In this document: one piece after another, positions 1 through 64,000 of the stretch
Layout: each line of letters begins with the position of its first letter
Position numbering within the stretch: the stretch's first letter is position 1
DNA from: Ereboglobus sp.
GTDB lineage: Bacteria > Verrucomicrobiota > Verrucomicrobiia > Opitutales > Opitutaceae
Reading direction: 5' to 3'
NCBI GenBank assembly: GCA_029974595.1
Contig: JARKRC010000062.1
Coordinates: 62,001 to 126,000, forward strand
Length of the DNA: 64,000 nucleotides
Program-made: the position numbers and the translations under genes
The notes under the pieces: generated by a model
The model's database searches: none
Seen by the model: the letters and a program-made list of their open reading frames with translations, nothing else
What the model was told of the DNA's origin: nothing

Positions 1-400
1 CGCTCAAAAGCCAGAGGCGGATGGCGCTCTCGTCGCTGACAAAAAGGCGTGCCGCCGCCTCAAGCCACGCGGGCTGGCTGAAAAAAATCATCGCCGTCGC
101 CACGAGCGCGCCGCACACGACGAGGAGCCAGCTCGCGACTTGGTTGACCAAAACAAACGCTCCCGCGCGCTGGCGTTGTTCGAGTTCGATATTGAGCGTC
201 GGCACGAACGCCGCCGTCAGAGATCCTTCGCCGAGCAGGCGGCGGAAAAGATTCGGCAATTGATACGCCGTGAAAAATGCCGAGGAGATGCCGGTCAGCC
301 CGAAAACCGCCGCCGTCTGCACGTCGCGAACAAGACCGAGCACGCGGGACACCAAGGTGGCGCCGGATACCAAGCCTATGTTTTTGAGATTTTTCGACAC
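1..400 (-). CDS. murJ: Lipid II flippase MurJ, N-terminal part (runs off left edge)
   Basis: The minus-strand translation is open to the window edge and gives a MurJ/MviN N-terminus: an SxxLGLVRD-type first helix followed by the characteristic AYQLPNLFRRLLGEGSLTAA stretch and the AFVPT segment, then a hydrophobic second region. MurJ flips lipid II across the inner membrane for peptidoglycan synthesis. Only about 133 of the usual roughly 500 residues are present. There is no ATG. I chose the GTG at 400-398, just before the SKNLKNIGLVSG segment, but an in-frame TTG at 436 is also possible and no convincing Shine-Dalgarno sequence decides between them. Identity is secure and the start is not. 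Confidence 0.85.
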   Translation of the reverse strand, partial: MSKNLKNIGLVSGATLVSRVLGLVRDVQTAAVFGLTGISSAFFTAYQLPNLFRRLLGEGSLTAAFVPTLNIELEQRQRAGAFVLVNQVASWLLVVCGALVATAMIFFSQPAWLEAAARLFVSDESAIRLWLLS

Positions 401-487
401 GCCCGCATTTGTCGCGACGCGGGCGGCGGCTAGCAAGATATTTGGCTCAGGGCTCGCAGGCTGCGATTGCCCGGAGGGAATCGGGCA

Positions 488-991
488 TTATTTTTTCTGC
501 ACGAACTCGATCCGGAGCGATCCGGAGCCGGTGAAGATCAGGCGTTCCTTGTCGAGCTTGGCATGGCTCATTTTGGCGAAATCCTGCAAATAGAGGTGCT
601 CGCGGCTCATCGCCTCGGCCGGGCCGGCCATCATGGTCGAGGCCAGTCTTGGCGCGGGGTCAATCTCGCCGGCCTCGGTGAAAGTGAATGAACCCATGTA
701 ACGGTTGACGCCGGCGAAACCGGCAACGCGGTTTTCCTCCGCAAACGTGATGTCGATCGGGCCGGGATCCTGGACGCTGCCGTCGGGCGAAGTCCATTTG
801 TCCAGTTTCCAAGCCTGGCCCGCGAGGCTGCCGATGACGGCCTTGGAAGTCACGGCGCCGGCTGCGTCCGATGAAGAAGAGCCGGATGACGGGCACCCGC
901 AAAGAAGAAGCGCGGCGCCGAGGGACAGGAGGATGCAAGCAATTTTGATTCTCATCCTCCCTTTGAACAGGGAATTGGGCTGTGGTTTCAT
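488..991 (-). CDS. META/HslJ-like domain lipoprotein
   Basis: 167 residues. The N-terminus carries basic residues, a hydrophobic stretch and a lipobox-like LLLCGC, followed by a Ser/Gly-rich tether, so it is probably an exported lipoprotein. The rest resembles META/HslJ domains: a WKLDKW start, a DITF strand, an NRVAGFAGVNRYMG segment matching the G-x-N-x-Y/F-x-G signature of the fold, and a closing strand near the C-terminus. META-domain proteins are linked to envelope stress and heat resistance in enterobacteria; the exact role here is unknown. An internal ATG at 955 would give a more standard signal peptide with Cys at 19, but its GGAGG abuts the codon, so the start is uncertain. Confidence 0.72.
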   Translation of the reverse strand: MKPQPNSLFKGRMRIKIACILLSLGAALLLCGCPSSGSSSSDAAGAVTSKAVIGSLAGQAWKLDKWTSPDGSVQDPGPIDITFAEENRVAGFAGVNRYMGSFTFTEAGEIDPAPRLASTMMAGPAEAMSREHLYLQDFAKMSHAKLDKERLIFTGSGSLRIEFVQKK

Positions 992-1139
992 TTTTGCTGA
1001 TTCAAATTTTCAAAATGCCTTGGGAAAGTCGGAAAGCGATTGTTCGGACGCGAAGGAATGGCAGGGCAGGGCGCGACCGTGGATTTTTCCTTTTCAACGA
1101 ATCTTGTTCGGCCCTGACTGTTGGTTTTCATTTTTTCCC

Positions 1140-2102
1140 ATGCGCATTCTCACAGGCATCCAACCATCGGGCACGCTTCACATCGGCAATTACTTCGGCG
1201 CCATCAAGCCGGCGGTCGAGCTGCAGGCGCGCGGCGATGCGTTCTACTTCGTCGCCGACTACCACTCGATGACCACGCTCACCGATCCGGCGCAGCGGCG
1301 CAAAAACGTCCTCAACGTCGCGCTCGATTTTCTTGCGTGCGGGCTCGATCCGGCGCGCAGCGTTTTCTGGGTGCAAAGCGCCGTGCCGGAAGTGTGCGAG
1401 CTCACCTGGCTGCTCGGCACTGTCGCGCCGATGGGGCTCATCGAGCGCGCTCACAGTTACAAGGACAAGCTGGCCCACGGTTTTTCGCCGAGTTTCGGAT
1501 TGTTTGCGTATCCGGTGCTCATGGCCGCGGATATTTTGCTGTTTAACTCGAATCTCGTCCCGGTCGGCAAGGACCAGAAGCAGCACTTGGAGATCACGCG
1601 CGACATCGCCATCAAATTCAATCTCACCTACGGCGAGGTGTTCACGATTCCCGAGTCGGAAATCCGCGAGGATGTCGCCACCGTGCCCGGACTCGACGGC
1701 CAGAAAATGAGCAAGAGCTACGGCAACACCATCGACATTTTCGGCGACGAAAAAGCCATGCGGAAAAAAATCATGGGCATCGTCATGGACAGCCGCACGC
1801 CACAGGAGCCGAAGCCGGACGCGGACAAAAACCTCGCGATCCAGCTCTTGAAATTATTCGCGCCTGCCGATGTCGCGAAGGAAACCGAGGAACGCTTGCG
1901 CGCGGGCGGGCTTGGTTATGGCGATTTGAAAAAGATGCTGTTCGAGCACTACTGGAGTTACTTTGCCGCCGCGCGCGCCAAGCGGACGGAGCTGGCTGCG
2001 AACCTGGATTACGTGAACAAAGTCCTCGCCGATGGCGCGGAGCGCGCCCGCGCGGTGGCCGCGTCCGTCCTGAAAAAAGCCCGCGAAGCCTGCGGATTGT
2101 GA
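1140..2102 (+). CDS. trpS: Tryptophan--tRNA ligase
   Basis: 320 residues, normal length for bacterial TrpRS. Class I synthetase signatures are present: HIGN at residues 14-17, within the diagnostic GIQPSGTLHIGNYFGA start, and KMSKS at about 189-193. It charges tRNA-Trp in the cytoplasm. The reading frame is open far upstream (to 705), but homology begins exactly at this ATG and the upstream part overlaps the META lipoprotein gene on the other strand, so 1140 is the start. It stands alone: a ribbon-helix-helix gene follows after about 160 bp. Confidence 0.96.
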   Translation: MRILTGIQPSGTLHIGNYFGAIKPAVELQARGDAFYFVADYHSMTTLTDPAQRRKNVLNVALDFLACGLDPARSVFWVQSAVPEVCELTWLLGTVAPMGLIERAHSYKDKLAHGFSPSFGLFAYPVLMAADILLFNSNLVPVGKDQKQHLEITRDIAIKFNLTYGEVFTIPESEIREDVATVPGLDGQKMSKSYGNTIDIFGDEKAMRKKIMGIVMDSRTPQEPKPDADKNLAIQLLKLFAPADVAKETEERLRAGGLGYGDLKKMLFEHYWSYFAAARAKRTELAANLDYVNKVLADGAERARAVAASVLKKAREACGL

Positions 2103-2263
2103 AGCCGCGCGGCGCGCTCCGCGCCGGGGGCGGATGGGCGGGTTGGGTCGGTGCTTGAATAAAATTGCGTTTTTAGCGTTGCTGGAAACGCAGTTGTGCA
2201 TCCTTTTTCAAGATGCTGTTTCGACCCTCACCCAACCACCACCGAGTTAATCCAAGTTACATT

Positions 2264-2587
2264 ATGGCCACGAAAAAACACACACCCATAGCGCCTCTCA
2301 CGTTCGACCTGCCGTTGTCGTTGATTGAAAAGATTGCGGCGCGGCAAAAGAAATCCGGCCTCCGTTCCGCCAGCGAAGTCGTGCGCGAGGCGGTCGCACA
2401 CTTTGACATCGATCATTGCGCATCCGAAATCGAGCCGCACAGGCAGATCTCGGTGCGCCTGCCCGCCGACATGAAAGCCAGCCTCGTGAAGGCGGCGAAA
2501 AAGAAGAAGATCAGCATCGGTGCGCTCCTGCGCATCGCGATCGACGCCTACGAGGCCAAGGCTCCGAAAAAAGGCGCCCGCAAATAA
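2264..2587 (+). CDS. Small protein with two ribbon-helix-helix-like units
   Basis: 107 residues, Lys-rich. Two consecutive segments each look like a ribbon-helix-helix (CopG/MetJ) unit: residues about 12-46 (strand FDLPL followed by two helices, the second SASEVVREAVAHF) and about 60-97 (strand ISVRLP, then helices ending IGALLRIAIDAYEA). Such proteins normally dimerise to build one DNA-binding beta-sheet; two units in one chain would give a pseudo-dimer. No toxin gene is adjacent, so I do not call it an antitoxin. The in-frame ATG at 2213 lies in poorly conserved sequence, so the MATKKHT start was preferred. Confidence 0.62.
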   Translation: MATKKHTPIAPLTFDLPLSLIEKIAARQKKSGLRSASEVVREAVAHFDIDHCASEIEPHRQISVRLPADMKASLVKAAKKKKISIGALLRIAIDAYEAKAPKKGARK

Positions 2588-2758
2588 ACCGACGGATCGT
2601 CCGCAGGCGCTTCGCATCCGGGACCGCGGGGCGGAGCGTAATTCAGAATTATTTCAACGAAACCGTGCGCGCCGATGAAAGGCGCGCTTGCTCTTTTGTG
2701 CGGGGGCTTTTTAAGTCCGCTCCCGTTTGTCGTCTTCCATCCACATACACATCCACAA

Positions 2759-3952
2759 ATGAGCACACCGACACGTCCTCTCTCGACATGGGCCAAGAAC
2801 ATAGCGCCATCCCCGACGCTCGCCGTTGACGCAAAAGCCAAGGCGCTTCTCGCCGCTGGCGAAGACGTCTGCGGATTCGCCGCGGGCGAACCTGATTTCG
2901 ACACGCCCGAGCACATCAAGGAGGCGTGCATCGCCGCGCTCAAATCCGGCAAGACCAAATACGCGCCCACTCCCGGCATCCAGCCGCTTCGCGAAGCGAT
3001 CGCCGCGGACTACGCCGCCCGCGCCGGCCTCAATGTCACGCCCGCTCAGGTCGTCGTTTCGCCGGGTGGCAAGTTCTCCTGTTATCTCGCCATCATGGCG
3101 GTGTGTTCGCCCGGCGACGAAGTCATCGTGCCCGCGCCGTATTGGGTGAGCTATCCCGAGATGGTCAAGCTCGCCGGGGCCGCGCCCAAGGTCGTGCTCG
3201 CCGACGATTCGACCGGATTCCGCGTGACCGCCGCGCAAGTGGAAGCCGCCGTCACTCCGAAAACAAAACTCCTCATCCTCAACTCGCCCTCGAATCCGAC
3301 CGGCGCCGTTTACACCCGCGCCGAGCTTGAGTCGATCATGGCCGTGGCGCTGAAGCACAACCTCTACGTGATGTCCGACGAAATCTACGAGCACCTCATC
3401 TACGACGGCGCCAAGCACGTTTCGCCCGCGACTTTTTCCAAGGAAACCGAGGCCCGCACCATCACCGTTTCCGGTTTCTCAAAACCCTACGCCATGACGG
3501 GCTGGCGGCTCGGCACGCTCGTCGCGCCCGGCCCCATCGCAAAGGCTGCCGCGGAAATCCAGAGTCAGACGAGCTCCAACGCCACGACCTTCGCCCAATA
3601 CGGCGCGCTCGCCGCGCTCACTGAAAAGGAAAAGACAAAGGCATCAGTCGAAGCCATGATGACCGCCTTCGACCGCCGCCGCAAATACCTGCATGCCGAG
3701 CTGAACAAAATCCCCGGCGTCTCGTGTTTGCTCGCGCAAGGCGCGTTTTATCTTTTTCCGAACATCAGCAAGTTCGGCCTCACTTCCGAGGATTTTTGCA
3801 ACAAGCTCCTCGACCAGCAAAAAGTCGCCGCGGTATTCGGCAGCGCGTTCGGCGCCGAAGGCTACCTGCGCCTCAGCTATGCGACGAGCGACGAGATAAT
3901 TAAAAAAGGCGTCCAACGCCTCGCCGCTTTCTGCGCCAGCCTGAAGCATTAA
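2759..3952 (+). CDS. Pyridoxal-phosphate aspartate/aromatic-type aminotransferase
   Basis: 397 residues, the length of class I fold-type I aminotransferases. It carries the N-terminal [14 protein letters not shown] segment, the [11 protein letters not shown] motif that contacts the cofactor, the DEIYEHL strand with the PLP-pyridine Asp, the Schiff-base Lys at 242 in [15 protein letters not shown], and a C-terminal RLSYA with the substrate-carboxylate Arg. It is closest in layout to bacterial aspartate aminotransferase (AspB/AspC family), interconverting aspartate and oxaloacetate with 2-oxoglutarate/glutamate. The ATG at 2759 begins the conserved region; the earlier in-frame ATG at 2675 adds an unlikely leader. 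It is followed by an intrinsic terminator. Confidence 0.92.
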
Positions 3953-3994
3953 AATCTGAGATCTTTGTAATTCATATAAGACACAAGTGAGAAC

Positions 3995-4028
3995 AAAAGC
4001 CGGCGGCCGCATAAAGCCGCCGGCTTTT
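3995..4028 (+). terminator. Intrinsic terminator after the aminotransferase gene
   Basis: A perfect 13-bp stem (3995-4007 pairs with 4016-4028), GC-rich in the middle with an A-run at its foot and closing in TTTT, lies 43 bp after the aminotransferase stop codon. Confidence 0.85.
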
Positions 4029-5811
<1,783 letters not shown>

Positions 5812-5877
5812 TTTTTGTCCGGTTTTGGTTCATCCTGATACAAAAACCGGTTTTTAGCCTGCAAAAGACGATCAACG

Positions 5878-5911
5878 AAAAACCCGGCGCGCCAATGCGC
5901 CGGGTTTTTTT
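5878..5911 (+). terminator. Intrinsic terminator after gdhA
   Basis: An inverted repeat (5878-5890 with 5897-5909) of ACCCGGCGC type with A-run and T-run flanks, a 6-nt loop and a seven-T tail, 66 bp downstream of the gdhA stop. Confidence 0.88.
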
Positions 5912-6001
5912 GCGAAGATTTTTTGACGCAGCGTGGAAGGGTGCGCATTGCGGAGAATGGAGCGGGCATTTTATGGCTTGGTGCAACGGAAACGCTTGTT
6001 T

Positions 6002-7795
6002 ATGAGTACTGCCGTCATGACTCCTGAAGCTTTTCAGTCCCGTGTGAAATTGGCCCAGTTCAGGCCAAAAATTTTGGAGTGCCTTCACGGCTACTCGCGG
6101 GAGAAATTCATCAAGGATTTGATGGCGGGGCTTACGGTGGGAGTGGTGGCGCTGTCGTTGTGCATCGGCTTGGGCGTGGCGTCGGGGGTGGAGCCGCAGG
6201 CGGGGTTGTACGCGGGGATTATTGGAGGATTCCTGGTGTCGGTCCTGGGCGGATCGCGGGTGCAGATCGGAGGGCCGGCGGGCGCGTTCGTGGGGCTGCT
6301 GGCCATCATGAGCGTGAAATATGGCTTCGCCAACCTGCTGCTGTGCACGATGCTGGCAGGGGTGATGTTGTTCGCGATGGGGCTTTTCCGGATGGGATCG
6401 TTGATCCGGTTTGTGCCGCAGCCTGTCATCGCAGGGTTTACGTGCGGGATCGCGATTACGATTTTGCTGACGCAGGTGAAGCCGTTTTTGGGGCTGCAAA
6501 TGGCATCGGAGCCGGGCGAATTTTTGCCGCGCATCGCGGCGCTCATCAAGGCGGCCCCGACGGTGAACTGGCTGACGGCGGCATTGGGCATGCTTTCGTT
6601 GATCGTGCTGTTCCGGTGGCCGGCGAGGTGGAGCCGGCATGTGCCGGCCTCAATCGTTGTTGTCCTGGGAGGCACGGTGCTTGCGTGGATGCTGCAGCTT
6701 GGCTGGGTGCAGCAGTATCTCGTGTCCAATATTGCGACAATCGGGACGGAATTCGGCGGGATTCCGCGGGGGTTGCCGGGATTTTCCTGGCCGCGGTTTG
6801 ACTGGCAGCAGCTGGGCAATCTCGTAGTGCCCGCGGCGACGATTGCGATTCTGGGCGCTATCGAATCGTTGATGTCGGCAGTGGTCGCGGATGGATTGAC
6901 GGATGACAAGCATGACTCGAACCAGGAATTGATGGGGCAGGGGGTGGCGAATTTCGTGACGCCGCTGTTTGGCGGAATTCCAGTGACGGGGGTCATTGCG
7001 CGCACGGCGACGAACATCCGAAGCGGGGGGCAGACTCCGGTGGCGGGTATCGTGCATTCGGTATTTTTGCTGGCGGTGCTGCTGATCGCGGCGCCGCTGG
7101 CAAAATACATCCCGCTGGTTTCGTTTGCGGCGGTGCTGGTTTCGGTGGGTTGGAAGATGGGCGAATGGGGGGAATTTGGCCGCTTGAAAAAACGGCTGAA
7201 GGGCGACGCGGCGGTTTTTCTTGTGACGTTTTTCCTGACGGTGGTTGTCGACCTGACGGCTGCGGTGGAGTTCGGGATGCTGCTGGCGTGCGTGTTGTTT
7301 GTGAAGCGCGTCGCGGATACGTCGCAGGTGCATTCGATCATGGGCGATGCCCGCGATGCGGGGCATCCGGGGCGCGAGGCGCATGACGAGCTGCACGAGA
7401 AGCTGCCGGATGGCGTTGTGATTTACCGGGTGTTCGGGGCGCTGCTGTTTGGCGCGGCGGACAAGCTCGACATGGTGTTGCGGCGCGGGATCGAGGGCAC
7501 GAGCGTGGTGATTTTTCACATGATGGCGGTTTCAGCGATGGATACAACCGCGCTGGACAGGTTGGAGAATTTGCACGCGAAACTGCACAAGCACAGGAAG
7601 CATCTGATTCTCTGCGGCCCGCATACGCAGGCTTTCTTCATGATGGAGAAGGCGGGGTTTCTGGATGCGCTGGGCCGCGAAAATGTCGTCGCGGATTTGC
7701 CTGCCGCGGTCGCGCGCGCGAAGGCACTCCTTGCGCAGGGAACCGGCTCCAAGAGCGAAGCTGCGAAGGGGGCGTCGGAGGCGGGGTCGAATTAA
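6002..7795 (+). CDS. SulP-family anion transporter with STAS domain
   Basis: 597 residues. After a short cytoplasmic N-terminus comes the SulP start, ending in a DLMAGLTVGVVALSL-type helix, followed by about a dozen hydrophobic segments including GGPAGAFVGLLA and FVPQPVIAGFTCGIA, typical of SLC26/SulP carriers. The last roughly 150 residues form a soluble STAS domain (VIYRVFGALLFGAADKL, then a MMAVSAMDTTALDRL strand-helix). These inner-membrane carriers move sulfate, bicarbonate or dicarboxylates; the sequence does not settle which. The start at 6002 was preferred over the upstream ATG at 5933, whose leader is not conserved-looking. It converges with the hydrolase gene on the minus strand. 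Confidence 0.9.
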   Translation: MSTAVMTPEAFQSRVKLAQFRPKILECLHGYSREKFIKDLMAGLTVGVVALSLCIGLGVASGVEPQAGLYAGIIGGFLVSVLGGSRVQIGGPAGAFVGLLAIMSVKYGFANLLLCTMLAGVMLFAMGLFRMGSLIRFVPQPVIAGFTCGIAITILLTQVKPFLGLQMASEPGEFLPRIAALIKAAPTVNWLTAALGMLSLIVLFRWPARWSRHVPASIVVVLGGTVLAWMLQLGWVQQYLVSNIATIGTEFGGIPRGLPGFSWPRFDWQQLGNLVVPAATIAILGAIESLMSAVVADGLTDDKHDSNQELMGQGVANFVTPLFGGIPVTGVIARTATNIRSGGQTPVAGIVHSVFLLAVLLIAAPLAKYIPLVSFAAVLVSVGWKMGEWGEFGRLKKRLKGDAAVFLVTFFLTVVVDLTAAVEFGMLLACVLFVKRVADTSQVHSIMGDARDAGHPGREAHDELHEKLPDGVVIYRVFGALLFGAADKLDMVLRRGIEGTSVVIFHMMAVSAMDTTALDRLENLHAKLHKHRKHLILCGPHTQAFFMMEKAGFLDALGRENVVADLPAAVARAKALLAQGTGSKSEAAKGASEAGSN

Positions 7796-7849
7796 AAAAA
7801 GCGCGCGCGCCATTTCGCGGGCAGGATGTCCATGCTTCCGGAATCCCGG

Positions 7850-8761
7850 TCAGGGCGCAAAGTTGAGGCGCACAAAGAGCGGGCGATGGTCGCTGGCGTC
7901 GCGGACGCCGGGGCCGTCGTGGATATGCGCGATGCCGTTTTGCACGAATTGTTTCAACGCGGACGATACGAGGATGTGATCGACGCGCGAATAGGTGTCG
8001 CGCTTCTCATAAAAATGCGTCCAGACCTCGCCGTGCGAATCGGTCGCCGGGAGGATTTCGGCGATTTTGGTGCGTCCGCGTTTGACCAGGGTTTGCAGCG
8101 TGCGGCTGACGCGAACGTCGTTGAAATCGCCGAGGATCATGAATCGCGCATCATCGGCTGCGGGTTTCGGATGGAGGCGCAGCACGCGGTCGCGGATCGC
8201 CAGCGCCTCGGAGGCGCGGCGCTGCGCGGAATCAGGATCGTCCTTGCGTTCGGTGAGGCGGCTTTTCAGGTGGACAATAAAAAGCGCGAGATCGCCCACG
8301 ACGGTTTTGACGCGCACTTCGAGCATGCCGCGCTTCACGGTTTCGGAGGTGTCGAAATATTTGAAGGCGATGTCGGTGTGCTTGCGCACGGCGGTGAAGG
8401 GGCGGCGCGAAAGCACGGCGACATGGCGGTCGGCGTCGGCGGCCTCGGCGAGTTCGGCGAAGGGATAATCGACGCCTTCGTTTTTCAGGTCGCGGCGCAA
8501 TTCATCCAGGAACGGCTGCGAGCCCATTTCCTGGATGGCGAGGATGTCGGCATTCAGCTCCTTGATGACGGCGCGCAGGGCATGTTTTTCTTTCTCGGTC
8601 TTCGGGTACCCGCGCATGTATGCGCCCTCGACAAAACGTCCTGCCAGGGTGTAGTTGGCGACGTTGTAAGTCGCTATCGTGAACGTTTCGGCCGCAAGAG
8701 CGGAGCGCAGGGCAAAAAGTGAAATGCAGAGAAGCACGATGCGAGCGGCGCGGTTTTTCAT
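7850..8761 (-). CDS. Exported endonuclease/exonuclease/phosphatase (EEP) family hydrolase
   Basis: 303 residues with a Sec signal peptide (KNRAAR, hydrophobic core, cleavage after about ALAA). The EEP fold motifs appear in order: ATYNVAN, the metal-binding Glu in AIQEM, FIVHLKSR, GDFNDV and the terminal SDHRPLFV with the catalytic Asp-His pair. The family includes nucleases, sphingomyelinases and inositol phosphatases; an extracellular or periplasmic nuclease or phosphodiesterase is likely, but the substrate cannot be read from sequence. It lies 22 bp downstream of the M48 protease gene on the same strand, so the two may be co-transcribed. Confidence 0.85.
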   Translation of the reverse strand: MKNRAARIVLLCISLFALRSALAAETFTIATYNVANYTLAGRFVEGAYMRGYPKTEKEKHALRAVIKELNADILAIQEMGSQPFLDELRRDLKNEGVDYPFAELAEAADADRHVAVLSRRPFTAVRKHTDIAFKYFDTSETVKRGMLEVRVKTVVGDLALFIVHLKSRLTERKDDPDSAQRRASEALAIRDRVLRLHPKPAADDARFMILGDFNDVRVSRTLQTLVKRGRTKIAEILPATDSHGEVWTHFYEKRDTYSRVDHILVSSALKQFVQNGIAHIHDGPGVRDASDHRPLFVRLNFAP

Positions 8762-8783
8762 GGGGCGGGGGAAGATAAACAGA

Positions 8784-10061
8784 TTATTTGAGCCGGCCGG
8801 CGTTCAAGGCGTTTTCGCGTTCCACGATGGTCGGGTGCGAATAATAGAAGCGGCTGAAGAGCGGATGCGGCGTGAGGTTGGCGAGGTTTTTCTGCGCGAG
8901 TTTGCGGAGCGCGGCGATCAGCGGTGCGGGGCCGCCCATCGCATCGCGGGCAAAGGCGTCGGCTTCATATTCGTGTTTGCGCGAGAAAAAATTGCCGATC
9001 GGCGTGAACCAGAATGTCACCAGCCCGCTCAAGAGCGAGAAGAGCAGAAACGTCGCGGCCAGATGATCGGAGCCGGCGGGAAACCCGAATGCCGGATTGA
9101 ACCACGCGCTGTTCGCCAGCCATGCGATCAGCGCGAAGCCCGCGAGCATCATGAGGGACACGACGGCGAGTGTTTTCGGGATGTGCCCGCGTTTGTAGTG
9201 GCCGACTTCGTGGGCGAGCACGGCTTCGAGTTCTTCGGGAGCGAGCTGTTCGATGAGCGTGTCGAAAAGCACGATGCGCCTGAACCGCCCGAAACCGGTG
9301 AAAAACGCATTCGAGTGCCCCGAGCGTTTGCTGCCGTCCATGACCTGGATCGTCGTTGCGTGAAAGCCCGTGCGATCCGCCAGCGCGAGCAGCCGCGCGC
9401 GCAAATCGCCCTCTGGCAGCGGAGTGAGTTTGTTGAAGAGCGGCAGGATCAGCTTCGGGTAGAGCACGAGCATCAGTAGTTGAAAACCGAATACGAGCGC
9501 GAAGCCCCACACCCACCACCAAGCGCCGATCCAGCGCACGAGCGAGAGCAGCGCCCACAGCAGGGGCGCGCCGATTGCGAGCGCCAGGGCCAGCCCTTTG
9601 ATTTTGTCGCCCACCCAGAGTCCGGGCGTGCTTTTGTTAAAGCCGAAGCGAGCCTCCAGCCGGAACTGCCCCCACCAGTCAAACGGCAGCGAAATCACGC
9701 TCAGCACGATGCCCGTCCCAAGCAAAAAAATCACTTGCGCCCAGGCGCCTTCCAAAAACGTCCCTGCCAGCGCCGATGTCACGCGCGCATACGCCCATGG
9801 CAGCACGCCGCATGCGAGGATCGCCACCAGCACGACAGCGTCCCACACGTGCTCAACCCGTCCGAATGCCGACTTCGCAAGCGTGTAGGCGGTCGATTTT
9901 TCATGCGTTTCGGCATCCATGATCGCGCCCGCCGCAGCCGGGGGCGAGCCGGCATGGCGCCGAACCTCTTTGCAATTGAGCAAGCTGAGACAAATCTCGG
10001 CGGCGAGCCGGAGCGTTGCCAAAACCAAAAGAATCAAAAGAGCCGTGGAACCAAGAATCAT
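8784..10061 (-). CDS. M48 (Ste24/CAAX-type) membrane metallopeptidase
   Basis: 425 residues with about six membrane segments. The zinc motif HEVGH is at 284-288 and the third ligand is in the HEYEADAFA motif (Glu366). The N-terminal membrane region, with its LPFDWWGQFRLEARFGFN segment, matches the CAAX prenyl protease 1/Ste24 branch rather than HtpX. In bacteria such enzymes act in the inner membrane on misfolded or processed proteins; prenyl substrates are not expected. It is divergent from the pectinase gene, with about 165 bp of shared upstream region. Confidence 0.92.
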   Translation of the reverse strand: MILGSTALLILLVLATLRLAAEICLSLLNCKEVRRHAGSPPAAAGAIMDAETHEKSTAYTLAKSAFGRVEHVWDAVVLVAILACGVLPWAYARVTSALAGTFLEGAWAQVIFLLGTGIVLSVISLPFDWWGQFRLEARFGFNKSTPGLWVGDKIKGLALALAIGAPLLWALLSLVRWIGAWWWVWGFALVFGFQLLMLVLYPKLILPLFNKLTPLPEGDLRARLLALADRTGFHATTIQVMDGSKRSGHSNAFFTGFGRFRRIVLFDTLIEQLAPEELEAVLAHEVGHYKRGHIPKTLAVVSLMMLAGFALIAWLANSAWFNPAFGFPAGSDHLAATFLLFSLLSGLVTFWFTPIGNFFSRKHEYEADAFARDAMGGPAPLIAALRKLAQKNLANLTPHPLFSRFYYSHPTIVERENALNAGRLK

Positions 10062-10225
10062 GCGACGAAATGCAAAGGTTTTTGCCGCGCACTGCGAGGC
10101 GAAAGCCAGAGAATGCGATGATTGTCCCGGGCAATCGAAAAAAAGTGAACGGACACTTGTCCAAAAACATTGACGCCGCTTTGTTAATGCGAACGCTTCC
10201 GGTTCTGCTTAACAAAGAAATCCCC

Positions 10226-12991
10226 ATGCGCCCGCCTCAATCAAAGCTCGCTCCGTTTTCATCCCGTTCAATAAGCGTCCTTCTCTGTTCATTTGCAGCC
10301 ATTCTCGGTTTCGCAGGCATTGCGGGCGCCGCGCCGCGCGAGTTCTCCCGCTCGACGCCGCTTGCGTGGTCCGTGCGCTATGCGAACTCCGAGGCCGCGC
10401 GTCTGTCCGCCAGCAACGAATTTGGCATGCCCTCCGGCAAATGGAACTACGCCAATTTTCTCGAATTGCGTTCGATGCTTTATCTCGACGACCGGCTTGC
10501 CGAACCGCATCCGCGTTACCGTCCCTTTGTCAAAGCTACGGTCGAGTCGTTTCTGTCCCCGGATGGCAGGACAATCTCGAAATTCAAACCGACGGAATAC
10601 AGCATCGATGACATAGCGCCGGGCGTCACCGTCGAATATCTTTACCGCACGGACAAAAACGAGCGTTACAAAAATACCATTGAGATCCTTCGCCGCCAGC
10701 TCGACCCCGGCCGTCACCCGCGCGTGAAGGAAGGCGCGTTCTGGCACAAGAAGCGTTACCCGCACCAAATCTGGCTCGACGGTCTCTACATGGGCTCGCC
10801 TTTTTACGCCGAATACACCGCCACGCTCGAATCGTCCGGGAAACGCGCCGCAGCCTACGACGACATCGTCAACCAATTCCGCGTTTGCGCCAAACACACC
10901 CGCGATCCGAAAACCGGTCTTTATTATCACGCTTGGGATGAATCGCGCGAACAAAGCTGGGCCGGCAAGGAAACGGGGCAGTCGCCCAATTTTTGGAGCC
11001 GCGCCATCGGCTGGTATGCGATGGCCCTCGTCGATGTGCTCGATTTTTTGCCGGATGACACTGCGACTGACAAAGCCCGGCGCGCGGAACTCATCACGAT
11101 CCTGAAAAGCGTTCTCGACGGTGTCATAAAATATCAAGACCCCGTCTCCGGTTGCTGGTGGCAGGTCACGGACCAAGGCGGACGCAAAGGCAACTACCTC
11201 GAAGCCACCGCATCCGCCATGTTTGCCTACGTCATGGCGAAAGGCATCAACCGCGGTTATCTTGATCGCGCCACCTACGAGGCTCCTGCGCTCAAAGCCT
11301 ACGGCGGCATCATCGCCACACTCGTCAGAGTCAATGCCGACGGCTCCATTGACCTCACGCAATGCTGCGCGGTCGCCGGGCTCGGCTACGGACGCGATGG
11401 CAGCTACGAGTATTATCTCAGCGAACCCATCATCAACAACGATCCCAAAGGCGCCGGGCCCTTTATTCTCGCCGGCATCGAGTTCGACCGGCTCCTCGGC
11501 ATCGATGAAACCGCGAAAGACGTTCCCGCCAGCCCAGCGTTCACAATTCGATCCGCGCAAAACAAGCGTGCGCCGGCCGCCGCGAAAGACGGGACGACCC
11601 AAAAACAAAGCGCCAAAGTTGAAAACTTTTCCGATCCATGGGCGATGGTTCCCGAAATTCTCTCCCGCATAAAAGCGCCCGCATTTCCTGACCGTGTGTT
11701 TCCGATCACGGATTACGGTGCGCCGACCGACGGCAAAGGCGATTCGAGCGAGGCCATCCGCAAAGCCATCTCCGCATGCAACGTCTCCGGTGGCGGAATC
11801 GTGCTCATCCCGCCCGGCACGTTTGTCACCGGGCCGGTTTACCTGAAAAGCAATGTCAACCTCCACCTTGAAGGCGGCGCGCGCCTCCTCTTCAAAACCG
11901 ATCCGGACGCATACATGCCCGTCGTTTTCACGCGGTGGGAAGGCGTCGAGCTGATGAATTTTTCGCCCTTCATCTACGCGTATGAAGAGGAAAACATCGC
12001 CATCACGGGCGAGGGCGTTCTCGACGGGCAAGCCGACGAGAAAAACTGGTGGCCCATGCACAATCTTTCCAAGAAGCGCGTTCCCGGCCAGCCACCCGGC
12101 TCCGACAGCCGCAATACGCTCATGCGCCAGGCCGACGAGCCCATTTCCAGGATGGATCCTGCCAAACGCATTTACGGCAAGGGCGAGAACCTCCGTCCTC
12201 CGTTTATCCAGCCCTACAAGTGCAAAAACATCCTCATCGAAGGCGTTGCCATCGTTCGTTCGCCCTTCTGGGAAATCAACCCCGTGCTCTGCCGCAACAT
12301 CACCGTGCGCGGCGTCAAAATCAACTCGCACGGCCCCAACAACGACGGCATCAACCCCGAATCCTGCTCGGACGTGCTCATCGAAAACGTGTTTTTTGAC
12401 ACCGGCGACGACTGCATCGCGATCAAGTCGGGACGCAACAACGACGGCCGCCGCGTCAACGTGCCCTCTGAAAACATCATCATCCGCAACTGCGTGATGA
12501 AAGACGGCCACGGCGGCGTCACCATCGGCAGCGAAATCTCCGGCGGCTGCCGCAATGTCTTTGTCGAAGATTGCAAGATGGACAGCCCGAACCTCGACAT
12601 CGCATTCCGCTTCAAAACCAACGCCGTGCGCGGCGGTGTCATCGAAAACATCCACATGCGCAACGTGCAGGTCGGCCGCGTCGCCGACTCCGTCGTGCGC
12701 ATTGATTATTACTACGAGGAAGGCATCAAGGGCGGGCACATGCCCGTCGTCCGCAACATTTCCATGCAAAACGTAACGAGCCAGTCGAGCCCGCGCGCCA
12801 TGACGTTGAAAGGCTTTCCAAACAACCCCATTCGTGATTTCCGCATGCGCGACTGCACGTTCAATGGAGTCGAAGAGGACGACGTCGTGCAGAACATCGA
12901 AGGCTTCGTCGCTGAAAATATGATTATCAACCGCGTGCCTGAAGCGAAGGACAAAACCGGCCTCGCAAAAAAGAAATCCACAGGCAAATAA
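10226..12991 (+). CDS. Secreted GH105-GH28 fusion: unsaturated rhamnogalacturonyl hydrolase + polygalacturonase
   Basis: About 921 residues with a signal peptide ending near GIAGAAP. Residues about 80-430 form a GH105 (YteR-type) alpha/alpha barrel: YPHQIWLDGLYMGSPF near residue 180 holds the Asp that hydrates the unsaturated uronate, followed by GYLEATASAM-like and GAGPFILAG blocks. Residues about 490-900 form a GH28 right-handed beta-helix: SHGPNNDGINPE (NxD, about 705), TGDDCIAIKSG (DD, about 726), GHGGVTIGSE (GHG, about 761) and RFKTN (about 794) are the four catalytic GH28 signatures. One chain could thus cut polygalacturonan and remove unsaturated ends left by lyases. The adjacent hexuronate transporter supports pectin use. 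The in-frame ATGs at 10016 and 10187 precede the signal peptide and were rejected. Confidence 0.93.
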   Translation: MRPPQSKLAPFSSRSISVLLCSFAAILGFAGIAGAAPREFSRSTPLAWSVRYANSEAARLSASNEFGMPSGKWNYANFLELRSMLYLDDRLAEPHPRYRPFVKATVESFLSPDGRTISKFKPTEYSIDDIAPGVTVEYLYRTDKNERYKNTIEILRRQLDPGRHPRVKEGAFWHKKRYPHQIWLDGLYMGSPFYAEYTATLESSGKRAAAYDDIVNQFRVCAKHTRDPKTGLYYHAWDESREQSWAGKETGQSPNFWSRAIGWYAMALVDVLDFLPDDTATDKARRAELITILKSVLDGVIKYQDPVSGCWWQVTDQGGRKGNYLEATASAMFAYVMAKGINRGYLDRATYEAPALKAYGGIIATLVRVNADGSIDLTQCCAVAGLGYGRDGSYEYYLSEPIINNDPKGAGPFILAGIEFDRLLGIDETAKDVPASPAFTIRSAQNKRAPAAAKDGTTQKQSAKVENFSDPWAMVPEILSRIKAPAFPDRVFPITDYGAPTDGKGDSSEAIRKAISACNVSGGGIVLIPPGTFVTGPVYLKSNVNLHLEGGARLLFKTDPDAYMPVVFTRWEGVELMNFSPFIYAYEEENIAITGEGVLDGQADEKNWWPMHNLSKKRVPGQPPGSDSRNTLMRQADEPISRMDPAKRIYGKGENLRPPFIQPYKCKNILIEGVAIVRSPFWEINPVLCRNITVRGVKINSHGPNNDGINPESCSDVLIENVFFDTGDDCIAIKSGRNNDGRRVNVPSENIIIRNCVMKDGHGGVTIGSEISGGCRNVFVEDCKMDSPNLDIAFRFKTNAVRGGVIENIHMRNVQVGRVADSVVRIDYYYEEGIKGGHMPVVRNISMQNVTSQSSPRAMTLKGFPNNPIRDFRMRDCTFNGVEEDDVVQNIEGFVAENMIINRVPEAKDKTGLAKKKSTGK

Positions 12992-13138
12992 ATCTGCGCA
13001 GGACAGGGAAACGCGTCGCCGCTTAACCACCCTGGCCAAATATCCATTCCCATCCTTGCCAATCCACCGCCAAACTTTCCGACCGGACATCTGATCCAAA
13101 TTCAAACCCGCAACACATACACACACAACCCATACATT

Positions 13139-14566
13139 ATGAGCCAACCTGCACCCGCGACCCAAAAAATGACAAATTACAGATGGGCAATTTGCATCCT
13201 TCTGTTTTTCGCAACCACCATCAACTACCTCGACCGACAGGTTCTCTCGCTGACGTGGGACGAGTTTATCAAACCCGAATTCCACTGGAATGACGATCAC
13301 TACGGCACCATCACTGCCGTGTTCTCCTTCGTATATGCTTTTTCGATGCTCTTTGCCGGACGCTTTATCGACTGGATGGGTTCCAAGAAAGGGTTCCTGT
13401 GGGCAATCGGACTCTGGTCGGTCGGCGCGTGCATGCACGCCCTGTGCGGCATCGTGACGGAGCAGTATGTCGGCATGGGCAGCAAGCTCGAGCTCATGCA
13501 AGCCACGGGCGACGTGGTTGTGCTCATAGCGACGGTCAGCACGTGGGCGTTCATTATTGCCCGTTGCGTTCTGGCAATCGGCGAGGCTGGCAATTTCCCC
13601 GCCGCCATCAAGGTGACGGCAGAATATTTTCCCAAAAAAGACCGCGCCTTCGCCACATCGATCTTCAACGCGGGCGCTTCCGTCGGCGCGCTCTTTGCGC
13701 CGCTTAGCATCCCGATTCTCGCCAAGATATGGGGGTGGGAAATGGCCTTCATCATCATTGGCGTCCTCGGCTTCGTCTGGATGGGCTTTTGGGTGTTCAT
13801 GTATGACGCCCCTGCGAAGAGCAAACATGTGAACAAGGCCGAGCTCGAATACATCGACCAGGACGGCCAGCCCGCTCCACAGGCGCACGAGAAAACCTCG
13901 TTCCTGAAGCTTTTCAAATACAGGCAGACGTGGGCATTCGCGATCGGCAAATTCATGACCGACGGCGTGTGGTGGTTTTTCCTGTTCTGGACGCCTTCCT
14001 ATCTGAACGCCCAGTTCAACATCAAAATGTCCGAGGGTCTCGGCATCGCCCTGATCTTTACGCTCTACGCCATCACCACGGTCGTATCCATCTATGGCGG
14101 AAAGTTGCCGACCATCATCATCAACAAAACAGGACTGGATCCGTATGCCGCGCGCATGAAGGCGATGTTGATCTTTGCCTTCTTCCCGCTCGTGGTGCTG
14201 TTTGCGCAGCCGTCAGGCACCTTCTCGCCGTGGTTCCCGATCCTCCTGATCTCCATCGGCTGCTCGGCGCATCAATCCTGGTCGGCGAACATTTTCTCCA
14301 CGGTGGGCGACATGTTTCCCAAGAAGGCCATCGCGTCCATCACGGGAATCGGCGGCATGGCCGGCGGCATCGGCTCGATGCTCATGCAGAAGGGCGCCGG
14401 AAAATTGTTTGTTCATGCCGACGTCACGCAAATGAGCTTCTTCGGCTTCACGGGCAAACCCGCGGGGTATTTTGTGATCTTCTGTGTCTGCGCGCTCGCC
14501 TATCTGATCGGCTGGACGATCATGAAAACGCTCGTGCCGAAATACTCGCCGATCACGGATCTCTGA
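13139..14566 (+). CDS. MFS hexuronate transporter (ExuT-like, ACS family)
   Basis: 475 residues, about 12 membrane helices. TTINYLDRQVLSLTWDEF at the start and ARCVLAIGEAGNFPAAIKVTAEYFPKKDRA between helices 4 and 5 are signatures of the anion:cation symporter family for galacturonate/glucuronate. Compared with ExuT as I know it, there is an extra roughly 20-30 residue stretch (TEQYVGMGSKLELMQATGDV) in the first periplasmic region. It is 147 bp downstream of the GH105-GH28 gene and probably imports the galacturonate that enzyme liberates. A terminator follows. Confidence 0.9.
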   Translation: MSQPAPATQKMTNYRWAICILLFFATTINYLDRQVLSLTWDEFIKPEFHWNDDHYGTITAVFSFVYAFSMLFAGRFIDWMGSKKGFLWAIGLWSVGACMHALCGIVTEQYVGMGSKLELMQATGDVVVLIATVSTWAFIIARCVLAIGEAGNFPAAIKVTAEYFPKKDRAFATSIFNAGASVGALFAPLSIPILAKIWGWEMAFIIIGVLGFVWMGFWVFMYDAPAKSKHVNKAELEYIDQDGQPAPQAHEKTSFLKLFKYRQTWAFAIGKFMTDGVWWFFLFWTPSYLNAQFNIKMSEGLGIALIFTLYAITTVVSIYGGKLPTIIINKTGLDPYAARMKAMLIFAFFPLVVLFAQPSGTFSPWFPILLISIGCSAHQSWSANIFSTVGDMFPKKAIASITGIGGMAGGIGSMLMQKGAGKLFVHADVTQMSFFGFTGKPAGYFVIFCVCALAYLIGWTIMKTLVPKYSPITDL

Positions 14567-14592
14567 TCACACGATCAACCACCTGAAAGTTC

Positions 14593-14624
14593 AAAACCGG
14601 CGCCTGCAACGCGCCGGTTTTTTT
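14593..14624 (+). terminator. Intrinsic terminator after the hexuronate transporter
   Basis: A stem of AAAACCGGCGC (14593-14603) pairing with GCGCCGGTTTT (14611-14621), a 7-nt loop and a T-tail, 27 bp after the stop codon. Confidence 0.88.
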
Positions 14625-14691
14625 GTCCAAGTTACGCGTGCGACGGTCTGCCATGCTGCTCCTTGTCGCACGGACCATTTTGAAAGGGCGT

Positions 14692-17115
14692 TTATTTCTT
14701 GTTTTTGAACTTCTTTTTCTGCGTGGGATCGTTGGGGTCCCTGGCCAGCACCACCGGCGCGTCGCCTTCGGCGGGGAGCACCTTGAAGGGCAGGGCGGGG
14801 GCGAGTGATGAAATCTTCGCTCCTCTCGGGCGCATCGTCCCCTCGACGATAAACACGCCTTCCTGTCCGACCATCGCGGCATTGGTGCAGCGGACGCGGA
14901 TCACGCCTTCCGTGGCGGTTGAGGCGATCACCGCGGCCTCGACGACCATGCCTTTGCCTCCGCGCGTGGCCGTTACGCGAATCGGCAGCCTTGCGATTGT
15001 CGTCTGTTGCGTTTGTTTGCCCTGTTGCTGTTTTGCCTGTTGTTTTGCCGACTGTTGCTTGGTCTGCGGCTTCGCGCTGGTCTTCGCCTTGTCCTTGTTC
15101 TGGCCTTGTTTTGCCGGTTTTTTTCCGCCGGCTTGCGCAGCGGCGGCTTGCGAGCGTTGCAGCGCTGCGATCGCCTGCGGATTGCGAATGATGCGCACCG
15201 GAATTTCGACTTCCTTGTCGAGCACGAGTTCAAGCGGACCGGCATCGGCAGGACGCATGACTTCCACGCGGAACGGATTGGCGGGCGTCACGACGAGGTA
15301 ACCTTGTTCGACCGGCACCGTGTGATAATAAAAAAATGCCTGCATCAATTCCTCGGCGGCGCTCACGTTGTGTTTCACGACCTTGCCGTCGATTTCGGCC
15401 TCGGCCCAGAAGCGCGGCTTGTAAACGCCCGGCGGCGCGTCGAGGGGCGCGGCGAGCGTGAGAACGGTCTGGTTTTTGCCCGCCCTGACCTCCGCGCCGG
15501 CGAGATCGAAGCCGGGCGGCAATCCCTCGGTGTGCAGGCGGATCGGGCCGGTGTAGCCGTCGATGCGAATCGCCTTGAGCTGGACGACGACATTGCCGCC
15601 GGCGGGCACGCTCAGGTTGTCCGGCATCACGCGAAGTTCGAAGTCCGGCTGCTGCGGCGAAACGCTCAGGCGGTAGGCGTATTCGGGGCCGCCTTTGCCC
15701 TGCGTGTCCTCGATGGTGATCGTGTAGGTGCCATCCTGTTCAAAGGTGTGTGCGAGGCGGGGATCGGCGTGGTGCGTGATCAGGCCGAAACGCTCATCCT
15801 TCACGTCGTCAGCCGTGATGAATTTTCCGAGCGCGCGCTGCGGTCCGAGCGTGATCTTTGCGTCGAGCGGCGATCCAAGCCGCCGCGCCATGACATCGAA
15901 CACGAGCTTGTCTCCTGCCTTGGCCTCGAAGGCAAACATGTCGGCGTCGCCGGGTTTGTCGATGCGTCCGTTGACGATCACGGGCGCCGTCACGCGCTGC
16001 GCCTGACGTTGCGCGTTGTTCGGCTCGCGTTCCATGACTTCGGGAAGATCGCTCACCTCGAAGGGGCGCTGGTTGGTTTCAGCGCCGCTCTTGAGCTTAA
16101 AACCAGCCGGGATGATTCCCGTTTTCCGCGAGGGCAAGTCGATGCGCCAGCCGGCTTTTTCGCCGGGCAGGTTGACGCCGCGCGCCACGATGCGTTGCTG
16201 CTTGCTGCCGAGAGGCCCGCCGAGGGGAAAGATGTCGGTCACATACGGAAACTCTCCGATTTTTACGCGGTAAACCAAATCGTCGCGCCCCCGTGAAAGC
16301 GCATCCCAAATTTCGAGCACATAATCGCCGTCCGCGGGCACTGTGAAAAACATCACGGGATCGGGGTCGGAACGAAAATCGTCCTCTTCGGCGATCAAAT
16401 CGCCCGCGCTGTTATAAAGTGCAATGCGCGGCTGGAACCAGCCCGGCACGGCGTCGGCGAGATACGGTTTGATTGCGCGTCCTTTTACCTCGATCACAAG
16501 CCGCTGTCCCGCGCGGGCCTGAAAGCGGAAAAAATCCCGGTCGGCGTTTTTGATCTGTCCGTTCACCACGAGCGGCAGCGCGGGGAGCGTCTGCGCGGAC
16601 GCGAAAACGCTGTTCGGCTCCTCCTCGGAGACCTCGGTGAGGTTTCCGACTTCAAATCGAAACCGGTTCGAGAGGCCCTCTTTCGCCATGATGCGCAAAT
16701 CGCGCACGCCGGTCTTGGCGTTTGGCGCGATGGTCAGGCGCAGACGCGCCGTCTGGGCGGCGACCTCGTCGCGTTTCTGTGCCTCGCGGATCTGTTCCGG
16801 CGTCGGCAAATTGACTTCGAGCACTTCGCCCGTCACACCTTCGCCACTCACCCAAACCTCGCGCGCGCCGTCGAGCGAGCGCCCGCCCAGCGTGATCTCG
16901 ATTGTCTTTCCCTGCTGCGTGCCGGCGGGGTAAAGATATTCGATGTAAGGAGCCGCAAAAAGCGGTGAGACGAAAAGAAAACCAAAGACCGCGATAGCCC
17001 TGGCAAATTCAAATCCTCGCGAGCGTCTTTTGGGCGGGGCTTCGCCCCGTCCGGCGGCTGAAAACCGCCGCGCCTTAACGCACGTGCCGGTCGAAACGAT
17101 GTCGTTTTTTTTCAT
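14692..17115 (-). CDS. Exported PPC-domain repeat protein with Lys/Gln-rich segment
   Basis: 807 residues. A signal peptide lies about 35-55 residues in (VFGFLFVSPLFAAP), directly before an IPT/TIG-like stretch IEYLYPAGTQQGKTIEITLGG. Two bacterial pre-peptidase C-terminal (PPC) units follow, each with a D-x-F-x-F/F-x-A-GDKLV-type core (about residues 180-290 and 370-480), then an Ig-like stretch. Near the C-terminus is a low-complexity tract made almost only of Lys, Gln, Ala and Thr. Proteins of this layout sit beside DUF1501/DUF1549 genes in Planctomycetes and Verrucomicrobia; function unknown. The start at 17115 overlaps the DUF1501 stop by 4 bp (ATGA), which decides it against the longer reading frame beginning at 17235. 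Confidence 0.75.
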   Translation of the reverse strand: MKKNDIVSTGTCVKARRFSAAGRGEAPPKRRSRGFEFARAIAVFGFLFVSPLFAAPYIEYLYPAGTQQGKTIEITLGGRSLDGAREVWVSGEGVTGEVLEVNLPTPEQIREAQKRDEVAAQTARLRLTIAPNAKTGVRDLRIMAKEGLSNRFRFEVGNLTEVSEEEPNSVFASAQTLPALPLVVNGQIKNADRDFFRFQARAGQRLVIEVKGRAIKPYLADAVPGWFQPRIALYNSAGDLIAEEDDFRSDPDPVMFFTVPADGDYVLEIWDALSRGRDDLVYRVKIGEFPYVTDIFPLGGPLGSKQQRIVARGVNLPGEKAGWRIDLPSRKTGIIPAGFKLKSGAETNQRPFEVSDLPEVMEREPNNAQRQAQRVTAPVIVNGRIDKPGDADMFAFEAKAGDKLVFDVMARRLGSPLDAKITLGPQRALGKFITADDVKDERFGLITHHADPRLAHTFEQDGTYTITIEDTQGKGGPEYAYRLSVSPQQPDFELRVMPDNLSVPAGGNVVVQLKAIRIDGYTGPIRLHTEGLPPGFDLAGAEVRAGKNQTVLTLAAPLDAPPGVYKPRFWAEAEIDGKVVKHNVSAAEELMQAFFYYHTVPVEQGYLVVTPANPFRVEVMRPADAGPLELVLDKEVEIPVRIIRNPQAIAALQRSQAAAAQAGGKKPAKQGQNKDKAKTSAKPQTKQQSAKQQAKQQQGKQTQQTTIARLPIRVTATRGGKGMVVEAAVIASTATEGVIRVRCTNAAMVGQEGVFIVEGTMRPRGAKISSLAPALPFKVLPAEGDAPVVLARDPNDPTQKKKFKNKK

Positions 17116-18497
17116 ACCGGCATGATTTCCTTCAGGATTCCTTCGCCCGGAGCGGCTTGCTGGCGTCCGCCTTTTTTCCCGCTTTGAGCGGTCGCGGTTT
17201 TCGGCTCCTGTCTCGGCGTCACATACGCGGCGCAACCGAGCGGGTGGGGGAGGGTGCCGTCGGGATCGATCCCGAGGAGCTTGTAGATGCTAGCCGAGAG
17301 ATCCCACGGCGAAATGGCGCGCTTGATGACGCGTTCACCGCGCGCGTCGGTTTCGCCGACGATCTGCCCGCCGCGGAATCCGCCGCCGGCAATCGCCCAC
17401 GAGAACGCCGCGCCGTAGTGGTTGCGCCCGCCGTTCCAAGGCGGCTCGGTCATGAACTTGGGCGTGCGTCCAAACTCGCCGCCGCAGGTGACGATGGTGG
17501 TGGCGAGCATGCCGCGTTGCGCGAGGTCGGTGAGGAGCGCGGAGAAGCCGCGGTCGAGTTCGGGCATGAGTTTTTTGTAACGCTCGGCCTGGTCGCGGTG
17601 TGTGTCCCAGCCGCGCATGTTCACGGTTATGTAGGGGACGCCATGCTCGACGAGACGTCGCGCTTGCAGGCAGGAGCGGCCAAACTCGGTGTTGCCGTAG
17701 AGTTCGCGTGTCCTGGGGCTTTCCTTGCTGATGTCGAAGGCGTCGCGCGATTTGCCGAGCACCATTTCACGGGCCTGGTCGCGGAAGTGGTCGGCTTCCT
17801 CGAAGACGTCTTTGTGCGAGTGGCCGAAGACGTCGAGGTTGTCGAGGAGCGCGGAACGTTTTTCGAGGCGCTCACGCTCGGCGGCTTCGATGGGATCGGC
17901 GAGATTTCCGGGGATGAACGAGCGGTATTTCGGGCCGAGAAACCCGGTTTCGGAAAAGCGTCCGATTGCCACGGGCACCGTCATGTAGGCGGGCAGTTGG
18001 CGGCTTTTGAGCAGTCCGGCCTCCTCCATCTTGTATGCGATGACGGCGCCCATCGAGGGATACACGAGGCCGGAGCCGGCTTTCGTGCCGGTTTGCATCA
18101 TGTAGGTGGCGGTTTCGTGGCCGTTGGTGCTGTGGGAGAGCCCGCGCAGCAGGCTGTATTTGTCGGCGTGCTTGGCGGAAAGCGGAAGCAGCTCGCCGAT
18201 GTCGATGCCCGACACATTTGTCGGCGCCACTTTTCTCCACGGGCCGGTGAAATCGGCGGGAGCCTGTGGCTTCGGGTCGAAGGTGTCGATGTGCGACGGG
18301 CCGCCGAAAAGAAAGAGCTGGATGACGGCTTTGGCGCGGGCGTTCGGCGCGGGCGCGGCGCGCAGGAATGGCGCCATCGCGAGTCCGCCTACCGTGATCG
18401 CCCCGATGCGGAGAAAATCGCGGCGCGTGACAAGTTCAAATGACCGGCGGTAGAGCGCGTCGGACGCGTGGTCGTGGTGGTTGCAAAGCGGGTCCAT
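17112..18497 (-). CDS. DUF1501 family protein (sulfatase-fold, Tat-exported)
   Basis: 461 residues. The N-terminus has a twin-arginine motif TRRDFLRIG (about residue 24) followed by a hydrophobic stretch, so it is probably exported folded. The body is DUF1501: QLFLFGGPSHIDTFDPKP, LLRGLSH, GRSCLQARRLVEHGVPYI, WDTH and TIVTCGGEFGRTPK, the last two resembling metal-site segments of the alkaline-phosphatase/sulfatase superfamily. Enzymatic activity is unproven for the family. It is the third gene of the four-gene minus-strand unit, 45 bp after the DUF1549 gene and overlapping the next gene by 4 bp. Confidence 0.9.
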   Translation of the reverse strand: MDPLCNHHDHASDALYRRSFELVTRRDFLRIGAITVGGLAMAPFLRAAPAPNARAKAVIQLFLFGGPSHIDTFDPKPQAPADFTGPWRKVAPTNVSGIDIGELLPLSAKHADKYSLLRGLSHSTNGHETATYMMQTGTKAGSGLVYPSMGAVIAYKMEEAGLLKSRQLPAYMTVPVAIGRFSETGFLGPKYRSFIPGNLADPIEAAERERLEKRSALLDNLDVFGHSHKDVFEEADHFRDQAREMVLGKSRDAFDISKESPRTRELYGNTEFGRSCLQARRLVEHGVPYITVNMRGWDTHRDQAERYKKLMPELDRGFSALLTDLAQRGMLATTIVTCGGEFGRTPKFMTEPPWNGGRNHYGAAFSWAIAGGGFRGGQIVGETDARGERVIKRAISPWDLSASIYKLLGIDPDGTLPHPLGCAAYVTPRQEPKTATAQSGKKGGRQQAAPGEGILKEIMPV

Positions 18498-18542
18498 GGT
18501 GTTTGGGAGTGTTGAAGGTTGGGAAGCGGAGGGAAACGTCTT

Positions 18543-20411
18543 TCAATGCTTGTATAAAAATTCCTTCGTGTTGATCAACGCCCACACGACGTCCTGCGCG
18601 GCTTTGTTTTTGTCCCTGGTCGTCTTGATGTGCGCGGTGATGAGATCCAGCTCGCTGGCGGTGGGCATGCGCGAGAGAAGCATCAGGTAGCACTCCTCGG
18701 TGAAACCGCGGCTGTCGGCGCCGTGTTTTTGTACGAGCTTGCGGACCACGCCGTCTTTTTTCGCCAGCTTTTGAGTGAGCTTTTCAGAATCGAGCAGATA
18801 GAGCGCCTGCGCCATCGAGGGATTGCGGTCGCGCTCGACTTCATACGAGGTGTCGCGTCCGGGGCGTCCGAAGGTTTCCAAAAAACTGCTCGTCACGCTG
18901 GCGTCGGGATTTTGCACGCTGTGGAAATCGTCGGGCCACATGGCGAAGGGCTCGGGAATGCGGCTCTCGAAAAATTCGTAGGCTCCGGTGGCGGTGCCGA
19001 TGGCATCCGCGAGCACCTCGGCGTCGAGCCGGCGCGGCACGTAGTGGGAGAAGCATTGCGTGTCGCCGGCGTTCGTCGCGTTTGTGGCGCTCGAGCGCTG
19101 GTAGGTTTGCGATGTCACGATGAAACGAAGCAGCGCGCGCAGGTCGTAGCCGCTTTCGACGACTTTTCGCGCGAGCACATCGAGCAGCTCGGGGTTCGAC
19201 GGAGGATTGCCCGGGCGCACGTCGTCAACGGGCATGGTGATGCCGCGCCCGAAGAGCGCGCTCCAGTAGCGGTTTGCCACGTGGCGGGCGAAATACGGAT
19301 TGGCCGGCGAGGTGAGCCAGTCGGCAAGGAGTTTTTGCGGGTTCGCCTGGCGCGAATACGCCACCGCCGCGCCGTCGGGAAGGGCGGGCGGGACGGTTTC
19401 CCCGGCGGGTTTGTAGGGATTCCACGTGGATGTGAAAAACACGATCTCCTCTTTCCACTCGTCGGTTTTTTTATATCGCACATTGACGAAAAACGCGGCG
19501 AGTCCGTCGGCTTGCTCGCGCGTCCAGGTCGCGTAGGGATGTTCCTTGCAGTCGGCGCAATCGAGCCGCGCGCCCATGAAAATGAGGGCGAACGCGGAGG
19601 CGAGCCCGGCGGGTGTGCGGCGCTGCGTGGCGCGGTAGAAATTGCACGGCGCGTCGCGGAAATTACTCCCGGAGGTGAGGAGCAGGGCGCGCGCCATTTT
19701 GTCGTAGGGCATGTTCGACGCCATCGCCGCGCGCAGCCAGGCGTGATAGGCCTGCACGGCGTTGGGCCAGAGATTACTCGGGAATTCGCTCTTCACGCGC
19801 AGGACATCGCACCAGCGCATGGCCCAGTAATCGGCGTATTCGGAGCGCTCAAAAATCCAGTCGGGCAGCTTTTCGCGCTTGAGCGGATCGGTGTCGGCCA
19901 GGAACTCGCGCGCCTTCTCGGCGGGTGGCAGCGCGCCCATGAGATCGAGGCACACGCGGCGCAGATATTCCGCGTCGCTGCACAGCGGCGAGGGCTCCAC
20001 TCCGAGCTCGCGGAGGTTTCTGGCGACCGCGGCGTCCAGCGGATTTGTGTAGTTGTTTTCCGGATACGACGGGGAAGGGGAGGCCGCCTTCCGGCGGACG
20101 GTCACGGAAACCGTCGCATACTCGCCGCCCTTGCGGAAGCTGAGCACGGCGCGTCCCGGGGAGATCGCGCTCAGCGTGCCGTCGGGGGCGATGCGTGCCA
20201 CGTTGGAGTCGTTTGAGTGGACGCTCGTGCCCCGCGGAATGGCGAGCCTGACTGTTTCGCCCGGCGCGGCTGTCACGGTTTCGGGTTTGATTTTGAGCGC
20301 CGCCGAGGCCGTCGCGGGCGCGACTGCGATAAACGCGATGCCGAGCAACGCGGCCATAATCATCCGCGATTGCGCCCAAAATACCCGCGCCCATTTGCCC
20401 GCGTCGTTCAT
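18543..20411 (-). CDS. DUF1549/DUF1553 protein with N-terminal Ig-like (Big2) domain
   Basis: About 622 residues. A signal peptide (IAVAPATASA) is followed by a Big2-like domain (about 37-105), then DUF1549 (about 120-330, PLDAAVARNLRELGVEPS to the Cys motif CADCKEHPYATW) and DUF1553 (about 380-620, from FARHVANRYWSALFGRGI to the C-terminus). This pair is a hallmark of Planctomycetes/Verrucomicrobia and is usually next to DUF1501. The family commonly shows CxxCH at the Cys motif; here the His is Lys (CADCK), so covalent haem binding of the c type is not expected there. The start at 20411 overlaps the upstream stop in ATGA. Confidence 0.88.
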   Translation of the reverse strand: MNDAGKWARVFWAQSRMIMAALLGIAFIAVAPATASAALKIKPETVTAAPGETVRLAIPRGTSVHSNDSNVARIAPDGTLSAISPGRAVLSFRKGGEYATVSVTVRRKAASPSPSYPENNYTNPLDAAVARNLRELGVEPSPLCSDAEYLRRVCLDLMGALPPAEKAREFLADTDPLKREKLPDWIFERSEYADYWAMRWCDVLRVKSEFPSNLWPNAVQAYHAWLRAAMASNMPYDKMARALLLTSGSNFRDAPCNFYRATQRRTPAGLASAFALIFMGARLDCADCKEHPYATWTREQADGLAAFFVNVRYKKTDEWKEEIVFFTSTWNPYKPAGETVPPALPDGAAVAYSRQANPQKLLADWLTSPANPYFARHVANRYWSALFGRGITMPVDDVRPGNPPSNPELLDVLARKVVESGYDLRALLRFIVTSQTYQRSSATNATNAGDTQCFSHYVPRRLDAEVLADAIGTATGAYEFFESRIPEPFAMWPDDFHSVQNPDASVTSSFLETFGRPGRDTSYEVERDRNPSMAQALYLLDSEKLTQKLAKKDGVVRKLVQKHGADSRGFTEECYLMLLSRMPTASELDLITAHIKTTRDKNKAAQDVVWALINTKEFLYKH

Positions 20412-21586
20412 GCGACCGCCTCCTTTCGCGCGTCCATTTCGATTTCGAAAAGCAGATCGTCGCGGCAGATGTCGCAATGCGCGAAAATCGCCGGCAGTTG
20501 CGGCAGCCCGAGCGCTTCGCGACGCGCCTCCCAGCGATTCATCCATTCGACTTTGGGGAAATACAGGATCGCGCGCGATGTGTCGCTCCAATCCATGCCG
20601 CGCGATTCGAGAATCGCCTCCACGACGCGCAGGCTCAGGTCAATCTGCGCGTCGAGATCGTCCTGATGCGCGGTTTTGCCACCGGGCTCGATACTGGCCG
20701 TGCCGGACACGAGGAGATGGCGCGCTCCGTTGCCGCCGGCCGCGGCGCATTCCACGGCGCGGCTGAATGCGCTCTTGTAATCATACGCGGCGCATTGAAG
20801 CGGCGACGTGACGGCTTCGATGCGCATCGAGTTTTTTATCTTTGGCGCAATCGCGAGTGCATCGAGCGAGAGCGCCGCGCCGTCGGCATTGCTCGCGCCG
20901 ACTCCGGTGCTGGCCGGAACGAGTGTTCCGAAAATGTTGTGCTCGGTGAAGAACGCATTCCGCACGCGGTTGAAATCGTCATACCAGTCGAGAATGTGGT
21001 CGTTGTAAAACCAAGTGCGCACAAGGTTTCCGAGCGTGAAACCCGCGTCTTCGAGCCGCTTTTTCAGCGAGCGCCACATAACGGCGGCCTGTTGGCCGCG
21101 CGGCGCGCTCGCATCCGGCGGCGTGAGCGCGCCCAAGAGCAAATAGCGCGCATCGGAGGTTTCCCACTTTGCACCGCAAACCGCGCCGCGCTCATCGAAC
21201 ACAAAGCGAAATCCGGACTTTGCCGGAAGCGCCGTGAAACGCGCGCTCAAAACGCAGCCCGGGGGCGTGTCATGGCGTCCCAAAAACGCCATCGGAAAAG
21301 CAAGGGCGGAATTCGGGTTGGACGCTGCCGGCGCGCGTCCGAGCCGCCTGCCGAGCGCCGGATCGCAAAAGACGTTGGCCTGCACGGGAACGAGCCCGAG
21401 CCTTCGCGCTTCAGCGGACAGCCGCCCGATCAATGCCTCAAGCGATTCGCCGCTGTGCGCATTTGCGCTCAACGAAACCATGCTTCCGCCCAACGGCGCT
21501 TTTTGAATGCTGGCAACCGTAGTGTCTGGGGCGTTGGATTCGTCGCAGTTTTGATCGGATGAGATAAAGGAGTTTGTTGGAGGCAT
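20408..21586 (-). CDS. RidA/YjgF-fold protein resembling chorismatase-type enzymes
   Basis: About 392 residues from the chosen ATG. The central and C-terminal parts look like two tandem YjgF/RidA-type units, with LVRTWFYNDHILDWYDDFNRVRNAFF followed closely by PASTGVG, an arrangement I associate with the chorismatase (FkbO/Hyg5/XanB2) branch, which makes hydroxybenzoates from chorismate. I cannot verify active-site identity from sequence alone. No signal peptide is obvious although the three following genes are exported. It heads the four-gene unit, with a 4-bp stop/start overlap to the DUF1549 gene. The start is uncertain: ATG at 21703, 21586 or 21481. Confidence 0.6.
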   Translation of the reverse strand: MPPTNSFISSDQNCDESNAPDTTVASIQKAPLGGSMVSLSANAHSGESLEALIGRLSAEARRLGLVPVQANVFCDPALGRRLGRAPAASNPNSALAFPMAFLGRHDTPPGCVLSARFTALPAKSGFRFVFDERGAVCGAKWETSDARYLLLGALTPPDASAPRGQQAAVMWRSLKKRLEDAGFTLGNLVRTWFYNDHILDWYDDFNRVRNAFFTEHNIFGTLVPASTGVGASNADGAALSLDALAIAPKIKNSMRIEAVTSPLQCAAYDYKSAFSRAVECAAAGGNGARHLLVSGTASIEPGGKTAHQDDLDAQIDLSLRVVEAILESRGMDWSDTSRAILYFPKVEWMNRWEARREALGLPQLPAIFAHCDICRDDLLFEIEMDARKEAVA

Positions 21587-21750
21587 GAATAAAGCGCGGT
21601 TTCCGTTTCTTCCCTCATCGAAGAGAATCCCTCCGACGCGGGCGCATATGAGTAAAATCAACGTCAATGCGACGCTGCCATTTTCATCGAGGTTACATTC
21701 CACACAGAAGGAAATCGGAATACCGATGTCAAGTCAATGCACAACAAATG

Positions 21751-21768
21751 TTATGTCTAATCATGAAT
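21751..21768 (+). repeat. 18-bp direct repeat, copy 1
   Basis: TTATGTCTAATCATGAAT; it recurs with one mismatch at 23202-23219. The pair brackets the amidase gene and the malQ fragment. Confidence 0.45.
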
Positions 21769-21845
21769 TGGAAAATACGCCCCCTTCCTTGGGCGCGTTT
21801 TGCGAAAACTTTGTGCCGAGGCTTCGCACCCCTCGGCGGATTGTG

Positions 21846-22895
21846 TCACTCTGCGATCTGCGGCTTGAAAGGTTCGCTTGCGACAAAGGCATCGCGCACT
21901 TCGCCCGCATGGACCTCGCCATGCGCGAGATTCAGGCGTTTGACGCCTGCGGAATTCTGGAAATCAATTTTTTTAAGATCCACCCAAAATACGTTCGGCG
22001 TCGTGGTTGATTCGAAATAATAAACGCCATTCTTATGGTCCATCACCGTCCGCCATCGGGTCGGCGAAATGTTCGGCTCACCAGGCGCAACAACGCCAAA
22101 CGGCACCGAGCAATTTCTGATGATTCCAAGCGTATAGGCGGCGGCCAAATGCGGATTGTCGGTCTTGGGAACCACGCCCAAATAATACGAAGCCCTCACA
22201 AAACGATCCACCGCCCTGTTGGTTCCCGGCAGCATGACCGCGCCGTCGATCGCGCTCCAATATGCGTTCAATACGAGTTGTTTTTCGTAGGCCGGCGTAT
22301 TTGTCATCACCCTGTACGAAGCATCGTGATGCACGGCCAGCCTGCCATCAATATATTCAAAGATGGCGCTGTCGCCAGCCTTGTCGGAGATCGACAGATG
22401 CAAGCCGGCGCTTCCCTTCTCCGGACGATCGGGAACCGGCCCCGAAAGCACTGAAAATTCCTCCTTTTCGAGCGCGTCGACGGCTTCCTTTACCGTGGCA
22501 AAATTATCCAGGACATATTGCAGCCAGATGCTCACGGAAACGTCCTTTTTATCGGGTGTGCGTTTCGGATAAACCGACTCGGTCAAATAAAGCAGGTTCG
22601 CGCCGAGGCCTTTCTCATTAATGCCGTCAACCGAGCAGATGTCATAGGCGGAAACAACGACGCTTCCATACCTGGAGGTCCATGTCGCCGAATGCGGGCC
22701 CGCCGCGCCGTCGCGTTTCATCCCGCGGGGGAAAATCCACATGTTGCTTTGAATGTCGAGCAGCCAGTCCATTGAGCGGCCGGTCATGACCAAATCCGAG
22801 TTTCCATGATAAACGGCCCTGGTGCACGCCGTCGCATTTATTAAGTCCGTGGAAACGAAGAGCACCGCCACCAGAAGAGGAATGATATATTTCAT
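21846..22895 (-). CDS. Exported choloylglycine hydrolase/penicillin V acylase-like amidase
   Basis: 349 residues, Ntn-hydrolase C59 family. A signal peptide ends INATA and the next residue, Cys24 in ACTRAVY, would become the N-terminal nucleophile after cleavage, as in exported members of the family. Other family marks are the RSMDW segment, the conserved GINEKGLGANLLYL, a central SDKAGDSAIFEYIDG and MTNTPAYEKQL with the Asn-Thr-Pro loop. Substrates in the family are conjugated bile salts, penicillin V or N-acyl homoserine lactones; which one applies is not evident. It is a separate transcription unit between the RidA-like gene and the malQ remnant. Confidence 0.87.
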   Translation of the reverse strand: MKYIIPLLVAVLFVSTDLINATACTRAVYHGNSDLVMTGRSMDWLLDIQSNMWIFPRGMKRDGAAGPHSATWTSRYGSVVVSAYDICSVDGINEKGLGANLLYLTESVYPKRTPDKKDVSVSIWLQYVLDNFATVKEAVDALEKEEFSVLSGPVPDRPEKGSAGLHLSISDKAGDSAIFEYIDGRLAVHHDASYRVMTNTPAYEKQLVLNAYWSAIDGAVMLPGTNRAVDRFVRASYYLGVVPKTDNPHLAAAYTLGIIRNCSVPFGVVAPGEPNISPTRWRTVMDHKNGVYYFESTTTPNVFWVDLKKIDFQNSAGVKRLNLAHGEVHAGEVRDAFVASEPFKPQIAE

Positions 22896-22990
22896 GTTAC
22901 AATGCGATGGTGCGGATTGCAGGTTTGGTCAAGGATTTGATCGCTAAAAAGGGAGTCCTGTTGTCTTCTGTTTGTGGAATCACGCATCTC

Positions 22991-23198
22991 ATGGCCTCTA
23001 CCAACGACATCGGGCGCTCCTCAATCGACCCGGCAAGCGCGCGCGAACCGCTTTTCAAGTGGCTCACGCAATGCGGCGCGGGCGTCCTCATGCACCTGAC
23101 ATCACTTCCCGGCGCGCAAGGCATCGGCGTTCTTTCTCAATGCGGCCGCCATCGATCCGTGGATCGCCTTTCTCAAGGACGCAGGCATGCGCTACTGA
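22991..23198 (+). pseudogene. malQ: 5' fragment of malQ (4-alpha-glucanotransferase), frameshifted
   Basis: The translation from ATG 22991 gives EPLFKWLTQCGAGVLMHLTSLPGAQGIGVL, matching the N-terminus of the intact malQ product in this window at 52094 (PLFNWLTERASGVLMHPTSLPGAQGIGVL). Directly after GIGVL a 4-base expansion (GTTCTTTCTCAAT in place of GTTCTCAAT) shifts the frame. In the new frame the match continues as NAAAIDPWIAFLKDAGMRY, then a stop at 23196-23198. Only about 65 of roughly 550 codons survive. The fragment differs from the intact copy at many bases, so it is not a recent duplication. Confidence 0.85.
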
Positions 23199-23201
23199 AT
23201 A

Positions 23202-23219
23202 TTATGTCTAATCTTGAAT
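23202..23219 (+). repeat. 18-bp direct repeat, copy 2
   Basis: TTATGTCTAATCTTGAAT, 17 of 18 identical to 21751-21768, lying 3 bp after the point where the malQ fragment ends. Confidence 0.45.
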
Positions 23220-23299
23220 GTAGCAAAACACCCTCCGCCGCCCAATCTCACACCCCTCCCTCGCGAATCTGCCCGGCGGCCAAGTTTGTGCTGCGTATT

Positions 23300-24481
23300 T
23301 TAGCGGGACAGAGTGTCCTTTTTATTGGTCAACCATTCGAGGTTAAAGCGCGCGACGGAAACATATTGGTTGTCGTTTTCATACAAGCAGAGGATGGTGC
23401 CGTCGGGCAGTACGGCGAGGTCGGAGTAGGAACTGGGGCCCGGTTCGATCACCTTTGAGACAGACCAGGTCCTGCATTCATCGTAACTGAGTTTCACCGT
23501 CAGGTTTTCACGAGGGAACCACACGCGGGAGCGGGAAGAGTCGTTCTTTGGATTCGCATGGCTGTCCGGGTTGCAAAAGAGCACGCGGCTTTTGTCCGGT
23601 GTGCCCGAGATGCGCAATACACTGGAGAAGCAAATCGGTGTAAAAAGACCTTTGTGAGCCACCGGATTCGTCCAGTTGGTCGTGCCGTCGGGGCTGAAGG
23701 AAAACAGCATGTTGTGAAGCCCGCTGCGGGTGAAAAAGATCACCCCGCCCGCATCCGCCTCGACGCCCGCAGTTTCGTTCATATTATTGAGCACGGCAGG
23801 CAGGATTTCGCCGCAATGCCAGGTCTTGCCGTGGTCGTCGCTATAGATGGAGGTCGCGACAGAAGGCGAGTGATTGCGCTCGCCGTTCGGGCGTGTTTTG
23901 CCGTAGGCCAGCCAAGTAGGGACGAGCAGCCGGCCGTTTTTTAACTGGACGCCGTGGCCGGGGCCGGTGGCGATCACGTTCCAGTTGATCTCCCGCTTGA
24001 AGGCGCCGAGTTGGGGCGTGATGTCCACCGCTTCCGAAAAGGTTTTTCCGCTGTCGGTGCTTTGCAGGTGCCAGACGCGCTCATAGCCGGTCTGGTGGAT
24101 GAAATGCACCGTCTTCGCCCCCTCGTCCCAGATCAACACGGGGTTGTCCGCGACGCCCTTGCCGCTGCCCGCGAGGATGCGCTCAGGCTCCCAAGTTTTG
24201 CCGCCGTCGGTGCTGCGGCGCATGAGCAAGTGCATGTCGGCCCAGTCCGACACCCGGCTGCGTCCGGCAACCACCGCAATCACGGCATTGTCCGGCAGGG
24301 CCAGAATGCAGGGAATGCGGATGGAGGGGTATCGTTTCGACGCCGTAAAAAGAATCTGCGTCTTGAACAGCGGTTTTTGCGCGGCTGGCTTTGCCTGCAT
24401 GAGCCCCGAAAGCGCCGGGATCGCGATCATGGCGCATGCCAGCAGCCTTGCGATGGGTTTAATATAATGTCTGATGTTCAT
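23300..24481 (-). CDS. Exo-alpha-sialidase (GH33), secreted
   Basis: 393 residues with a signal peptide (LACAMIAIPALSGLMQA). The sialidase start motif appears as PSIRIPCILAL, containing the RIP arginine that holds the sialic-acid carboxylate. Several Asp-box turns follow: STDGGKTW, STDSGKTF, SDDHGKTW and a degenerate SYDECRTW. VIATGPGHGVQLKNGRLLVP is the usual mid-barrel block, and SYSDLAVLPDGTILCLYE holds the region of the catalytic Tyr/Glu. It should release terminal sialic acid from glycoconjugates. It is downstream of the GH36 gene on the same strand. ATG 24481 was chosen because an earlier ATG at 24499 adds a short non-standard leader. Confidence 0.9.
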   Translation of the reverse strand: MNIRHYIKPIARLLACAMIAIPALSGLMQAKPAAQKPLFKTQILFTASKRYPSIRIPCILALPDNAVIAVVAGRSRVSDWADMHLLMRRSTDGGKTWEPERILAGSGKGVADNPVLIWDEGAKTVHFIHQTGYERVWHLQSTDSGKTFSEAVDITPQLGAFKREINWNVIATGPGHGVQLKNGRLLVPTWLAYGKTRPNGERNHSPSVATSIYSDDHGKTWHCGEILPAVLNNMNETAGVEADAGGVIFFTRSGLHNMLFSFSPDGTTNWTNPVAHKGLFTPICFSSVLRISGTPDKSRVLFCNPDSHANPKNDSSRSRVWFPRENLTVKLSYDECRTWSVSKVIEPGPSSYSDLAVLPDGTILCLYENDNQYVSVARFNLEWLTNKKDTLSR

Positions 24482-24664
24482 GATAATATATATGTCCACA
24501 TAGCCAGGGGAACGTGTCCCCTCCCCTCCCCCTCGTTGCTTCAGGGGCGGGGTCGAGGTTGAGCGTGATGGTGTCGCGGCGCGGCAATTGGCAGGGATGA
24601 ATCAATGACAACAGCAAATGTTCATGTTTCATGGCATACAATCTCAGGAGCTCGTTGTGGGACG

Positions 24665-26854
24665 TCATTTCTCCGTCAGGTGGAGCACAACGCTTTCGTG
24701 GGGGCGGTGAATTCTCAGGCTGACGCCCGCCTTCATCAAGTAATCGCCTGAAAAGGTTTTCCCATTTCCGGGAAAAGCTCCGCGGGGGCTTTTCGGATTC
24801 AATTCGATGACCCTGTAATTTTTAGCGGGGTCCAGTCCCTTCAACCTGACATCAAACGTGGACATGCGGGCACAATGCTGAAGAGTGTATCCAAAGAACA
24901 CCGCCTGTTTTTTGTCCTTGGAAACATACGTCATGGCCGCGCGGGCATTGCCTTCGTAAGGGGAAAAAATGCGGTATAAATCGCCAAATTGAACGACGGG
25001 GCGGATGAGCTTGTAGTTCTGTACCGCTTTTTTGGCAAACGCCCATTCCTCGGGGGAAAAGTCCTTGGGCATCATCTCCATGCCCAGACGGCCCGACATG
25101 GCCACATCGAAGCGGAATTTCAGGGGGAGCGCCACGCCGGTCTGATGGTTGGGGCTGGGTGACACATGCGAGGCCGTGGCCATCGCCGGGTAAATCATGT
25201 TGGTGCCATATTGTATCAACACCCTGTCAACAGCGTTGGTGCTGTCGCTCGTCCAGAATTCATCGTGGTATTTCAGCGCGCCGAAATCCAGCCTCGCGCC
25301 GCCGGAGGAACAGAGTTGCAGGGTGATGTCGGGATGTTTTGCACGGACGCGCTCATACACGCTGTATAAGCCGCGGACATAATCCTGCCAGAAATGCGTC
25401 TGGCGGTCATTCGGAAGGTATTCCGAGCCGACACTGAATATGGGACGGTTGGCATCCCATTTGATATAAGTAATATTGGGGGAAAGTGCGACGATCTCGT
25501 CGAATGTTTTTACGACAAAATCCTGCACGGCGGGGTTGCTCAGATCCAGCACCCATTGGTTGCGTTCCTGCGGTATTTCCCGACCGGGGCTTTTCACAAC
25601 CCATTCCGGATGTTTTTTGGCGAGCTCGCTGTTTGGATTCACCATTTCCGGCTCGATCCAGATGCCGAAGCGCAGGCCCTTGGAAACTGCGTAATCTGCG
25701 AGATAGCTGATGCCTCTCGGGAGTTTTTTCTTGTTCACCTGCCAGTCGCCCAAACCGGCCTTGGCGTTGTCCCTGGGATACTCGTTTCCGAACCAGCCAT
25801 CGTCGAGCACAAACATTTCGAGCCCAAAATCGGCTGCCGAATCAATCATGTCGGTGATGGTTTTTTCATCGAATGTGAAATAAGCGCCCTCCCAGCTATT
25901 CAACAGAATGGGCCGCGGCTCGCCGCCATGAGCCAGGGCGTAGTTGCGGCACCAGTCGTGCAGATTCCGCGATGCCTGCCCGCGTCCGCGCGGGCTGTAG
26001 GTAAGCACCATTTCGGGAGTTTCAAGGATTTCGCCCGGCTCCAAAACGCGGACGGAGGCAAAGGGATTCATTCCTCCCGTGAAGTGGAAAACCTCGCGCT
26101 CATCCACCGCAAATCTCAAGTTGTAATTGCCCGACCATGCCAGCGCCCCGGCATAAACGTCGCCGGCGTCCTCATCGGCCGGATGGTTCAACGAAAGCAT
26201 GAAGGAAGGATTGTCGGCCATGGTCGTTTGCACGCCTTTCCTATATTCCTCGATGAGCCTGACTCCCTGCGCAAGCCTCTCCTCCGTCACGCGCATCTCC
26301 CGGCCCCATGAACCGTGGAAATTAGTCAGATAATATGAATTTGCCCGAAGCGTAATATACGATGAAACGATATTTTCCACGCGCAGCGGTTTCTCCTCCT
26401 GATGGGAAACGACAGCGCGCTGGGTGATGACATTCTCGGCCTTGTGGGCCATGAAATGAATATCAACGGTCACTGGATAAAGTTTGTCTCTCAACCGGAT
26501 TATGGTTTCCACCCGGTTGCCATCCACCACCTTGGTTTCAGAGCCGGCGTATATTAACTCGGTAGTGAGCGAGCCGTCCGCATGCACAAGGCTAAGGGCA
26601 ATATTTGCGTGGTTTAATCCGCCAAAAGCGGGATAAATCTGAAAGCGCTCGTCGTATCCCCTTTCGAGGAGCAAGTGCCTGTCGTTTATTTTTTCTCCCC
26701 AGTAGCGGAATATCACAGGCGCCCCGGATTTCGCGACAAAAACCATGGCTGAATCATTGGTCGCGATTTCGATGATTTCGGCATTTTGCCCGCGAAGCGC
26801 GGCAGTGAAGCAGAGCAATGGCAGGAGACGGAGCAATGTTGATATTTTATTCAT
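24665..26854 (-). CDS. Alpha-galactosidase (GH36), secreted
   Basis: About 729 residues with a signal peptide (LLRLLPLLCFTAALRG). It has the large N-terminal beta-sandwich and (beta/alpha)8 barrel of GH36: RPILLNSWEGAYFTFDE, MFVLDDGWFG, GLRFGIWIEPEMV, the nucleophile Asp467 in YIKWDANR, LQLCSSGGARLDFG, and the acid/base Asp537 in WTSDSTNAVDR. It removes terminal alpha-galactose from oligosaccharides, plant raffinose-type sugars or host glycans. It is flanked by a sialidase and a mutarotase-like gene on the same strand. Confidence 0.93.
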   Translation of the reverse strand: MNKISTLLRLLPLLCFTAALRGQNAEIIEIATNDSAMVFVAKSGAPVIFRYWGEKINDRHLLLERGYDERFQIYPAFGGLNHANIALSLVHADGSLTTELIYAGSETKVVDGNRVETIIRLRDKLYPVTVDIHFMAHKAENVITQRAVVSHQEEKPLRVENIVSSYITLRANSYYLTNFHGSWGREMRVTEERLAQGVRLIEEYRKGVQTTMADNPSFMLSLNHPADEDAGDVYAGALAWSGNYNLRFAVDEREVFHFTGGMNPFASVRVLEPGEILETPEMVLTYSPRGRGQASRNLHDWCRNYALAHGGEPRPILLNSWEGAYFTFDEKTITDMIDSAADFGLEMFVLDDGWFGNEYPRDNAKAGLGDWQVNKKKLPRGISYLADYAVSKGLRFGIWIEPEMVNPNSELAKKHPEWVVKSPGREIPQERNQWVLDLSNPAVQDFVVKTFDEIVALSPNITYIKWDANRPIFSVGSEYLPNDRQTHFWQDYVRGLYSVYERVRAKHPDITLQLCSSGGARLDFGALKYHDEFWTSDSTNAVDRVLIQYGTNMIYPAMATASHVSPSPNHQTGVALPLKFRFDVAMSGRLGMEMMPKDFSPEEWAFAKKAVQNYKLIRPVVQFGDLYRIFSPYEGNARAAMTYVSKDKKQAVFFGYTLQHCARMSTFDVRLKGLDPAKNYRVIELNPKSPRGAFPGNGKTFSGDYLMKAGVSLRIHRPHESVVLHLTEK

Positions 26855-26984
26855 GGGAAAAATAGATGTGTTTTGAAATTTTATTGGGTTCATATTGTAT
26901 TGGAATTTGTTTTCGCTGCCCGTCGGCAGCTATCGATGTGGCTTTTGCCGCGACGTGATGGCTGGCTCCGAGTAGGGTCGCTCA

Positions 26985-27878
26985 TCAAGGTGCGGCACAC
27001 GCGAGGCTCACCCACCATCGCGCCGAAGCTCCCGGCGCGAGCAGCGGAGGCGCGGGCAAATCGCTGAGCGCATCGGTCGCCGCTGTGCAAGGCTCAAGCG
27101 CGCCGTGCCGCACGCCGCGCCACCCACCGTGCGTAATCCACACTCCCAGATGGGGCGTTGCCACAGGGTCAAAGCCGAGTTCCAGTCGTTCGCGCCCGGA
27201 TGCAGCGTAAATGAATGACTGTCCAACCGAGATATTTTCCGCGAAAGCCTTCAGATAGCCCGGTGCGTGTGCGCCGAAGTCCAGCCGTGCGAGATCTACA
27301 CCGTCCGCCGGATTCGGCCATGCGATGTGCGAACCTGCGGCAGCGCCCGTCATATTTTGCGCCTCGAACACGCGCAACCGAGTGACGCTTGGCGGGAGCT
27401 CAAAACGGTCTCCGGGCTCGAAATGAAACAATGGATGAAACGACCACAACCACGGCTCCGGCCCGGCACCTCGATTGAGCAATTCATAGCAGAGAGTCAG
27501 GCGCGAGCCTTCAAGCCGGGCGGTGCGAGTGAGCCGCAAACCGCCGTAAGGAATATCGACCTGCAACGTCACCTCCTGTTCGGAAGTTGCAACAACGCGC
27601 CAAACCTGCGCCCAAGCATCACCATGATCGCCGAAAACGCGTGTGCCTATGCTGCAAGAGCGCACTGTTGGCAAGCATTCGTCAATGCCCGTTAGCGGGC
27701 CGTCGCTGAAACTTGCCCCGGTGCTGACTGACGGAAACCGCATCTGTTGCTGAGGACGCCAAAGCCATTCGCGACCAGTGCGCAAATTGACCAGCGACGC
27801 CACCCGCCCGCCGGATGCGGGCACAAGCACGATTCGGAGCGAATCGTTTTCGAGTGTTATCATTTCCAAGTCAGACAT
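26985..27878 (-). CDS. Aldose 1-epimerase (galactose mutarotase)-like protein
   Basis: 297 residues, no signal peptide. Its pattern follows galactose-mutarotase-like beta-sandwiches: LVPASGGRVASLVNLRTGREWLW at the start, a FGDHGDAW loop with a possible catalytic His, SFHPLFHFEPGD with a second His, and a late VWITHGGW strand. The family interconverts alpha and beta anomers or binds hexoses. Its place between an alpha-galactosidase gene and a putative glycosidase gene fits handling of released galactose in the cytoplasm. The divergence from GalM proper means the substrate is uncertain. Confidence 0.75.
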   Translation of the reverse strand: MSDLEMITLENDSLRIVLVPASGGRVASLVNLRTGREWLWRPQQQMRFPSVSTGASFSDGPLTGIDECLPTVRSCSIGTRVFGDHGDAWAQVWRVVATSEQEVTLQVDIPYGGLRLTRTARLEGSRLTLCYELLNRGAGPEPWLWSFHPLFHFEPGDRFELPPSVTRLRVFEAQNMTGAAAGSHIAWPNPADGVDLARLDFGAHAPGYLKAFAENISVGQSFIYAASGRERLELGFDPVATPHLGVWITHGGWRGVRHGALEPCTAATDALSDLPAPPLLAPGASARWWVSLACAAP

Positions 27879-27896
27879 GATGGGATGGGAGCTCCG

Positions 27897-30533
27897 TCAG
27901 TTCTCTGAACCTTGTTGTTTTGGGGACACCCGGACCATGGCGCAGCCGGATTTTAACGGTACCTCTAAAACCAGCCCGTCCGGGCGGCGGGTGGATTTAA
28001 TATCAACAGCATCCTCACTTCCGGGATGAATGGCGGTGATTTTATATTTCTCAAGTCGAGAAAACTCTCCGCCAGCGAGCACAATCCGGGCGGTTTCCCC
28101 GCCGCCGCCCAGCATCACTGGGATGGCATACCCTCCGGGGACGGTGAACAAGTTGGCCCGAGCCGCGCTGTTCTCGACTTTTATATCCGAATCGAGCGCC
28201 CATTTGCGCCCCTTGATGGCCTTGAACAGAGGCCCGTAGGCCAGATACCACCGGTCGGCAAACTCGCCGGGTTGGATGGTGTGGTTGTTGTCCGGATACG
28301 GCGCGGTGGGGGTTACGCCCAGATACAATTGCCGTTGGAAATAAACATTCGGATCAGGTTTTAGGCAATTCTCGTCCCAAGTCCAAGTGACCACCGGCTT
28401 TTGGAGACCCAGCAGCGCACTGGCGTTCAGACCGGGGCCCATTTCGTTGTGCTCGGCGTAGATGCCGTCAATCCAGCGCAGCACATCGAGCCGCATGGAC
28501 ACCATCGGGTTGGCGAAAATCACCTTGTCGTTGCCGTGCATGACGGACGAAAGATCCGGCAGGAAGACATTCCACGAGGTGAGCATCGAGCGCGCCGGCT
28601 TGTCATTATACCAAGTGACACCATCGTCGGCGTGGGTGTTAAAAAACACCAGCCAGTCGAGGCGGTCGATGCAAATGCCCGACGATTCGGGCAGCACCTC
28701 GATGTGTCGTCGGGCCTGCTCCAGCAGGAACGCCTTGTAGTCCTCCCCGGCGCAGTCCATCACCACGGCGCCTCCCCAAGTGCGGTAAAACTGACCGTCC
28801 GGGCTGTATAAAATTCCGTCAGCGATTTGAGTGTGCAAAAAATCAGTCGAATTTTTCCAGACCTCCGCGGCAGGCGCGCTCCGGTTGACAAACTCCGCAG
28901 TTTTAACCTTGGTGCCGAACTCTGTGATGTTGAAATAACTCAAGGTGTGGAAGCCGTAATCCCGCAGCCGCTTGCTATAGTCACGCATGATTTTTCGGGA
29001 GGTAGGCTGGCCTTTGTACACACCCTTCACCCACGGGTCGTTTTTCGCCTCCGCCGAGCTGGCGAAGGCCTGCCATTGATCAACGGGCGGCAAAAACATG
29101 CCCATGTAGGCGAAATCAAAACTCGCTTTCCAGTTCATACTGAAGCCCATTTTCTTGAGTTTTTCGACGTCCAGCTCCCCCTGCCAGCTTGAATAGGCGC
29201 CAAGCCCGGCAACCTCGAAAGCGCGGGGATTCGGGGGATTGAAATAATCCGGATAACGTCCGGCCATCCAAGCCAATGCGCGGCGCCAGTGCGCCCCGTG
29301 CGGCACAAGGTGGAGGGTGAATCGCACATGCCTGCTGGAGCCGATCCGGTTGTACCGGCGCTGGAACTCAACCGAGCCGTCCTCGGTGGTGACCAGCTTC
29401 ATGACCAAAACATTGTCCTCCGGCGAGTGCACCAAGCTGAGGGCCTCGTCGCCGCCGTCGAAAACCGTGCACATGGGGATGGAAATGTAATTGCCGGAAG
29501 TGGGTCGGTCCCAGAGCAGACGGTTGTCCCCATACCACCGCGTGCTGTCGCCCAATGGCCTGGTCTCCAAGGGATCGCGCCAATCCCTTTTCATTTCATC
29601 GAAATTCCACAACCCCGATCCCAGCAAATCCGGGTGCGACCACGCGCTCCAATATTGCGTAGACTTGCCGACGGGCAGCTTGACGCCCGACACGATGCCC
29701 GTGCCCCAAGGAGCGCCAAGGCCGTAAACATCAACATCCCAGCGCACGCCGTCGGCAGTGACGGTGAACGTGTCCGTCACCCGGCACTGGTGGTCATCCC
29801 GGTCCCGTAGGGTACGGGTGACGGCGATGGACTCGTCCGAATGTTTTCTGATTTCCGGTAAGGAGGTCTCCTCGCAACCCGTCAGCCTGGTGCGCCCGCT
29901 GATTTCATACCGTTTTTTACCGCTTTGCAGGGACAGCAGTTCCCCGGTTTCATCCAGCTCCATCGCGAGGCCGTGTCCCCGCAGTTCGTGTTGGGCGGTA
30001 CGCGACGCAATAGGTTGGTGCGTATCATCCTCCACCAGCACCGCCTCCGCCCAGTAGCCGCGGTCAGCATATTTGCCGTCATCGGCGTCAAGCATGAATA
30101 ACTCCAGTTCCTTGATGCCGCGCGTATCCACCACGACCCGTTTGGCCGGCGTGTCATAGTCCATCACGCCGCTGTCGAACACTCGTTTCCCATCGATAAA
30201 GACCTGGAAAACGGCGGTGCCCTTTTTGTGGCGTTTCATATTCGCGTCGATTCCGACCCACGCCTCGAAACTTTTGTATTTTCCGTTGAGCATATACGAG
30301 GTTTCGCTGTTGGCGCAAGTGCTCAAGCCACCGTCGAACTTCCGGTTGTCTATTTGAATGGTTTTTGTGCCTGGCGGGATGCGCTCAAGTTGGTTGTAGG
30401 ATTGTTTTGTAAAAACAGGTTTGAGCGAGGCCAAGGCGACTGGGCTGGCTTCGGTCCGCTGGGTTGCCCAGCCAACGGTCGCCACGAGCATGATCGTGAT
30501 GCTCTTGAGCATTTTCAATTTCATTTTATTCAT
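27897..30533 (-). CDS. NPCBM-domain protein, putative secreted glycoside hydrolase
   Basis: About 878 residues with a signal peptide (ITIMLVATVGWA). Residues about 40-185 form an NPCBM carbohydrate-binding domain: KFDGGLSTCANSETSYML, YKSFEAWVGID, FQVFIDGKRVFDSGVM and the closing LFMLDADDG...YWAEA. Next comes a roughly 230-residue beta-sandwich region, then an alpha/beta barrel-like region with acid-rich strand ends: YFNITEFGTKV, GICIDRLDW and IYAEHNEMGPG. The layout resembles NPCBM enzymes of clan GH-D or GH101-like families, but I cannot assign a family. It lies 18 bp upstream of the mutarotase gene on the same strand, so it probably begins the glycosidase operon. The start is uncertain among clustered ATGs near 30533. 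Confidence 0.7.
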   Translation of the reverse strand: MNKMKLKMLKSITIMLVATVGWATQRTEASPVALASLKPVFTKQSYNQLERIPPGTKTIQIDNRKFDGGLSTCANSETSYMLNGKYKSFEAWVGIDANMKRHKKGTAVFQVFIDGKRVFDSGVMDYDTPAKRVVVDTRGIKELELFMLDADDGKYADRGYWAEAVLVEDDTHQPIASRTAQHELRGHGLAMELDETGELLSLQSGKKRYEISGRTRLTGCEETSLPEIRKHSDESIAVTRTLRDRDDHQCRVTDTFTVTADGVRWDVDVYGLGAPWGTGIVSGVKLPVGKSTQYWSAWSHPDLLGSGLWNFDEMKRDWRDPLETRPLGDSTRWYGDNRLLWDRPTSGNYISIPMCTVFDGGDEALSLVHSPEDNVLVMKLVTTEDGSVEFQRRYNRIGSSRHVRFTLHLVPHGAHWRRALAWMAGRYPDYFNPPNPRAFEVAGLGAYSSWQGELDVEKLKKMGFSMNWKASFDFAYMGMFLPPVDQWQAFASSAEAKNDPWVKGVYKGQPTSRKIMRDYSKRLRDYGFHTLSYFNITEFGTKVKTAEFVNRSAPAAEVWKNSTDFLHTQIADGILYSPDGQFYRTWGGAVVMDCAGEDYKAFLLEQARRHIEVLPESSGICIDRLDWLVFFNTHADDGVTWYNDKPARSMLTSWNVFLPDLSSVMHGNDKVIFANPMVSMRLDVLRWIDGIYAEHNEMGPGLNASALLGLQKPVVTWTWDENCLKPDPNVYFQRQLYLGVTPTAPYPDNNHTIQPGEFADRWYLAYGPLFKAIKGRKWALDSDIKVENSAARANLFTVPGGYAIPVMLGGGGETARIVLAGGEFSRLEKYKITAIHPGSEDAVDIKSTRRPDGLVLEVPLKSGCAMVRVSPKQQGSEN

Positions 30534-30703
30534 CAAATTATTATTAAAGAAATTGTGAGTGTTGCTGAGGGATGAATGGCGCGGGAGCACCGAGGGCCGG
30601 GCCGTATAGTCACCCGGAGGTTTGGAGCAGGATGGCCAACGGGAGGGCGAAAGCGCAGGGGTGAAATTTGCTTTTCATAATAAATCGCGCGTTCCCGAAA
30701 AAA

Positions 30704-33088
30704 TCAGAAACTGACGCTCAGACCGAAATTGACGGAGCGCGGCGTAGCCCAGCTGACGCGGACATTGTAGGAAGCGAGGGCGTTCATCTCATCCGTCACA
30801 TTTCTTATGGACAACTGCGCCGTGATACGCAGCTTGCCGACCTTGAAGGCATAGGCCACGTCCGCGTTTATATTCAGGAAGGATGGGACCGTGAATTTGG
30901 GTTCGTAGCGGATTTGCGTGTCCGGCATCACATATTGCGCAAGCATGCTGTCGCGCCACTGGAAGCCCAAGGTGAATTGCAAGCCCTTCGCGACGCCGTG
31001 TCTGATTTTATAGGTTGTGAGCGCGGAAAAGGCGTGCCGGGGCGTGCGGTAATGCCGTTTGTCGTAGGTCAGACCGCTGTAATCGTCCGTCTGCACCTCC
31101 ATATTGATGCAATCCGTGTAGGCATATCCGCCCAAGACCTGCCATCCGCCGATGTTCGTATTAAAATTAAGCTCGATGCCGTTGCTGTGCAAACCATCCA
31201 AGGTGACATTCCTTTGTTCGCGTTGAGGCACGCCGTTACTGTCAACATATTCAACCATTTTCAATCCAGGGACATTTCGCTGGACTATGTCGAAATAACT
31301 GAGGGTGGCGTGAAACTTATCGCGGTAAACGTATTTCACACCGCCCTCATACTGATTGCCAGTCATGGACTTGAGGCGCGGCCCGTTCGGATACTCGAGC
31401 CTGTAGTTGGGCACAAAGGAGGCGTTGTTGTTGGCGTAGAGCGTCCATGCCTTGTTCTTTTTCAGATGCCAGACCAATCCCGCGCTGTGCGTGAGCGGAT
31501 GTTCTTTAAATACGTCCAAATAGACACTCCCGGCGTCGAAATCGGAGTTGGCAAACTTGTTAAATATCGTGCCCCGCCGATTGTCCGAGCGACGGATGTC
31601 CACGTAACGAAGTCCGAACTGGACAAACACGCGGTCATCCAAAAGCGACATCAGGTCGCTGATATAATACGACTGGATCTGGGTGGTCTGAAGAGTATTG
31701 TCAAACAAGCGAGGCAAATTTTCCTTGGTCCAGCCCACGTGGCCGGGCACGTGCGTGAGCACGTTGGCCGGAGCCAGATGCAGGTCCGGGTTGAAAGTCG
31801 GCCAAGTGCCGGTGATAGGCTGCCCGGGCACCGGACTCATGCCTGTCGGGCGGTAATAAGAGGTCTGCCACCGGACGGAGTCCTGCTCCATGTGCTCCCA
31901 GCCGAATCCCACAATTATTTTGTGTTTAATGAACCAAGTTTTAACATCATACAAAGGCACCTCGACGCGCACTCGATGATTGTCGTTGGTTATAACCCAA
32001 TCGCGGTAGTAACGGGAAACCAAGGGCTCGCCGGTCACGTCGGAGTAATACATGGCTTCCGGCAGGGTTTCGAAATTGTGTGTTTCCCTGTTTTCCGAGT
32101 TAAACAGCACGCGGAAGTGAACGTGACGCGAAAATTCATGCCTGAATTCCGCGTAGGTAATATGATTCTTCAAGACACGATAGTCGTCCAACTCCCCCAT
32201 TGGACGGAAGGGATCGAAGGGATACCTGACTCCGTCCACTGTAATGTGGAGGGGATCGCCGTCACGCAGCACGGCCTCGTAATTGGTCAGGCCGGTCCGC
32301 TGGTAATGATATGTGTATTCTCCGAGCAGTTCCGTGCGTCGCGCGATATGCCATCTGAACGCCGGGGAAATCGCGATATCCCGCCTGGACGATCCGATCC
32401 ATGTGTCGCCCTTCCCTCCCAGCGCGTTGAGCCTGTAGGCAAGTTTTTTCTTTATAAGGGGAGCCTGTGTGTCAATTTGATATCTATAATAACCGGAATC
32501 ATCGGTGGTGAAGCGCATCCAGGTGGCGGTCTTTCCCTCGGGCTTCTTGGAGGTGCGGCTGATGGTGCCGCCGAAAGCGCCCTGTCCGTAAAGGACGGCG
32601 TTGGGGCCCTTGAGCACCTCCATGCGCTGTGTGTTAACCAGAGTCTGCGAACCGAAGCCTCCCGACTGTTCGAAGCCATTCAAAAAGTTGGCCCCGACGC
32701 CGGGCGCCGCGGCGCCGCCCATGCCGCGCATGGAAAAACTGTCACCGCCGCCGAAGGCCGTTACAGTCGGATCGTATAACACAACATCGGCGATGTTTTC
32801 CGCCATGATGTCGCGGAGAAATTCCTCGTTGAACACCACGATGTTTTGCGGAATGTCGGCGATGGGCGCGTTCAGGCGGGTGGCGCCTTCGGCATTCGTT
32901 GATATATATCCGGCGTCACGGTCGCTGGTGACGTCAAACACATTCATCAGGATAACCTCTTCATCCTTGGGCGACGGGGGTTGCGCGGATGTGGCGGCAT
33001 TTTCCTTTACTTGAGCCGCGGCGTTTGATGCGAAAAGAGCGATGATTGGAAAAACCACCGTGAGCAGGGGCGATGTTTTTGTGTTCAT
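30704..33088 (-). CDS. TonB-dependent outer-membrane receptor
   Basis: 794 residues. A signal peptide (FASNAAAQ) is followed by a short TonB-box-like stretch (VILMNVFDVTSDRD) and a plug domain at about 65-180 with IADIPQNIVVFNEEFLRD, FSMRGMGG and MEVLKGPNAVLYGQGAFGGTI. The remainder is a beta-barrel ending in Phe (LSVSF), the outer-membrane insertion signal. The plug style resembles siderophore-receptor-like members common in Opitutaceae, but here the gene sits between a putative glycosidase and two autotransporters, so import of oligosaccharides is at least as likely as iron. No SusD-like partner is present. Confidence 0.9.
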   Translation of the reverse strand: MNTKTSPLLTVVFPIIALFASNAAAQVKENAATSAQPPSPKDEEVILMNVFDVTSDRDAGYISTNAEGATRLNAPIADIPQNIVVFNEEFLRDIMAENIADVVLYDPTVTAFGGGDSFSMRGMGGAAAPGVGANFLNGFEQSGGFGSQTLVNTQRMEVLKGPNAVLYGQGAFGGTISRTSKKPEGKTATWMRFTTDDSGYYRYQIDTQAPLIKKKLAYRLNALGGKGDTWIGSSRRDIAISPAFRWHIARRTELLGEYTYHYQRTGLTNYEAVLRDGDPLHITVDGVRYPFDPFRPMGELDDYRVLKNHITYAEFRHEFSRHVHFRVLFNSENRETHNFETLPEAMYYSDVTGEPLVSRYYRDWVITNDNHRVRVEVPLYDVKTWFIKHKIIVGFGWEHMEQDSVRWQTSYYRPTGMSPVPGQPITGTWPTFNPDLHLAPANVLTHVPGHVGWTKENLPRLFDNTLQTTQIQSYYISDLMSLLDDRVFVQFGLRYVDIRRSDNRRGTIFNKFANSDFDAGSVYLDVFKEHPLTHSAGLVWHLKKNKAWTLYANNNASFVPNYRLEYPNGPRLKSMTGNQYEGGVKYVYRDKFHATLSYFDIVQRNVPGLKMVEYVDSNGVPQREQRNVTLDGLHSNGIELNFNTNIGGWQVLGGYAYTDCINMEVQTDDYSGLTYDKRHYRTPRHAFSALTTYKIRHGVAKGLQFTLGFQWRDSMLAQYVMPDTQIRYEPKFTVPSFLNINADVAYAFKVGKLRITAQLSIRNVTDEMNALASYNVRVSWATPRSVNFGLSVSF

Positions 33089-33150
33089 GTTAAATTCATT
33101 ATAGAGGTTTTACCGGTAGCGATGTGTGGGGGGCGTATTTCTGCACAGAG

Positions 33151-36100
33151 TCACCAACTCCAGCGCATGCTGGCGTTGAGATTGTGCCGGCTGTGGTCCT
33201 TTGACGTTTCATATTCGTAATCAAAGGAGAATGCGGAGAAGCGGCCCAAGCCCAAGCGAATGCCGAGGCCAATCGTAATGCGATCCCGCGAATATATGTC
33301 GCTGGGCACCTCGAAGATATCGTCGTACAAATCGCTGAAGCTCACATTCAGCACAGTTTGCTCGTGGGTAAGCGCAGCGCGCCAGTTTGCCTGGAGGACA
33401 AGCATGCCGGGTGTTTTCCATGCGGTCGTGAAGGCGTGGGTCAATTGCAGCCCAACAAGGCTTTCAACGCGATCCGTCTTGAAATCCTGCACATAGATTG
33501 CGCCCCGGCCCATTTCTGAATGATCGTAATAGGAATAATTCATATAATGCAGCCCCACGGAGGGCTTGAACACGCCGTTTTCCCAAGCGCGCAGCAGCAG
33601 GCCGGCATCGATGCTGGCCCCGTAGAGGGCCGCCCTGTATGAGCCTGTGGTCTCATCATCGAGACGCTTTGTGTCTGCCGTTATCGAGCCCCCGAATATA
33701 TCTGCAGCCAGATAGAATTTGCCATAGCGCGCCGCGCCATAGACGCCGATGTGCGGCATGGCGGAGTCGGTTCCGCATCCGGGATTGTCCGTTTTCAAGT
33801 CGCTATACGCGTAGCCAGCGTAAACGCCTGCCAGGTATTTCCCGAAAAAGACACGGTCAATGCCCATATTCAGGCCCCAGGTACTGTCTTTGTAACCGAT
33901 GCGGATGTCGTCCCCATCATAGCTGCCTATGCTTCCGAATCCCTTGATCCAAAACCCTTTGTCCAACTCGTCCCCGGGTGAGTAATGTTGGAGGGGCAGG
34001 AGAAAATTCTCGCTCATGCGCGAATAGACGGAGGCGACTGCCGCAGTCATGGCATCAATGCTGACGGCGATGTCCTTGCCGGGATTTCCGGCCCGGTTCA
34101 TATTCATCAGCATCAAATTGTTGTTTTCATCCGTATAAATGCGGAATGTCGTGTTGTTGGGACCGGGATTGATATTGATGGAATAGGTATCCACACTGAG
34201 GCCGCCATCCGCGTGGACGAGCGTGGTGTAACCCGAGGTCAGACGGGACATGAGTGCGATGGTGACATTGTTCTCGATGGTGACAGAGCCTGATGTCACG
34301 AGCATCCGGCGGGAGGGATTGTCAAAGGCCAGCGTGGCTCCCTCGTTAATATAAACGCTTTTTGCCACGACCTCGGGCACCAGCAAATGGAGGGCGCCGC
34401 CCGGCTCAACCCGCACGAGTGATTGCGGGCCGCCGAGCGCGTTGGGATGCGCGGCGCCGACGGCGCCGTTGGCGTCCACCAATAACGACCGGTAATTGTT
34501 CGAGCCGCTCAGAACCAACACGGAATCAGTCGAGGTTCCCCAGACGCGAATTATCCCGGTGCCGTTGATTGCGCCCGAGAGAACGGAGTGGACGGCGTTT
34601 TGCGAGGAAAGCGCTATATTATTGGAGCCAAAATTTATATTATTTCCTATATTACGGTTCCCGGAGATAATCACCATCGTGTTGTCGCCGGTGATGTCGA
34701 GCGCGCCCGTGCCAAGCGCCCTGTCGTGGGAAAGAGCGAGTGCCCCGGCCCGCAGGGTGGTGCCCGCGTGCGTGTTTTCCGCGCGAAGCGCCAGCAGTCC
34801 GGCGCCGGTCTTGACCAGACTGCCGCCGCTGACCGCGCCGTTGATGCGATTCTCGTTCGAACCGGAAACCTCTATGGTGGCGATCTTGGACGGGCCGATG
34901 ACGATGGCGCTGGCCATGACGGACGAGCCAGTAACACGCAGGGTCGCCGATTCCACAAAGGTGATTTGCGCGCCTATGGCCTGGAGTTGCTCACCCCGGC
35001 TAATCTCGATCGCGCCTCCGTCGATGTCTATTCCACCAGCGAAATTATTGTTGCCCGCGTTGTTGAAAACCAGCGTGCCCGCCCCGGTTTTGACGAGCTT
35101 GCCGAGGCCGCCCGTTTGCACGGCAGTCTCGGCCTCGACTCCCGGGTGCCAGGGGGTCGCCACGATGTTGCCGTTTCCGGTGAAGGTGAGGTTGTTCGCG
35201 CCGCCCACCTCGATGTTGGAGACGGGCATGTTGCCCGACAGCACGACCTCAAGGTTCCCCGGCGCGTCACCCGGGAACCGCACAGTATCGAGGGCGGAAA
35301 ACTGGGTGACTCCCGGAGCGTTGAGTGATTCCCAGTTGTTGTCGGCGTCGTTCCACGTGCCACCCGCTGCCCCCGTCCATTTCATCGCGCGTGCGGTGTC
35401 GGTGATGAGATTGACCCGGAGTTCAAAGGGGGTGTCGCCTTCGACTCGCTCGATAGTCTGGCGTCCGCTGCCCGAGGTCACGAGGCCGTTGACGGCAAAC
35501 CTCAGCTTGTCCGCGCCGCCTGCCACGAGGTCGGTGTAGATATTGCCCAAGTCGTAGGCTCCGGAGCGGAAGCCCTGCAGATTGACGGTGTTGGTGCCGG
35601 TGGTGGCGAGGGAGCCACCGGACATCACAAGCCTGGCGGCATGCGTGCCGTCAAAGGCGACATACGACAGGGTCGCGTTGGCGAGCGAGAGTCTGCCCTC
35701 AATGGCAAGCCCGGTGGCGGGGGCACCGGCCAGCCCCACTTGGATGGTGGAGCCCGCGGCCGCATTCACCGTCAAGTTTCCGTTGTTTCCGTTTTGCAGC
35801 ACGGTTTTAAGTTCACCTACGCCGCCGAAGGTCGCGCCGGAGGCGACGTTGATGATGCCGCCCAGCTTGGCCTCGTTGTTGCCGAGGAGCAGCCGCCCGA
35901 CCTCGACGGCGAAGGTGCCCGAGTAATAAGAGTTGTCGGCGTTGAGCACGAGGTCGCCGCCGCCCAGTTTGTGGATTCTGGCCGAGGTGTTGCCGCTGGC
36001 GATGGAGTCGTGGGCACGGCTGGTCGCGTTCGCGGCGCCGATGGTCAGGCTGGTTTCGTAGTCAATATTGAACTCGACGCGGCCCGAGCCGGAGGTGGCC

Positions 36101-37065
36101 GCGTAATAAAAACCGCCGCCGGCCGCCGAGGGGTCAAAGGACGGAGCATTGTTGACCACCTGCGGATCGCCGTCGGAAAGGGGAGTAGCTACGTTTCCAG
36201 CAAAATTTCCGGTCCAGAGGTAATCCCGCGTGGTGCCGGAGGCATCCACATTAAATGCCAGCACTCCGCTGGCGAGCTGGGATTGGATGGCACCCCCTTT
36301 CGTCCCCGCCCAATTGTTTGTGAATGTGCAATTGGTGAGCGAGATGGTGCCGGTGCGAACATCAACGGCACCCGAATAGGAGCGCGCCCGATTATTATCA
36401 AAGACCACATCGGCATATGTGTGGGACGAGGCTGCCCCCATGCCGGTTGCTCCTCCATAATCGCCCGCGGCGAAATTATTGTAGAAGCCGCCCCCGGTCA
36501 TGTTCAAGGTGCCGTAGACACGCATGACGCCGGTGTTGCCGAAGCTTCCGTTGTTTTCAAAAATCACATCTTTCAGGAGCACTCTGTTCGTGGTTGTCGC
36601 AGCGTGAATGGCGCCGCTTACGCCGGAGCCGGTGGCGGTGTTGTTGGTGAGCCCGGCGCGGTTGTTTCTGAAGAGACCGTTGGTGATGTCGAGGGTGGTG
36701 CCGGCCGCCATGTTTATCACGCCGGCCACACTGGTCGTCACCACATTCTCGAAAATCACCCGTCCGGTCGTGCCCAGCGGGCGGTAGATGAGAGAACCGG
36801 TCTGAAGCGTCATGAGACCGGGACTTGTGCTGCGCTCTCCGATGCGGGTGTAGGTCATGGTGACGCCGTCGGCGATCTCGAAGAGATTGTAGGTATACAT
36901 TGACAGGGTGTTGTTCCCCGTCATGTAGATTTGCCTGTCGGTGTCCACAATGGCGCCGCGGGCCGGCGGGGAGGGCAAACTCGCGATGCAAACGATCGCT
37001 GCCAGCGCGCGGAGCGCCGGGCAGCGGGCTGATGAGGGGATGGCGCACATGGAGTCTGTGTTCAT
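33151..37065 (-). CDS. Autotransporter, about 1300 residues, with Pmp-like repeats
   Basis: 1304 residues. A signal peptide (CIASLPSPPARG) is followed by a passenger in three parts. Residues about 130-270 hold chlamydial Pmp-like repeats (FENN, FDNN, FTNN paired with SGAI/GGAI). Residues about 340-950 hold autotransporter-associated beta-strand repeats (KTGAGTLVFNNAGNNNF-type). A linker near the PGKDIAVSIDAM sequence follows. The last roughly 270 residues are a type V secretion beta-barrel ending in an aromatic residue (RWSW). It is therefore anchored in the outer membrane and displays or releases the passenger. It is paralogous to the neighbouring larger protein, and both lie on the same strand as the TonB receptor. 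Confidence 0.9.
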   Translation of the reverse strand: MNTDSMCAIPSSARCPALRALAAIVCIASLPSPPARGAIVDTDRQIYMTGNNTLSMYTYNLFEIADGVTMTYTRIGERSTSPGLMTLQTGSLIYRPLGTTGRVIFENVVTTSVAGVINMAAGTTLDITNGLFRNNRAGLTNNTATGSGVSGAIHAATTTNRVLLKDVIFENNGSFGNTGVMRVYGTLNMTGGGFYNNFAAGDYGGATGMGAASSHTYADVVFDNNRARSYSGAVDVRTGTISLTNCTFTNNWAGTKGGAIQSQLASGVLAFNVDASGTTRDYLWTGNFAGNVATPLSDGDPQVVNNAPSFDPSAAGGGFYYAATSGSGRVEFNIDYETSLTIGAANATSRAHDSIASGNTSARIHKLGGGDLVLNADNSYYSGTFAVEVGRLLLGNNEAKLGGIINVASGATFGGVGELKTVLQNGNNGNLTVNAAAGSTIQVGLAGAPATGLAIEGRLSLANATLSYVAFDGTHAARLVMSGGSLATTGTNTVNLQGFRSGAYDLGNIYTDLVAGGADKLRFAVNGLVTSGSGRQTIERVEGDTPFELRVNLITDTARAMKWTGAAGGTWNDADNNWESLNAPGVTQFSALDTVRFPGDAPGNLEVVLSGNMPVSNIEVGGANNLTFTGNGNIVATPWHPGVEAETAVQTGGLGKLVKTGAGTLVFNNAGNNNFAGGIDIDGGAIEISRGEQLQAIGAQITFVESATLRVTGSSVMASAIVIGPSKIATIEVSGSNENRINGAVSGGSLVKTGAGLLALRAENTHAGTTLRAGALALSHDRALGTGALDITGDNTMVIISGNRNIGNNINFGSNNIALSSQNAVHSVLSGAINGTGIIRVWGTSTDSVLVLSGSNNYRSLLVDANGAVGAAHPNALGGPQSLVRVEPGGALHLLVPEVVAKSVYINEGATLAFDNPSRRMLVTSGSVTIENNVTIALMSRLTSGYTTLVHADGGLSVDTYSININPGPNNTTFRIYTDENNNLMLMNMNRAGNPGKDIAVSIDAMTAAVASVYSRMSENFLLPLQHYSPGDELDKGFWIKGFGSIGSYDGDDIRIGYKDSTWGLNMGIDRVFFGKYLAGVYAGYAYSDLKTDNPGCGTDSAMPHIGVYGAARYGKFYLAADIFGGSITADTKRLDDETTGSYRAALYGASIDAGLLLRAWENGVFKPSVGLHYMNYSYYDHSEMGRGAIYVQDFKTDRVESLVGLQLTHAFTTAWKTPGMLVLQANWRAALTHEQTVLNVSFSDLYDDIFEVPSDIYSRDRITIGLGIRLGLGRFSAFSFDYEYETSKDHSRHNLNASMRWSW

Positions 37066-37220
37066 GCTGATTATTATAATTTAATTGATATCGTTTGGAG
37101 TTGTATAAGGGGTCTCACGGGCTCTCCGCTTGCCTTTGATGTTTTGCATGCGCTGGCAGGATTGGATGATTCCCGTGAGGTTAATTGTCCGATGGCTGTT
37201 TTGCCGTTTCAGTTTTGGGA

Positions 37221-40200
37221 TTACCAATTGAAGCGCACCGTGGCGGTGCCGGTGTGCCGCTGGAATTCAGAGCCGAGCTCGAAATCGTAGCCGAATGAAA
37301 CGGCTGAGTTTTCCGTCATCGCGAATCGCAGGCCGAAGCCGATCATGAGGCCGTTGCGGTTGTAGTTGTCCACGCCAGTCGTGAAACTCTGGCCCCCGGT
37401 CGAGAGGAATCGTCCGTTGATTTTCAAGGAGGACTCGCTCAGCGTGGCGCGGTAGCCGAATACCGCGTCGAACATGCCGGGGCGTTTCCAAGGCATCGTG
37501 ATATTCTGGGTGACCTGCATGCCGGCGAATCCTTCCAATGCGTTCGCGTCGAGGTCGGCAATGGAGACGGCGCCGGGACCGGTCTCTTCCTGGTGGCTAT
37601 ATGAGACACGCATATAGTGCAGCGCGACGGACGGCTTGATGCGGCCGTATTTCCAAGCGGCGAGCACCGCGCCGGCCTCGATGCTGCCGCCGAAAGTGGT
37701 GGCGGAGTATTTGCCGACGGCGCAGCCTTCCTGCTCGAAACGCGAGGTGTCGGCATCCATGGAGCCGAACACAAAATCCGCCGCCAGATAAAATTTCTCA
37801 AACTGCGCGGCACCGAAAAGACCGACGAAAGGCTGCGTGCCTTTGTTCTCGGAATTATTGTCGGAGGTGATGCGGTTGCTCAGGCAGCCGGCATAAAGAC
37901 CGAGCAGGAGATTTTCCCCGAGCGCCCTATCATAGCCAACCACGGCGCCATAGGTGTCGCTTGTGTAGCCGGTCTTGCGAGAGTTGCCGTCGTTGTCGGC
38001 ATAGGAGCCGATCAGCTTGAGCCAGCCGCTGGCTCGCGCGGGGCGGGACACGCGGTCAAGTGACATGAGAAATGTTTCGCTGATGCGCGAATAGACAGCG
38101 CCGTTGGTGGCGCTCATTGCGTCGAGGATGGCGGCTATATCCTTGCCGGGATTGGCCGTATAGTTCATCGCGGCGAAACTCACCGTGCCCGCCTCCGGAT
38201 CAACCTTGAAGTAATCTGTGTTTAGACCAAAGGGCGCATTGGGGCCCGGGTCAAAATGGATGGTCTGCCCGGCCGTCAGCGAGTCCGCTTTCAACAGGAG
38301 GTAGTCTCCAGAAATAAAGGTGCCTATGGCGATGGTGGCGCCGTTCTCAAGCGTGGCCGAGGGCACCGCCAGCATGGGATCAGCGAGGCCTCCTTTCCAC
38401 ATGGGGTTGAACACGAGCCTGCCGCCGTTCCTCACGATCAGACCGCCCGCCGGCGTGTTCAATTTGCCGATGCCGAGTTCCCCGCCATTGTTGATCGTGA
38501 CGGCCACCGAACTGCCGCCAAGAGCGCCGGCACTCGAGGCCGTGACCTTGCTTCCGGCGTTGACAACGAATTTTTGCAGCGTGTTGGCCCCGCCAAGGCT
38601 CAGCGTGCTGTTGTTGAATTCAAGCGCGTTGCCGTAGATCAGATTGTCAACCGAGCCCGAGGGGATATCGCGGAATTCGAGTGTGGAGGCGGCGCCGATA
38701 GCGATGCTGCCTGCGCCGAGCGCCCTGGCGTGCCCCGCGACCACGCGCGGAGCCTCTATGTTGAGGCCGCCGCTGAAGGCGCTGTTGGTGCCGGAGAGCG
38801 TGGTGACGCCCTCGCCCCGCACCGTGAGCGCGCCGTTTCCTGCAATTGAGCCGGCGAGCGTGGAGTTGTTGCCTGCCGCCGCCATGATGGCGAGATCATT
38901 GGCGCCGATATTGATGGCGTTGGGAATTCTGAGTCCCGCAGCATCGATCCATAGTGTCCGTTCGTTCACGGCGACCGTGAGCGTGCCGCTGCCGAGGGCG
39001 TTGGACGCGCCGATGCCAAGCGAGCCGGCGCGGTATTCGACACCGCCGGTGTGGCTGCTGGAGCCGCTGAGGGTGAGCCTGCCTGCGCCGTTCTTGACGA
39101 GCCTGCCCGTGCCCGCGATGGAGCCGGCAAACGTGTTGTCGGCGGTGTTGCTGACGGTCAGTGCCGCCGCTCCGAGCGTGATGAGTCCGTTGCCGCAGAT
39201 GTTTCGAACGGTCTGGGCGTTGCCGGCCAAGTCCAGGGTTGCGCCGGATTTTACCTCGACGCCGGCACTGGCGGCCAGGATGCCGATGGCGCCGGTTCGG
39301 AGTGTGCCGCTTGAAACGGTGGTCATGCCGGTGTAATCGTTGCCCGCGTGAGTCAGCACAATGGCGGAGGTGCCGCCGGCTTGAATATCAAGACCGCCCG
39401 AGCCGGTAATTTTGGCCGAGAGGGTTGAGTCGGTAGAGTGAGTGTTGTTGAGGATGAGTTGCCGCCCGTTGAAGACTTCGATGTCCGTCAATCCGTAGCC
39501 CATGTAAACGCCGGCGGATGTGCCGGTGTCCACAATGTTGGCGCGGTAATTATATCCGGCCTTGGCAACGGTGCCCGTGCCTTGGACGATGCCCGCGTAA
39601 GCGGGCACGGGAATGGGCGCCCCGGTGATGTCGGTCAGCTCGATGGTGCCCGCGCCGGTGACGTTTGCGGCGGCAATCAGGCATGCGCCGTCAACGCCGT
39701 TGTCCAAGTCGAGGATATTGGGATTCGGGGGAACGGCGGGGTTGGTCTGCTGGGCGAGGAGGGCGCTGGTATCAACGCCGATTTTGCTCACCCCGGTTCC
39801 CAGGTCGAGTGTATCCACAATAAGGATACCGTCGGGCGAGCCGCCAAGGGTCATGCCAAAGCTCATCAGTCCGCCGTTGAGGGCGAGCCTGCGGATAGAG
39901 ACGTCGCCGGAGACTTTTTGCGCGGCGCCACCGGCATCGAGTCGGAGCACGGCGCCGGGTGTGGAAAGCACGGCGGCGGCATTGGCGTCGAGGGAAAGTT
40001 TTCCTGACTCAAGCGCGACGAGTCCCGAGTAGCCGCCGCCGGATGCCGTGGATGCGAAGGCGAAGACACCCGGAGTCGCGATCGTGAGCGTGCCGGTGCC
40101 GGCGAGTCGGGCCGCACCCAGCGCATTCGCCGACTTGAGGACGACCCGGCCTTCGTTGATGGCGAGGGTACCACTGAAAGTGTTGCTGCCGGAAAGCGCG

Positions 40201-43200
40201 AGCGAGCCCGCGCCGGCCTTGGACAGGTTGCCCGCGCCGGCGATGTTGCCGGCGAGCGTGCCGGAATGGGCGGATGTGTCGAGGGTAAGCGTGCTGGCGG
40301 CGGCTCCGAGATCGATGCCATTGGCGACGGCGAGGCCGTTGTTGAGGAGGGTCACGCGGACAGCGGCAGCCGTCTCATGACCACTTGACCCAGAAAAAAT
40401 TCCCCCTCCAACTACGAGCTTGGCCGGAGCGGCTCCCAGGGCCGCGGCGTGGCCGAGGGCGAGCGCGCCCTCGGAGAGCACGGTGGTGCCGGTGAAGACG
40501 CTGGCGGTGTTGAGCGCGAGTGTGCCGGAGCCGGTTTTATTAAGAATGCCTCCTCCGGAAAGCCGGCCATCGAACGCGGCATTGTTAGCCTGGGTATCGA
40601 GCACGAGGGCGCCGGCAGCGCCGATGTCGAGAGTGTTGGCGAGTGCAAGGTCTGCGGCGGCCATTTGCAGGGTCGCGGTGCCGGTGACATTGATCGCGCC
40701 TGTGCCGGACGCGCCGGCGGCGGCCAGCGCGAGCGTGCCGGCTTTCAGCTCGATGCCTCCTTTGAAGTCGTTGACGCCGGTGTTGGCGAGGGTGAGCCTG
40801 CCCGCGCCGTCCTTGGTGAGTTTTCCCTGCGCCCCGGAGATGACGCTGCCGATGACACTGTTTTTGTCGGTGGTGATGGCGGCGCCGTTGAACGTGTAGC
40901 TGGCGGCGCCGTCCACAATCATGTCGGAAACAGTGATGCGCGTGCCGGCGATGCCGATGGTGTGAGTGGTGCCGGAGGAGGCGGTGAAAGTGACACGGTC
41001 GCCTTCGGCGAAGGTGTTGACGGCGGCCCCGTCGGTCCAGTTGGCGTTGGCATCGTCCCACATGGTGCCGGACACACCCCCGCCGGTCCAGCGCATGGCG
41101 CGCGAGGAGTCGGCGGACCCGGTTACGATGATATCGTTGCCGGAGACGCTGAGTTTCATGATTTGTCGAGGCCCGGCCTGGATGCGCCCTCCAACAGTGA
41201 CGACGGCGTTGGCTGCGAGTGCGGCGCGATCTCCCGCGGCGATGGTGGCGAGGGTGTGAGCGCCAAGCCTGAAGGCGCTTACGTCAACGCCAAAGGAGCC
41301 CGAAAGCGAGGTGAGGTTGGCAACGACGAGCTGGTCAGCGAGGTTTCCATCAAAGAGATCGAAGGCGATTTTGCCACCGTTGATGTCGAGGTTGTTGACG
41401 GTGAGTTGCGAGCGCGCGGAGTCGGCACCGACTTGCAGTAACGACCCCGCGAGAAGACTGACGTTGCCGGTGTATTCGCCGGTGCCGCCGATGGTCGCGC
41501 CCGCGCCCGCCGTGATGCCGCCCCCGAATTTCGCCGTCGCGCCATCGAGCAGGAACGAGCCTTGGCTGGCAAGAATCGACAGCGTGGAAGCCGAGTTGTC
41601 GGCAGTCAGTCGGAGCGTGCCCGCGCCGCTCTTCGTCAGGGTGCCGGTGCCGGCGAGCGCGCCCGCGTGGGTGATGGTTTGTCCGTTGGTGTCAAGGGTG
41701 CCGGCCACCGCGGGGTCGATGTTGATTTGGTTGGTGATGGCCACTGCGCCCGCGCCGGGGGCGGCGCGGAGCGCGGCATCGCCCGTGAAGCGAATGTTGT
41801 CGGCGCCCGCGCCGAGTTGGGCCGCGCTGGCGAACACAAGCGCGCCGCCCGAAAGCTCGATGTCACCGAAGGTGTTGGCGGTGTTGGAGAGCGTCAGGGT
41901 GCCGGCACCGGATTTTTCGAGTTTGCCGGTGGTGCCGGTGAAGCCGGCGCGGGCAGAGGTGGCGCTGACGGTAATGGCACCGCCGTTAAAGGAGTAGTTG
42001 CCCGTGCCCCCGACACTCAACCCCGAGACCGTGACGCCCTCTGTGGCGATGGCAATGTTGCGATTGGAGGCATGGGCGATGTCCACGGCGCTGTCGAAGG
42101 AGACGGCGTCGCCGTCATTGAAATGGGTTTCGGGCGTAGTGCCATTGTCCGTCCAGCTCGCGTTGGTGATGGCGGAGTTGGCCCACGAGGCACCGTCCGA
42201 GCCTGTCCATTTGAGCGCGAGGCTGGCGAGGGAGTTGTTGAGGAAGAGTTCGTGATTGAGGACGGAGAATGTGAGGCTGTTGCGGGCCGAGGGCGCGATG
42301 CCGATGAGCCGATAGGAAAAATTGTCCGCGGCGCCGGTGAGGGAGGAACTGCTGATGAGCTTGTAGGAGTCGGCGGTGCCGAGATTGGTGATGGCGATGA
42401 TGTTGGTGCCGGTGTTGGCAACGAGCTGGTCGGTTATGAGCTGGCTGTAGGTGCCGTCGGCGCCGTTGCTCCCGAAGAGGTCGAAGTTGAGGGTGACGCT
42501 GCCGGAAAGCGTGAGCCGGTTGGAGCCGGTGCGAACGAAGGTGAGTGTTTCCGGGGTCGCGGCGCCGGGGCGTCCGACTTGCAGGGTCGAGCCGGCTTGG
42601 GCGGTGATTGTCATGGCCTCGAATGCGTCCGCTTGGGTGCGCTTGGCCAGCGTGCCGGAACCGCCAAAAGTCGCTCCGCTGGCAACCGTGATAATGCCTC
42701 CAAGGGACGCGGCGGAGTTGCCCAGCAGAAGGCTGCCGGCGTCCACCCGGACGATTCCCCGCCAATAACTGTTGTCGGCGTTGAGCACGAGGGTGCCTGA
42801 TCCGGTCTTTGCGAGCGTACCCGAGGTGTTATTGTTGGCAATGGAGTCAATGTTCTTGTTGGCCTGCGCCGCTTCGCCGATGGTGAGCGTCACGCCTCCG
42901 TCTATGTTCAAATCCAGCATACCCCCTGCGCCATAATAAAAGCCGCCCGCGCGGGCCGCCGGTGTGTAGGGGTTGTTGTTAATTATCCTGTCATCCCATT
43001 CCGTGGATACAGCGGGGGCGGAGCCGGAGGCAATGTTGCCCGAATACACATAATTATTGGTGCCGCCCGCAAGCGTCATGTGAATGGTCATTTTGGCGGT
43101 GATGCCGTGCTGGAGCGCGCCGCCGTTCTGGACCGTCCAGTTGTTTTTGAACACCACGTCGGTGAAATCGAAGACGCCCGGCGTGCCCGAGTTCGAGCCG

Positions 43201-43880
43201 ATCGCGCCGCCGTTTTGAAACGCCCGGTTGTTCTCGAAAACGGCCCGGTTGAGAGCCAGCGTGCCGGTGCCCCTGACGTCAAACGCGCCGCCATAGTTGC
43301 GGACCGAGTAGTTGCCCTTGAAAACCGCGTCGGTAAACGAGGCCAGCCCGGCGTTTACACGGGCGACGCCACCGATGCCCAATTGATAATTGTCTTCGAA
43401 AAGGACATCGGAGAAAGTGGAGACTACCCCGTTTTTGTTGAACATAAACACCCCTCCCACGCCGCTGCCCAAGCTGCCCGCGCTGATTCTGATAAAGTCA
43501 ACCCCCTTGACGTTCAGTACCTGAAGGGCGGTGGCGCCACCGTCGATTTTGATGAGGCCTGCTTGTGAACCGGTGGTATTATCCCTGATGTCGATGAACT
43601 TAATCCGGCCCGCGCTGCCGTCGAGCGTCAACGTGGCCGTCGTGGCAAGAGATGTGCTGGGAAACACCGCGGTGGTGCCGGCCGTGCCCGAGCGCGTGAC
43701 CGTGAGCACCGCGCCGTTTTCCACCTTGATGCTGGATGAACTGATGGTGTCGCCCAGCCCGAGTATGACAGTCGTGCTTGACGTTATGGGACTCGGGATC
43801 GCAACGGCCGCGCCATACGCGGGTGACACGGCGGCTAGCAGAGCGGCCAAGGACAGGCAGTGAAAAAAATTCTTGCTCAT
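37221..43880 (-). CDS. Giant autotransporter, about 2200 residues, with Pmp-like repeats
   Basis: About 2219 residues from ATG 43880 (an in-frame ATG at 43913 would add 11). A signal peptide (CLSLAALLAAVSPAYG) leads into Pmp-like repeats (FEDN, FKGN, FENN, FKNN with GGVA, GGAF, GGAI, GGAL; about 145-290). A very long array of autotransporter-associated beta-strand repeats follows (KTGSGTLALN, KSGAGTLTLSN, KNGAGRLTLSG and similar), each expected to add a turn to a beta-helix. The C-terminal barrel ends VRFNW, and the region before it (PGKDIAAILDAM...VYSRISETFL) is clearly homologous to the smaller neighbour. A surface adhesin or glycan-binding role is an inference. Confidence 0.9.
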   Translation of the reverse strand: MSKNFFHCLSLAALLAAVSPAYGAAVAIPSPITSSTTVILGLGDTISSSSIKVENGAVLTVTRSGTAGTTAVFPSTSLATTATLTLDGSAGRIKFIDIRDNTTGSQAGLIKIDGGATALQVLNVKGVDFIRISAGSLGSGVGGVFMFNKNGVVSTFSDVLFEDNYQLGIGGVARVNAGLASFTDAVFKGNYSVRNYGGAFDVRGTGTLALNRAVFENNRAFQNGGAIGSNSGTPGVFDFTDVVFKNNWTVQNGGALQHGITAKMTIHMTLAGGTNNYVYSGNIASGSAPAVSTEWDDRIINNNPYTPAARAGGFYYGAGGMLDLNIDGGVTLTIGEAAQANKNIDSIANNNTSGTLAKTGSGTLVLNADNSYWRGIVRVDAGSLLLGNSAASLGGIITVASGATFGGSGTLAKRTQADAFEAMTITAQAGSTLQVGRPGAATPETLTFVRTGSNRLTLSGSVTLNFDLFGSNGADGTYSQLITDQLVANTGTNIIAITNLGTADSYKLISSSSLTGAADNFSYRLIGIAPSARNSLTFSVLNHELFLNNSLASLALKWTGSDGASWANSAITNASWTDNGTTPETHFNDGDAVSFDSAVDIAHASNRNIAIATEGVTVSGLSVGGTGNYSFNGGAITVSATSARAGFTGTTGKLEKSGAGTLTLSNTANTFGDIELSGGALVFASAAQLGAGADNIRFTGDAALRAAPGAGAVAITNQINIDPAVAGTLDTNGQTITHAGALAGTGTLTKSGAGTLRLTADNSASTLSILASQGSFLLDGATAKFGGGITAGAGATIGGTGEYTGNVSLLAGSLLQVGADSARSQLTVNNLDINGGKIAFDLFDGNLADQLVVANLTSLSGSFGVDVSAFRLGAHTLATIAAGDRAALAANAVVTVGGRIQAGPRQIMKLSVSGNDIIVTGSADSSRAMRWTGGGVSGTMWDDANANWTDGAAVNTFAEGDRVTFTASSGTTHTIGIAGTRITVSDMIVDGAASYTFNGAAITTDKNSVIGSVISGAQGKLTKDGAGRLTLANTGVNDFKGGIELKAGTLALAAAGASGTGAINVTGTATLQMAAADLALANTLDIGAAGALVLDTQANNAAFDGRLSGGGILNKTGSGTLALNTASVFTGTTVLSEGALALGHAAALGAAPAKLVVGGGIFSGSSGHETAAAVRVTLLNNGLAVANGIDLGAAASTLTLDTSAHSGTLAGNIAGAGNLSKAGAGSLALSGSNTFSGTLAINEGRVVLKSANALGAARLAGTGTLTIATPGVFAFASTASGGGYSGLVALESGKLSLDANAAAVLSTPGAVLRLDAGGAAQKVSGDVSIRRLALNGGLMSFGMTLGGSPDGILIVDTLDLGTGVSKIGVDTSALLAQQTNPAVPPNPNILDLDNGVDGACLIAAANVTGAGTIELTDITGAPIPVPAYAGIVQGTGTVAKAGYNYRANIVDTGTSAGVYMGYGLTDIEVFNGRQLILNNTHSTDSTLSAKITGSGGLDIQAGGTSAIVLTHAGNDYTGMTTVSSGTLRTGAIGILAASAGVEVKSGATLDLAGNAQTVRNICGNGLITLGAAALTVSNTADNTFAGSIAGTGRLVKNGAGRLTLSGSSSHTGGVEYRAGSLGIGASNALGSGTLTVAVNERTLWIDAAGLRIPNAINIGANDLAIMAAAGNNSTLAGSIAGNGALTVRGEGVTTLSGTNSAFSGGLNIEAPRVVAGHARALGAGSIAIGAASTLEFRDIPSGSVDNLIYGNALEFNNSTLSLGGANTLQKFVVNAGSKVTASSAGALGGSSVAVTINNGGELGIGKLNTPAGGLIVRNGGRLVFNPMWKGGLADPMLAVPSATLENGATIAIGTFISGDYLLLKADSLTAGQTIHFDPGPNAPFGLNTDYFKVDPEAGTVSFAAMNYTANPGKDIAAILDAMSATNGAVYSRISETFLMSLDRVSRPARASGWLKLIGSYADNDGNSRKTGYTSDTYGAVVGYDRALGENLLLGLYAGCLSNRITSDNNSENKGTQPFVGLFGAAQFEKFYLAADFVFGSMDADTSRFEQEGCAVGKYSATTFGGSIEAGAVLAAWKYGRIKPSVALHYMRVSYSHQEETGPGAVSIADLDANALEGFAGMQVTQNITMPWKRPGMFDAVFGYRATLSESSLKINGRFLSTGGQSFTTGVDNYNRNGLMIGFGLRFAMTENSAVSFGYDFELGSEFQRHTGTATVRFNW

Positions 43881-44128
43881 GCAAGGTTGGCGGAGAGGGT
43901 TGCAAGGTTTCATGTTAAAATGGATGAGATCCGGGATTGTTTCTTGATAGCCGTTATAGATGCAGGCCGGTATTCATGATATTATTTATAATCAAGCAGC
44001 CGGCGTTGGAAAGTGACTGCGCGCGCCTCCTCGTCGAAGACCAGCATATCCGGCAGTGACGTGGCAAAAAAGTGAAACCAATTTGGACTTGGCTGCTAAC
44101 AAAGCAGGAAAGGGTAAAACTAAAAACA

Positions 44129-44145
44129 TGCTATCATTGATAGCA
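44129..44145. promoter_or_regulatory. 17-bp palindrome, candidate operator
   Basis: TGCTATC-ATT-GATAGCA: perfect 7-bp arms with a 3-bp centre, inside an A/T-rich stretch. It has the size and symmetry of a site for a dimeric repressor such as the GntR/LacI-type regulator encoded at 44990, but there is no direct evidence for that pairing. Confidence 0.4.
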
Positions 44146-44166
44146 CTAGTTTTTAGAAGAAAAACT

Positions 44167-44203
44167 CCTTTCAAGAGGTTCACTCAACGAACCTCTTGAA
44201 AGG
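44167..44203 (-). terminator. Strong hairpin with U-tract on the minus-strand side
   Basis: A perfect 15-bp stem (44167-44181 with 44189-44203) and a 7-nt loop. Read leftward it is followed by AGTTTTTCTTCT, as in an intrinsic terminator for leftward transcription. No intact leftward gene ends here, so it may belong to a lost gene or insulate the giant autotransporter gene from read-through. Confidence 0.55.
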
Positions 44204-44464
44204 GGAAAATGCATGCAAAAACTCATCCGTTTTCCTAATGGGCGCAACGGGGTCATGGCCGATAACTGCCTCGTGAGCGGCATTGGTCCCGCCCCTACCC
44301 TGCTCGGTGGGGGCGCATGCCGGAGGATGCTGTGCTGAAAAAGGCATAACCCTCCGTATCCGGCCATAATTGGTATGTCGCGCAAACCAGCAAAGCCGGT
44401 TTGAGAAGCCCAGCATGCTCCAGTTAGTATTGCACGATAATACAATCTGAAAGTATGATATATT

Positions 44465-44755
44465 TCATCAATTTCATGTGCAGCGCCTTTATACACAAAG
44501 TTGCTGGAGCATATCGGGGCAGGCGAAATGTCCGAGGTCCGAAAATTGCAAGAGAAAGCCATCCAGATGATGGCGACTTGCAGCGATATGGGGGTTACGC
44601 ACTTTGCCAGCTCGAAATCCGTCATGGCAATGCCTGGTGTGGATTGCGGCCCAGCCATGCCTCCGCTACGCAATATAGCGCCGGAACAATTTGATGAGCT
44701 CCGTCAACAGCTGGGAAAAGAAGATTTCTTCAGCAACGCATGCAGCCTTTTGTAG
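44465..44755 (+). pseudogene. C-terminal remnant of an N-acetylneuraminate lyase (NanA/DapA family)
   Basis: The frame ending at the TAG 44753-44755 reads APLYTKLLEHIGAGEMSEVRKLQEKAIQ and then MPGVDCGPAMPPLRNIAPEQF. This matches the end of sialic acid aldolases of the DapA fold, which close with an LQ-x-K-A-I helix and a GxDCGPxRPPL turn. Only about 95 of roughly 300 residues remain. The frame is closed upstream by a stop at 44456 and there is no proper start or ribosome-binding site. It is read here as decayed rather than a functional small gene. Its position between sialidase-related loci fits a former sialic-acid catabolic gene. Confidence 0.7.
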
Positions 44756-44775
44756 TATATTGATTTTAATATACT
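44754..44775. promoter_or_regulatory. 22-bp palindrome upstream of the GntR-type gene, candidate operator
   Basis: AGTATATT-GATTTT-AATATACT: perfect 8-bp arms separated by 6 bp, about 215 bp before the regulator start. It could be an autoregulatory site or simply part of an A/T-rich promoter. Confidence 0.4.
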
Positions 44776-44989
44776 TGCAATTAACTGCTGAAGTTCGTGA
44801 ATGTCGCCCCATGCGACTCTGCTTGCGTTCCAATTTGAAATTGTTGGTGCAAAAAACATGTGCCTTCCCAGATGATTTTCGGACTTGTACTCACATGGAA
44901 GAGTCCAAGGCCAGATTCAGGGAAAATTTTATCAAGACCAAATCCATGTTTGTTTGATCATCACCATGAAATCGTGTTTTTTTCTCGAT

Positions 44990-46099
44990 ATGTCTTCCAA
45001 CAGCACTTCTTGGAATCTACCTCAACGTCAGTTATTGAGCAAACAAACGGCCGATTTATTGCGAGAGCGGATCGTGGATGGGACATGGCAGGAAAGTTTA
45101 CCACCAGAGAGAGAGCTCTGCGCGTCCCTGCAAGTCAGCCGGCATACATTGCGAGTTGCATTGAAACAACTTTCCGCGGAAAGGCTTATAGAATCCAAGC
45201 AAGGAAAGGGGATTATGATCCTAAGCCGTTCCCAACGTAAAAAGAAGATGTTGGATCTCACGGATGTCGGGTTGCTTTTGCCTGGTTCGATTACTCGAAT
45301 GTTGCCGATCCATGTTGTATGGATGAATCATTTGCGTGCAATGCTGGCTGATCGTGGATGCCGGTTGCATTTATTTTACGGTCTTAAATATGCGCGCCAC
45401 AATCCTTCAGTAGCCATCAATCAACTTGTAACGCGGCAAAAACACAAATGCTGGGTCTTGTTGTTGTCGGACGAACCGGTGCAGCGCTGGTTTCAGGACA
45501 ACAAGGTGCCGTGCGTCGTGGCGGGTTCGATCTACAAGGACATGAGCCTGCCGTATTGCGACCTCGAACATCGCGCGGCGTGCCGGCATGCTGCGGGGTT
45601 GCTGCTCGGGCGCGGACACCGGCGCATCGCCCTGCTCGTGCAGAAATCGCGACTGGCTGGCGAAGAAGAGAGCGAGGCGGGATTTGCCGAGGGCATGAGC
45701 CGCTCGCCGCACAAGGACACGGAGATGCTTGTTTGCAACCTTGACGGCACCGCGGCCGGAGTCGCCACCGTGGTAAGGCGACTCATGGCGCGCAAGCCCG
45801 CGCCGACGGCGCTACTGATGGTGAACGCGTTTTACTATCTCACCGCGACCGCCTGTCTTGCACGGCTGGGGTTGCGTGTGCCCGAGGATGTCTCGGTGGT
45901 TTTGTGCGACGGGGCCAACTTCCTTCCCTGGCTGCTGCCTGTGCCGACGCATTACGAAATCGATCCGCACAATTTTGCGAAGGCGTTGTTATCTATGGTG
46001 CTTGAGATGTTGGAGAGCGGCGCGACCAGAAAAAGGGCGGTGCAACTCATGCCCGCCTGTATCGCGGGCGAGTCGGTGGCGGATGCGCGGAAACCGTGA
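44990..46099 (+). CDS. GntR-type HTH / LacI-type sensor transcriptional regulator
   Basis: 369 residues. The N-terminal winged helix is of GntR type: QTADLLRERIVDGTWQESLPPERELCASLQVSRHTLRVALKQL, followed by a wing ESKQGKGIMI. Residues about 95-365 form a LacI/periplasmic-binding-protein-like sensor (VGLLLPGSITRMLP, HAAGLLLGRGHRRIALL, PTALLMVNAFYYL, RVPEDVSVVLCDG). This GntR-LacI chimera type typically responds to sugars. It lies immediately upstream of the activase and GRE genes on the same strand and is the likely local regulator. The ATG at 44990 was chosen; one at 44966 is in frame. Confidence 0.88.
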   Translation: MSSNSTSWNLPQRQLLSKQTADLLRERIVDGTWQESLPPERELCASLQVSRHTLRVALKQLSAERLIESKQGKGIMILSRSQRKKKMLDLTDVGLLLPGSITRMLPIHVVWMNHLRAMLADRGCRLHLFYGLKYARHNPSVAINQLVTRQKHKCWVLLLSDEPVQRWFQDNKVPCVVAGSIYKDMSLPYCDLEHRAACRHAAGLLLGRGHRRIALLVQKSRLAGEEESEAGFAEGMSRSPHKDTEMLVCNLDGTAAGVATVVRRLMARKPAPTALLMVNAFYYLTATACLARLGLRVPEDVSVVLCDGANFLPWLLPVPTHYEIDPHNFAKALLSMVLEMLESGATRKRAVQLMPACIAGESVADARKP

Positions 46100-46197
46100 T
46101 GCGTCGCGCATAAATGGTCTGCTGGGTGAACCAAGAGTTTGCATTGGCCGCATCGAGGAATGTATGCGATGGTCTGTGCCGTGTCCGCACACCATTC

Positions 46198-46209
46198 GGA
46201 TGGCCATCC
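46198..46209. promoter_or_regulatory. 12-bp perfect palindrome upstream of the activase gene
   Basis: GGATGGCCATCC lies 35 bp before the activase start, in the only spacer (144 bp) between the regulator and the GRE operon. Position and symmetry suit an operator, but the word is short enough to be chance. Confidence 0.3.
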
Positions 46210-46243
46210 ATTCAGTTGAAGAACCCAGCATCCCATTATTCCC

Positions 46244-47230
46244 ATGATTCACGGGATCGTAACCGACATTCAGCGGTTTTCCCTGCACGACGGGCCGGGA
46301 ATTCGGACGACCGTGTTTTTGAAGGGCTGCCTGATGCGCTGCGAATGGTGCCACAATCCCGAGACGATCGACCCGGCGCCGCAGTTGTTGTTTTACGCGG
46401 GCAACTGCATCGGCTGCGGCGAATGTGTCGAAGCCTGTCCGCAAGGAAATCACCGGTTCGGCAGCGCAGATGAGACTGTTGTCGCGGCGGGCGCGGCACG
46501 CGCGATAACGCATGATTTCTCACGCGGATCGTGTTCCGTTTGCGGCGCGTGCGCGAGACGCTGCCCGGCGTCCGGCCTGCAAGTTGTGGGACGCCGCATG
46601 GAGATCGCGGACGTGATGGCGGAGCTATTGGAGGATCGCGCGTTTTACCACGAGGAAGGCGGCGTGACGCTTTCGGGGGGCGAACCGATGATGCAGCCGG
46701 AATTTGCGCGTGGGATTCTCCGCGCCTGCAAACGCGAGGGCATCCACACCGCGATCGAGACGACACTCTGTTACCCGTGGTCGCGCATCGAACCGCTGCT
46801 CGGCGAACTCGATCTGATCATGTTCGACCTGAAACTGGCGGATGCGGAAAAACACCGTCGCCATACCGGCGCGTCGAACCGTCTGCTGTGGGAGAATCTC
46901 GGGCGACTCAACCGGTGTGGCAAACCGCTTATCGCGCGCACGCCGCTGATCGCGGGCATCAACGACAGCGAGGATGAAATCGTTCCCATCGCCCGCGCGC
47001 TCGGACGGCTCGACAACCTTTTGTATTACGAATTCCTGCCCTATCACCCGCTTGGCTCGGGCAAATACGAGGCTCTCGGACGCGCCGCGCCGGTGTTTCA
47101 ACCGCCATCGGGCCAGACCCTGCGCCGGCTCGCGAATGCGGCCCGCGCTCAAGCGGATAATATAAAAATATATATCAACGGAAAACCGGAAAATTATGAA
47201 ATACAGCACACAACTGGCTCGCTTGCGTGA
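46244..47230 (+). CDS. Glycyl-radical enzyme activase (radical SAM)
   Basis: 328 residues. The radical-SAM cluster motif CxxxCxxC is at Cys29, Cys33 and Cys36 (GCLMRCEWCHNPE). Two ferredoxin-type 4Fe-4S motifs follow in the insert typical of non-PFL activases: CIGCGECVEACP and CSVCGACARRCP. GGVTLSGGEPMMQ is the SAM-binding GGE motif. It abstracts hydrogen from the partner's glycine to install the radical under anaerobic conditions. Its 3' end overlaps the GRE start by 35 bp, so the partner is almost certainly the next gene. Confidence 0.94.
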   Translation: MIHGIVTDIQRFSLHDGPGIRTTVFLKGCLMRCEWCHNPETIDPAPQLLFYAGNCIGCGECVEACPQGNHRFGSADETVVAAGAARAITHDFSRGSCSVCGACARRCPASGLQVVGRRMEIADVMAELLEDRAFYHEEGGVTLSGGEPMMQPEFARGILRACKREGIHTAIETTLCYPWSRIEPLLGELDLIMFDLKLADAEKHRRHTGASNRLLWENLGRLNRCGKPLIARTPLIAGINDSEDEIVPIARALGRLDNLLYYEFLPYHPLGSGKYEALGRAAPVFQPPSGQTLRRLANAARAQADNIKIYINGKPENYEIQHTTGSLA

Positions 47231-49364
47231 GCGGAAACTGGCGCAGACCCGCGCAAAACTCGACCGCAAGGGCGCGCAGGACGAGGATGACTACGGCTAT
47301 GTATTGCCGCCGCCGGATTTTTCATGGCAGCCGCCGGGGGCGGACCGTGGCGACACATTCCAGGGCGCGCGCGCCTGGGCCTCGGTGTTTCGCTCATTGA
47401 TGGAGCATCATCCGGTTTATATAGATGCGGACGACGCGCTGGCCGGACGATGGATGTTCATGCTCTCGCGCATGCGTCCGCAATACCGGCTCGACCGCGC
47501 GCCTTTCCCGTTTGACTACTCGCACATGGAGGACGAGCAGCGGTTGTATGACATCACCTCGGGCATCGGCGCCGACGCGCATTTCGCGCCCGACTATCGC
47601 ATCGGCCTGCAACTCGGCTGGGACGGGCTCAAGCAAAAGGTGCGCGCCTCGCTTGAAAAACACGCGGGCGACACCGAGGCCGTCGAGTTGCTGGAGGCCG
47701 AGATCGATGTCATTGAGGGTGTGCAAAACTGGATCGAACGCACCGCCGCCGCCGGCGAGGCCATGGCGCGAACGGAAAACGATCCCCTGCGCAGGGAAAA
47801 TCTCGAAGTCATGGCGGCGATCAACCGGCGCCTCGTCGGGCAGCCGCCTTCGACCCTGCGAGAGGTGTGCCAGTGGCTGGCTTGGTTCAACATGGCCTCG
47901 CGCACCTACAACCGCGATGGCGCGGGCGGGCAGCTCGACGAGCTGCTGCGACCGTATTACGAGCACGATCTGGCCGAGGGCATGATCGACGACGAGGACG
48001 CCATGTATTACATCGCGTGCCTGCTGCTCAACGATCCGCATTATTATCAAATCGGCGGCCCCGACAAGACCGGGCGCGACCAGACGACGGCGATCTCGCA
48101 TTTGATACTGGAGGCCGCGCATCTGCTCAAGATAAGCTGCAACATCACCATCCGCGTCCACGACGGCCTGGATGAAAAACTGTTCTGGCGCGGAATTGAT
48201 ATATTGTTTTCAGACGAACTCGGCTACCCGCGCTTCTCCGGGGACAAGGCGCTTGTCGCCGGGTTTATGCGAAACGGTTATGACGCCGAGCTGGCGCGCG
48301 AACGCATCGCAGTCGGCTGCAACTGGATGAGCCTGCCCGGGCGCGAATACACCATGAACGACGTGGTAAAGATCAATATCGCCAAGGTCTTCGAGGTGGC
48401 GTTCCGAGAAATGCTGGAAAAGGACGCATCACCATCGACGGAGAAGCTGTTTGCGTTGTTCACGACTCATCTAAGGCGTGCGATTCACTGCACGGCGCGG
48501 GGAATAGATTTCCATCTGGAGCATCAATACAAAAACGAGCCGGAGCTTCTCTTGAACCTGCTTTGTCACGGTCCGGTTGAGCGCGGTCGTGACGCGTCAC
48601 ATGGCGGCGTGGATTTTTATAATATGTGCATCGACGGGGCAGGACTCGCCACCGTGGCGGACTCGTTTGCCGCGCTGGAACAGCGTGTGGAGCAGGAAGG
48701 CCGCCTCGACTGGCAGACCGTCGCCCGCGCGATGGCAGAAAACTTTGAGGGTACCGACGGCGAAAAGACGCGCCTGATCCTTTCCGGCTCGCAGCGTTTT
48801 GGCCGCGGCTTGTCGCTCGGCGACAAATGGGCCGCGCGCCTTACGGAGCTGTTTACCACCAGCGTGAAGGCCTCGCCGACACCTGCGGGACATAACCTCA
48901 TGCCGGGCTGGTTTTCGTGGGCCGACACCGTCCGTTTTGGCAAAACTGTCGGCGCGACACCCAATGGGCGTCGCGCGGGCGCGCCGATCTCGCACGGCGC
49001 GAATCCGCATCCCGGCTTCCGCAAGGACGGCGCGCTGACCGCCATCGTGAAGGCCGTCGCGGACGTGCAGCCGGGTTACGGCAACACCGCGCCGCTGCAA
49101 CTGGAGGTCGATCCGTGTTCCAGCCGGTCGCCGGATGCGAAGGCCATCGTGGGCAATCTGATCAAGACGCACTTCGCGCTCGGCGGCACATTGATTAATA
49201 TCAACATCATCGACGCCGAAAAAATCCGCGACGCGCACAAGCATCCCGAGAAATACCCGGATCTTGTGGTGCGCGTGACCGGCTTCACCGCCTACTTCGC
49301 GAGCCTCTCGCAAGAATTCCGCCAGCTCGTGGTGGATAGAATCATACAGGAACAAGTCGCTTGA
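47196..49364 (+). CDS. Glycyl radical enzyme of unknown substrate (PFL-like family)
   Basis: 722 residues, short for the family (usually about 760-850). The glycyl-radical loop is VVRVTGFTAYF with Gly696 near the C-terminus. The active-site cysteine is Cys375 in RIAVGCNWMSLPGRE, followed by the expected NIAKVFEVAF helix. In eliminases such as CutC, glycerol dehydratase and HPAD this motif reads GCVE and the Glu is the base; here that position is Trp. Pyruvate formate-lyase instead has a double Cys, also absent. The reaction is therefore not predictable. A purine-rich CGGAAAA precedes the ATG. It is translationally overlapped with its activase and lies 29 bp before a sialidase gene. Confidence 0.88.
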   Translation: MKYSTQLARLRERKLAQTRAKLDRKGAQDEDDYGYVLPPPDFSWQPPGADRGDTFQGARAWASVFRSLMEHHPVYIDADDALAGRWMFMLSRMRPQYRLDRAPFPFDYSHMEDEQRLYDITSGIGADAHFAPDYRIGLQLGWDGLKQKVRASLEKHAGDTEAVELLEAEIDVIEGVQNWIERTAAAGEAMARTENDPLRRENLEVMAAINRRLVGQPPSTLREVCQWLAWFNMASRTYNRDGAGGQLDELLRPYYEHDLAEGMIDDEDAMYYIACLLLNDPHYYQIGGPDKTGRDQTTAISHLILEAAHLLKISCNITIRVHDGLDEKLFWRGIDILFSDELGYPRFSGDKALVAGFMRNGYDAELARERIAVGCNWMSLPGREYTMNDVVKINIAKVFEVAFREMLEKDASPSTEKLFALFTTHLRRAIHCTARGIDFHLEHQYKNEPELLLNLLCHGPVERGRDASHGGVDFYNMCIDGAGLATVADSFAALEQRVEQEGRLDWQTVARAMAENFEGTDGEKTRLILSGSQRFGRGLSLGDKWAARLTELFTTSVKASPTPAGHNLMPGWFSWADTVRFGKTVGATPNGRRAGAPISHGANPHPGFRKDGALTAIVKAVADVQPGYGNTAPLQLEVDPCSSRSPDAKAIVGNLIKTHFALGGTLININIIDAEKIRDAHKHPEKYPDLVVRVTGFTAYFASLSQEFRQLVVDRIIQEQVA

Positions 49365-49393
49365 TGGACATGACATGAGAAAATAAATGCCGT

Positions 49394-51874
49394 ATGAAAA
49401 GGTTTACTCTCCGCTTCGCTGCTGCCTTTCTGTCGCTTGTCACTTGCTTGCATGCTTTCAAGTCAGATGTGTTTGTAAGCGGTCAGGAGGGATACCATAC
49501 ATATCGGATACCAGCTATTATCAGAGCTGCCGATGGCACCCTGCTTGCGTTTTGCGAGGGACGAAAAAACAGCCGCTCCGATACCGGCAACATTGATTTG
49601 CTGCTCAAGCGCTCCACTGATGAAGGGCGGACGTGGGGCGCAACCATCGTAGTGTGGAATGATGGGGACAACACTTGCGGCAATCCGAGTCCGGTTCTTG
49701 ATGTGACAACAGGTTATATCTGGCTTTTGATGAGCCATAATCTTGGATCGGATACGCAAGATATGATTTCGAACGGGACATCCACTGGCACACGCACTGT
49801 CTGGGTGACCCATTCGAACGACAACGGCCTGACTTGGGCGCCGGCCACGAACATCACCAGTCAGGTGAAAAATCCCAGCTGGCGGTGGTATGCCACGGGC
49901 CCTGGAATAAGCATACAGATCCAAAACGGGCCTCATGCAGGGCGCCTGGTCGTTCCTGTTTGCTATGGCAATCCCCGTTCGTCGGGTGTGTTTTATTCCG
50001 ATGATCATGGGCAAAGCTGGATTACCAGCAATGATGTGCGCGGGCTGGTCGGCGAAACACAGGTGGTGGAAACTTTCGGAGCGCCGGGAAAATTGCTGAT
50101 AAACATGCGGAGCGGCTATGATCACAAATGCCGCACACAATCCACCAGCACAAATGGCGGCGTGACTTGGAGTTCACCGCCAAGCCAGGTAATTGAGCAG
50201 ACCGACCCACCCTGCCAGGCCAGCATTATAAGATGGGAGAATCCTGCCTTGGCGACAGGCGGATTATTGTTGTTCTCCAATCCTGCAAGCGGGACTGACA
50301 GACGTGAGAAGCTCACCATACGGAGCAGCGCCGACGACGGCGCAACGTGGCCGCGATCCCTCGTGCTCCATGAGGGAATGGCAGCCTATTCGTGTTTGAT
50401 CCGCTTGGATGCGGAAACGGCGGGCTGCCTGTATGAAACCGGCGAGGGAACCTATTCCTCGGCCAATCTCTATAAACGGATTACATTCCAGACTTTTCCC
50501 CTGGGTGAACTCGGTGCGTATGCGCCCGCGGATCTCCTTTCGCCCCGCAATGTCACGGCGGGCTCTGGAGGAAGCACCAGCTTTGCGGCCGCGGCATCCG
50601 GAGCCACCAGTTTCCGCTGGCAGGTTTCCACCGATGGCGGCACAAACTGGACGAACATTTCCGCGCTCGCCAATCCCTCCGCCCATTATAGCGGCTGGAA
50701 TAGCGCAACGCTCACAGTCACCAATGCGTCCGGAACCATGAATGGTTATCTGTATCGTTATGTGGCCATCAATTCTTATGGCGAGACGGTGGGTAACAGC
50801 GCGGTTCTTACCGTTAAGACAACAAATCTGGGGCGGGCCGCTGGCATCACGCTGGATAATAGCGACAATATCTATGTCACCGATTCCGGGTATGGCGCAG
50901 TTCGAAAGATCACACCCGCCGGAATCATCTCTTTTTTCAGCAATACAAACGCCTTTGCCATGCCCTCCGGCATAAAAATCAACCCGCTTACCGGTGCGCT
51001 CCATGTCATCGAAACCGGGGCCAGGGCGGTGCGCACGCTTTCGGCCTCGGGAAGTGCGAACGTCCTGCCCGGTTCTGCTGCCGCCTCGCTCGGTGGGCCT
51101 ACGGCTGTTGCTGTTGATAAAACCGGCAACACCTACATTGCCGACACCGCCAGCCATACCGTCCGCATCATCACAGCCGATGGGAATGCCACTATCATCG
51201 CAGGCGCGCCCGGGATTCCTGGATCCACAGACGCCACGGGCACCGCCGCTCGTTTTATCCAGCCCGCCGGTGTTTCCGTTGATATTACAACAACAGGAAC
51301 CTCGGGATATCTTTATGTGGCCGATACCGGCAATCATACCATCCGGATCATCGATATGGGCACCCGCAAGGTGACAACTTTTGCCGGCCAGTCGGGTATT
51401 GCGGGTTATGCAAGCACAATACCGGCGCTCTTTAATGCGCCGAAGGGGATCATCGTCGATGGCGCAGGCGTCGTGTATGTGGCCGATAGCGGAAACCACG
51501 TTATTCGGGAGATTACAAGCCAGACGGATCCCATGCCAGCCATTGCCGGCAGCCCCGAAATCGCGGGTTTTATTGATGATTCCGGAACATATTCCCGTTT
51601 TAACCGCCCCTCCGATCTTGCGCTTGGCCGTGATGGCAGTCTCTACGTGGTCGATCATGACAATAATGTCATTCGCAAGCTCGCGTTCGATGGACGGGTG
51701 TCCACTATCAATACCGTGCTTGATGCCGGCATCCCCGGGGGCAACGGTTCATCAGGAGGCGGAGGCAATGCCGGCTCATCATCAGGAGGCGGAGGCGCTG
51801 CAAGCGCATGGTTTATGGTTGCACTGGGTGTTTTATTCCTTTTGCGCGGCTCAATCATGTGGAAGAAGATGTAA
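49394..51874 (+). CDS. Sialidase (GH33) fused to Ig-like and NHL-repeat domains, C-terminally anchored
   Basis: 826 residues. A signal peptide (AAAFLSLVTCLHA) leads into a sialidase at about 24-370: the YRIPAII arginine motif, EGRKNSRSDTGNIDLLLKRS with the Asp region, Asp-boxes STDEGRTW, SDDHGQSW, STNGGVTW and SADDGATW, and RWYATGPGISIQ. An Ig-like linker (about 378-475) follows, then NHL/beta-propeller repeats (about 477-780; IYVTDSGYGAVRKI, YIADTASHTVRII, YVADTGNHTIRII, YVADSGNHVIREI, YVVDHDNNVIRKL). The end is a Gly/Ser-rich tract, one hydrophobic helix and a basic WKKM tail, as in cell-surface sorting tags. It probably works on the surface releasing sialic acid. Co-directional with the GRE gene, 29 bp apart. 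Confidence 0.92.
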   Translation: MKRFTLRFAAAFLSLVTCLHAFKSDVFVSGQEGYHTYRIPAIIRAADGTLLAFCEGRKNSRSDTGNIDLLLKRSTDEGRTWGATIVVWNDGDNTCGNPSPVLDVTTGYIWLLMSHNLGSDTQDMISNGTSTGTRTVWVTHSNDNGLTWAPATNITSQVKNPSWRWYATGPGISIQIQNGPHAGRLVVPVCYGNPRSSGVFYSDDHGQSWITSNDVRGLVGETQVVETFGAPGKLLINMRSGYDHKCRTQSTSTNGGVTWSSPPSQVIEQTDPPCQASIIRWENPALATGGLLLFSNPASGTDRREKLTIRSSADDGATWPRSLVLHEGMAAYSCLIRLDAETAGCLYETGEGTYSSANLYKRITFQTFPLGELGAYAPADLLSPRNVTAGSGGSTSFAAAASGATSFRWQVSTDGGTNWTNISALANPSAHYSGWNSATLTVTNASGTMNGYLYRYVAINSYGETVGNSAVLTVKTTNLGRAAGITLDNSDNIYVTDSGYGAVRKITPAGIISFFSNTNAFAMPSGIKINPLTGALHVIETGARAVRTLSASGSANVLPGSAAASLGGPTAVAVDKTGNTYIADTASHTVRIITADGNATIIAGAPGIPGSTDATGTAARFIQPAGVSVDITTTGTSGYLYVADTGNHTIRIIDMGTRKVTTFAGQSGIAGYASTIPALFNAPKGIIVDGAGVVYVADSGNHVIREITSQTDPMPAIAGSPEIAGFIDDSGTYSRFNRPSDLALGRDGSLYVVDHDNNVIRKLAFDGRVSTINTVLDAGIPGGNGSSGGGGNAGSSSGGGGAASAWFMVALGVLFLLRGSIMWKKM

Positions 51875-52093
51875 TTTTTTTCTGGAGTCTGATCGCGCGC
51901 AAGCTGCCGGAAGTCAGCGCGGCCTCTACAGGCTGTGCACAATTTAATCGGCTATCTTTGTCCGGTTGACTTCGAAAAGCTTACCAACTGATCTCCCCCA
52001 ATCACTCGTCTGCGTCCACTGCCTGCAAACTAGGGCTTTGAGTCGGGAAATCCATCGCTCCTCCTTTTCACCTTTCATTCTTCACTCTTCCCA

Positions 52094-53752
52094 ATGTCTT
52101 CCGCCACCGCCTCGCCCATTCCTGCCAATCCGGCCATTCCCGGTCCCGACACCTGTGCAGGCGTGCCGTTGTTCAACTGGCTCACGGAACGCGCCTCCGG
52201 TGTTCTCATGCATCCGACTTCGCTGCCAGGCGCGCAAGGCATTGGCGTCCTCAATGCCACCGCCATCGACGCATGGCTCGCGTTTCTCAAGGACGCCGGC
52301 ATCCGCTACTGGCAGGTCTGCCCGCTCGGCCCGACCGGCTACGGCGACTCGCCCTATCAATGTTTTTCCGCTTTCGCAGGCAACCCCTACCTGATCGACC
52401 TTCAGGCGCTCCAATCCCACGGCCTCCTCACCAACGCCGATCTCGCCCCGCTTGCCGCGCTCCCGCAGGACCATCTGGACTTCGGCTGGCTCTACGTCGC
52501 CAAGTGGAAAATCCTCCACCAGGCTTATGAAAACTTCTGCGGCAACACCACCGATGCCGCGACTTCTGCCGGCGCGCAAAAAGCCCACGCCGCGCGTCTC
52601 GGCTACGGCGATTATGACGCTTTTCTCAAAAAACACGCCGACTGGCTGCAAGCTTTCGCCCTTTTCCAAGCCCTCAAGGATCACCACAACCCGCTCCCGT
52701 GGTGGAGCTGGCCCGCCGAAGTCCGTTTCTATTCAAAAGCCGCCGCCCTCGCGCGCAAAAACGCCCTTCCCCCCGACGTTCTCGCCCGCGCCAAGGCGCA
52801 CGCCTTTTTCCAATACCTCTTTTTCGGCCAATGGACGCAAACGCGTGCCAAAGCCGCCCGCGCCGGCGTCGAAATCATCGGCGACGCTCCCATCTTCGTC
52901 GCCCGCGACAGCGCCGATGTCTGGGCCAATCCCGGGCTTTTCCAGCTCGACGAAACCACCGGGGCGCCGCTCTTCGTTGCCGGCGTTCCCCCCGACTATT
53001 TTTCCGCCGACGGACAACTCTGGGGCAATCCGCTCTACGCCTGGGAGAAACACGCCGCCACCGGTTACGCTTGGTGGATCCGGCGCCTCGCCGTTAACTT
53101 CGAGCTCTGCGACATTCTCCGCCTCGACCACTTCCGCGGTTTCGACACCTACTGGTCGATTCCTGCCGACGCCCAAACCGCGAAAAAAGGCATCTGGAAA
53201 CAAGGCCCCGGCCTCGCCTTCTTCGAAAAAGTCCGCTCCGCCCTTCCCCATGCCAAAATCATTGCCGAAGACCTCGGCGAACTGATGCCCTCCGTGATCT
53301 CCCTTCGCAACGCGACGGGACTTCCCGGCATGGCCATCCTCCAATTCGCCTTTGGCGGCAAAGCCGACAACCTCTACCTCCCGCACAATCACCACCACAA
53401 CAGCGTCGTTTACCCCGGCACTCACGACAACGACACCACGCTCGGTTGGTATCGCTCCTCCGGAAACGAAGCCGCAGCCGACCACGTGCGCCGCTACTTT
53501 CGCATCAGCGGCAACGAAATCGGCTGGGATTTTGTGCGCGCCGCCTATGCCAGTGTTTGCAACCTCGCCGTCATCCCGCTGCAAGATCTCATGAGCCTCG
53601 GCGCCGAAGCCCGCTTCAACACTCCGGGCGTCGCCGCCGGCAACTGGCAATGGCGCTATACCGCGCAACAACTCGAAACACTCCGCAGCGAGAGCGCCGC
53701 CTACCTGAAATCCATCGGCGAACTTTACGGACGCTGCGGTTTGGAAAAATAA
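52094..53752 (+). CDS. malQ: 4-alpha-glucanotransferase (GH77)
   Basis: 552 residues. Strong GH77 marks: SGVLMHPTSLPG at the start, LRLDHFRGFDTYW with the nucleophile Asp, EDLGELMPSV with the acid/base Glu, and GTHDNDTTLGW with the third catalytic Asp. The enzyme rearranges maltodextrins or glycogen branches in the cytoplasm. It starts 219 bp after the sialidase gene and is preceded by a pyrimidine-rich leader (CTTCACTCTTCCC) instead of a Shine-Dalgarno site. A related, broken copy exists at 22991. Confidence 0.95.
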   Translation: MSSATASPIPANPAIPGPDTCAGVPLFNWLTERASGVLMHPTSLPGAQGIGVLNATAIDAWLAFLKDAGIRYWQVCPLGPTGYGDSPYQCFSAFAGNPYLIDLQALQSHGLLTNADLAPLAALPQDHLDFGWLYVAKWKILHQAYENFCGNTTDAATSAGAQKAHAARLGYGDYDAFLKKHADWLQAFALFQALKDHHNPLPWWSWPAEVRFYSKAAALARKNALPPDVLARAKAHAFFQYLFFGQWTQTRAKAARAGVEIIGDAPIFVARDSADVWANPGLFQLDETTGAPLFVAGVPPDYFSADGQLWGNPLYAWEKHAATGYAWWIRRLAVNFELCDILRLDHFRGFDTYWSIPADAQTAKKGIWKQGPGLAFFEKVRSALPHAKIIAEDLGELMPSVISLRNATGLPGMAILQFAFGGKADNLYLPHNHHHNSVVYPGTHDNDTTLGWYRSSGNEAAADHVRRYFRISGNEIGWDFVRAAYASVCNLAVIPLQDLMSLGAEARFNTPGVAAGNWQWRYTAQQLETLRSESAAYLKSIGELYGRCGLEK

Positions 53753-53909
53753 TCGCCTCGGCGTGATACCGACTGCAAACTGCCATGCTTTTACCGGCAG
53801 ATGGTATTTATTCGCGAGCATTCGCCTCCATTCGCGGTTAAAAACAAACAGCACAAAACAACATGATTGAATCTGGATTCAGCTGTGTTCATCTGCGGTT
53901 CCAACACAC

Positions 53910-54884
53910 ATGATCGAAGTTCGAAATCTTACGCGCGTCTTTCGCACCTACAAAAAACGCCCCGGTTTTCTCGGCGGCATTTACGGGCTTTTCAGACGCG
54001 ACTTCGAGGAAATCGCCGCGGCGAAGGATGTCTCGTTTGACATCGCCGAAGGCGAATTCGTCGGCTTTCTCGGCCCCAACGGCGCGGGCAAAACCACGAC
54101 GCTCAAAATGCTTTCCGGCCTGATTTTTCCCACGAGCGGCACCGCGCGCGTCGCCGGTTTCGATCCCTCGCGCCGTGAATCCGCCTACCGTCGCATCTTC
54201 GCGCTCGTCCTCGGACAGAAAAACCAGCTCTGGTGGGACTTGCCCGCCATTGAATCCTTCCAACTGCTGCGCCACATCTACGCGCTGCCCGCCGACGGAT
54301 TCAAAAACACGCTCGACGAACTCGTCGGACTCCTCGGCGTCGGCCACAAACTCAACGTGATGGTGCGCGAACTCTCCCTCGGCGAGCGCATGAAAATGGA
54401 GCTCATCGCCGCCCTGCTCCATCGTCCGCGCGTGCTCTTTCTCGACGAGCCCACCATCGGCCTCGACGTCGTTTCGCAAAAAGCCGTCCGGCAATTTCTC
54501 CGCGATTACAACCGCCGCCACAATGTCACCATTCTCCTCACCAGCCACTACATGGCCGACATTCAGGAACTGTGCGAGCGCGTGATCGTGATTCATCGCG
54601 GAACAAAAATCTACGACGGCGCGCTCGACGGGCTCGAAGCCCGCACCGGTACGCGCCGCAAAATCATAAAATTCCTCCCCCAGTCCGGCGCGTTTCCCGA
54701 AAACTGGATATCGCTCCACGGCCAGACCACGCGCGACGACGACGGACACATCCACCTGAATGTTCCCGCGAGCGACATCGTCGCCGTTTCACAGGAAATA
54801 CTCACTTCCGGCAGCGTCGCCGACATTACCATCGAGGACGTGCCCCTCGAAGACGTCATCGCCGACCTCTTCACGTCGCGGTGA
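53910..54884 (+). CDS. ABC-2-type exporter ATPase subunit
   Basis: 324 residues. Walker A GPNGAGKTTT (about residue 56), signature LSLGERMKME, Walker B VLFLDEPTIGLD and the switch TSHYMAD are intact. The N-terminal insertion RPGFLGGIYGLFRRDFEEIAA and the C-terminal roughly 90-residue extension belong to a subgroup normally paired with two ABC-2 permease genes. No permease gene is adjacent: the next gene runs in the opposite direction and overlaps this one by 14 bp at the 3' ends. The partner is either encoded elsewhere or lost. Substrate unknown. Confidence 0.9.
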   Translation: MIEVRNLTRVFRTYKKRPGFLGGIYGLFRRDFEEIAAAKDVSFDIAEGEFVGFLGPNGAGKTTTLKMLSGLIFPTSGTARVAGFDPSRRESAYRRIFALVLGQKNQLWWDLPAIESFQLLRHIYALPADGFKNTLDELVGLLGVGHKLNVMVRELSLGERMKMELIAALLHRPRVLFLDEPTIGLDVVSQKAVRQFLRDYNRRHNVTILLTSHYMADIQELCERVIVIHRGTKIYDGALDGLEARTGTRRKIIKFLPQSGAFPENWISLHGQTTRDDDGHIHLNVPASDIVAVSQEILTSGSVADITIEDVPLEDVIADLFTSR

Positions 54885-56871
54885 CTTTGTCCCGCGTCCC
54901 CCGCACGGCGCTGATGCTTACGATCACGCTTGAGCCGACCATGAGCAACGCCGCGACGACCGGATGCAGCAGTCCGCACGCGGCGAGCGCCATGCCCGTC
55001 GCGTTGTAGCACGCCGCAAAGCGCAGATTGTAATGCACGCTCTTCCGCGCTGCCCTCGCCACACGCACTGCCCTCGGCAAAAACTCCAACCCCGCGCCCG
55101 CAAACACCGCCATCGCTGACGCCTTCGCCAGTTCCGCGCCGCCGCCCATCGCGATCGAAACCTGCGCCGCGCTCATCGCCGCCGCGTCGTTCACGCCATC
55201 GCCCATGAACAAAACGCACCGCCCTTCCCTCTCCAATTCCTCCACGCGCGCCGCCTTCTCGGCAGGCGTTATTCCTGCGCGCACCGGCATCGGTAGCCCG
55301 GCACGTGCGCCTTGGGCATCGCCTGTCAACACCTCCCCCTCGATGCCGAGCGCGCGCAACTGGCTCACCGTCTCTTCCAGTCCGTCGCGCCATTTTTCCT
55401 CCAGCTCGACCGTCGCAGCCAGTGCGCCATCCACAAAAACAAACACGCATTTGCCGTCCTCCGGCTCCGGGCTTTGCGCGTTCGCTCCCTCTTGTATTTC
55501 TCTCGTTCCCGCTGCCACGCGCACGCCGTCAAAAATTCCCGTCACGCCGCGTCCGGCCACCACGCGCCGCTCGCTTGCCTGCACACGCGCGTCGGGACCT
55601 GCGCTTCCACGCAACGCTGCCGCCACCGGATGCGCCACGCCCTGCTCCAACTCTGCCACGCACGCGCGCAGCCACGCCTCGCGCCCGAGAAACGCGGTCT
55701 CCACCCGCCACTCGCGCACGCGCACGTTCTCCTCCGACAGCGTGCCCGTTTTGTCGAAGCACACAAAATCCACCCGTGCCAGCGCATCCAGAAAATCCCC
55801 CGTCCGCGCGACCAGTCCGAATCCCGCCAGCCGCGCAAGCCCGCCCCAGATCGCCGCCGGTGTCGCCAGCCCCATCGCGCACGGACACGCCACGAGCAGC
55901 ACCGCCATCGCATTAAAAAGCGCCTGCGCCCAGCCGCCGCTCCCCAGCCACCACCAGCCGAAAAACGTTCCCGCGCTCACGCACGCAACCAAGGGCAAAA
56001 ACCACGCGACCAAGGTATCCGCCTGCGCCTGCAACACCGACGGCGCCAGCCGCGCGCGCTCCACCGCCGACAATATCCCGTCGAGCCTCCGTCCCCCTGC
56101 CCCGCCCTTCCCCGGCCACACATCGGCCGCGATGTCGAAAAAACCGTCAACGGAAAACGTCCCCGCCAGCACGCGCTCGCCCGCGCCGCGCGACACCGGA
56201 CGCCACTCGCCCGTCATCGACGTTTCCTGCACAAACCCACGCCCGCTCACGATGACGCCGTCCACCGAAATCGCGCCGCCCGGCCCCACGCGCACCACAT
56301 CGCCCTCGCGCAACTCGGCCACCCTGATCCGTTCCATATTCTCTTCATTCTGCACTCCGCACTCCGCATTTCGCATTCGATTGCACCATTCAAACCGCTC
56401 GCGCGTTTGACCCGCCGCGCGCAACGCCGCCAGACGGCTCCTCGCGCCGAGCATTTTTCCCGTCGTGTGCACGACGATCAAAACCGCCACGACTTCGTAA
56501 TACACCGAGCCCGTCCGCGTGAACGTGCTCACGAGCGAGCCGCCGAGCGCCCCGCACAACGTCACCAAAAACAGCAGGTCCACGCTTATCCGCCGCGCCC
56601 CGAGCGCAGTCCACGCCGAGCGCATCAAATCGCCGCCCAAAAATGCCAGCGCCCCGAGCGCCGCCACAATCAACAACCCGTGCACGACCCAATAAGCCGG
56701 ACCCTCCACCTCCGACAAATTCATGGCAAAACTGAAAACCATCGCCTGCCCCGCGATCAAACAGCCCGCGCCAATCCGCAGCCACCCGCGATCGATCAAC
56801 TGCTGATCCGCCTGCACGCCGGGCTCGGCATCGGCGGCAAGGGAGGCGTTTTCTTCATCAACACGACTCAT
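54871..56871 (-). CDS. Cu(+)-type P1B ATPase lacking N-terminal metal-binding domains
   Basis: 666 residues. Core motifs: TGEWRPV (actuator TGE), VACPCAMGLATP (CPC), DKTGTLS (phosphorylated Asp), a GVAHPVA nucleotide motif and GDGVNDAAAM. The last two helices contain YN (AACYNATGM) and MxxSS (MVGSSV), which together with CPC define the Cu(+)/Ag(+) subgroup. There is no CxxC heavy-metal-associated domain before the first helix, unlike most CopA. An odd stretch, MRNAECGVQN, in the actuator region is encoded by tandem heptanucleotides. It overlaps the ABC ATPase gene 3' to 3'. Confidence 0.9.
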   Translation of the reverse strand: MSRVDEENASLAADAEPGVQADQQLIDRGWLRIGAGCLIAGQAMVFSFAMNLSEVEGPAYWVVHGLLIVAALGALAFLGGDLMRSAWTALGARRISVDLLFLVTLCGALGGSLVSTFTRTGSVYYEVVAVLIVVHTTGKMLGARSRLAALRAAGQTRERFEWCNRMRNAECGVQNEENMERIRVAELREGDVVRVGPGGAISVDGVIVSGRGFVQETSMTGEWRPVSRGAGERVLAGTFSVDGFFDIAADVWPGKGGAGGRRLDGILSAVERARLAPSVLQAQADTLVAWFLPLVACVSAGTFFGWWWLGSGGWAQALFNAMAVLLVACPCAMGLATPAAIWGGLARLAGFGLVARTGDFLDALARVDFVCFDKTGTLSEENVRVREWRVETAFLGREAWLRACVAELEQGVAHPVAAALRGSAGPDARVQASERRVVAGRGVTGIFDGVRVAAGTREIQEGANAQSPEPEDGKCVFVFVDGALAATVELEEKWRDGLEETVSQLRALGIEGEVLTGDAQGARAGLPMPVRAGITPAEKAARVEELEREGRCVLFMGDGVNDAAAMSAAQVSIAMGGGAELAKASAMAVFAGAGLEFLPRAVRVARAARKSVHYNLRFAACYNATGMALAACGLLHPVVAALLMVGSSVIVSISAVRGTRDKVTAT

Positions 56872-56977
56872 ATTTTCACATCAACGCTTTTCACTCCGCG
56901 CCGCAACGTCAACCGTCCTTCCGATTTCTGTCTTTTCACCCTTCGCTCTTCACCCTTCACTCTTCCCCTTTTCCGAC

Positions 56978-58369
56978 ATGCCAATCCGTCTTCACGACTC
57001 GCTCACGCGCACCGCGCTCGAACTCAAACCCTCGCAACCCGACGGCGTTTTCCGTTTTTATAACTGCGGCCCGACCGTCTATGCCGCCGCGCACATCGGC
57101 AATTTCCGCACCTTCGTCGTCAACGATCTCATCCGCCGCCTCGCCGAGCTCGAATTCGGCCCCGGCAAAGTCCGCCACGTCCGCAACATCACCGACGTCG
57201 ATGACAAGACCATCCGCCGCTCCCGCGAGGAAAACCGCACCCTCCCCGAAGTCACCCGCCAGTGGACGGAAAAATTCCACGCCGACTGCGACGCCCTGAA
57301 CTGCCTGCGACCGCACGACGAGCCCCGCGCCACCGATCCGCGCTACATGGCCGAGCAGGTCAACATGATCAATGTCCTCCTCGAAAAAGGAAACGCCTAC
57401 ACGACGCCCGACGGCTCCGTGTATTTCAAAGTCTCCTCCTATCCCGGCTATGGCGCGCTCTCCCGCGTGAAGGAACGCGAGCTCAAGCTCGGCACCGCGC
57501 TCGCCGGAAAACCCGACACCCCCGCCGCCGACGCCGACGAAAAGGAGGACGGCTCCGACTTCGCCCTCTGGAAAGCGCACAAACCCGAGGACGGCCCCAA
57601 CCAGTGGCCCGGCCCTCGCCACGCCTCCGCCGGACGCCCCGGCTGGCACATCGAATGCAGCGCGATGAGCAAGGCGATTCTCGGCCCCACCATCGACCTG
57701 CACACCGGCGGCGTCGATCTCCTCTTCCCGCACCACGAAAACGAAATCGCCCAAAGCCAGTGCTGCAACGGACAGACCTTTTCGCGCCATTGGTATCACA
57801 GCGAGCACCTCCTCGTTGACGGCAAAAAAATGAGCAAGTCGCTCGGCAACCTCTACACGCTCGACCAGCTCGCCGCGATGGGCCACACGCCGATGGCGCT
57901 CCGCTACGCGCTCCTCAGCGGACACCCGCGCAAGCAGCTCAACTTCACGCTCGACTCGCTCCACGCTGCCGAAAAGGCGCTCGCCACCCTGCGCCATTTC
58001 GCCGCCACCCTGCCGCCGTCCGGCGGCGACGCCACCGCGCTCGACGCATTTTTCGCCGCGCTGCACGACGACCTCAACACGCCCGCCGCGCTTGGCGCGC
58101 TCTTCACGCTCGTCAATCGCGGCGCCGCCGAATCGCGCCTCGACGCGCCGCTCTTCGCGCGCGCCCTGTTCGCCCTCGGCCTGAAATTCGACGCTCCCGC
58201 TACGCCGAAAGCCGACGCCCCCGCCGAAGTTGCCGTGCTTGCCGAGCAACGCTGGGCCGCGAAAAAAGCAAAGGATTTTGCCTCTGCCGACCGCCTGCGC
58301 GGAGAAATCGCCGCCAAAGGCTGGACAATGCTCGACGGCAAAGACGGCTACAAACTGGAGAAAAAATAA
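56978..58369 (+). CDS. cysS: Cysteine--tRNA ligase
   Basis: 463 residues, standard length. The class I motif is present as AAHIGNFR in NCGPTVYAAAHIGNFR, with the zinc-site Cys just before it; GWHIECSAMS and HTGGVDLLFPHHENEIAQS are diagnostic CysRS blocks; KKMSKSLGN is the KMSKS loop. It charges tRNA-Cys. The leader is pyrimidine-rich (56931-56966) with no Shine-Dalgarno site. Confidence 0.97.
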   Translation: MPIRLHDSLTRTALELKPSQPDGVFRFYNCGPTVYAAAHIGNFRTFVVNDLIRRLAELEFGPGKVRHVRNITDVDDKTIRRSREENRTLPEVTRQWTEKFHADCDALNCLRPHDEPRATDPRYMAEQVNMINVLLEKGNAYTTPDGSVYFKVSSYPGYGALSRVKERELKLGTALAGKPDTPAADADEKEDGSDFALWKAHKPEDGPNQWPGPRHASAGRPGWHIECSAMSKAILGPTIDLHTGGVDLLFPHHENEIAQSQCCNGQTFSRHWYHSEHLLVDGKKMSKSLGNLYTLDQLAAMGHTPMALRYALLSGHPRKQLNFTLDSLHAAEKALATLRHFAATLPPSGGDATALDAFFAALHDDLNTPAALGALFTLVNRGAAESRLDAPLFARALFALGLKFDAPATPKADAPAEVAVLAEQRWAAKKAKDFASADRLRGEIAAKGWTMLDGKDGYKLEKK

Positions 58370-58415
58370 CTTCTCTCCGCGCCTGCAATCTTCGGACTTC
58401 AATCAAAGCCGAGCC

Positions 58416-58501
58416 TGCCAGCCGTAGCGCAGACTTCCAGTCTGCACTTTTTTTTGGCGGATTCGCCGTCGGCATACTGGAAGTCTGCGCTACGACTGGC
58501 A
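58416..58501. repeat. REP-like inverted repeat downstream of cysS
   Basis: Two near-perfect 26-nt arms (58416-58441 and 58476-58501), of the form TGCCAG-CCGTAGCGCAGACTTCC and its complement, enclose a T-rich loop with eight consecutive T. It would form a long hairpin 46 bp after the cysS stop and could terminate transcription. The word resembles dispersed palindromic units of bacterial genomes. Confidence 0.65.
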
Positions 58502-58552
58502 TTCTGTTAATTCTGTTCATCCTGTCTCAATTTCCGTCCGCCGTTGCGTTCG

Positions 58553-58637
58553 CAGCGCTGTTGCGTGCGTCAAAATTATCCTGAATGCACTCGGCGCTTG
58601 CGCTTGCCTCGAATCCCGCGATTTCCTCGCAGGAGAA
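58553..58637 (+). repeat. 85-bp direct repeat, copy 1 (upstream of hen1)
   Basis: CAGCGCTGTTGCGTGCGTCA... to ...CTCGCAGGAGAA; 81 of 85 positions are identical to 62682-62766, the four differences clustering at 58580-58587. The two copies bracket exactly the hen1-pnkp cassette. In this copy the terminal AGGAGAA is not at a useful distance from the hen1 ATG. Confidence 0.85.
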
Positions 58638-58680
58638 ATTATATCTTTGAACCCTCTCGTAATCGTCAAGCTCGCCGGCC

Positions 58681-60084
58681 ATGCTTATCACCCTCACGAC
58701 CACTCATCACCCCGCAACCGATCTCGGCTATCTCCTTCGCAAAAATCCGACGCGGCCGCAATCGTTTGAACTCACGTTCGGCAAGGCACATGTCTTTTAT
58801 CCTGAAGCGACAAGCGAACGCTGCATCGCCGCCCTTCTTGTCGAGGTCGATCCTGTCGCCCTTGTCCGCAACCGGCGCAACCCCTCCGGCGCAGGCGGTG
58901 CGCTCGAACAATATGTCAATGATCGTCCTTACGCCGCCTCATCTTTCCTGAGCGTCGCCATCGCCGAGGTTTTTGGCAGCGCGCTTTCCGGTTCAAGCAA
59001 GGAGCGTCCGGAGCTCGTCGAGACGCCGATTCCGCTGCAGGTCGTGCTGGCCGCTGTTCCTTCGCGGGGTGGCGAGGCTTTTCTGCACAGGCTTTTCGAG
59101 CCGCTCGGCTACGCAATCACAGTCACGCGACTGCCGCTCGATGAAACCTTTCCCGAGTGGGATGAGAGTTTTTGCTATCGCGTCGAGCTTGCCGCGACGC
59201 TTCCGCTTCGCCAGCTCCTCAGCCATCTTTATGTCCTCGTTCCGGTGCTCGACAACGATAAGCACTACTGGGTCGGCGACGACGAAGTGGGCAAGCTCAT
59301 GCGGCGTGGCGAAGGCTGGCTCGCCGCGCATCCCGAGCGTGAGATCATCACGCGCCGCTATCTCAAGCATCAACGCAGCCTTGTTGACGACGCGCTCGCG
59401 CAGATCACCAACGGGGACGAGCCGCCGCCCGACGCCAACGCCGCGGATCACGCGCTTGAAGAAGATGCCATCGAGCGGCCCATCAGCCTCAATGAGCAGA
59501 GGCTCGGCTCCGTCCTGTCCGCGATGAAAGCCTCCGGCGCGTCGCGCGTCCTTGACCTGGGCTGCGGCGAGGGGCGGCTTCTGCAGCTTCTTCTCAAGGA
59601 AAAGCAATTCACGGAAATCATCGGCATGGATGTCTCGCACCGCGCCCTTGAAATCGCAGGAGAACGCCTGCGCCTCGACCGGCTGCCGGCCATGCAAAAG
59701 GAGCGCATCCGCATTCTGCACGGCTCGCTCATTTATCGCGACGAGCGTCTCGCCGGTTACGATGCGGCGGCGGTTGTCGAGGTGATCGAGCACCTCGATC
59801 CGCCGCGCCGCGCCGCGTTCGAGCGCATCCTCTTCGAATGCGCGCGCCCGGCAACCATCGTTCTCACGACTCCCAATTCCGAATACAACGTGAAGTGGGA
59901 AACGCTTCCCGCTGGCAAATTCCGCCATCGCGATCACCGTTTCGAATGGACGCGCGCCGAGTTCCAGTCGTGGGCAAACACCACGGCTGCGCGCGCCGGT
60001 TACACCGCGCGTTTTCTTCCCGTCGGCCCCGAGGATGCCGTTGTCGGCGCCCCGACCCAAATGGCTGTTTTTACGCGGACATGA
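58681..60084 (+). CDS. hen1: 3'-terminal RNA ribose 2'-O-methyltransferase Hen1
   Basis: 467 residues, the length of bacterial two-domain Hen1. The N-terminal half (about 1-240; start MLITLTTTHHPATDLGYLLRK, then GALEQYVNDRPYAASSFLSVAI) is the bacterial-specific region that interacts with Pnkp. The C-terminal methyltransferase carries VLDLGCGEGRLL for S-adenosylmethionine, EVIEHLDPPR with the metal-binding Glu-x-x-Glu-His set, and HRDHRFEW with a further His. It methylates the terminal 2'-OH at a ribotoxin-cleaved RNA end before ligation. It is 25 bp upstream of pnkp. Confidence 0.95.
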   Translation: MLITLTTTHHPATDLGYLLRKNPTRPQSFELTFGKAHVFYPEATSERCIAALLVEVDPVALVRNRRNPSGAGGALEQYVNDRPYAASSFLSVAIAEVFGSALSGSSKERPELVETPIPLQVVLAAVPSRGGEAFLHRLFEPLGYAITVTRLPLDETFPEWDESFCYRVELAATLPLRQLLSHLYVLVPVLDNDKHYWVGDDEVGKLMRRGEGWLAAHPEREIITRRYLKHQRSLVDDALAQITNGDEPPPDANAADHALEEDAIERPISLNEQRLGSVLSAMKASGASRVLDLGCGEGRLLQLLLKEKQFTEIIGMDVSHRALEIAGERLRLDRLPAMQKERIRILHGSLIYRDERLAGYDAAAVVEVIEHLDPPRRAAFERILFECARPATIVLTTPNSEYNVKWETLPAGKFRHRDHRFEWTRAEFQSWANTTAARAGYTARFLPVGPEDAVVGAPTQMAVFTRT

Positions 60085-60109
60085 CACGCAGCCCCTTCGC
60101 ATCCAGACC

Positions 60110-62674
60110 ATGAAAATCATCATCCCCGAACTTTCCCTTGTCGTCCTCGTCGGTGTCTCCGGTTCGGGTAAAAGCACCTTTGCGCGCAGGCATTTCAAAC
60201 CGACGGAGATTCTTTCCTCCGACCACTGCCGCGCGCTCGTCTCCGACGACGAAAACAACCAGGCCGCCACGGGCGACGCCTTCGATCTCCTCCACTACAT
60301 CGCACGCAAACGGCTCGTCGCCGGAAAGCTCGCCGTCGTTGACGCCACCAACGTGCAGGCCGAATCGCGCAAGCCTCTCGTTGCTCTCGCCCGCGAATGC
60401 CACTGCCTGCCTGTCGCCATCGTCCTCAATCTTCCCGAACGCCTCGCGCACGACCGCAATAAAAACCGGCCCGACCGCGCCTTTGGCCCGCATGTCGTCC
60501 GTCAGCAAGCGCAGCAACTGCGCCGCTCGCTGCGCAATCTCCAGCGCGAGGGATTCCGGCATATCCACATTTTGAATACGCCCGAGGAGGTTGACGCCGC
60601 CTCCGTCGGACGCGAGCCGCTCTGGAACAACCTCCGCCACGAGCGCGGCCCCTTCGACATCGTTGGTGACATCCACGGTTGTTATGACGAACTTGCCTTG
60701 CTTCTCCGCGCGCTTGGTTACGCCGTCGATGAAACCGCGCATACCCTTGTTCCGCCGTCCGGACGCAAACTGGTTTTCCTCGGCGACCTCGTTGACCGCG
60801 GTCCGAAAACCCCCGACATCCTTCGCCTCGCCATGAACGCCGTCGCGAGCGGCGCGGCGCTTTGCGTCCCGGGCAACCACGATGTCAAACTCATGCGCAA
60901 ACTGCGCGGGCGGGACGTGCAAATCAACCATGGTCTCGCGGATTCGCTTGCCCAGCTCTCTTCCGAAAGCGAGGAGTTCCGCATCCGCGTTGCTGATTTT
61001 ATCGACGACCTTGTCAGCCATTACGTTCTTGATGAAGGCCGCCTTGTCGTGGCGCACGCCGGCATGAAACAAAGCATGCAGGGGCGCGGTTCCGGCGCGG
61101 TGCGCGAGTTTGCCCTCTTCGGCGAAACCACAGGCGAAACCGATGAGTTTGGCCTTCCCATCCGCTACAACTGGGCTGCCGAATATCGCGGTCCCGCCAT
61201 GGTTGTTTACGGTCACACCCCGGTTCCGGAACCCGAATGGCTCAACCGCACCATCAACATCGACACCGGCTGCGTTTTCGGTGGCAAACTCACCGCGCTT
61301 CGTTATCCTGAAAACGAAATTGTATCCGTTCCGGCGCTGCACGCCTACGCCGAGCCGCGAAAGCCTTTTCTTCCCGAAGCCGCGTCCGCGCCCTCCTCTC
61401 CCTCCCTCTCCGCGCAACAGCAACATGATGACATCCTCGACCTCGCGGACGTGACTGGCAAGCGGCTCGTGTCCACCCGGCTTCACGGCAACGTTACCAT
61501 ACGCCAGGAAAACGCGGCTGCCGCGCTCGAAGTCATGAGCCGTTTCGCTGCCAATCCCAAATGGCTGATCCATCTTCCGCCCACCATGTCGCCGAGCGAA
61601 ACCAGCGGCGTGCCCGGCTTGCTCGAACATCCCGCCGAGGCCTTTGCCTACTATCGCCATGCCGGTGTTCCCCGCGTCATTTGCGAAGAAAAGCACATGG
61701 GCTCGCGCGCAATCGTCATCGTTTGCCGCGACAAAAATGCCGCGCTCAAAACCTTTGGTATCACGGATGAAGGCATCGGCATTTGCCACACGCGCACCGG
61801 ACGCCGTTTCTTCGACGACCCGAAATTGGAAACCGCGTTTCTCGACCGCGTGCATGCCGCCGCCACGGCCGCCGGCTATTGGGATGAGTTTCAAACCACC
61901 TGGTTCTGCCTCGATTGCGAGCTCATGCCTTGGTCGGCCAAGGCGCAGGAACTCCTGAAGCAACAATACGCCTCCGTCGGCGCGGCGGCCAGCGCCTCGC
62001 TCGCCGCCGAAACATCCGCACTTGAGCTCGCCGCCGCCCACGGGCTCGACGTTGCCGAATTACTCTCGCGCACAACTGGACGCCGCCAAATGGTCGCTGA
62101 TTACGTCGCCGCCTATCGGCGCTACTGCTGGCCCGTCCATTCCGTTGATGACTACAAGCTCGCGCCTTTCCATCTGCTCGCCACAGAAGGCAAGGCGCAC
62201 ACCGACAAACCCCACGACTGGCACATGGAAACTCTTGCCCGCCTTGCGAACGCCGCCGCAGGCGGCATCCTCATCGCCACGCCACACCGCGTCATTGATG
62301 TCACCGATCCCGCCAGCGAGGCGGACGGTATCCGCTGGTGGGAAGAACTGACCTCGCGCGGTGGTGAAGGCATGGTCGTGAAGCCGCTCGAATTCATCGC
62401 CAAAGGCAGACGCGGACTCATCCAGCCTGCCGTGAAATGCCGCGGCCGAGAATACTTGCGCATCATTTACGGTCCTGAATACACGGCGCCCGAAAACCTC
62501 GCGCGCCTGCGCTCCCGCGGCCTGCAAGCAAAGCGTTCGCTTGCCCTGCGCGAGTTTGCCCTCGGGATTGAATCGCTGGAACGCTTCGTGCGCAAAGAAC
62601 CGCTGCGCCGCGTTCACGAAGCCGTCTTCGGCGTCCTCGCGCTGGAAAGCGAACCTGTTGACCCGCGGCTTTAG
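60110..62674 (+). CDS. pnkp: Polynucleotide kinase-phosphatase-ligase Pnkp (RNA repair)
   Basis: 854 residues with the three classical modules. The 5'-kinase has P-loop GVSGSGKST with Lys21-Ser22. The central metallophosphatase has GDIHGCYDE (Asp187, His189), GDLVDRGPKT and GNHD. The C-terminal ligase/adenylyltransferase has nucleophile Lys528 in EEKHMGSRA, with further motifs WFCLDCELMPW and GGEGMVVKPL. Together with Hen1 it heals and seals cleaved tRNA or other RNA. The upstream in-frame ATG at 60035 lies inside hen1, so 60110 is preferred. No frameshift, and all modules look intact. Confidence 0.96.
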   Translation: MKIIIPELSLVVLVGVSGSGKSTFARRHFKPTEILSSDHCRALVSDDENNQAATGDAFDLLHYIARKRLVAGKLAVVDATNVQAESRKPLVALARECHCLPVAIVLNLPERLAHDRNKNRPDRAFGPHVVRQQAQQLRRSLRNLQREGFRHIHILNTPEEVDAASVGREPLWNNLRHERGPFDIVGDIHGCYDELALLLRALGYAVDETAHTLVPPSGRKLVFLGDLVDRGPKTPDILRLAMNAVASGAALCVPGNHDVKLMRKLRGRDVQINHGLADSLAQLSSESEEFRIRVADFIDDLVSHYVLDEGRLVVAHAGMKQSMQGRGSGAVREFALFGETTGETDEFGLPIRYNWAAEYRGPAMVVYGHTPVPEPEWLNRTINIDTGCVFGGKLTALRYPENEIVSVPALHAYAEPRKPFLPEAASAPSSPSLSAQQQHDDILDLADVTGKRLVSTRLHGNVTIRQENAAAALEVMSRFAANPKWLIHLPPTMSPSETSGVPGLLEHPAEAFAYYRHAGVPRVICEEKHMGSRAIVIVCRDKNAALKTFGITDEGIGICHTRTGRRFFDDPKLETAFLDRVHAAATAAGYWDEFQTTWFCLDCELMPWSAKAQELLKQQYASVGAAASASLAAETSALELAAAHGLDVAELLSRTTGRRQMVADYVAAYRRYCWPVHSVDDYKLAPFHLLATEGKAHTDKPHDWHMETLARLANAAAGGILIATPHRVIDVTDPASEADGIRWWEELTSRGGEGMVVKPLEFIAKGRRGLIQPAVKCRGREYLRIIYGPEYTAPENLARLRSRGLQAKRSLALREFALGIESLERFVRKEPLRRVHEAVFGVLALESEPVDPRL

Positions 62675-62681
62675 GGCAGCC

Positions 62682-62766
62682 CAGCGCTGTTGCGTGCGTC
62701 AAAATTATTCTAACCGCACTCGGCGCTTGCGCTTGCCTCGAATCCCGCGATTTCCTCGCAGGAGAA
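62682..62766 (+). repeat. 85-bp direct repeat, copy 2 (leader of trpE)
   Basis: 81 of 85 identical to 58553-58637. It begins 8 bp after the pnkp stop. Its terminal AGGAGAA is 10 bp before the trpE ATG and serves as a good ribosome-binding site, so this copy is part of the trpE leader. Confidence 0.85.
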
Positions 62767-62776
62767 GATTTCACCG

Positions 62777-64000
62777 ATGAATATCGTTCCGTCCCTTTCC
62801 GACTTCCTCCGCCTCTCCGGGCAAGGCAATGTCATTCCGGTTTACACCGACCTCATGGCCGATTTCGAGACGCCCGTCTCCGCTTACGCGAAACTCCGCG
62901 ACACCGGCCCATCCTATCTTCTCGAATCCGTCGAAGGCGGCGAAAACATCTCGCGCTACACCTTCATCGGCTGCCGCCCCCGCAAAATCTTCGTTTGCGG
63001 TCCCGCGACGACCGAAATTCGCACGCCCTCCTACGCGGACGGCGCGCCAGCCCGTATTGAAAAAATAAATACACCGTCCGATCCGCTGACCCTCATCGAG
63101 GACGAAATGCGTCCGCGCCGTCCCGTCACGATTCCGGGCCTGCCGCGTTTCATCGGCGGCGCCGTGGGGTTTGTCGGCTACGAATACATCACCCGCATCG
63201 AGCCCAGCGTGCCCGCCGCCCCGCCCGCGCCGGAAAACGATCCCGGCACTCCCCTGCTCTACTTCATGCTCACGGATTCGCTGCTCACTTTCGACCGTGC
63301 CAAGCAAACCCTCCGCCTCTGCGTCAACGCCCACATCCACAACGGCGACGCCACCGCCGCCTACGATGCCGCCGTCGCCGAGCTGCGCCATCTTCACACG
63401 CTTCTCAGCCGGCCCGGCACGCTCGCGCCCGCTCCGCTTGTCGAACCGCCTGCGCCCATCAGCGTCCCGCCCGGCAATTTTACGCGCGATGCTTTCGAGC
63501 GCGTTGTCGATTCCGTCAAGGAATACATCCGCGCCGGCGACATCATCCAGGTCGTCCCTTCGCAACGCTTCACCGCCCCGTTCAACAAAACCCCGCTCGA
63601 TCTCTACCGCGCGCTCCGCACGGTCAACCCATCGCCCTACATGTTCATCCTCGACACGGGCGACTACGCGATCGTCGGCGCGTCGCCCGAGGTTCATGTG
63701 CGGCTCACGGACGGCCTCGTCGAAATCCGCCCCATCGCCGGCACGCGCAAACGCGGCGCGACGCACGCCGACGATCTCGTACTCGAAAAAGACCTCCTTG
63801 CCGACGAAAAGGAACGCGCCGAGCACCTCATGCTCGTCGATCTCGCGCGCAACGACATCGGACGCGTCTGCGCTTACGGCACCGTCAGCGTCCCCGAGAT
63901 GATGGTCATCGAACGCTACTCGCACGTCATGCACATCGTCTCGCAAGTCGAGGGCCGCATCGCTCCCGGAAAAACCGCCTACGATCTCATGCGCGCCACT
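62777..64000 (+). CDS. trpE: Anthranilate synthase component I (runs off right edge)
   Basis: 408 codons are present, open to the window end. YLLESVEGGE holds the LLES tryptophan-feedback motif. RFIGGAVGFVGYE, the IRAGDIIQVVPSQRF block, RTVNPSPYMF, IVGASPEVHVR, PIAGTRKRG and DEKERAEHLMLVDLARNDIGRV are conserved chorismate-binding elements. It makes anthranilate from chorismate and glutamine or ammonia, the first step of tryptophan synthesis. The strong AGGAG in the preceding repeat sets the start. The final C-terminal part lies outside the window. Confidence 0.95.
   Translation, partial: MNIVPSLSDFLRLSGQGNVIPVYTDLMADFETPVSAYAKLRDTGPSYLLESVEGGENISRYTFIGCRPRKIFVCGPATTEIRTPSYADGAPARIEKINTPSDPLTLIEDEMRPRRPVTIPGLPRFIGGAVGFVGYEYITRIEPSVPAAPPAPENDPGTPLLYFMLTDSLLTFDRAKQTLRLCVNAHIHNGDATAAYDAAVAELRHLHTLLSRPGTLAPAPLVEPPAPISVPPGNFTRDAFERVVDSVKEYIRAGDIIQVVPSQRFTAPFNKTPLDLYRALRTVNPSPYMFILDTGDYAIVGASPEVHVRLTDGLVEIRPIAGTRKRGATHADDLVLEKDLLADEKERAEHLMLVDLARNDIGRVCAYGTVSVPEMMVIERYSHVMHIVSQVEGRIAPGKTAYDLMRAT

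Follow-up and report, generated by a model that had tools for sequence, protein, structure and literature searches.

A 64,000-nt stretch of Ereboglobus sp. DNA (the window; GCA_029974595.1, contig JARKRC010000062.1) encodes a glycyl radical enzyme (GRE) from a distinct clade, in which the CXE motif of the GRE eliminases reads CXW. Judged from sequence, the enzyme and its activase probably form a working anaerobic pair in the breakdown of a hexose-type sugar or of a polyol derived from sugar, controlled by a sugar-responsive regulator. Our leading guess for the substrate is a mannose-type sugar, based on the mannosidase-type GHs and the PMI-like and acylglucosamine-epimerase-like genes found next to relatives of the enzyme.

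Table 1 Features of the GRE locus, in window coordinates
Feature	Position	Strand	Details
DHDPS/N-acetylneuraminate-lyase-family aldolase 3′ remnant, 84 aa	44501..44755	+	PF00701 C-terminal end
GntR/LacI-type regulator ORF	44885..46099	+	GntR (PF00392) + Peripla_BP_3 (PF13377)
GRE activase, radical SAM with ferredoxin-like insert	46244..47230	+	TIGR02494, Fer4-type matches
Glycyl radical enzyme (GRE), CXW clade, 722 aa	47196..49364	+	PF02901 + PF01228 (Gly_radical)
Cys375-Asn376-Trp377 codons (CXW replacing CXE)	48318..48326	+	
Gly696 codon, expected glycyl-radical residue	49281..49283	+	Gly in 32/32 covering loci
GH33-like sialidase	49394..51874	+	BNR_2 + NHL repeats

The layout proposed by a sequence-only reading of this DNA is present in all its parts, on one strand: a regulator, an activase whose 3′ end overlaps the 5′ end of the GRE by 35 bp, and a sialidase-like ORF beginning after a gap of 29 bp from the GRE stop. 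Spacing and strand make co-transcription of GRE and sialidase plausible; terminator-like sites in the region number 15, compared with 9.5 (s.d. 3.4) in shuffles. The true start of the regulator may be an internal ATG near 44966 or 44990. With its overlapping gene and a TIGR02494 score of 320 bits (cut-off 174), the activase has the features of a cognate radical-SAM activase of the GRE superfamily, including a CX3CX2C motif that begins at residue 29, and it probably activates the adjoining GRE. Activases were detected by tblastn near the GRE in 27 of 34 loci encoding the family, and were not found in the available flanks, some of them short, of the remaining seven. Two of these seven, L066 and L083, have several kb present on either side.

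The GRE carries a C-terminal glycyl-radical domain (PF01228, E = 5e-14) that places it in the superfamily. Its AlphaFold2 model (pLDDT 84.3) adopts the GRE fold and can be aligned, for the greater part of the chain, with GREs in the PDB; the thiyl cysteine sits on the Cys loop inside the barrel. Residues C375, W377, E384 and D389 are invariant in all 34 loci, as are H129 and G696 in the 32 that cover those positions. Where the eliminases combine CXE with a loop of ~18 residues, every one of the 34 has Trp at C+2, and alignment with known GREs shows that the loop is missing from the clade. A tree of 47 sequences, including three characterized enzymes (E. coli PflD, YbiW and PflB), gathers the 27 with Trp at C+2 into one group (local support 1.0); Trp is absent from that position in the remaining 20. 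One row of the tree (L012) is a wrong-frame ORF; its branch is long, and the midpoint root was placed on it. Five fragments or duplicates (L023, L025, L032, L034 and L039) were left out; four show CXW, and L034 is too short to show the motif.

Searches with NCBIfam place the enzyme below the cut-off of all 12 matched models (best 280 bits vs 678), and we rejected membership of the named families on these scores (CutC, HypD, sulfopropanediol dehydratases, decarboxylases, PFL and PFL2-3). These scores, and a clade of its own with the eliminase Glu replaced, bear out the earlier description of the GRE as uncharacterized. We recognized no paper on the CXW clade among those listed by our searches of an open-access library; it could be an unnamed cluster of the 2017 HypD network paper. 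Members were seen in Verrucomicrobiota and on plasmids of two Bacteroidota, the search outside the window's phylum having covered plasmid records (137 with a match; among the best 10 of the 137, two lie near 52% and the remainder below 27%). One copy belongs to Flammeovirga kamogawensis. The hosts are, we presume, termite-type gut relatives and marine bacteria. Within the genus the gene is patchy: among four genomes, G000 and G002 have the GRE and G001 and G003 do not.

The fold, thiyl Cys and glycyl loop are common to the window GRE and the GRE eliminases (glycerol/propanediol dehydratase, CutC, HypD, IslA, PflD and YbiW); sequence identity to the eliminases among the best 25 structural matches is 16–23%. 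The model superimposes on PflD with a Z-score of 30.8 and an r.m.s.d. of 3.5 over 662 residues, and the comparison singles out no relative, as Z declines only from 30.8 to 29.1 over the best 26 entries. In the alignment, PflD and YbiW both have a His opposite His129, and PflD has an Asp opposite Asp389. PflB shares the fold and the Cys and Gly radical residues, but differs in its CC pair and Cys loop, and phmmer aligns the C-terminal part only.

Neighbours were surveyed at the 34 loci with tblastn probes over the available flanks; tblastn was used for the counts because the gene caller overlooked genes, the window sialidase and several activases among them. Across 30 loci from the window's phylum, the flanks contain 30 Gfo/Idh/MocA-like stretches, where the PF01408 density of the 28 genomes concerned predicts 3.2; the Poisson figure is too strong because the loci are related and the stretches may be pieces of one gene (L088). 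At nine of 34 loci the GRE is followed, no more than 51 bp away, by a cupin-like gene; at one, such a gene lies upstream. The bicupin-like protein has no Pfam match in L059, nor did a PDB profile search yield anything below E 0.1; it is read as a cupin from its His/Glu pattern and from a below-cut-off Pfam match to Cupin_2 in L067. The cupin-like proteins of L096 and L097 (136–139 aa) have no Pfam match at E ≤0.01, being called from sequence pattern alone. Xylose-isomerase (XI)-like proteins occur at seven loci, LacI-type regulators at six, sodium:solute or MFS transporters at five, PMI-like proteins at three and an acylglucosamine-2-epimerase (AGE)-like protein at one. Probing found GntR-type regulators at four loci; the window regulator's pairing of GntR and sensor domains recurs in L059, L060, L067 and L083, the last three additional to the probe count. 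A Rieske/desaturase-type neighbour is also present in L067, a misfit with a simple anaerobic sugar operon.

Several GH families lie near the GRE: GH130 (L002, L060, L096 and L097), GH47 (L096 and L097), GH38 (L004 and L049) and GH2 (L004, plus L062 from an opposite-strand tblastn match). GH130 is the sole family of the mannose theme, itself chosen post hoc, for which a background was computed; the two observed in the window's phylum compare with 0.24 expected (P = 0.03, computed with 84 GH130 matches where the per-genome table sums to 83), which is weak alone. The proposed link between the GRE family and carbohydrate genes is upheld by the Gfo/Idh excess, the XI-like and cupin-like proteins, the sugar-type regulators and the GHs. 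At the window locus itself, tblastn probes found no Gfo/Idh, cupin, XI or mannosidase gene within 10 kb, just the regulator, activase and sialidase; its sugar context is therefore borrowed from relatives.

The sialidase is convincing. It has an apparent signal peptide and, in translation, a C-terminal hydrophobic stretch; its best PDB match has E = 1.3e-46, and the best 60 of 76 matches (E ≤0.001) are mostly named sialidase or neuraminidase. It contains YRIP and three Asp boxes, in keeping with a GH33 propeller, and differs from GH33 sialidases by its NHL repeats; we take the YRIP arginine and the Asp boxes to be sialidase motifs. The sequence-only reading had bound this gene and the GRE into one pathway, with sialic acid, ManNAc or another sialidase-released compound as the GRE substrate and the radical route perhaps replacing a lost aldolase, which we now regard as very unlikely. 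Besides the 29 bp spacing on a shared strand, it could draw on a NanA-like gene in L049, separated from the GRE by 6.5 kb, and on the AGE-like gene that immediately precedes the GRE in L083; both score below NCBIfam cut-offs. Against this, a sialidase beside the GRE was found in the window only, one of 34 loci (tblastn, available flanks), as were the NanA-like and AGE-like genes in one locus each. None was found in L002, whose GRE is 89% identical, over 8 kb of downstream sequence. The source genome has at least 40 sialidase-type (BNR_2) matches by HMM, so a single adjacency says little. The pooled flanks contain one sialidase-type gene where density predicts 0.87; a divergent BNR_2 near another GRE may be overlooked in this comparison, as neighbours were sought by tblastn with two window sialidases and the background by HMM. 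A conserved sialidase–GRE pathway was rejected on these counts. The GRE-adjacent sialidase looks like a local accident, a lineage-specific neighbour and not part of the GRE pathway, and cautions that one gene pair should not be read as a pathway.

The upstream remnant aligns weakly with positions 217–286 of 289 in PF00701 (E = 0.016) and, at 28% over 74 residues, with an uninterrupted family member from a same-genus genome (E = 1.6e-8, small database). These two matches identify it as a decayed DHDPS/NAL-family aldolase, and it is too short for activity; all three + frames upstream of it contain many stops. It has no NCBIfam match at E ≤0.001 and is not close to the NanA-like gene of L049. The earlier claim of a decayed sialic acid aldolase thus stands as to the family, but ‘sialic acid’ is not established. 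Uninterrupted DHDPS-family genes, putatively sialic acid aldolases, adjoin sialidases elsewhere in the same genome (G000:C59 and G000:C36), which leaves the suggested replacement of a lost aldolase route by the GRE unsupported, and we rejected it.

Two further substrates come from the known eliminases and the neighbouring genes. PflD and YbiW are reported (PMC12441222) to cleave 1,5-anhydroglucitol- and 1,5-anhydromannitol-6-phosphate, sugar-type substrates as we propose for the CXW clade. The clade might then be a PflD/YbiW-like dehydratase with a displaced base, Glu384 or Asp389 standing in for the CXE Glu, that opens a 1,5-anhydrohexitol or similar cyclic sugar. We consider this unlikely, albeit the better of the two. 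PflD is the top PDB profile match to the GRE (226.6 bits, CutC second with 220.1) and is first by structure, where it is tied with many and Z-scores fail to separate it from other eliminases; in a single-sequence search PflD and CutC are level (187.1 vs 187.0 bits). A Gfo/Idh neighbour best matches DgpA and glucose-fructose oxidoreductase, and 1,5-anhydrofructose reductase ranks third for the fused XI–Gfo protein, both agreeable to such chemistry. Yet PflD and YbiW keep the CXE motif and the loop, and the CXW clade is without both; E. coli PflD also adjoins PTS genes, whereas no PTS gene appeared among the selected neighbours scanned with Pfam.

An inositol-like cyclitol is a highly improbable substrate. 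It would have the Gfo/Idh, XI-like and cupin-like partners take IolG-, IolE/I- and IolB-like roles, an assignment that is our assumption. The XI–Gfo fusion, the bicupin-like neighbours and the SSF and Sugar_tr transporters fit, and the top NCBIfam matches of the Gfo/Idh partners, each below cut-off, include iolG models. Gfo/Idh is a broad family, however, the bicupin-like protein has no Pfam match to the KduI/IolB family, and mannoside-active GH families recur.

For the preferred hexose-type or polyol pathway, sugar would be supplied by exo-glycosidases or transporters. The activase would generate a glycyl radical on Gly696, which would pass it to Cys375, and the resulting thiyl radical would abstract hydrogen from the sugar. 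Given Trp at C+2 at every locus and the missing ~18-residue loop, the chemistry beyond that point is expected to depart from that of the CXE eliminases; the conserved Glu384, Asp389 and His129 may serve in acid/base catalysis or substrate binding. Gfo/Idh dehydrogenases, the XI-like protein and cupin-like proteins may act before or after the GRE. More tentatively, and with the odds against it, the clade may act on an ordinary hexose or keto-hexose from glycans, likeliest of mannose type, by a radical reaction that is new for GREs and dispenses with the CXE Glu.

GREs carry out chemistry that is hard for other enzymes, and solved clades have opened the choline, hydroxyproline and isethionate pathways. 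The CXW clade drops the catalytic Glu, keeps the radical machinery and sits in sugar operons, making it a target in the search for a new anaerobic sugar reaction. Were the new hexose reaction true, anaerobes of the Verrucomicrobiota and Bacteroidota would possess an unrecognized sugar pathway.

The arrangement of genes described in the sequence-only reading is real, with regulator, activase, glycyl radical enzyme (GRE) and sialidase in succession on one strand. The upstream piece is recognizable as DHDPS/NAL family, sharing 23-28% identity with two uninterrupted DHDPS-family members in the genus, but its earlier label of sialic acid aldolase was not confirmed.

Features of the GRE region and of other stretches of the window
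Feature	Position	Strand	Remarks
Choloylglycine-hydrolase-family gene	21846-22895		near second sialidase
malQ N-terminal fragment (by eye)	22907-23458	+	adjoins second sialidase
Second sialidase-type gene (BNR_2)	23300-24499	-	GH36 alpha-galactosidase and aldose-epimerase-like gene nearby
2230-aa ORF, autotransporter-like by eye	37221-43913	-	divergent from GRE genes
Inverted repeat, 17 pairs	44167-44203		T-rich tail on minus strand; between 2230-aa ORF and regulator
Aldolase-family remnant, 84 aa	44501-44755		weak match to end of DHDPS/NAL family
GntR-plus-LacI-sensor regulator	44885-46099	+	
Glycyl-radical activase	46244-47230	+	gene intact
Glycyl radical enzyme	47196-49364	+	35-bp overlap with activase
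Sialidase-like protein with NHL repeats	49394-51874	+	starts 29 bp past GRE
malQ-like ORF, full length (by eye)	52094-53752	+	after first sialidase

The gene after the GRE is convincingly predicted to encode a sialidase: in the PDB the top-scoring sequence bears the name Hz136 (E 2.5e-48) and the second is named sialidase (E 1.3e-46), and the predicted protein carries YRIP and three Asp boxes, which we take to be sialidase motifs. The two malQ-like regions of the window share 150 bp matching at 79%, and in the window genome several BNR_2 matches have DHDPS-family genes interspersed (contig C36:55610-65396).

We compared 34 GRE-family loci: the window, three MAG contigs (GREs 89, 86 and 81% identical to the window's), 28 loci of the window's phylum (Verrucomicrobiota, inferred from named relatives) and two Bacteroidota plasmids. 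When the available flanks, reaching at most 10 kb on either side, were searched by tblastn, a sialidase turned up beside the GRE in the window alone (1/34). None lies in the 8 kb downstream of the 89% identical GRE of L002, nor in the downstream flanks of L003 and L004, which span only 268 bp and 1,285 bp. The window genome holds 40 BNR_2 matches in 4.07 Mb; pooled over 30 loci of the phylum in the searched genomes (347 kb of flank), 0.87 sialidase-type genes were expected and one was seen, the window's own. The sialidase thus appears to lie outside any conserved unit with the GRE and to be the wrong pathway partner, and the proposed sialic-acid-linked pathway is not supported as a conserved unit. 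Two loci lean towards it: in L049 a NanA-like gene (192 bits, below the 281 cut-off) lies 6.5 kb upstream of the GRE, and L083 has an acylglucosamine-2-epimerase-like gene immediately upstream (328 bits, below the 600 cut-off). Nor does the GRE seem to stand in for a lost aldolase, because uninterrupted DHDPS-family genes (a family-level assignment) still adjoin sialidases on contigs C59 and C36 of the window genome, leaving no lost route to replace.

The enzyme itself is the interesting element. Its best NCBIfam GRE score is 280 bits against a cut-off of 678, and all matched models fall below their own cut-offs. Among solved structures PflD gives the highest sequence score: a single-sequence search puts it on a par with CutC (187.1 and 187.0 bits), and a four-sequence profile places it a little higher (226.6 against 220.1 bits). 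Aligned with E. coli PflD, YbiW and PflB, the clade lacks about 18 residues after residue 279, and its Cys loop reads GC[NHQ]W-x3-PG, whereas PflD and YbiW have GCxE. C375, W377, E384 and D389 occur in 34/34 loci, H129 and G696 in all 32 covering those positions. In a 47-sequence tree, all 27 with Trp at C+2 (CXW) form a single group (local support 1.0), including L033 and L038 as a distant sister lineage; the residue is absent from the other 20, a set that includes one wrong-frame ORF (L012) and just three characterized enzymes. L033 and L038 have the loop GCQWYC and 24-27% identity to the window GRE. The GRE therefore belongs to a separate clade, which lacks the CXE motif of GRE eliminases but is still a clade of GREs. 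An AlphaFold2 model (pLDDT 84.3, pTM 0.88) has the GRE fold; structural-comparison Z-scores single out no one relative.

Matches of at least 700 bits to the family profile occur in 21/387 drawn genomes of the phylum, and matches at E up to 1e-120 in 14/137 genomes within the order of one carrier. The gene is patchy in the window's genus, as two of four genomes searched carry it. Other phyla were sampled through plasmid records only, where two near 52% identity are among the best 10 of 137 with a GRE match. At L025/L061 (G218:C18) the clade GRE gene has one in-frame TGA and the activase match is in two pieces, either a decaying copy or a sequencing error.

Within 10 kb (tblastn, 34 loci; families assigned by scanning selected members), neighbours comprise activase (27 loci), Gfo/Idh/MocA dehydrogenases (16), bicupin-like (8), xylose-isomerase-like (7) and FAD-oxidoreductase-like (6) proteins, a LacI-type regulator (6), GH130 (4), sodium:solute symporters and PMI-like proteins (3 each), and MFS transporters, GH38, GH2 and GH47 (2 each). 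Regulators of the window type, GntR plus LacI-type sensor, recur at L059, L060, L067 and L083; in the window itself, regulator and activase are the only recurring partners found within 10 kb. Flanks of 30 loci hold 30 Gfo/Idh-like stretches, where the PF01408 density of the 28 genomes concerned predicts 3.2; the P value of this contrast should not be read at face value, given the relatedness of the loci and the chance that a single gene was counted as several stretches. Tight gene order is more telling: Gfo/Idh genes lie immediately 3' of the GRE at L049-L053, L055 and L084, a fused xylose-isomerase-like-Gfo gene immediately 5' of the activase at L057, L061, L063, L085 and L086, and a bicupin-like gene within 51 bp after the GRE stop at seven loci. 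The plasmid GREs of Flammeovirga kamogawensis and Persicobacter psychrovividus (52% to the window's, 71% mutual) sit with their activases among SusC/D, GH130, GH47 and SSF genes, a small cupin-like protein immediately 3' of each GRE. At L067 (11184-13490), a fatty-acid-desaturase/Rieske/FAD fusion directly follows the CXW GRE, an oxygen-type enzyme adjoining an oxygen-sensitive one.

The window encodes the expected machinery: an intact activase gene, radical Gly, thiyl Cys and conserved His/Asp/Glu. Activation at Gly696 would generate a thiyl radical on Cys375, which would abstract hydrogen from a sugar substrate, with rearrangement or cleavage following without the CXE Glu. At least one mannoside/mannose-type gene (GH130, GH47, GH38, GH2, PMI-like or AGE-like) occurs at 11/34 loci, making a mannose-type sugar the leading guess as substrate, a theme picked post hoc with a background comparison for GH130 only. 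The main rival is that the CXW GRE may act like PflD and YbiW, for which PMC12441222 reports activity on anhydrohexitol phosphates. Two points slightly reduce confidence in a sugar-catabolic role, namely the equal single-sequence scores of PflD and CutC and the gene's patchy occurrence within the genus; we consider it reasonably likely that the CXW GRE and its activase act in the anaerobic catabolism of a hexose-type sugar or sugar-derived polyol.
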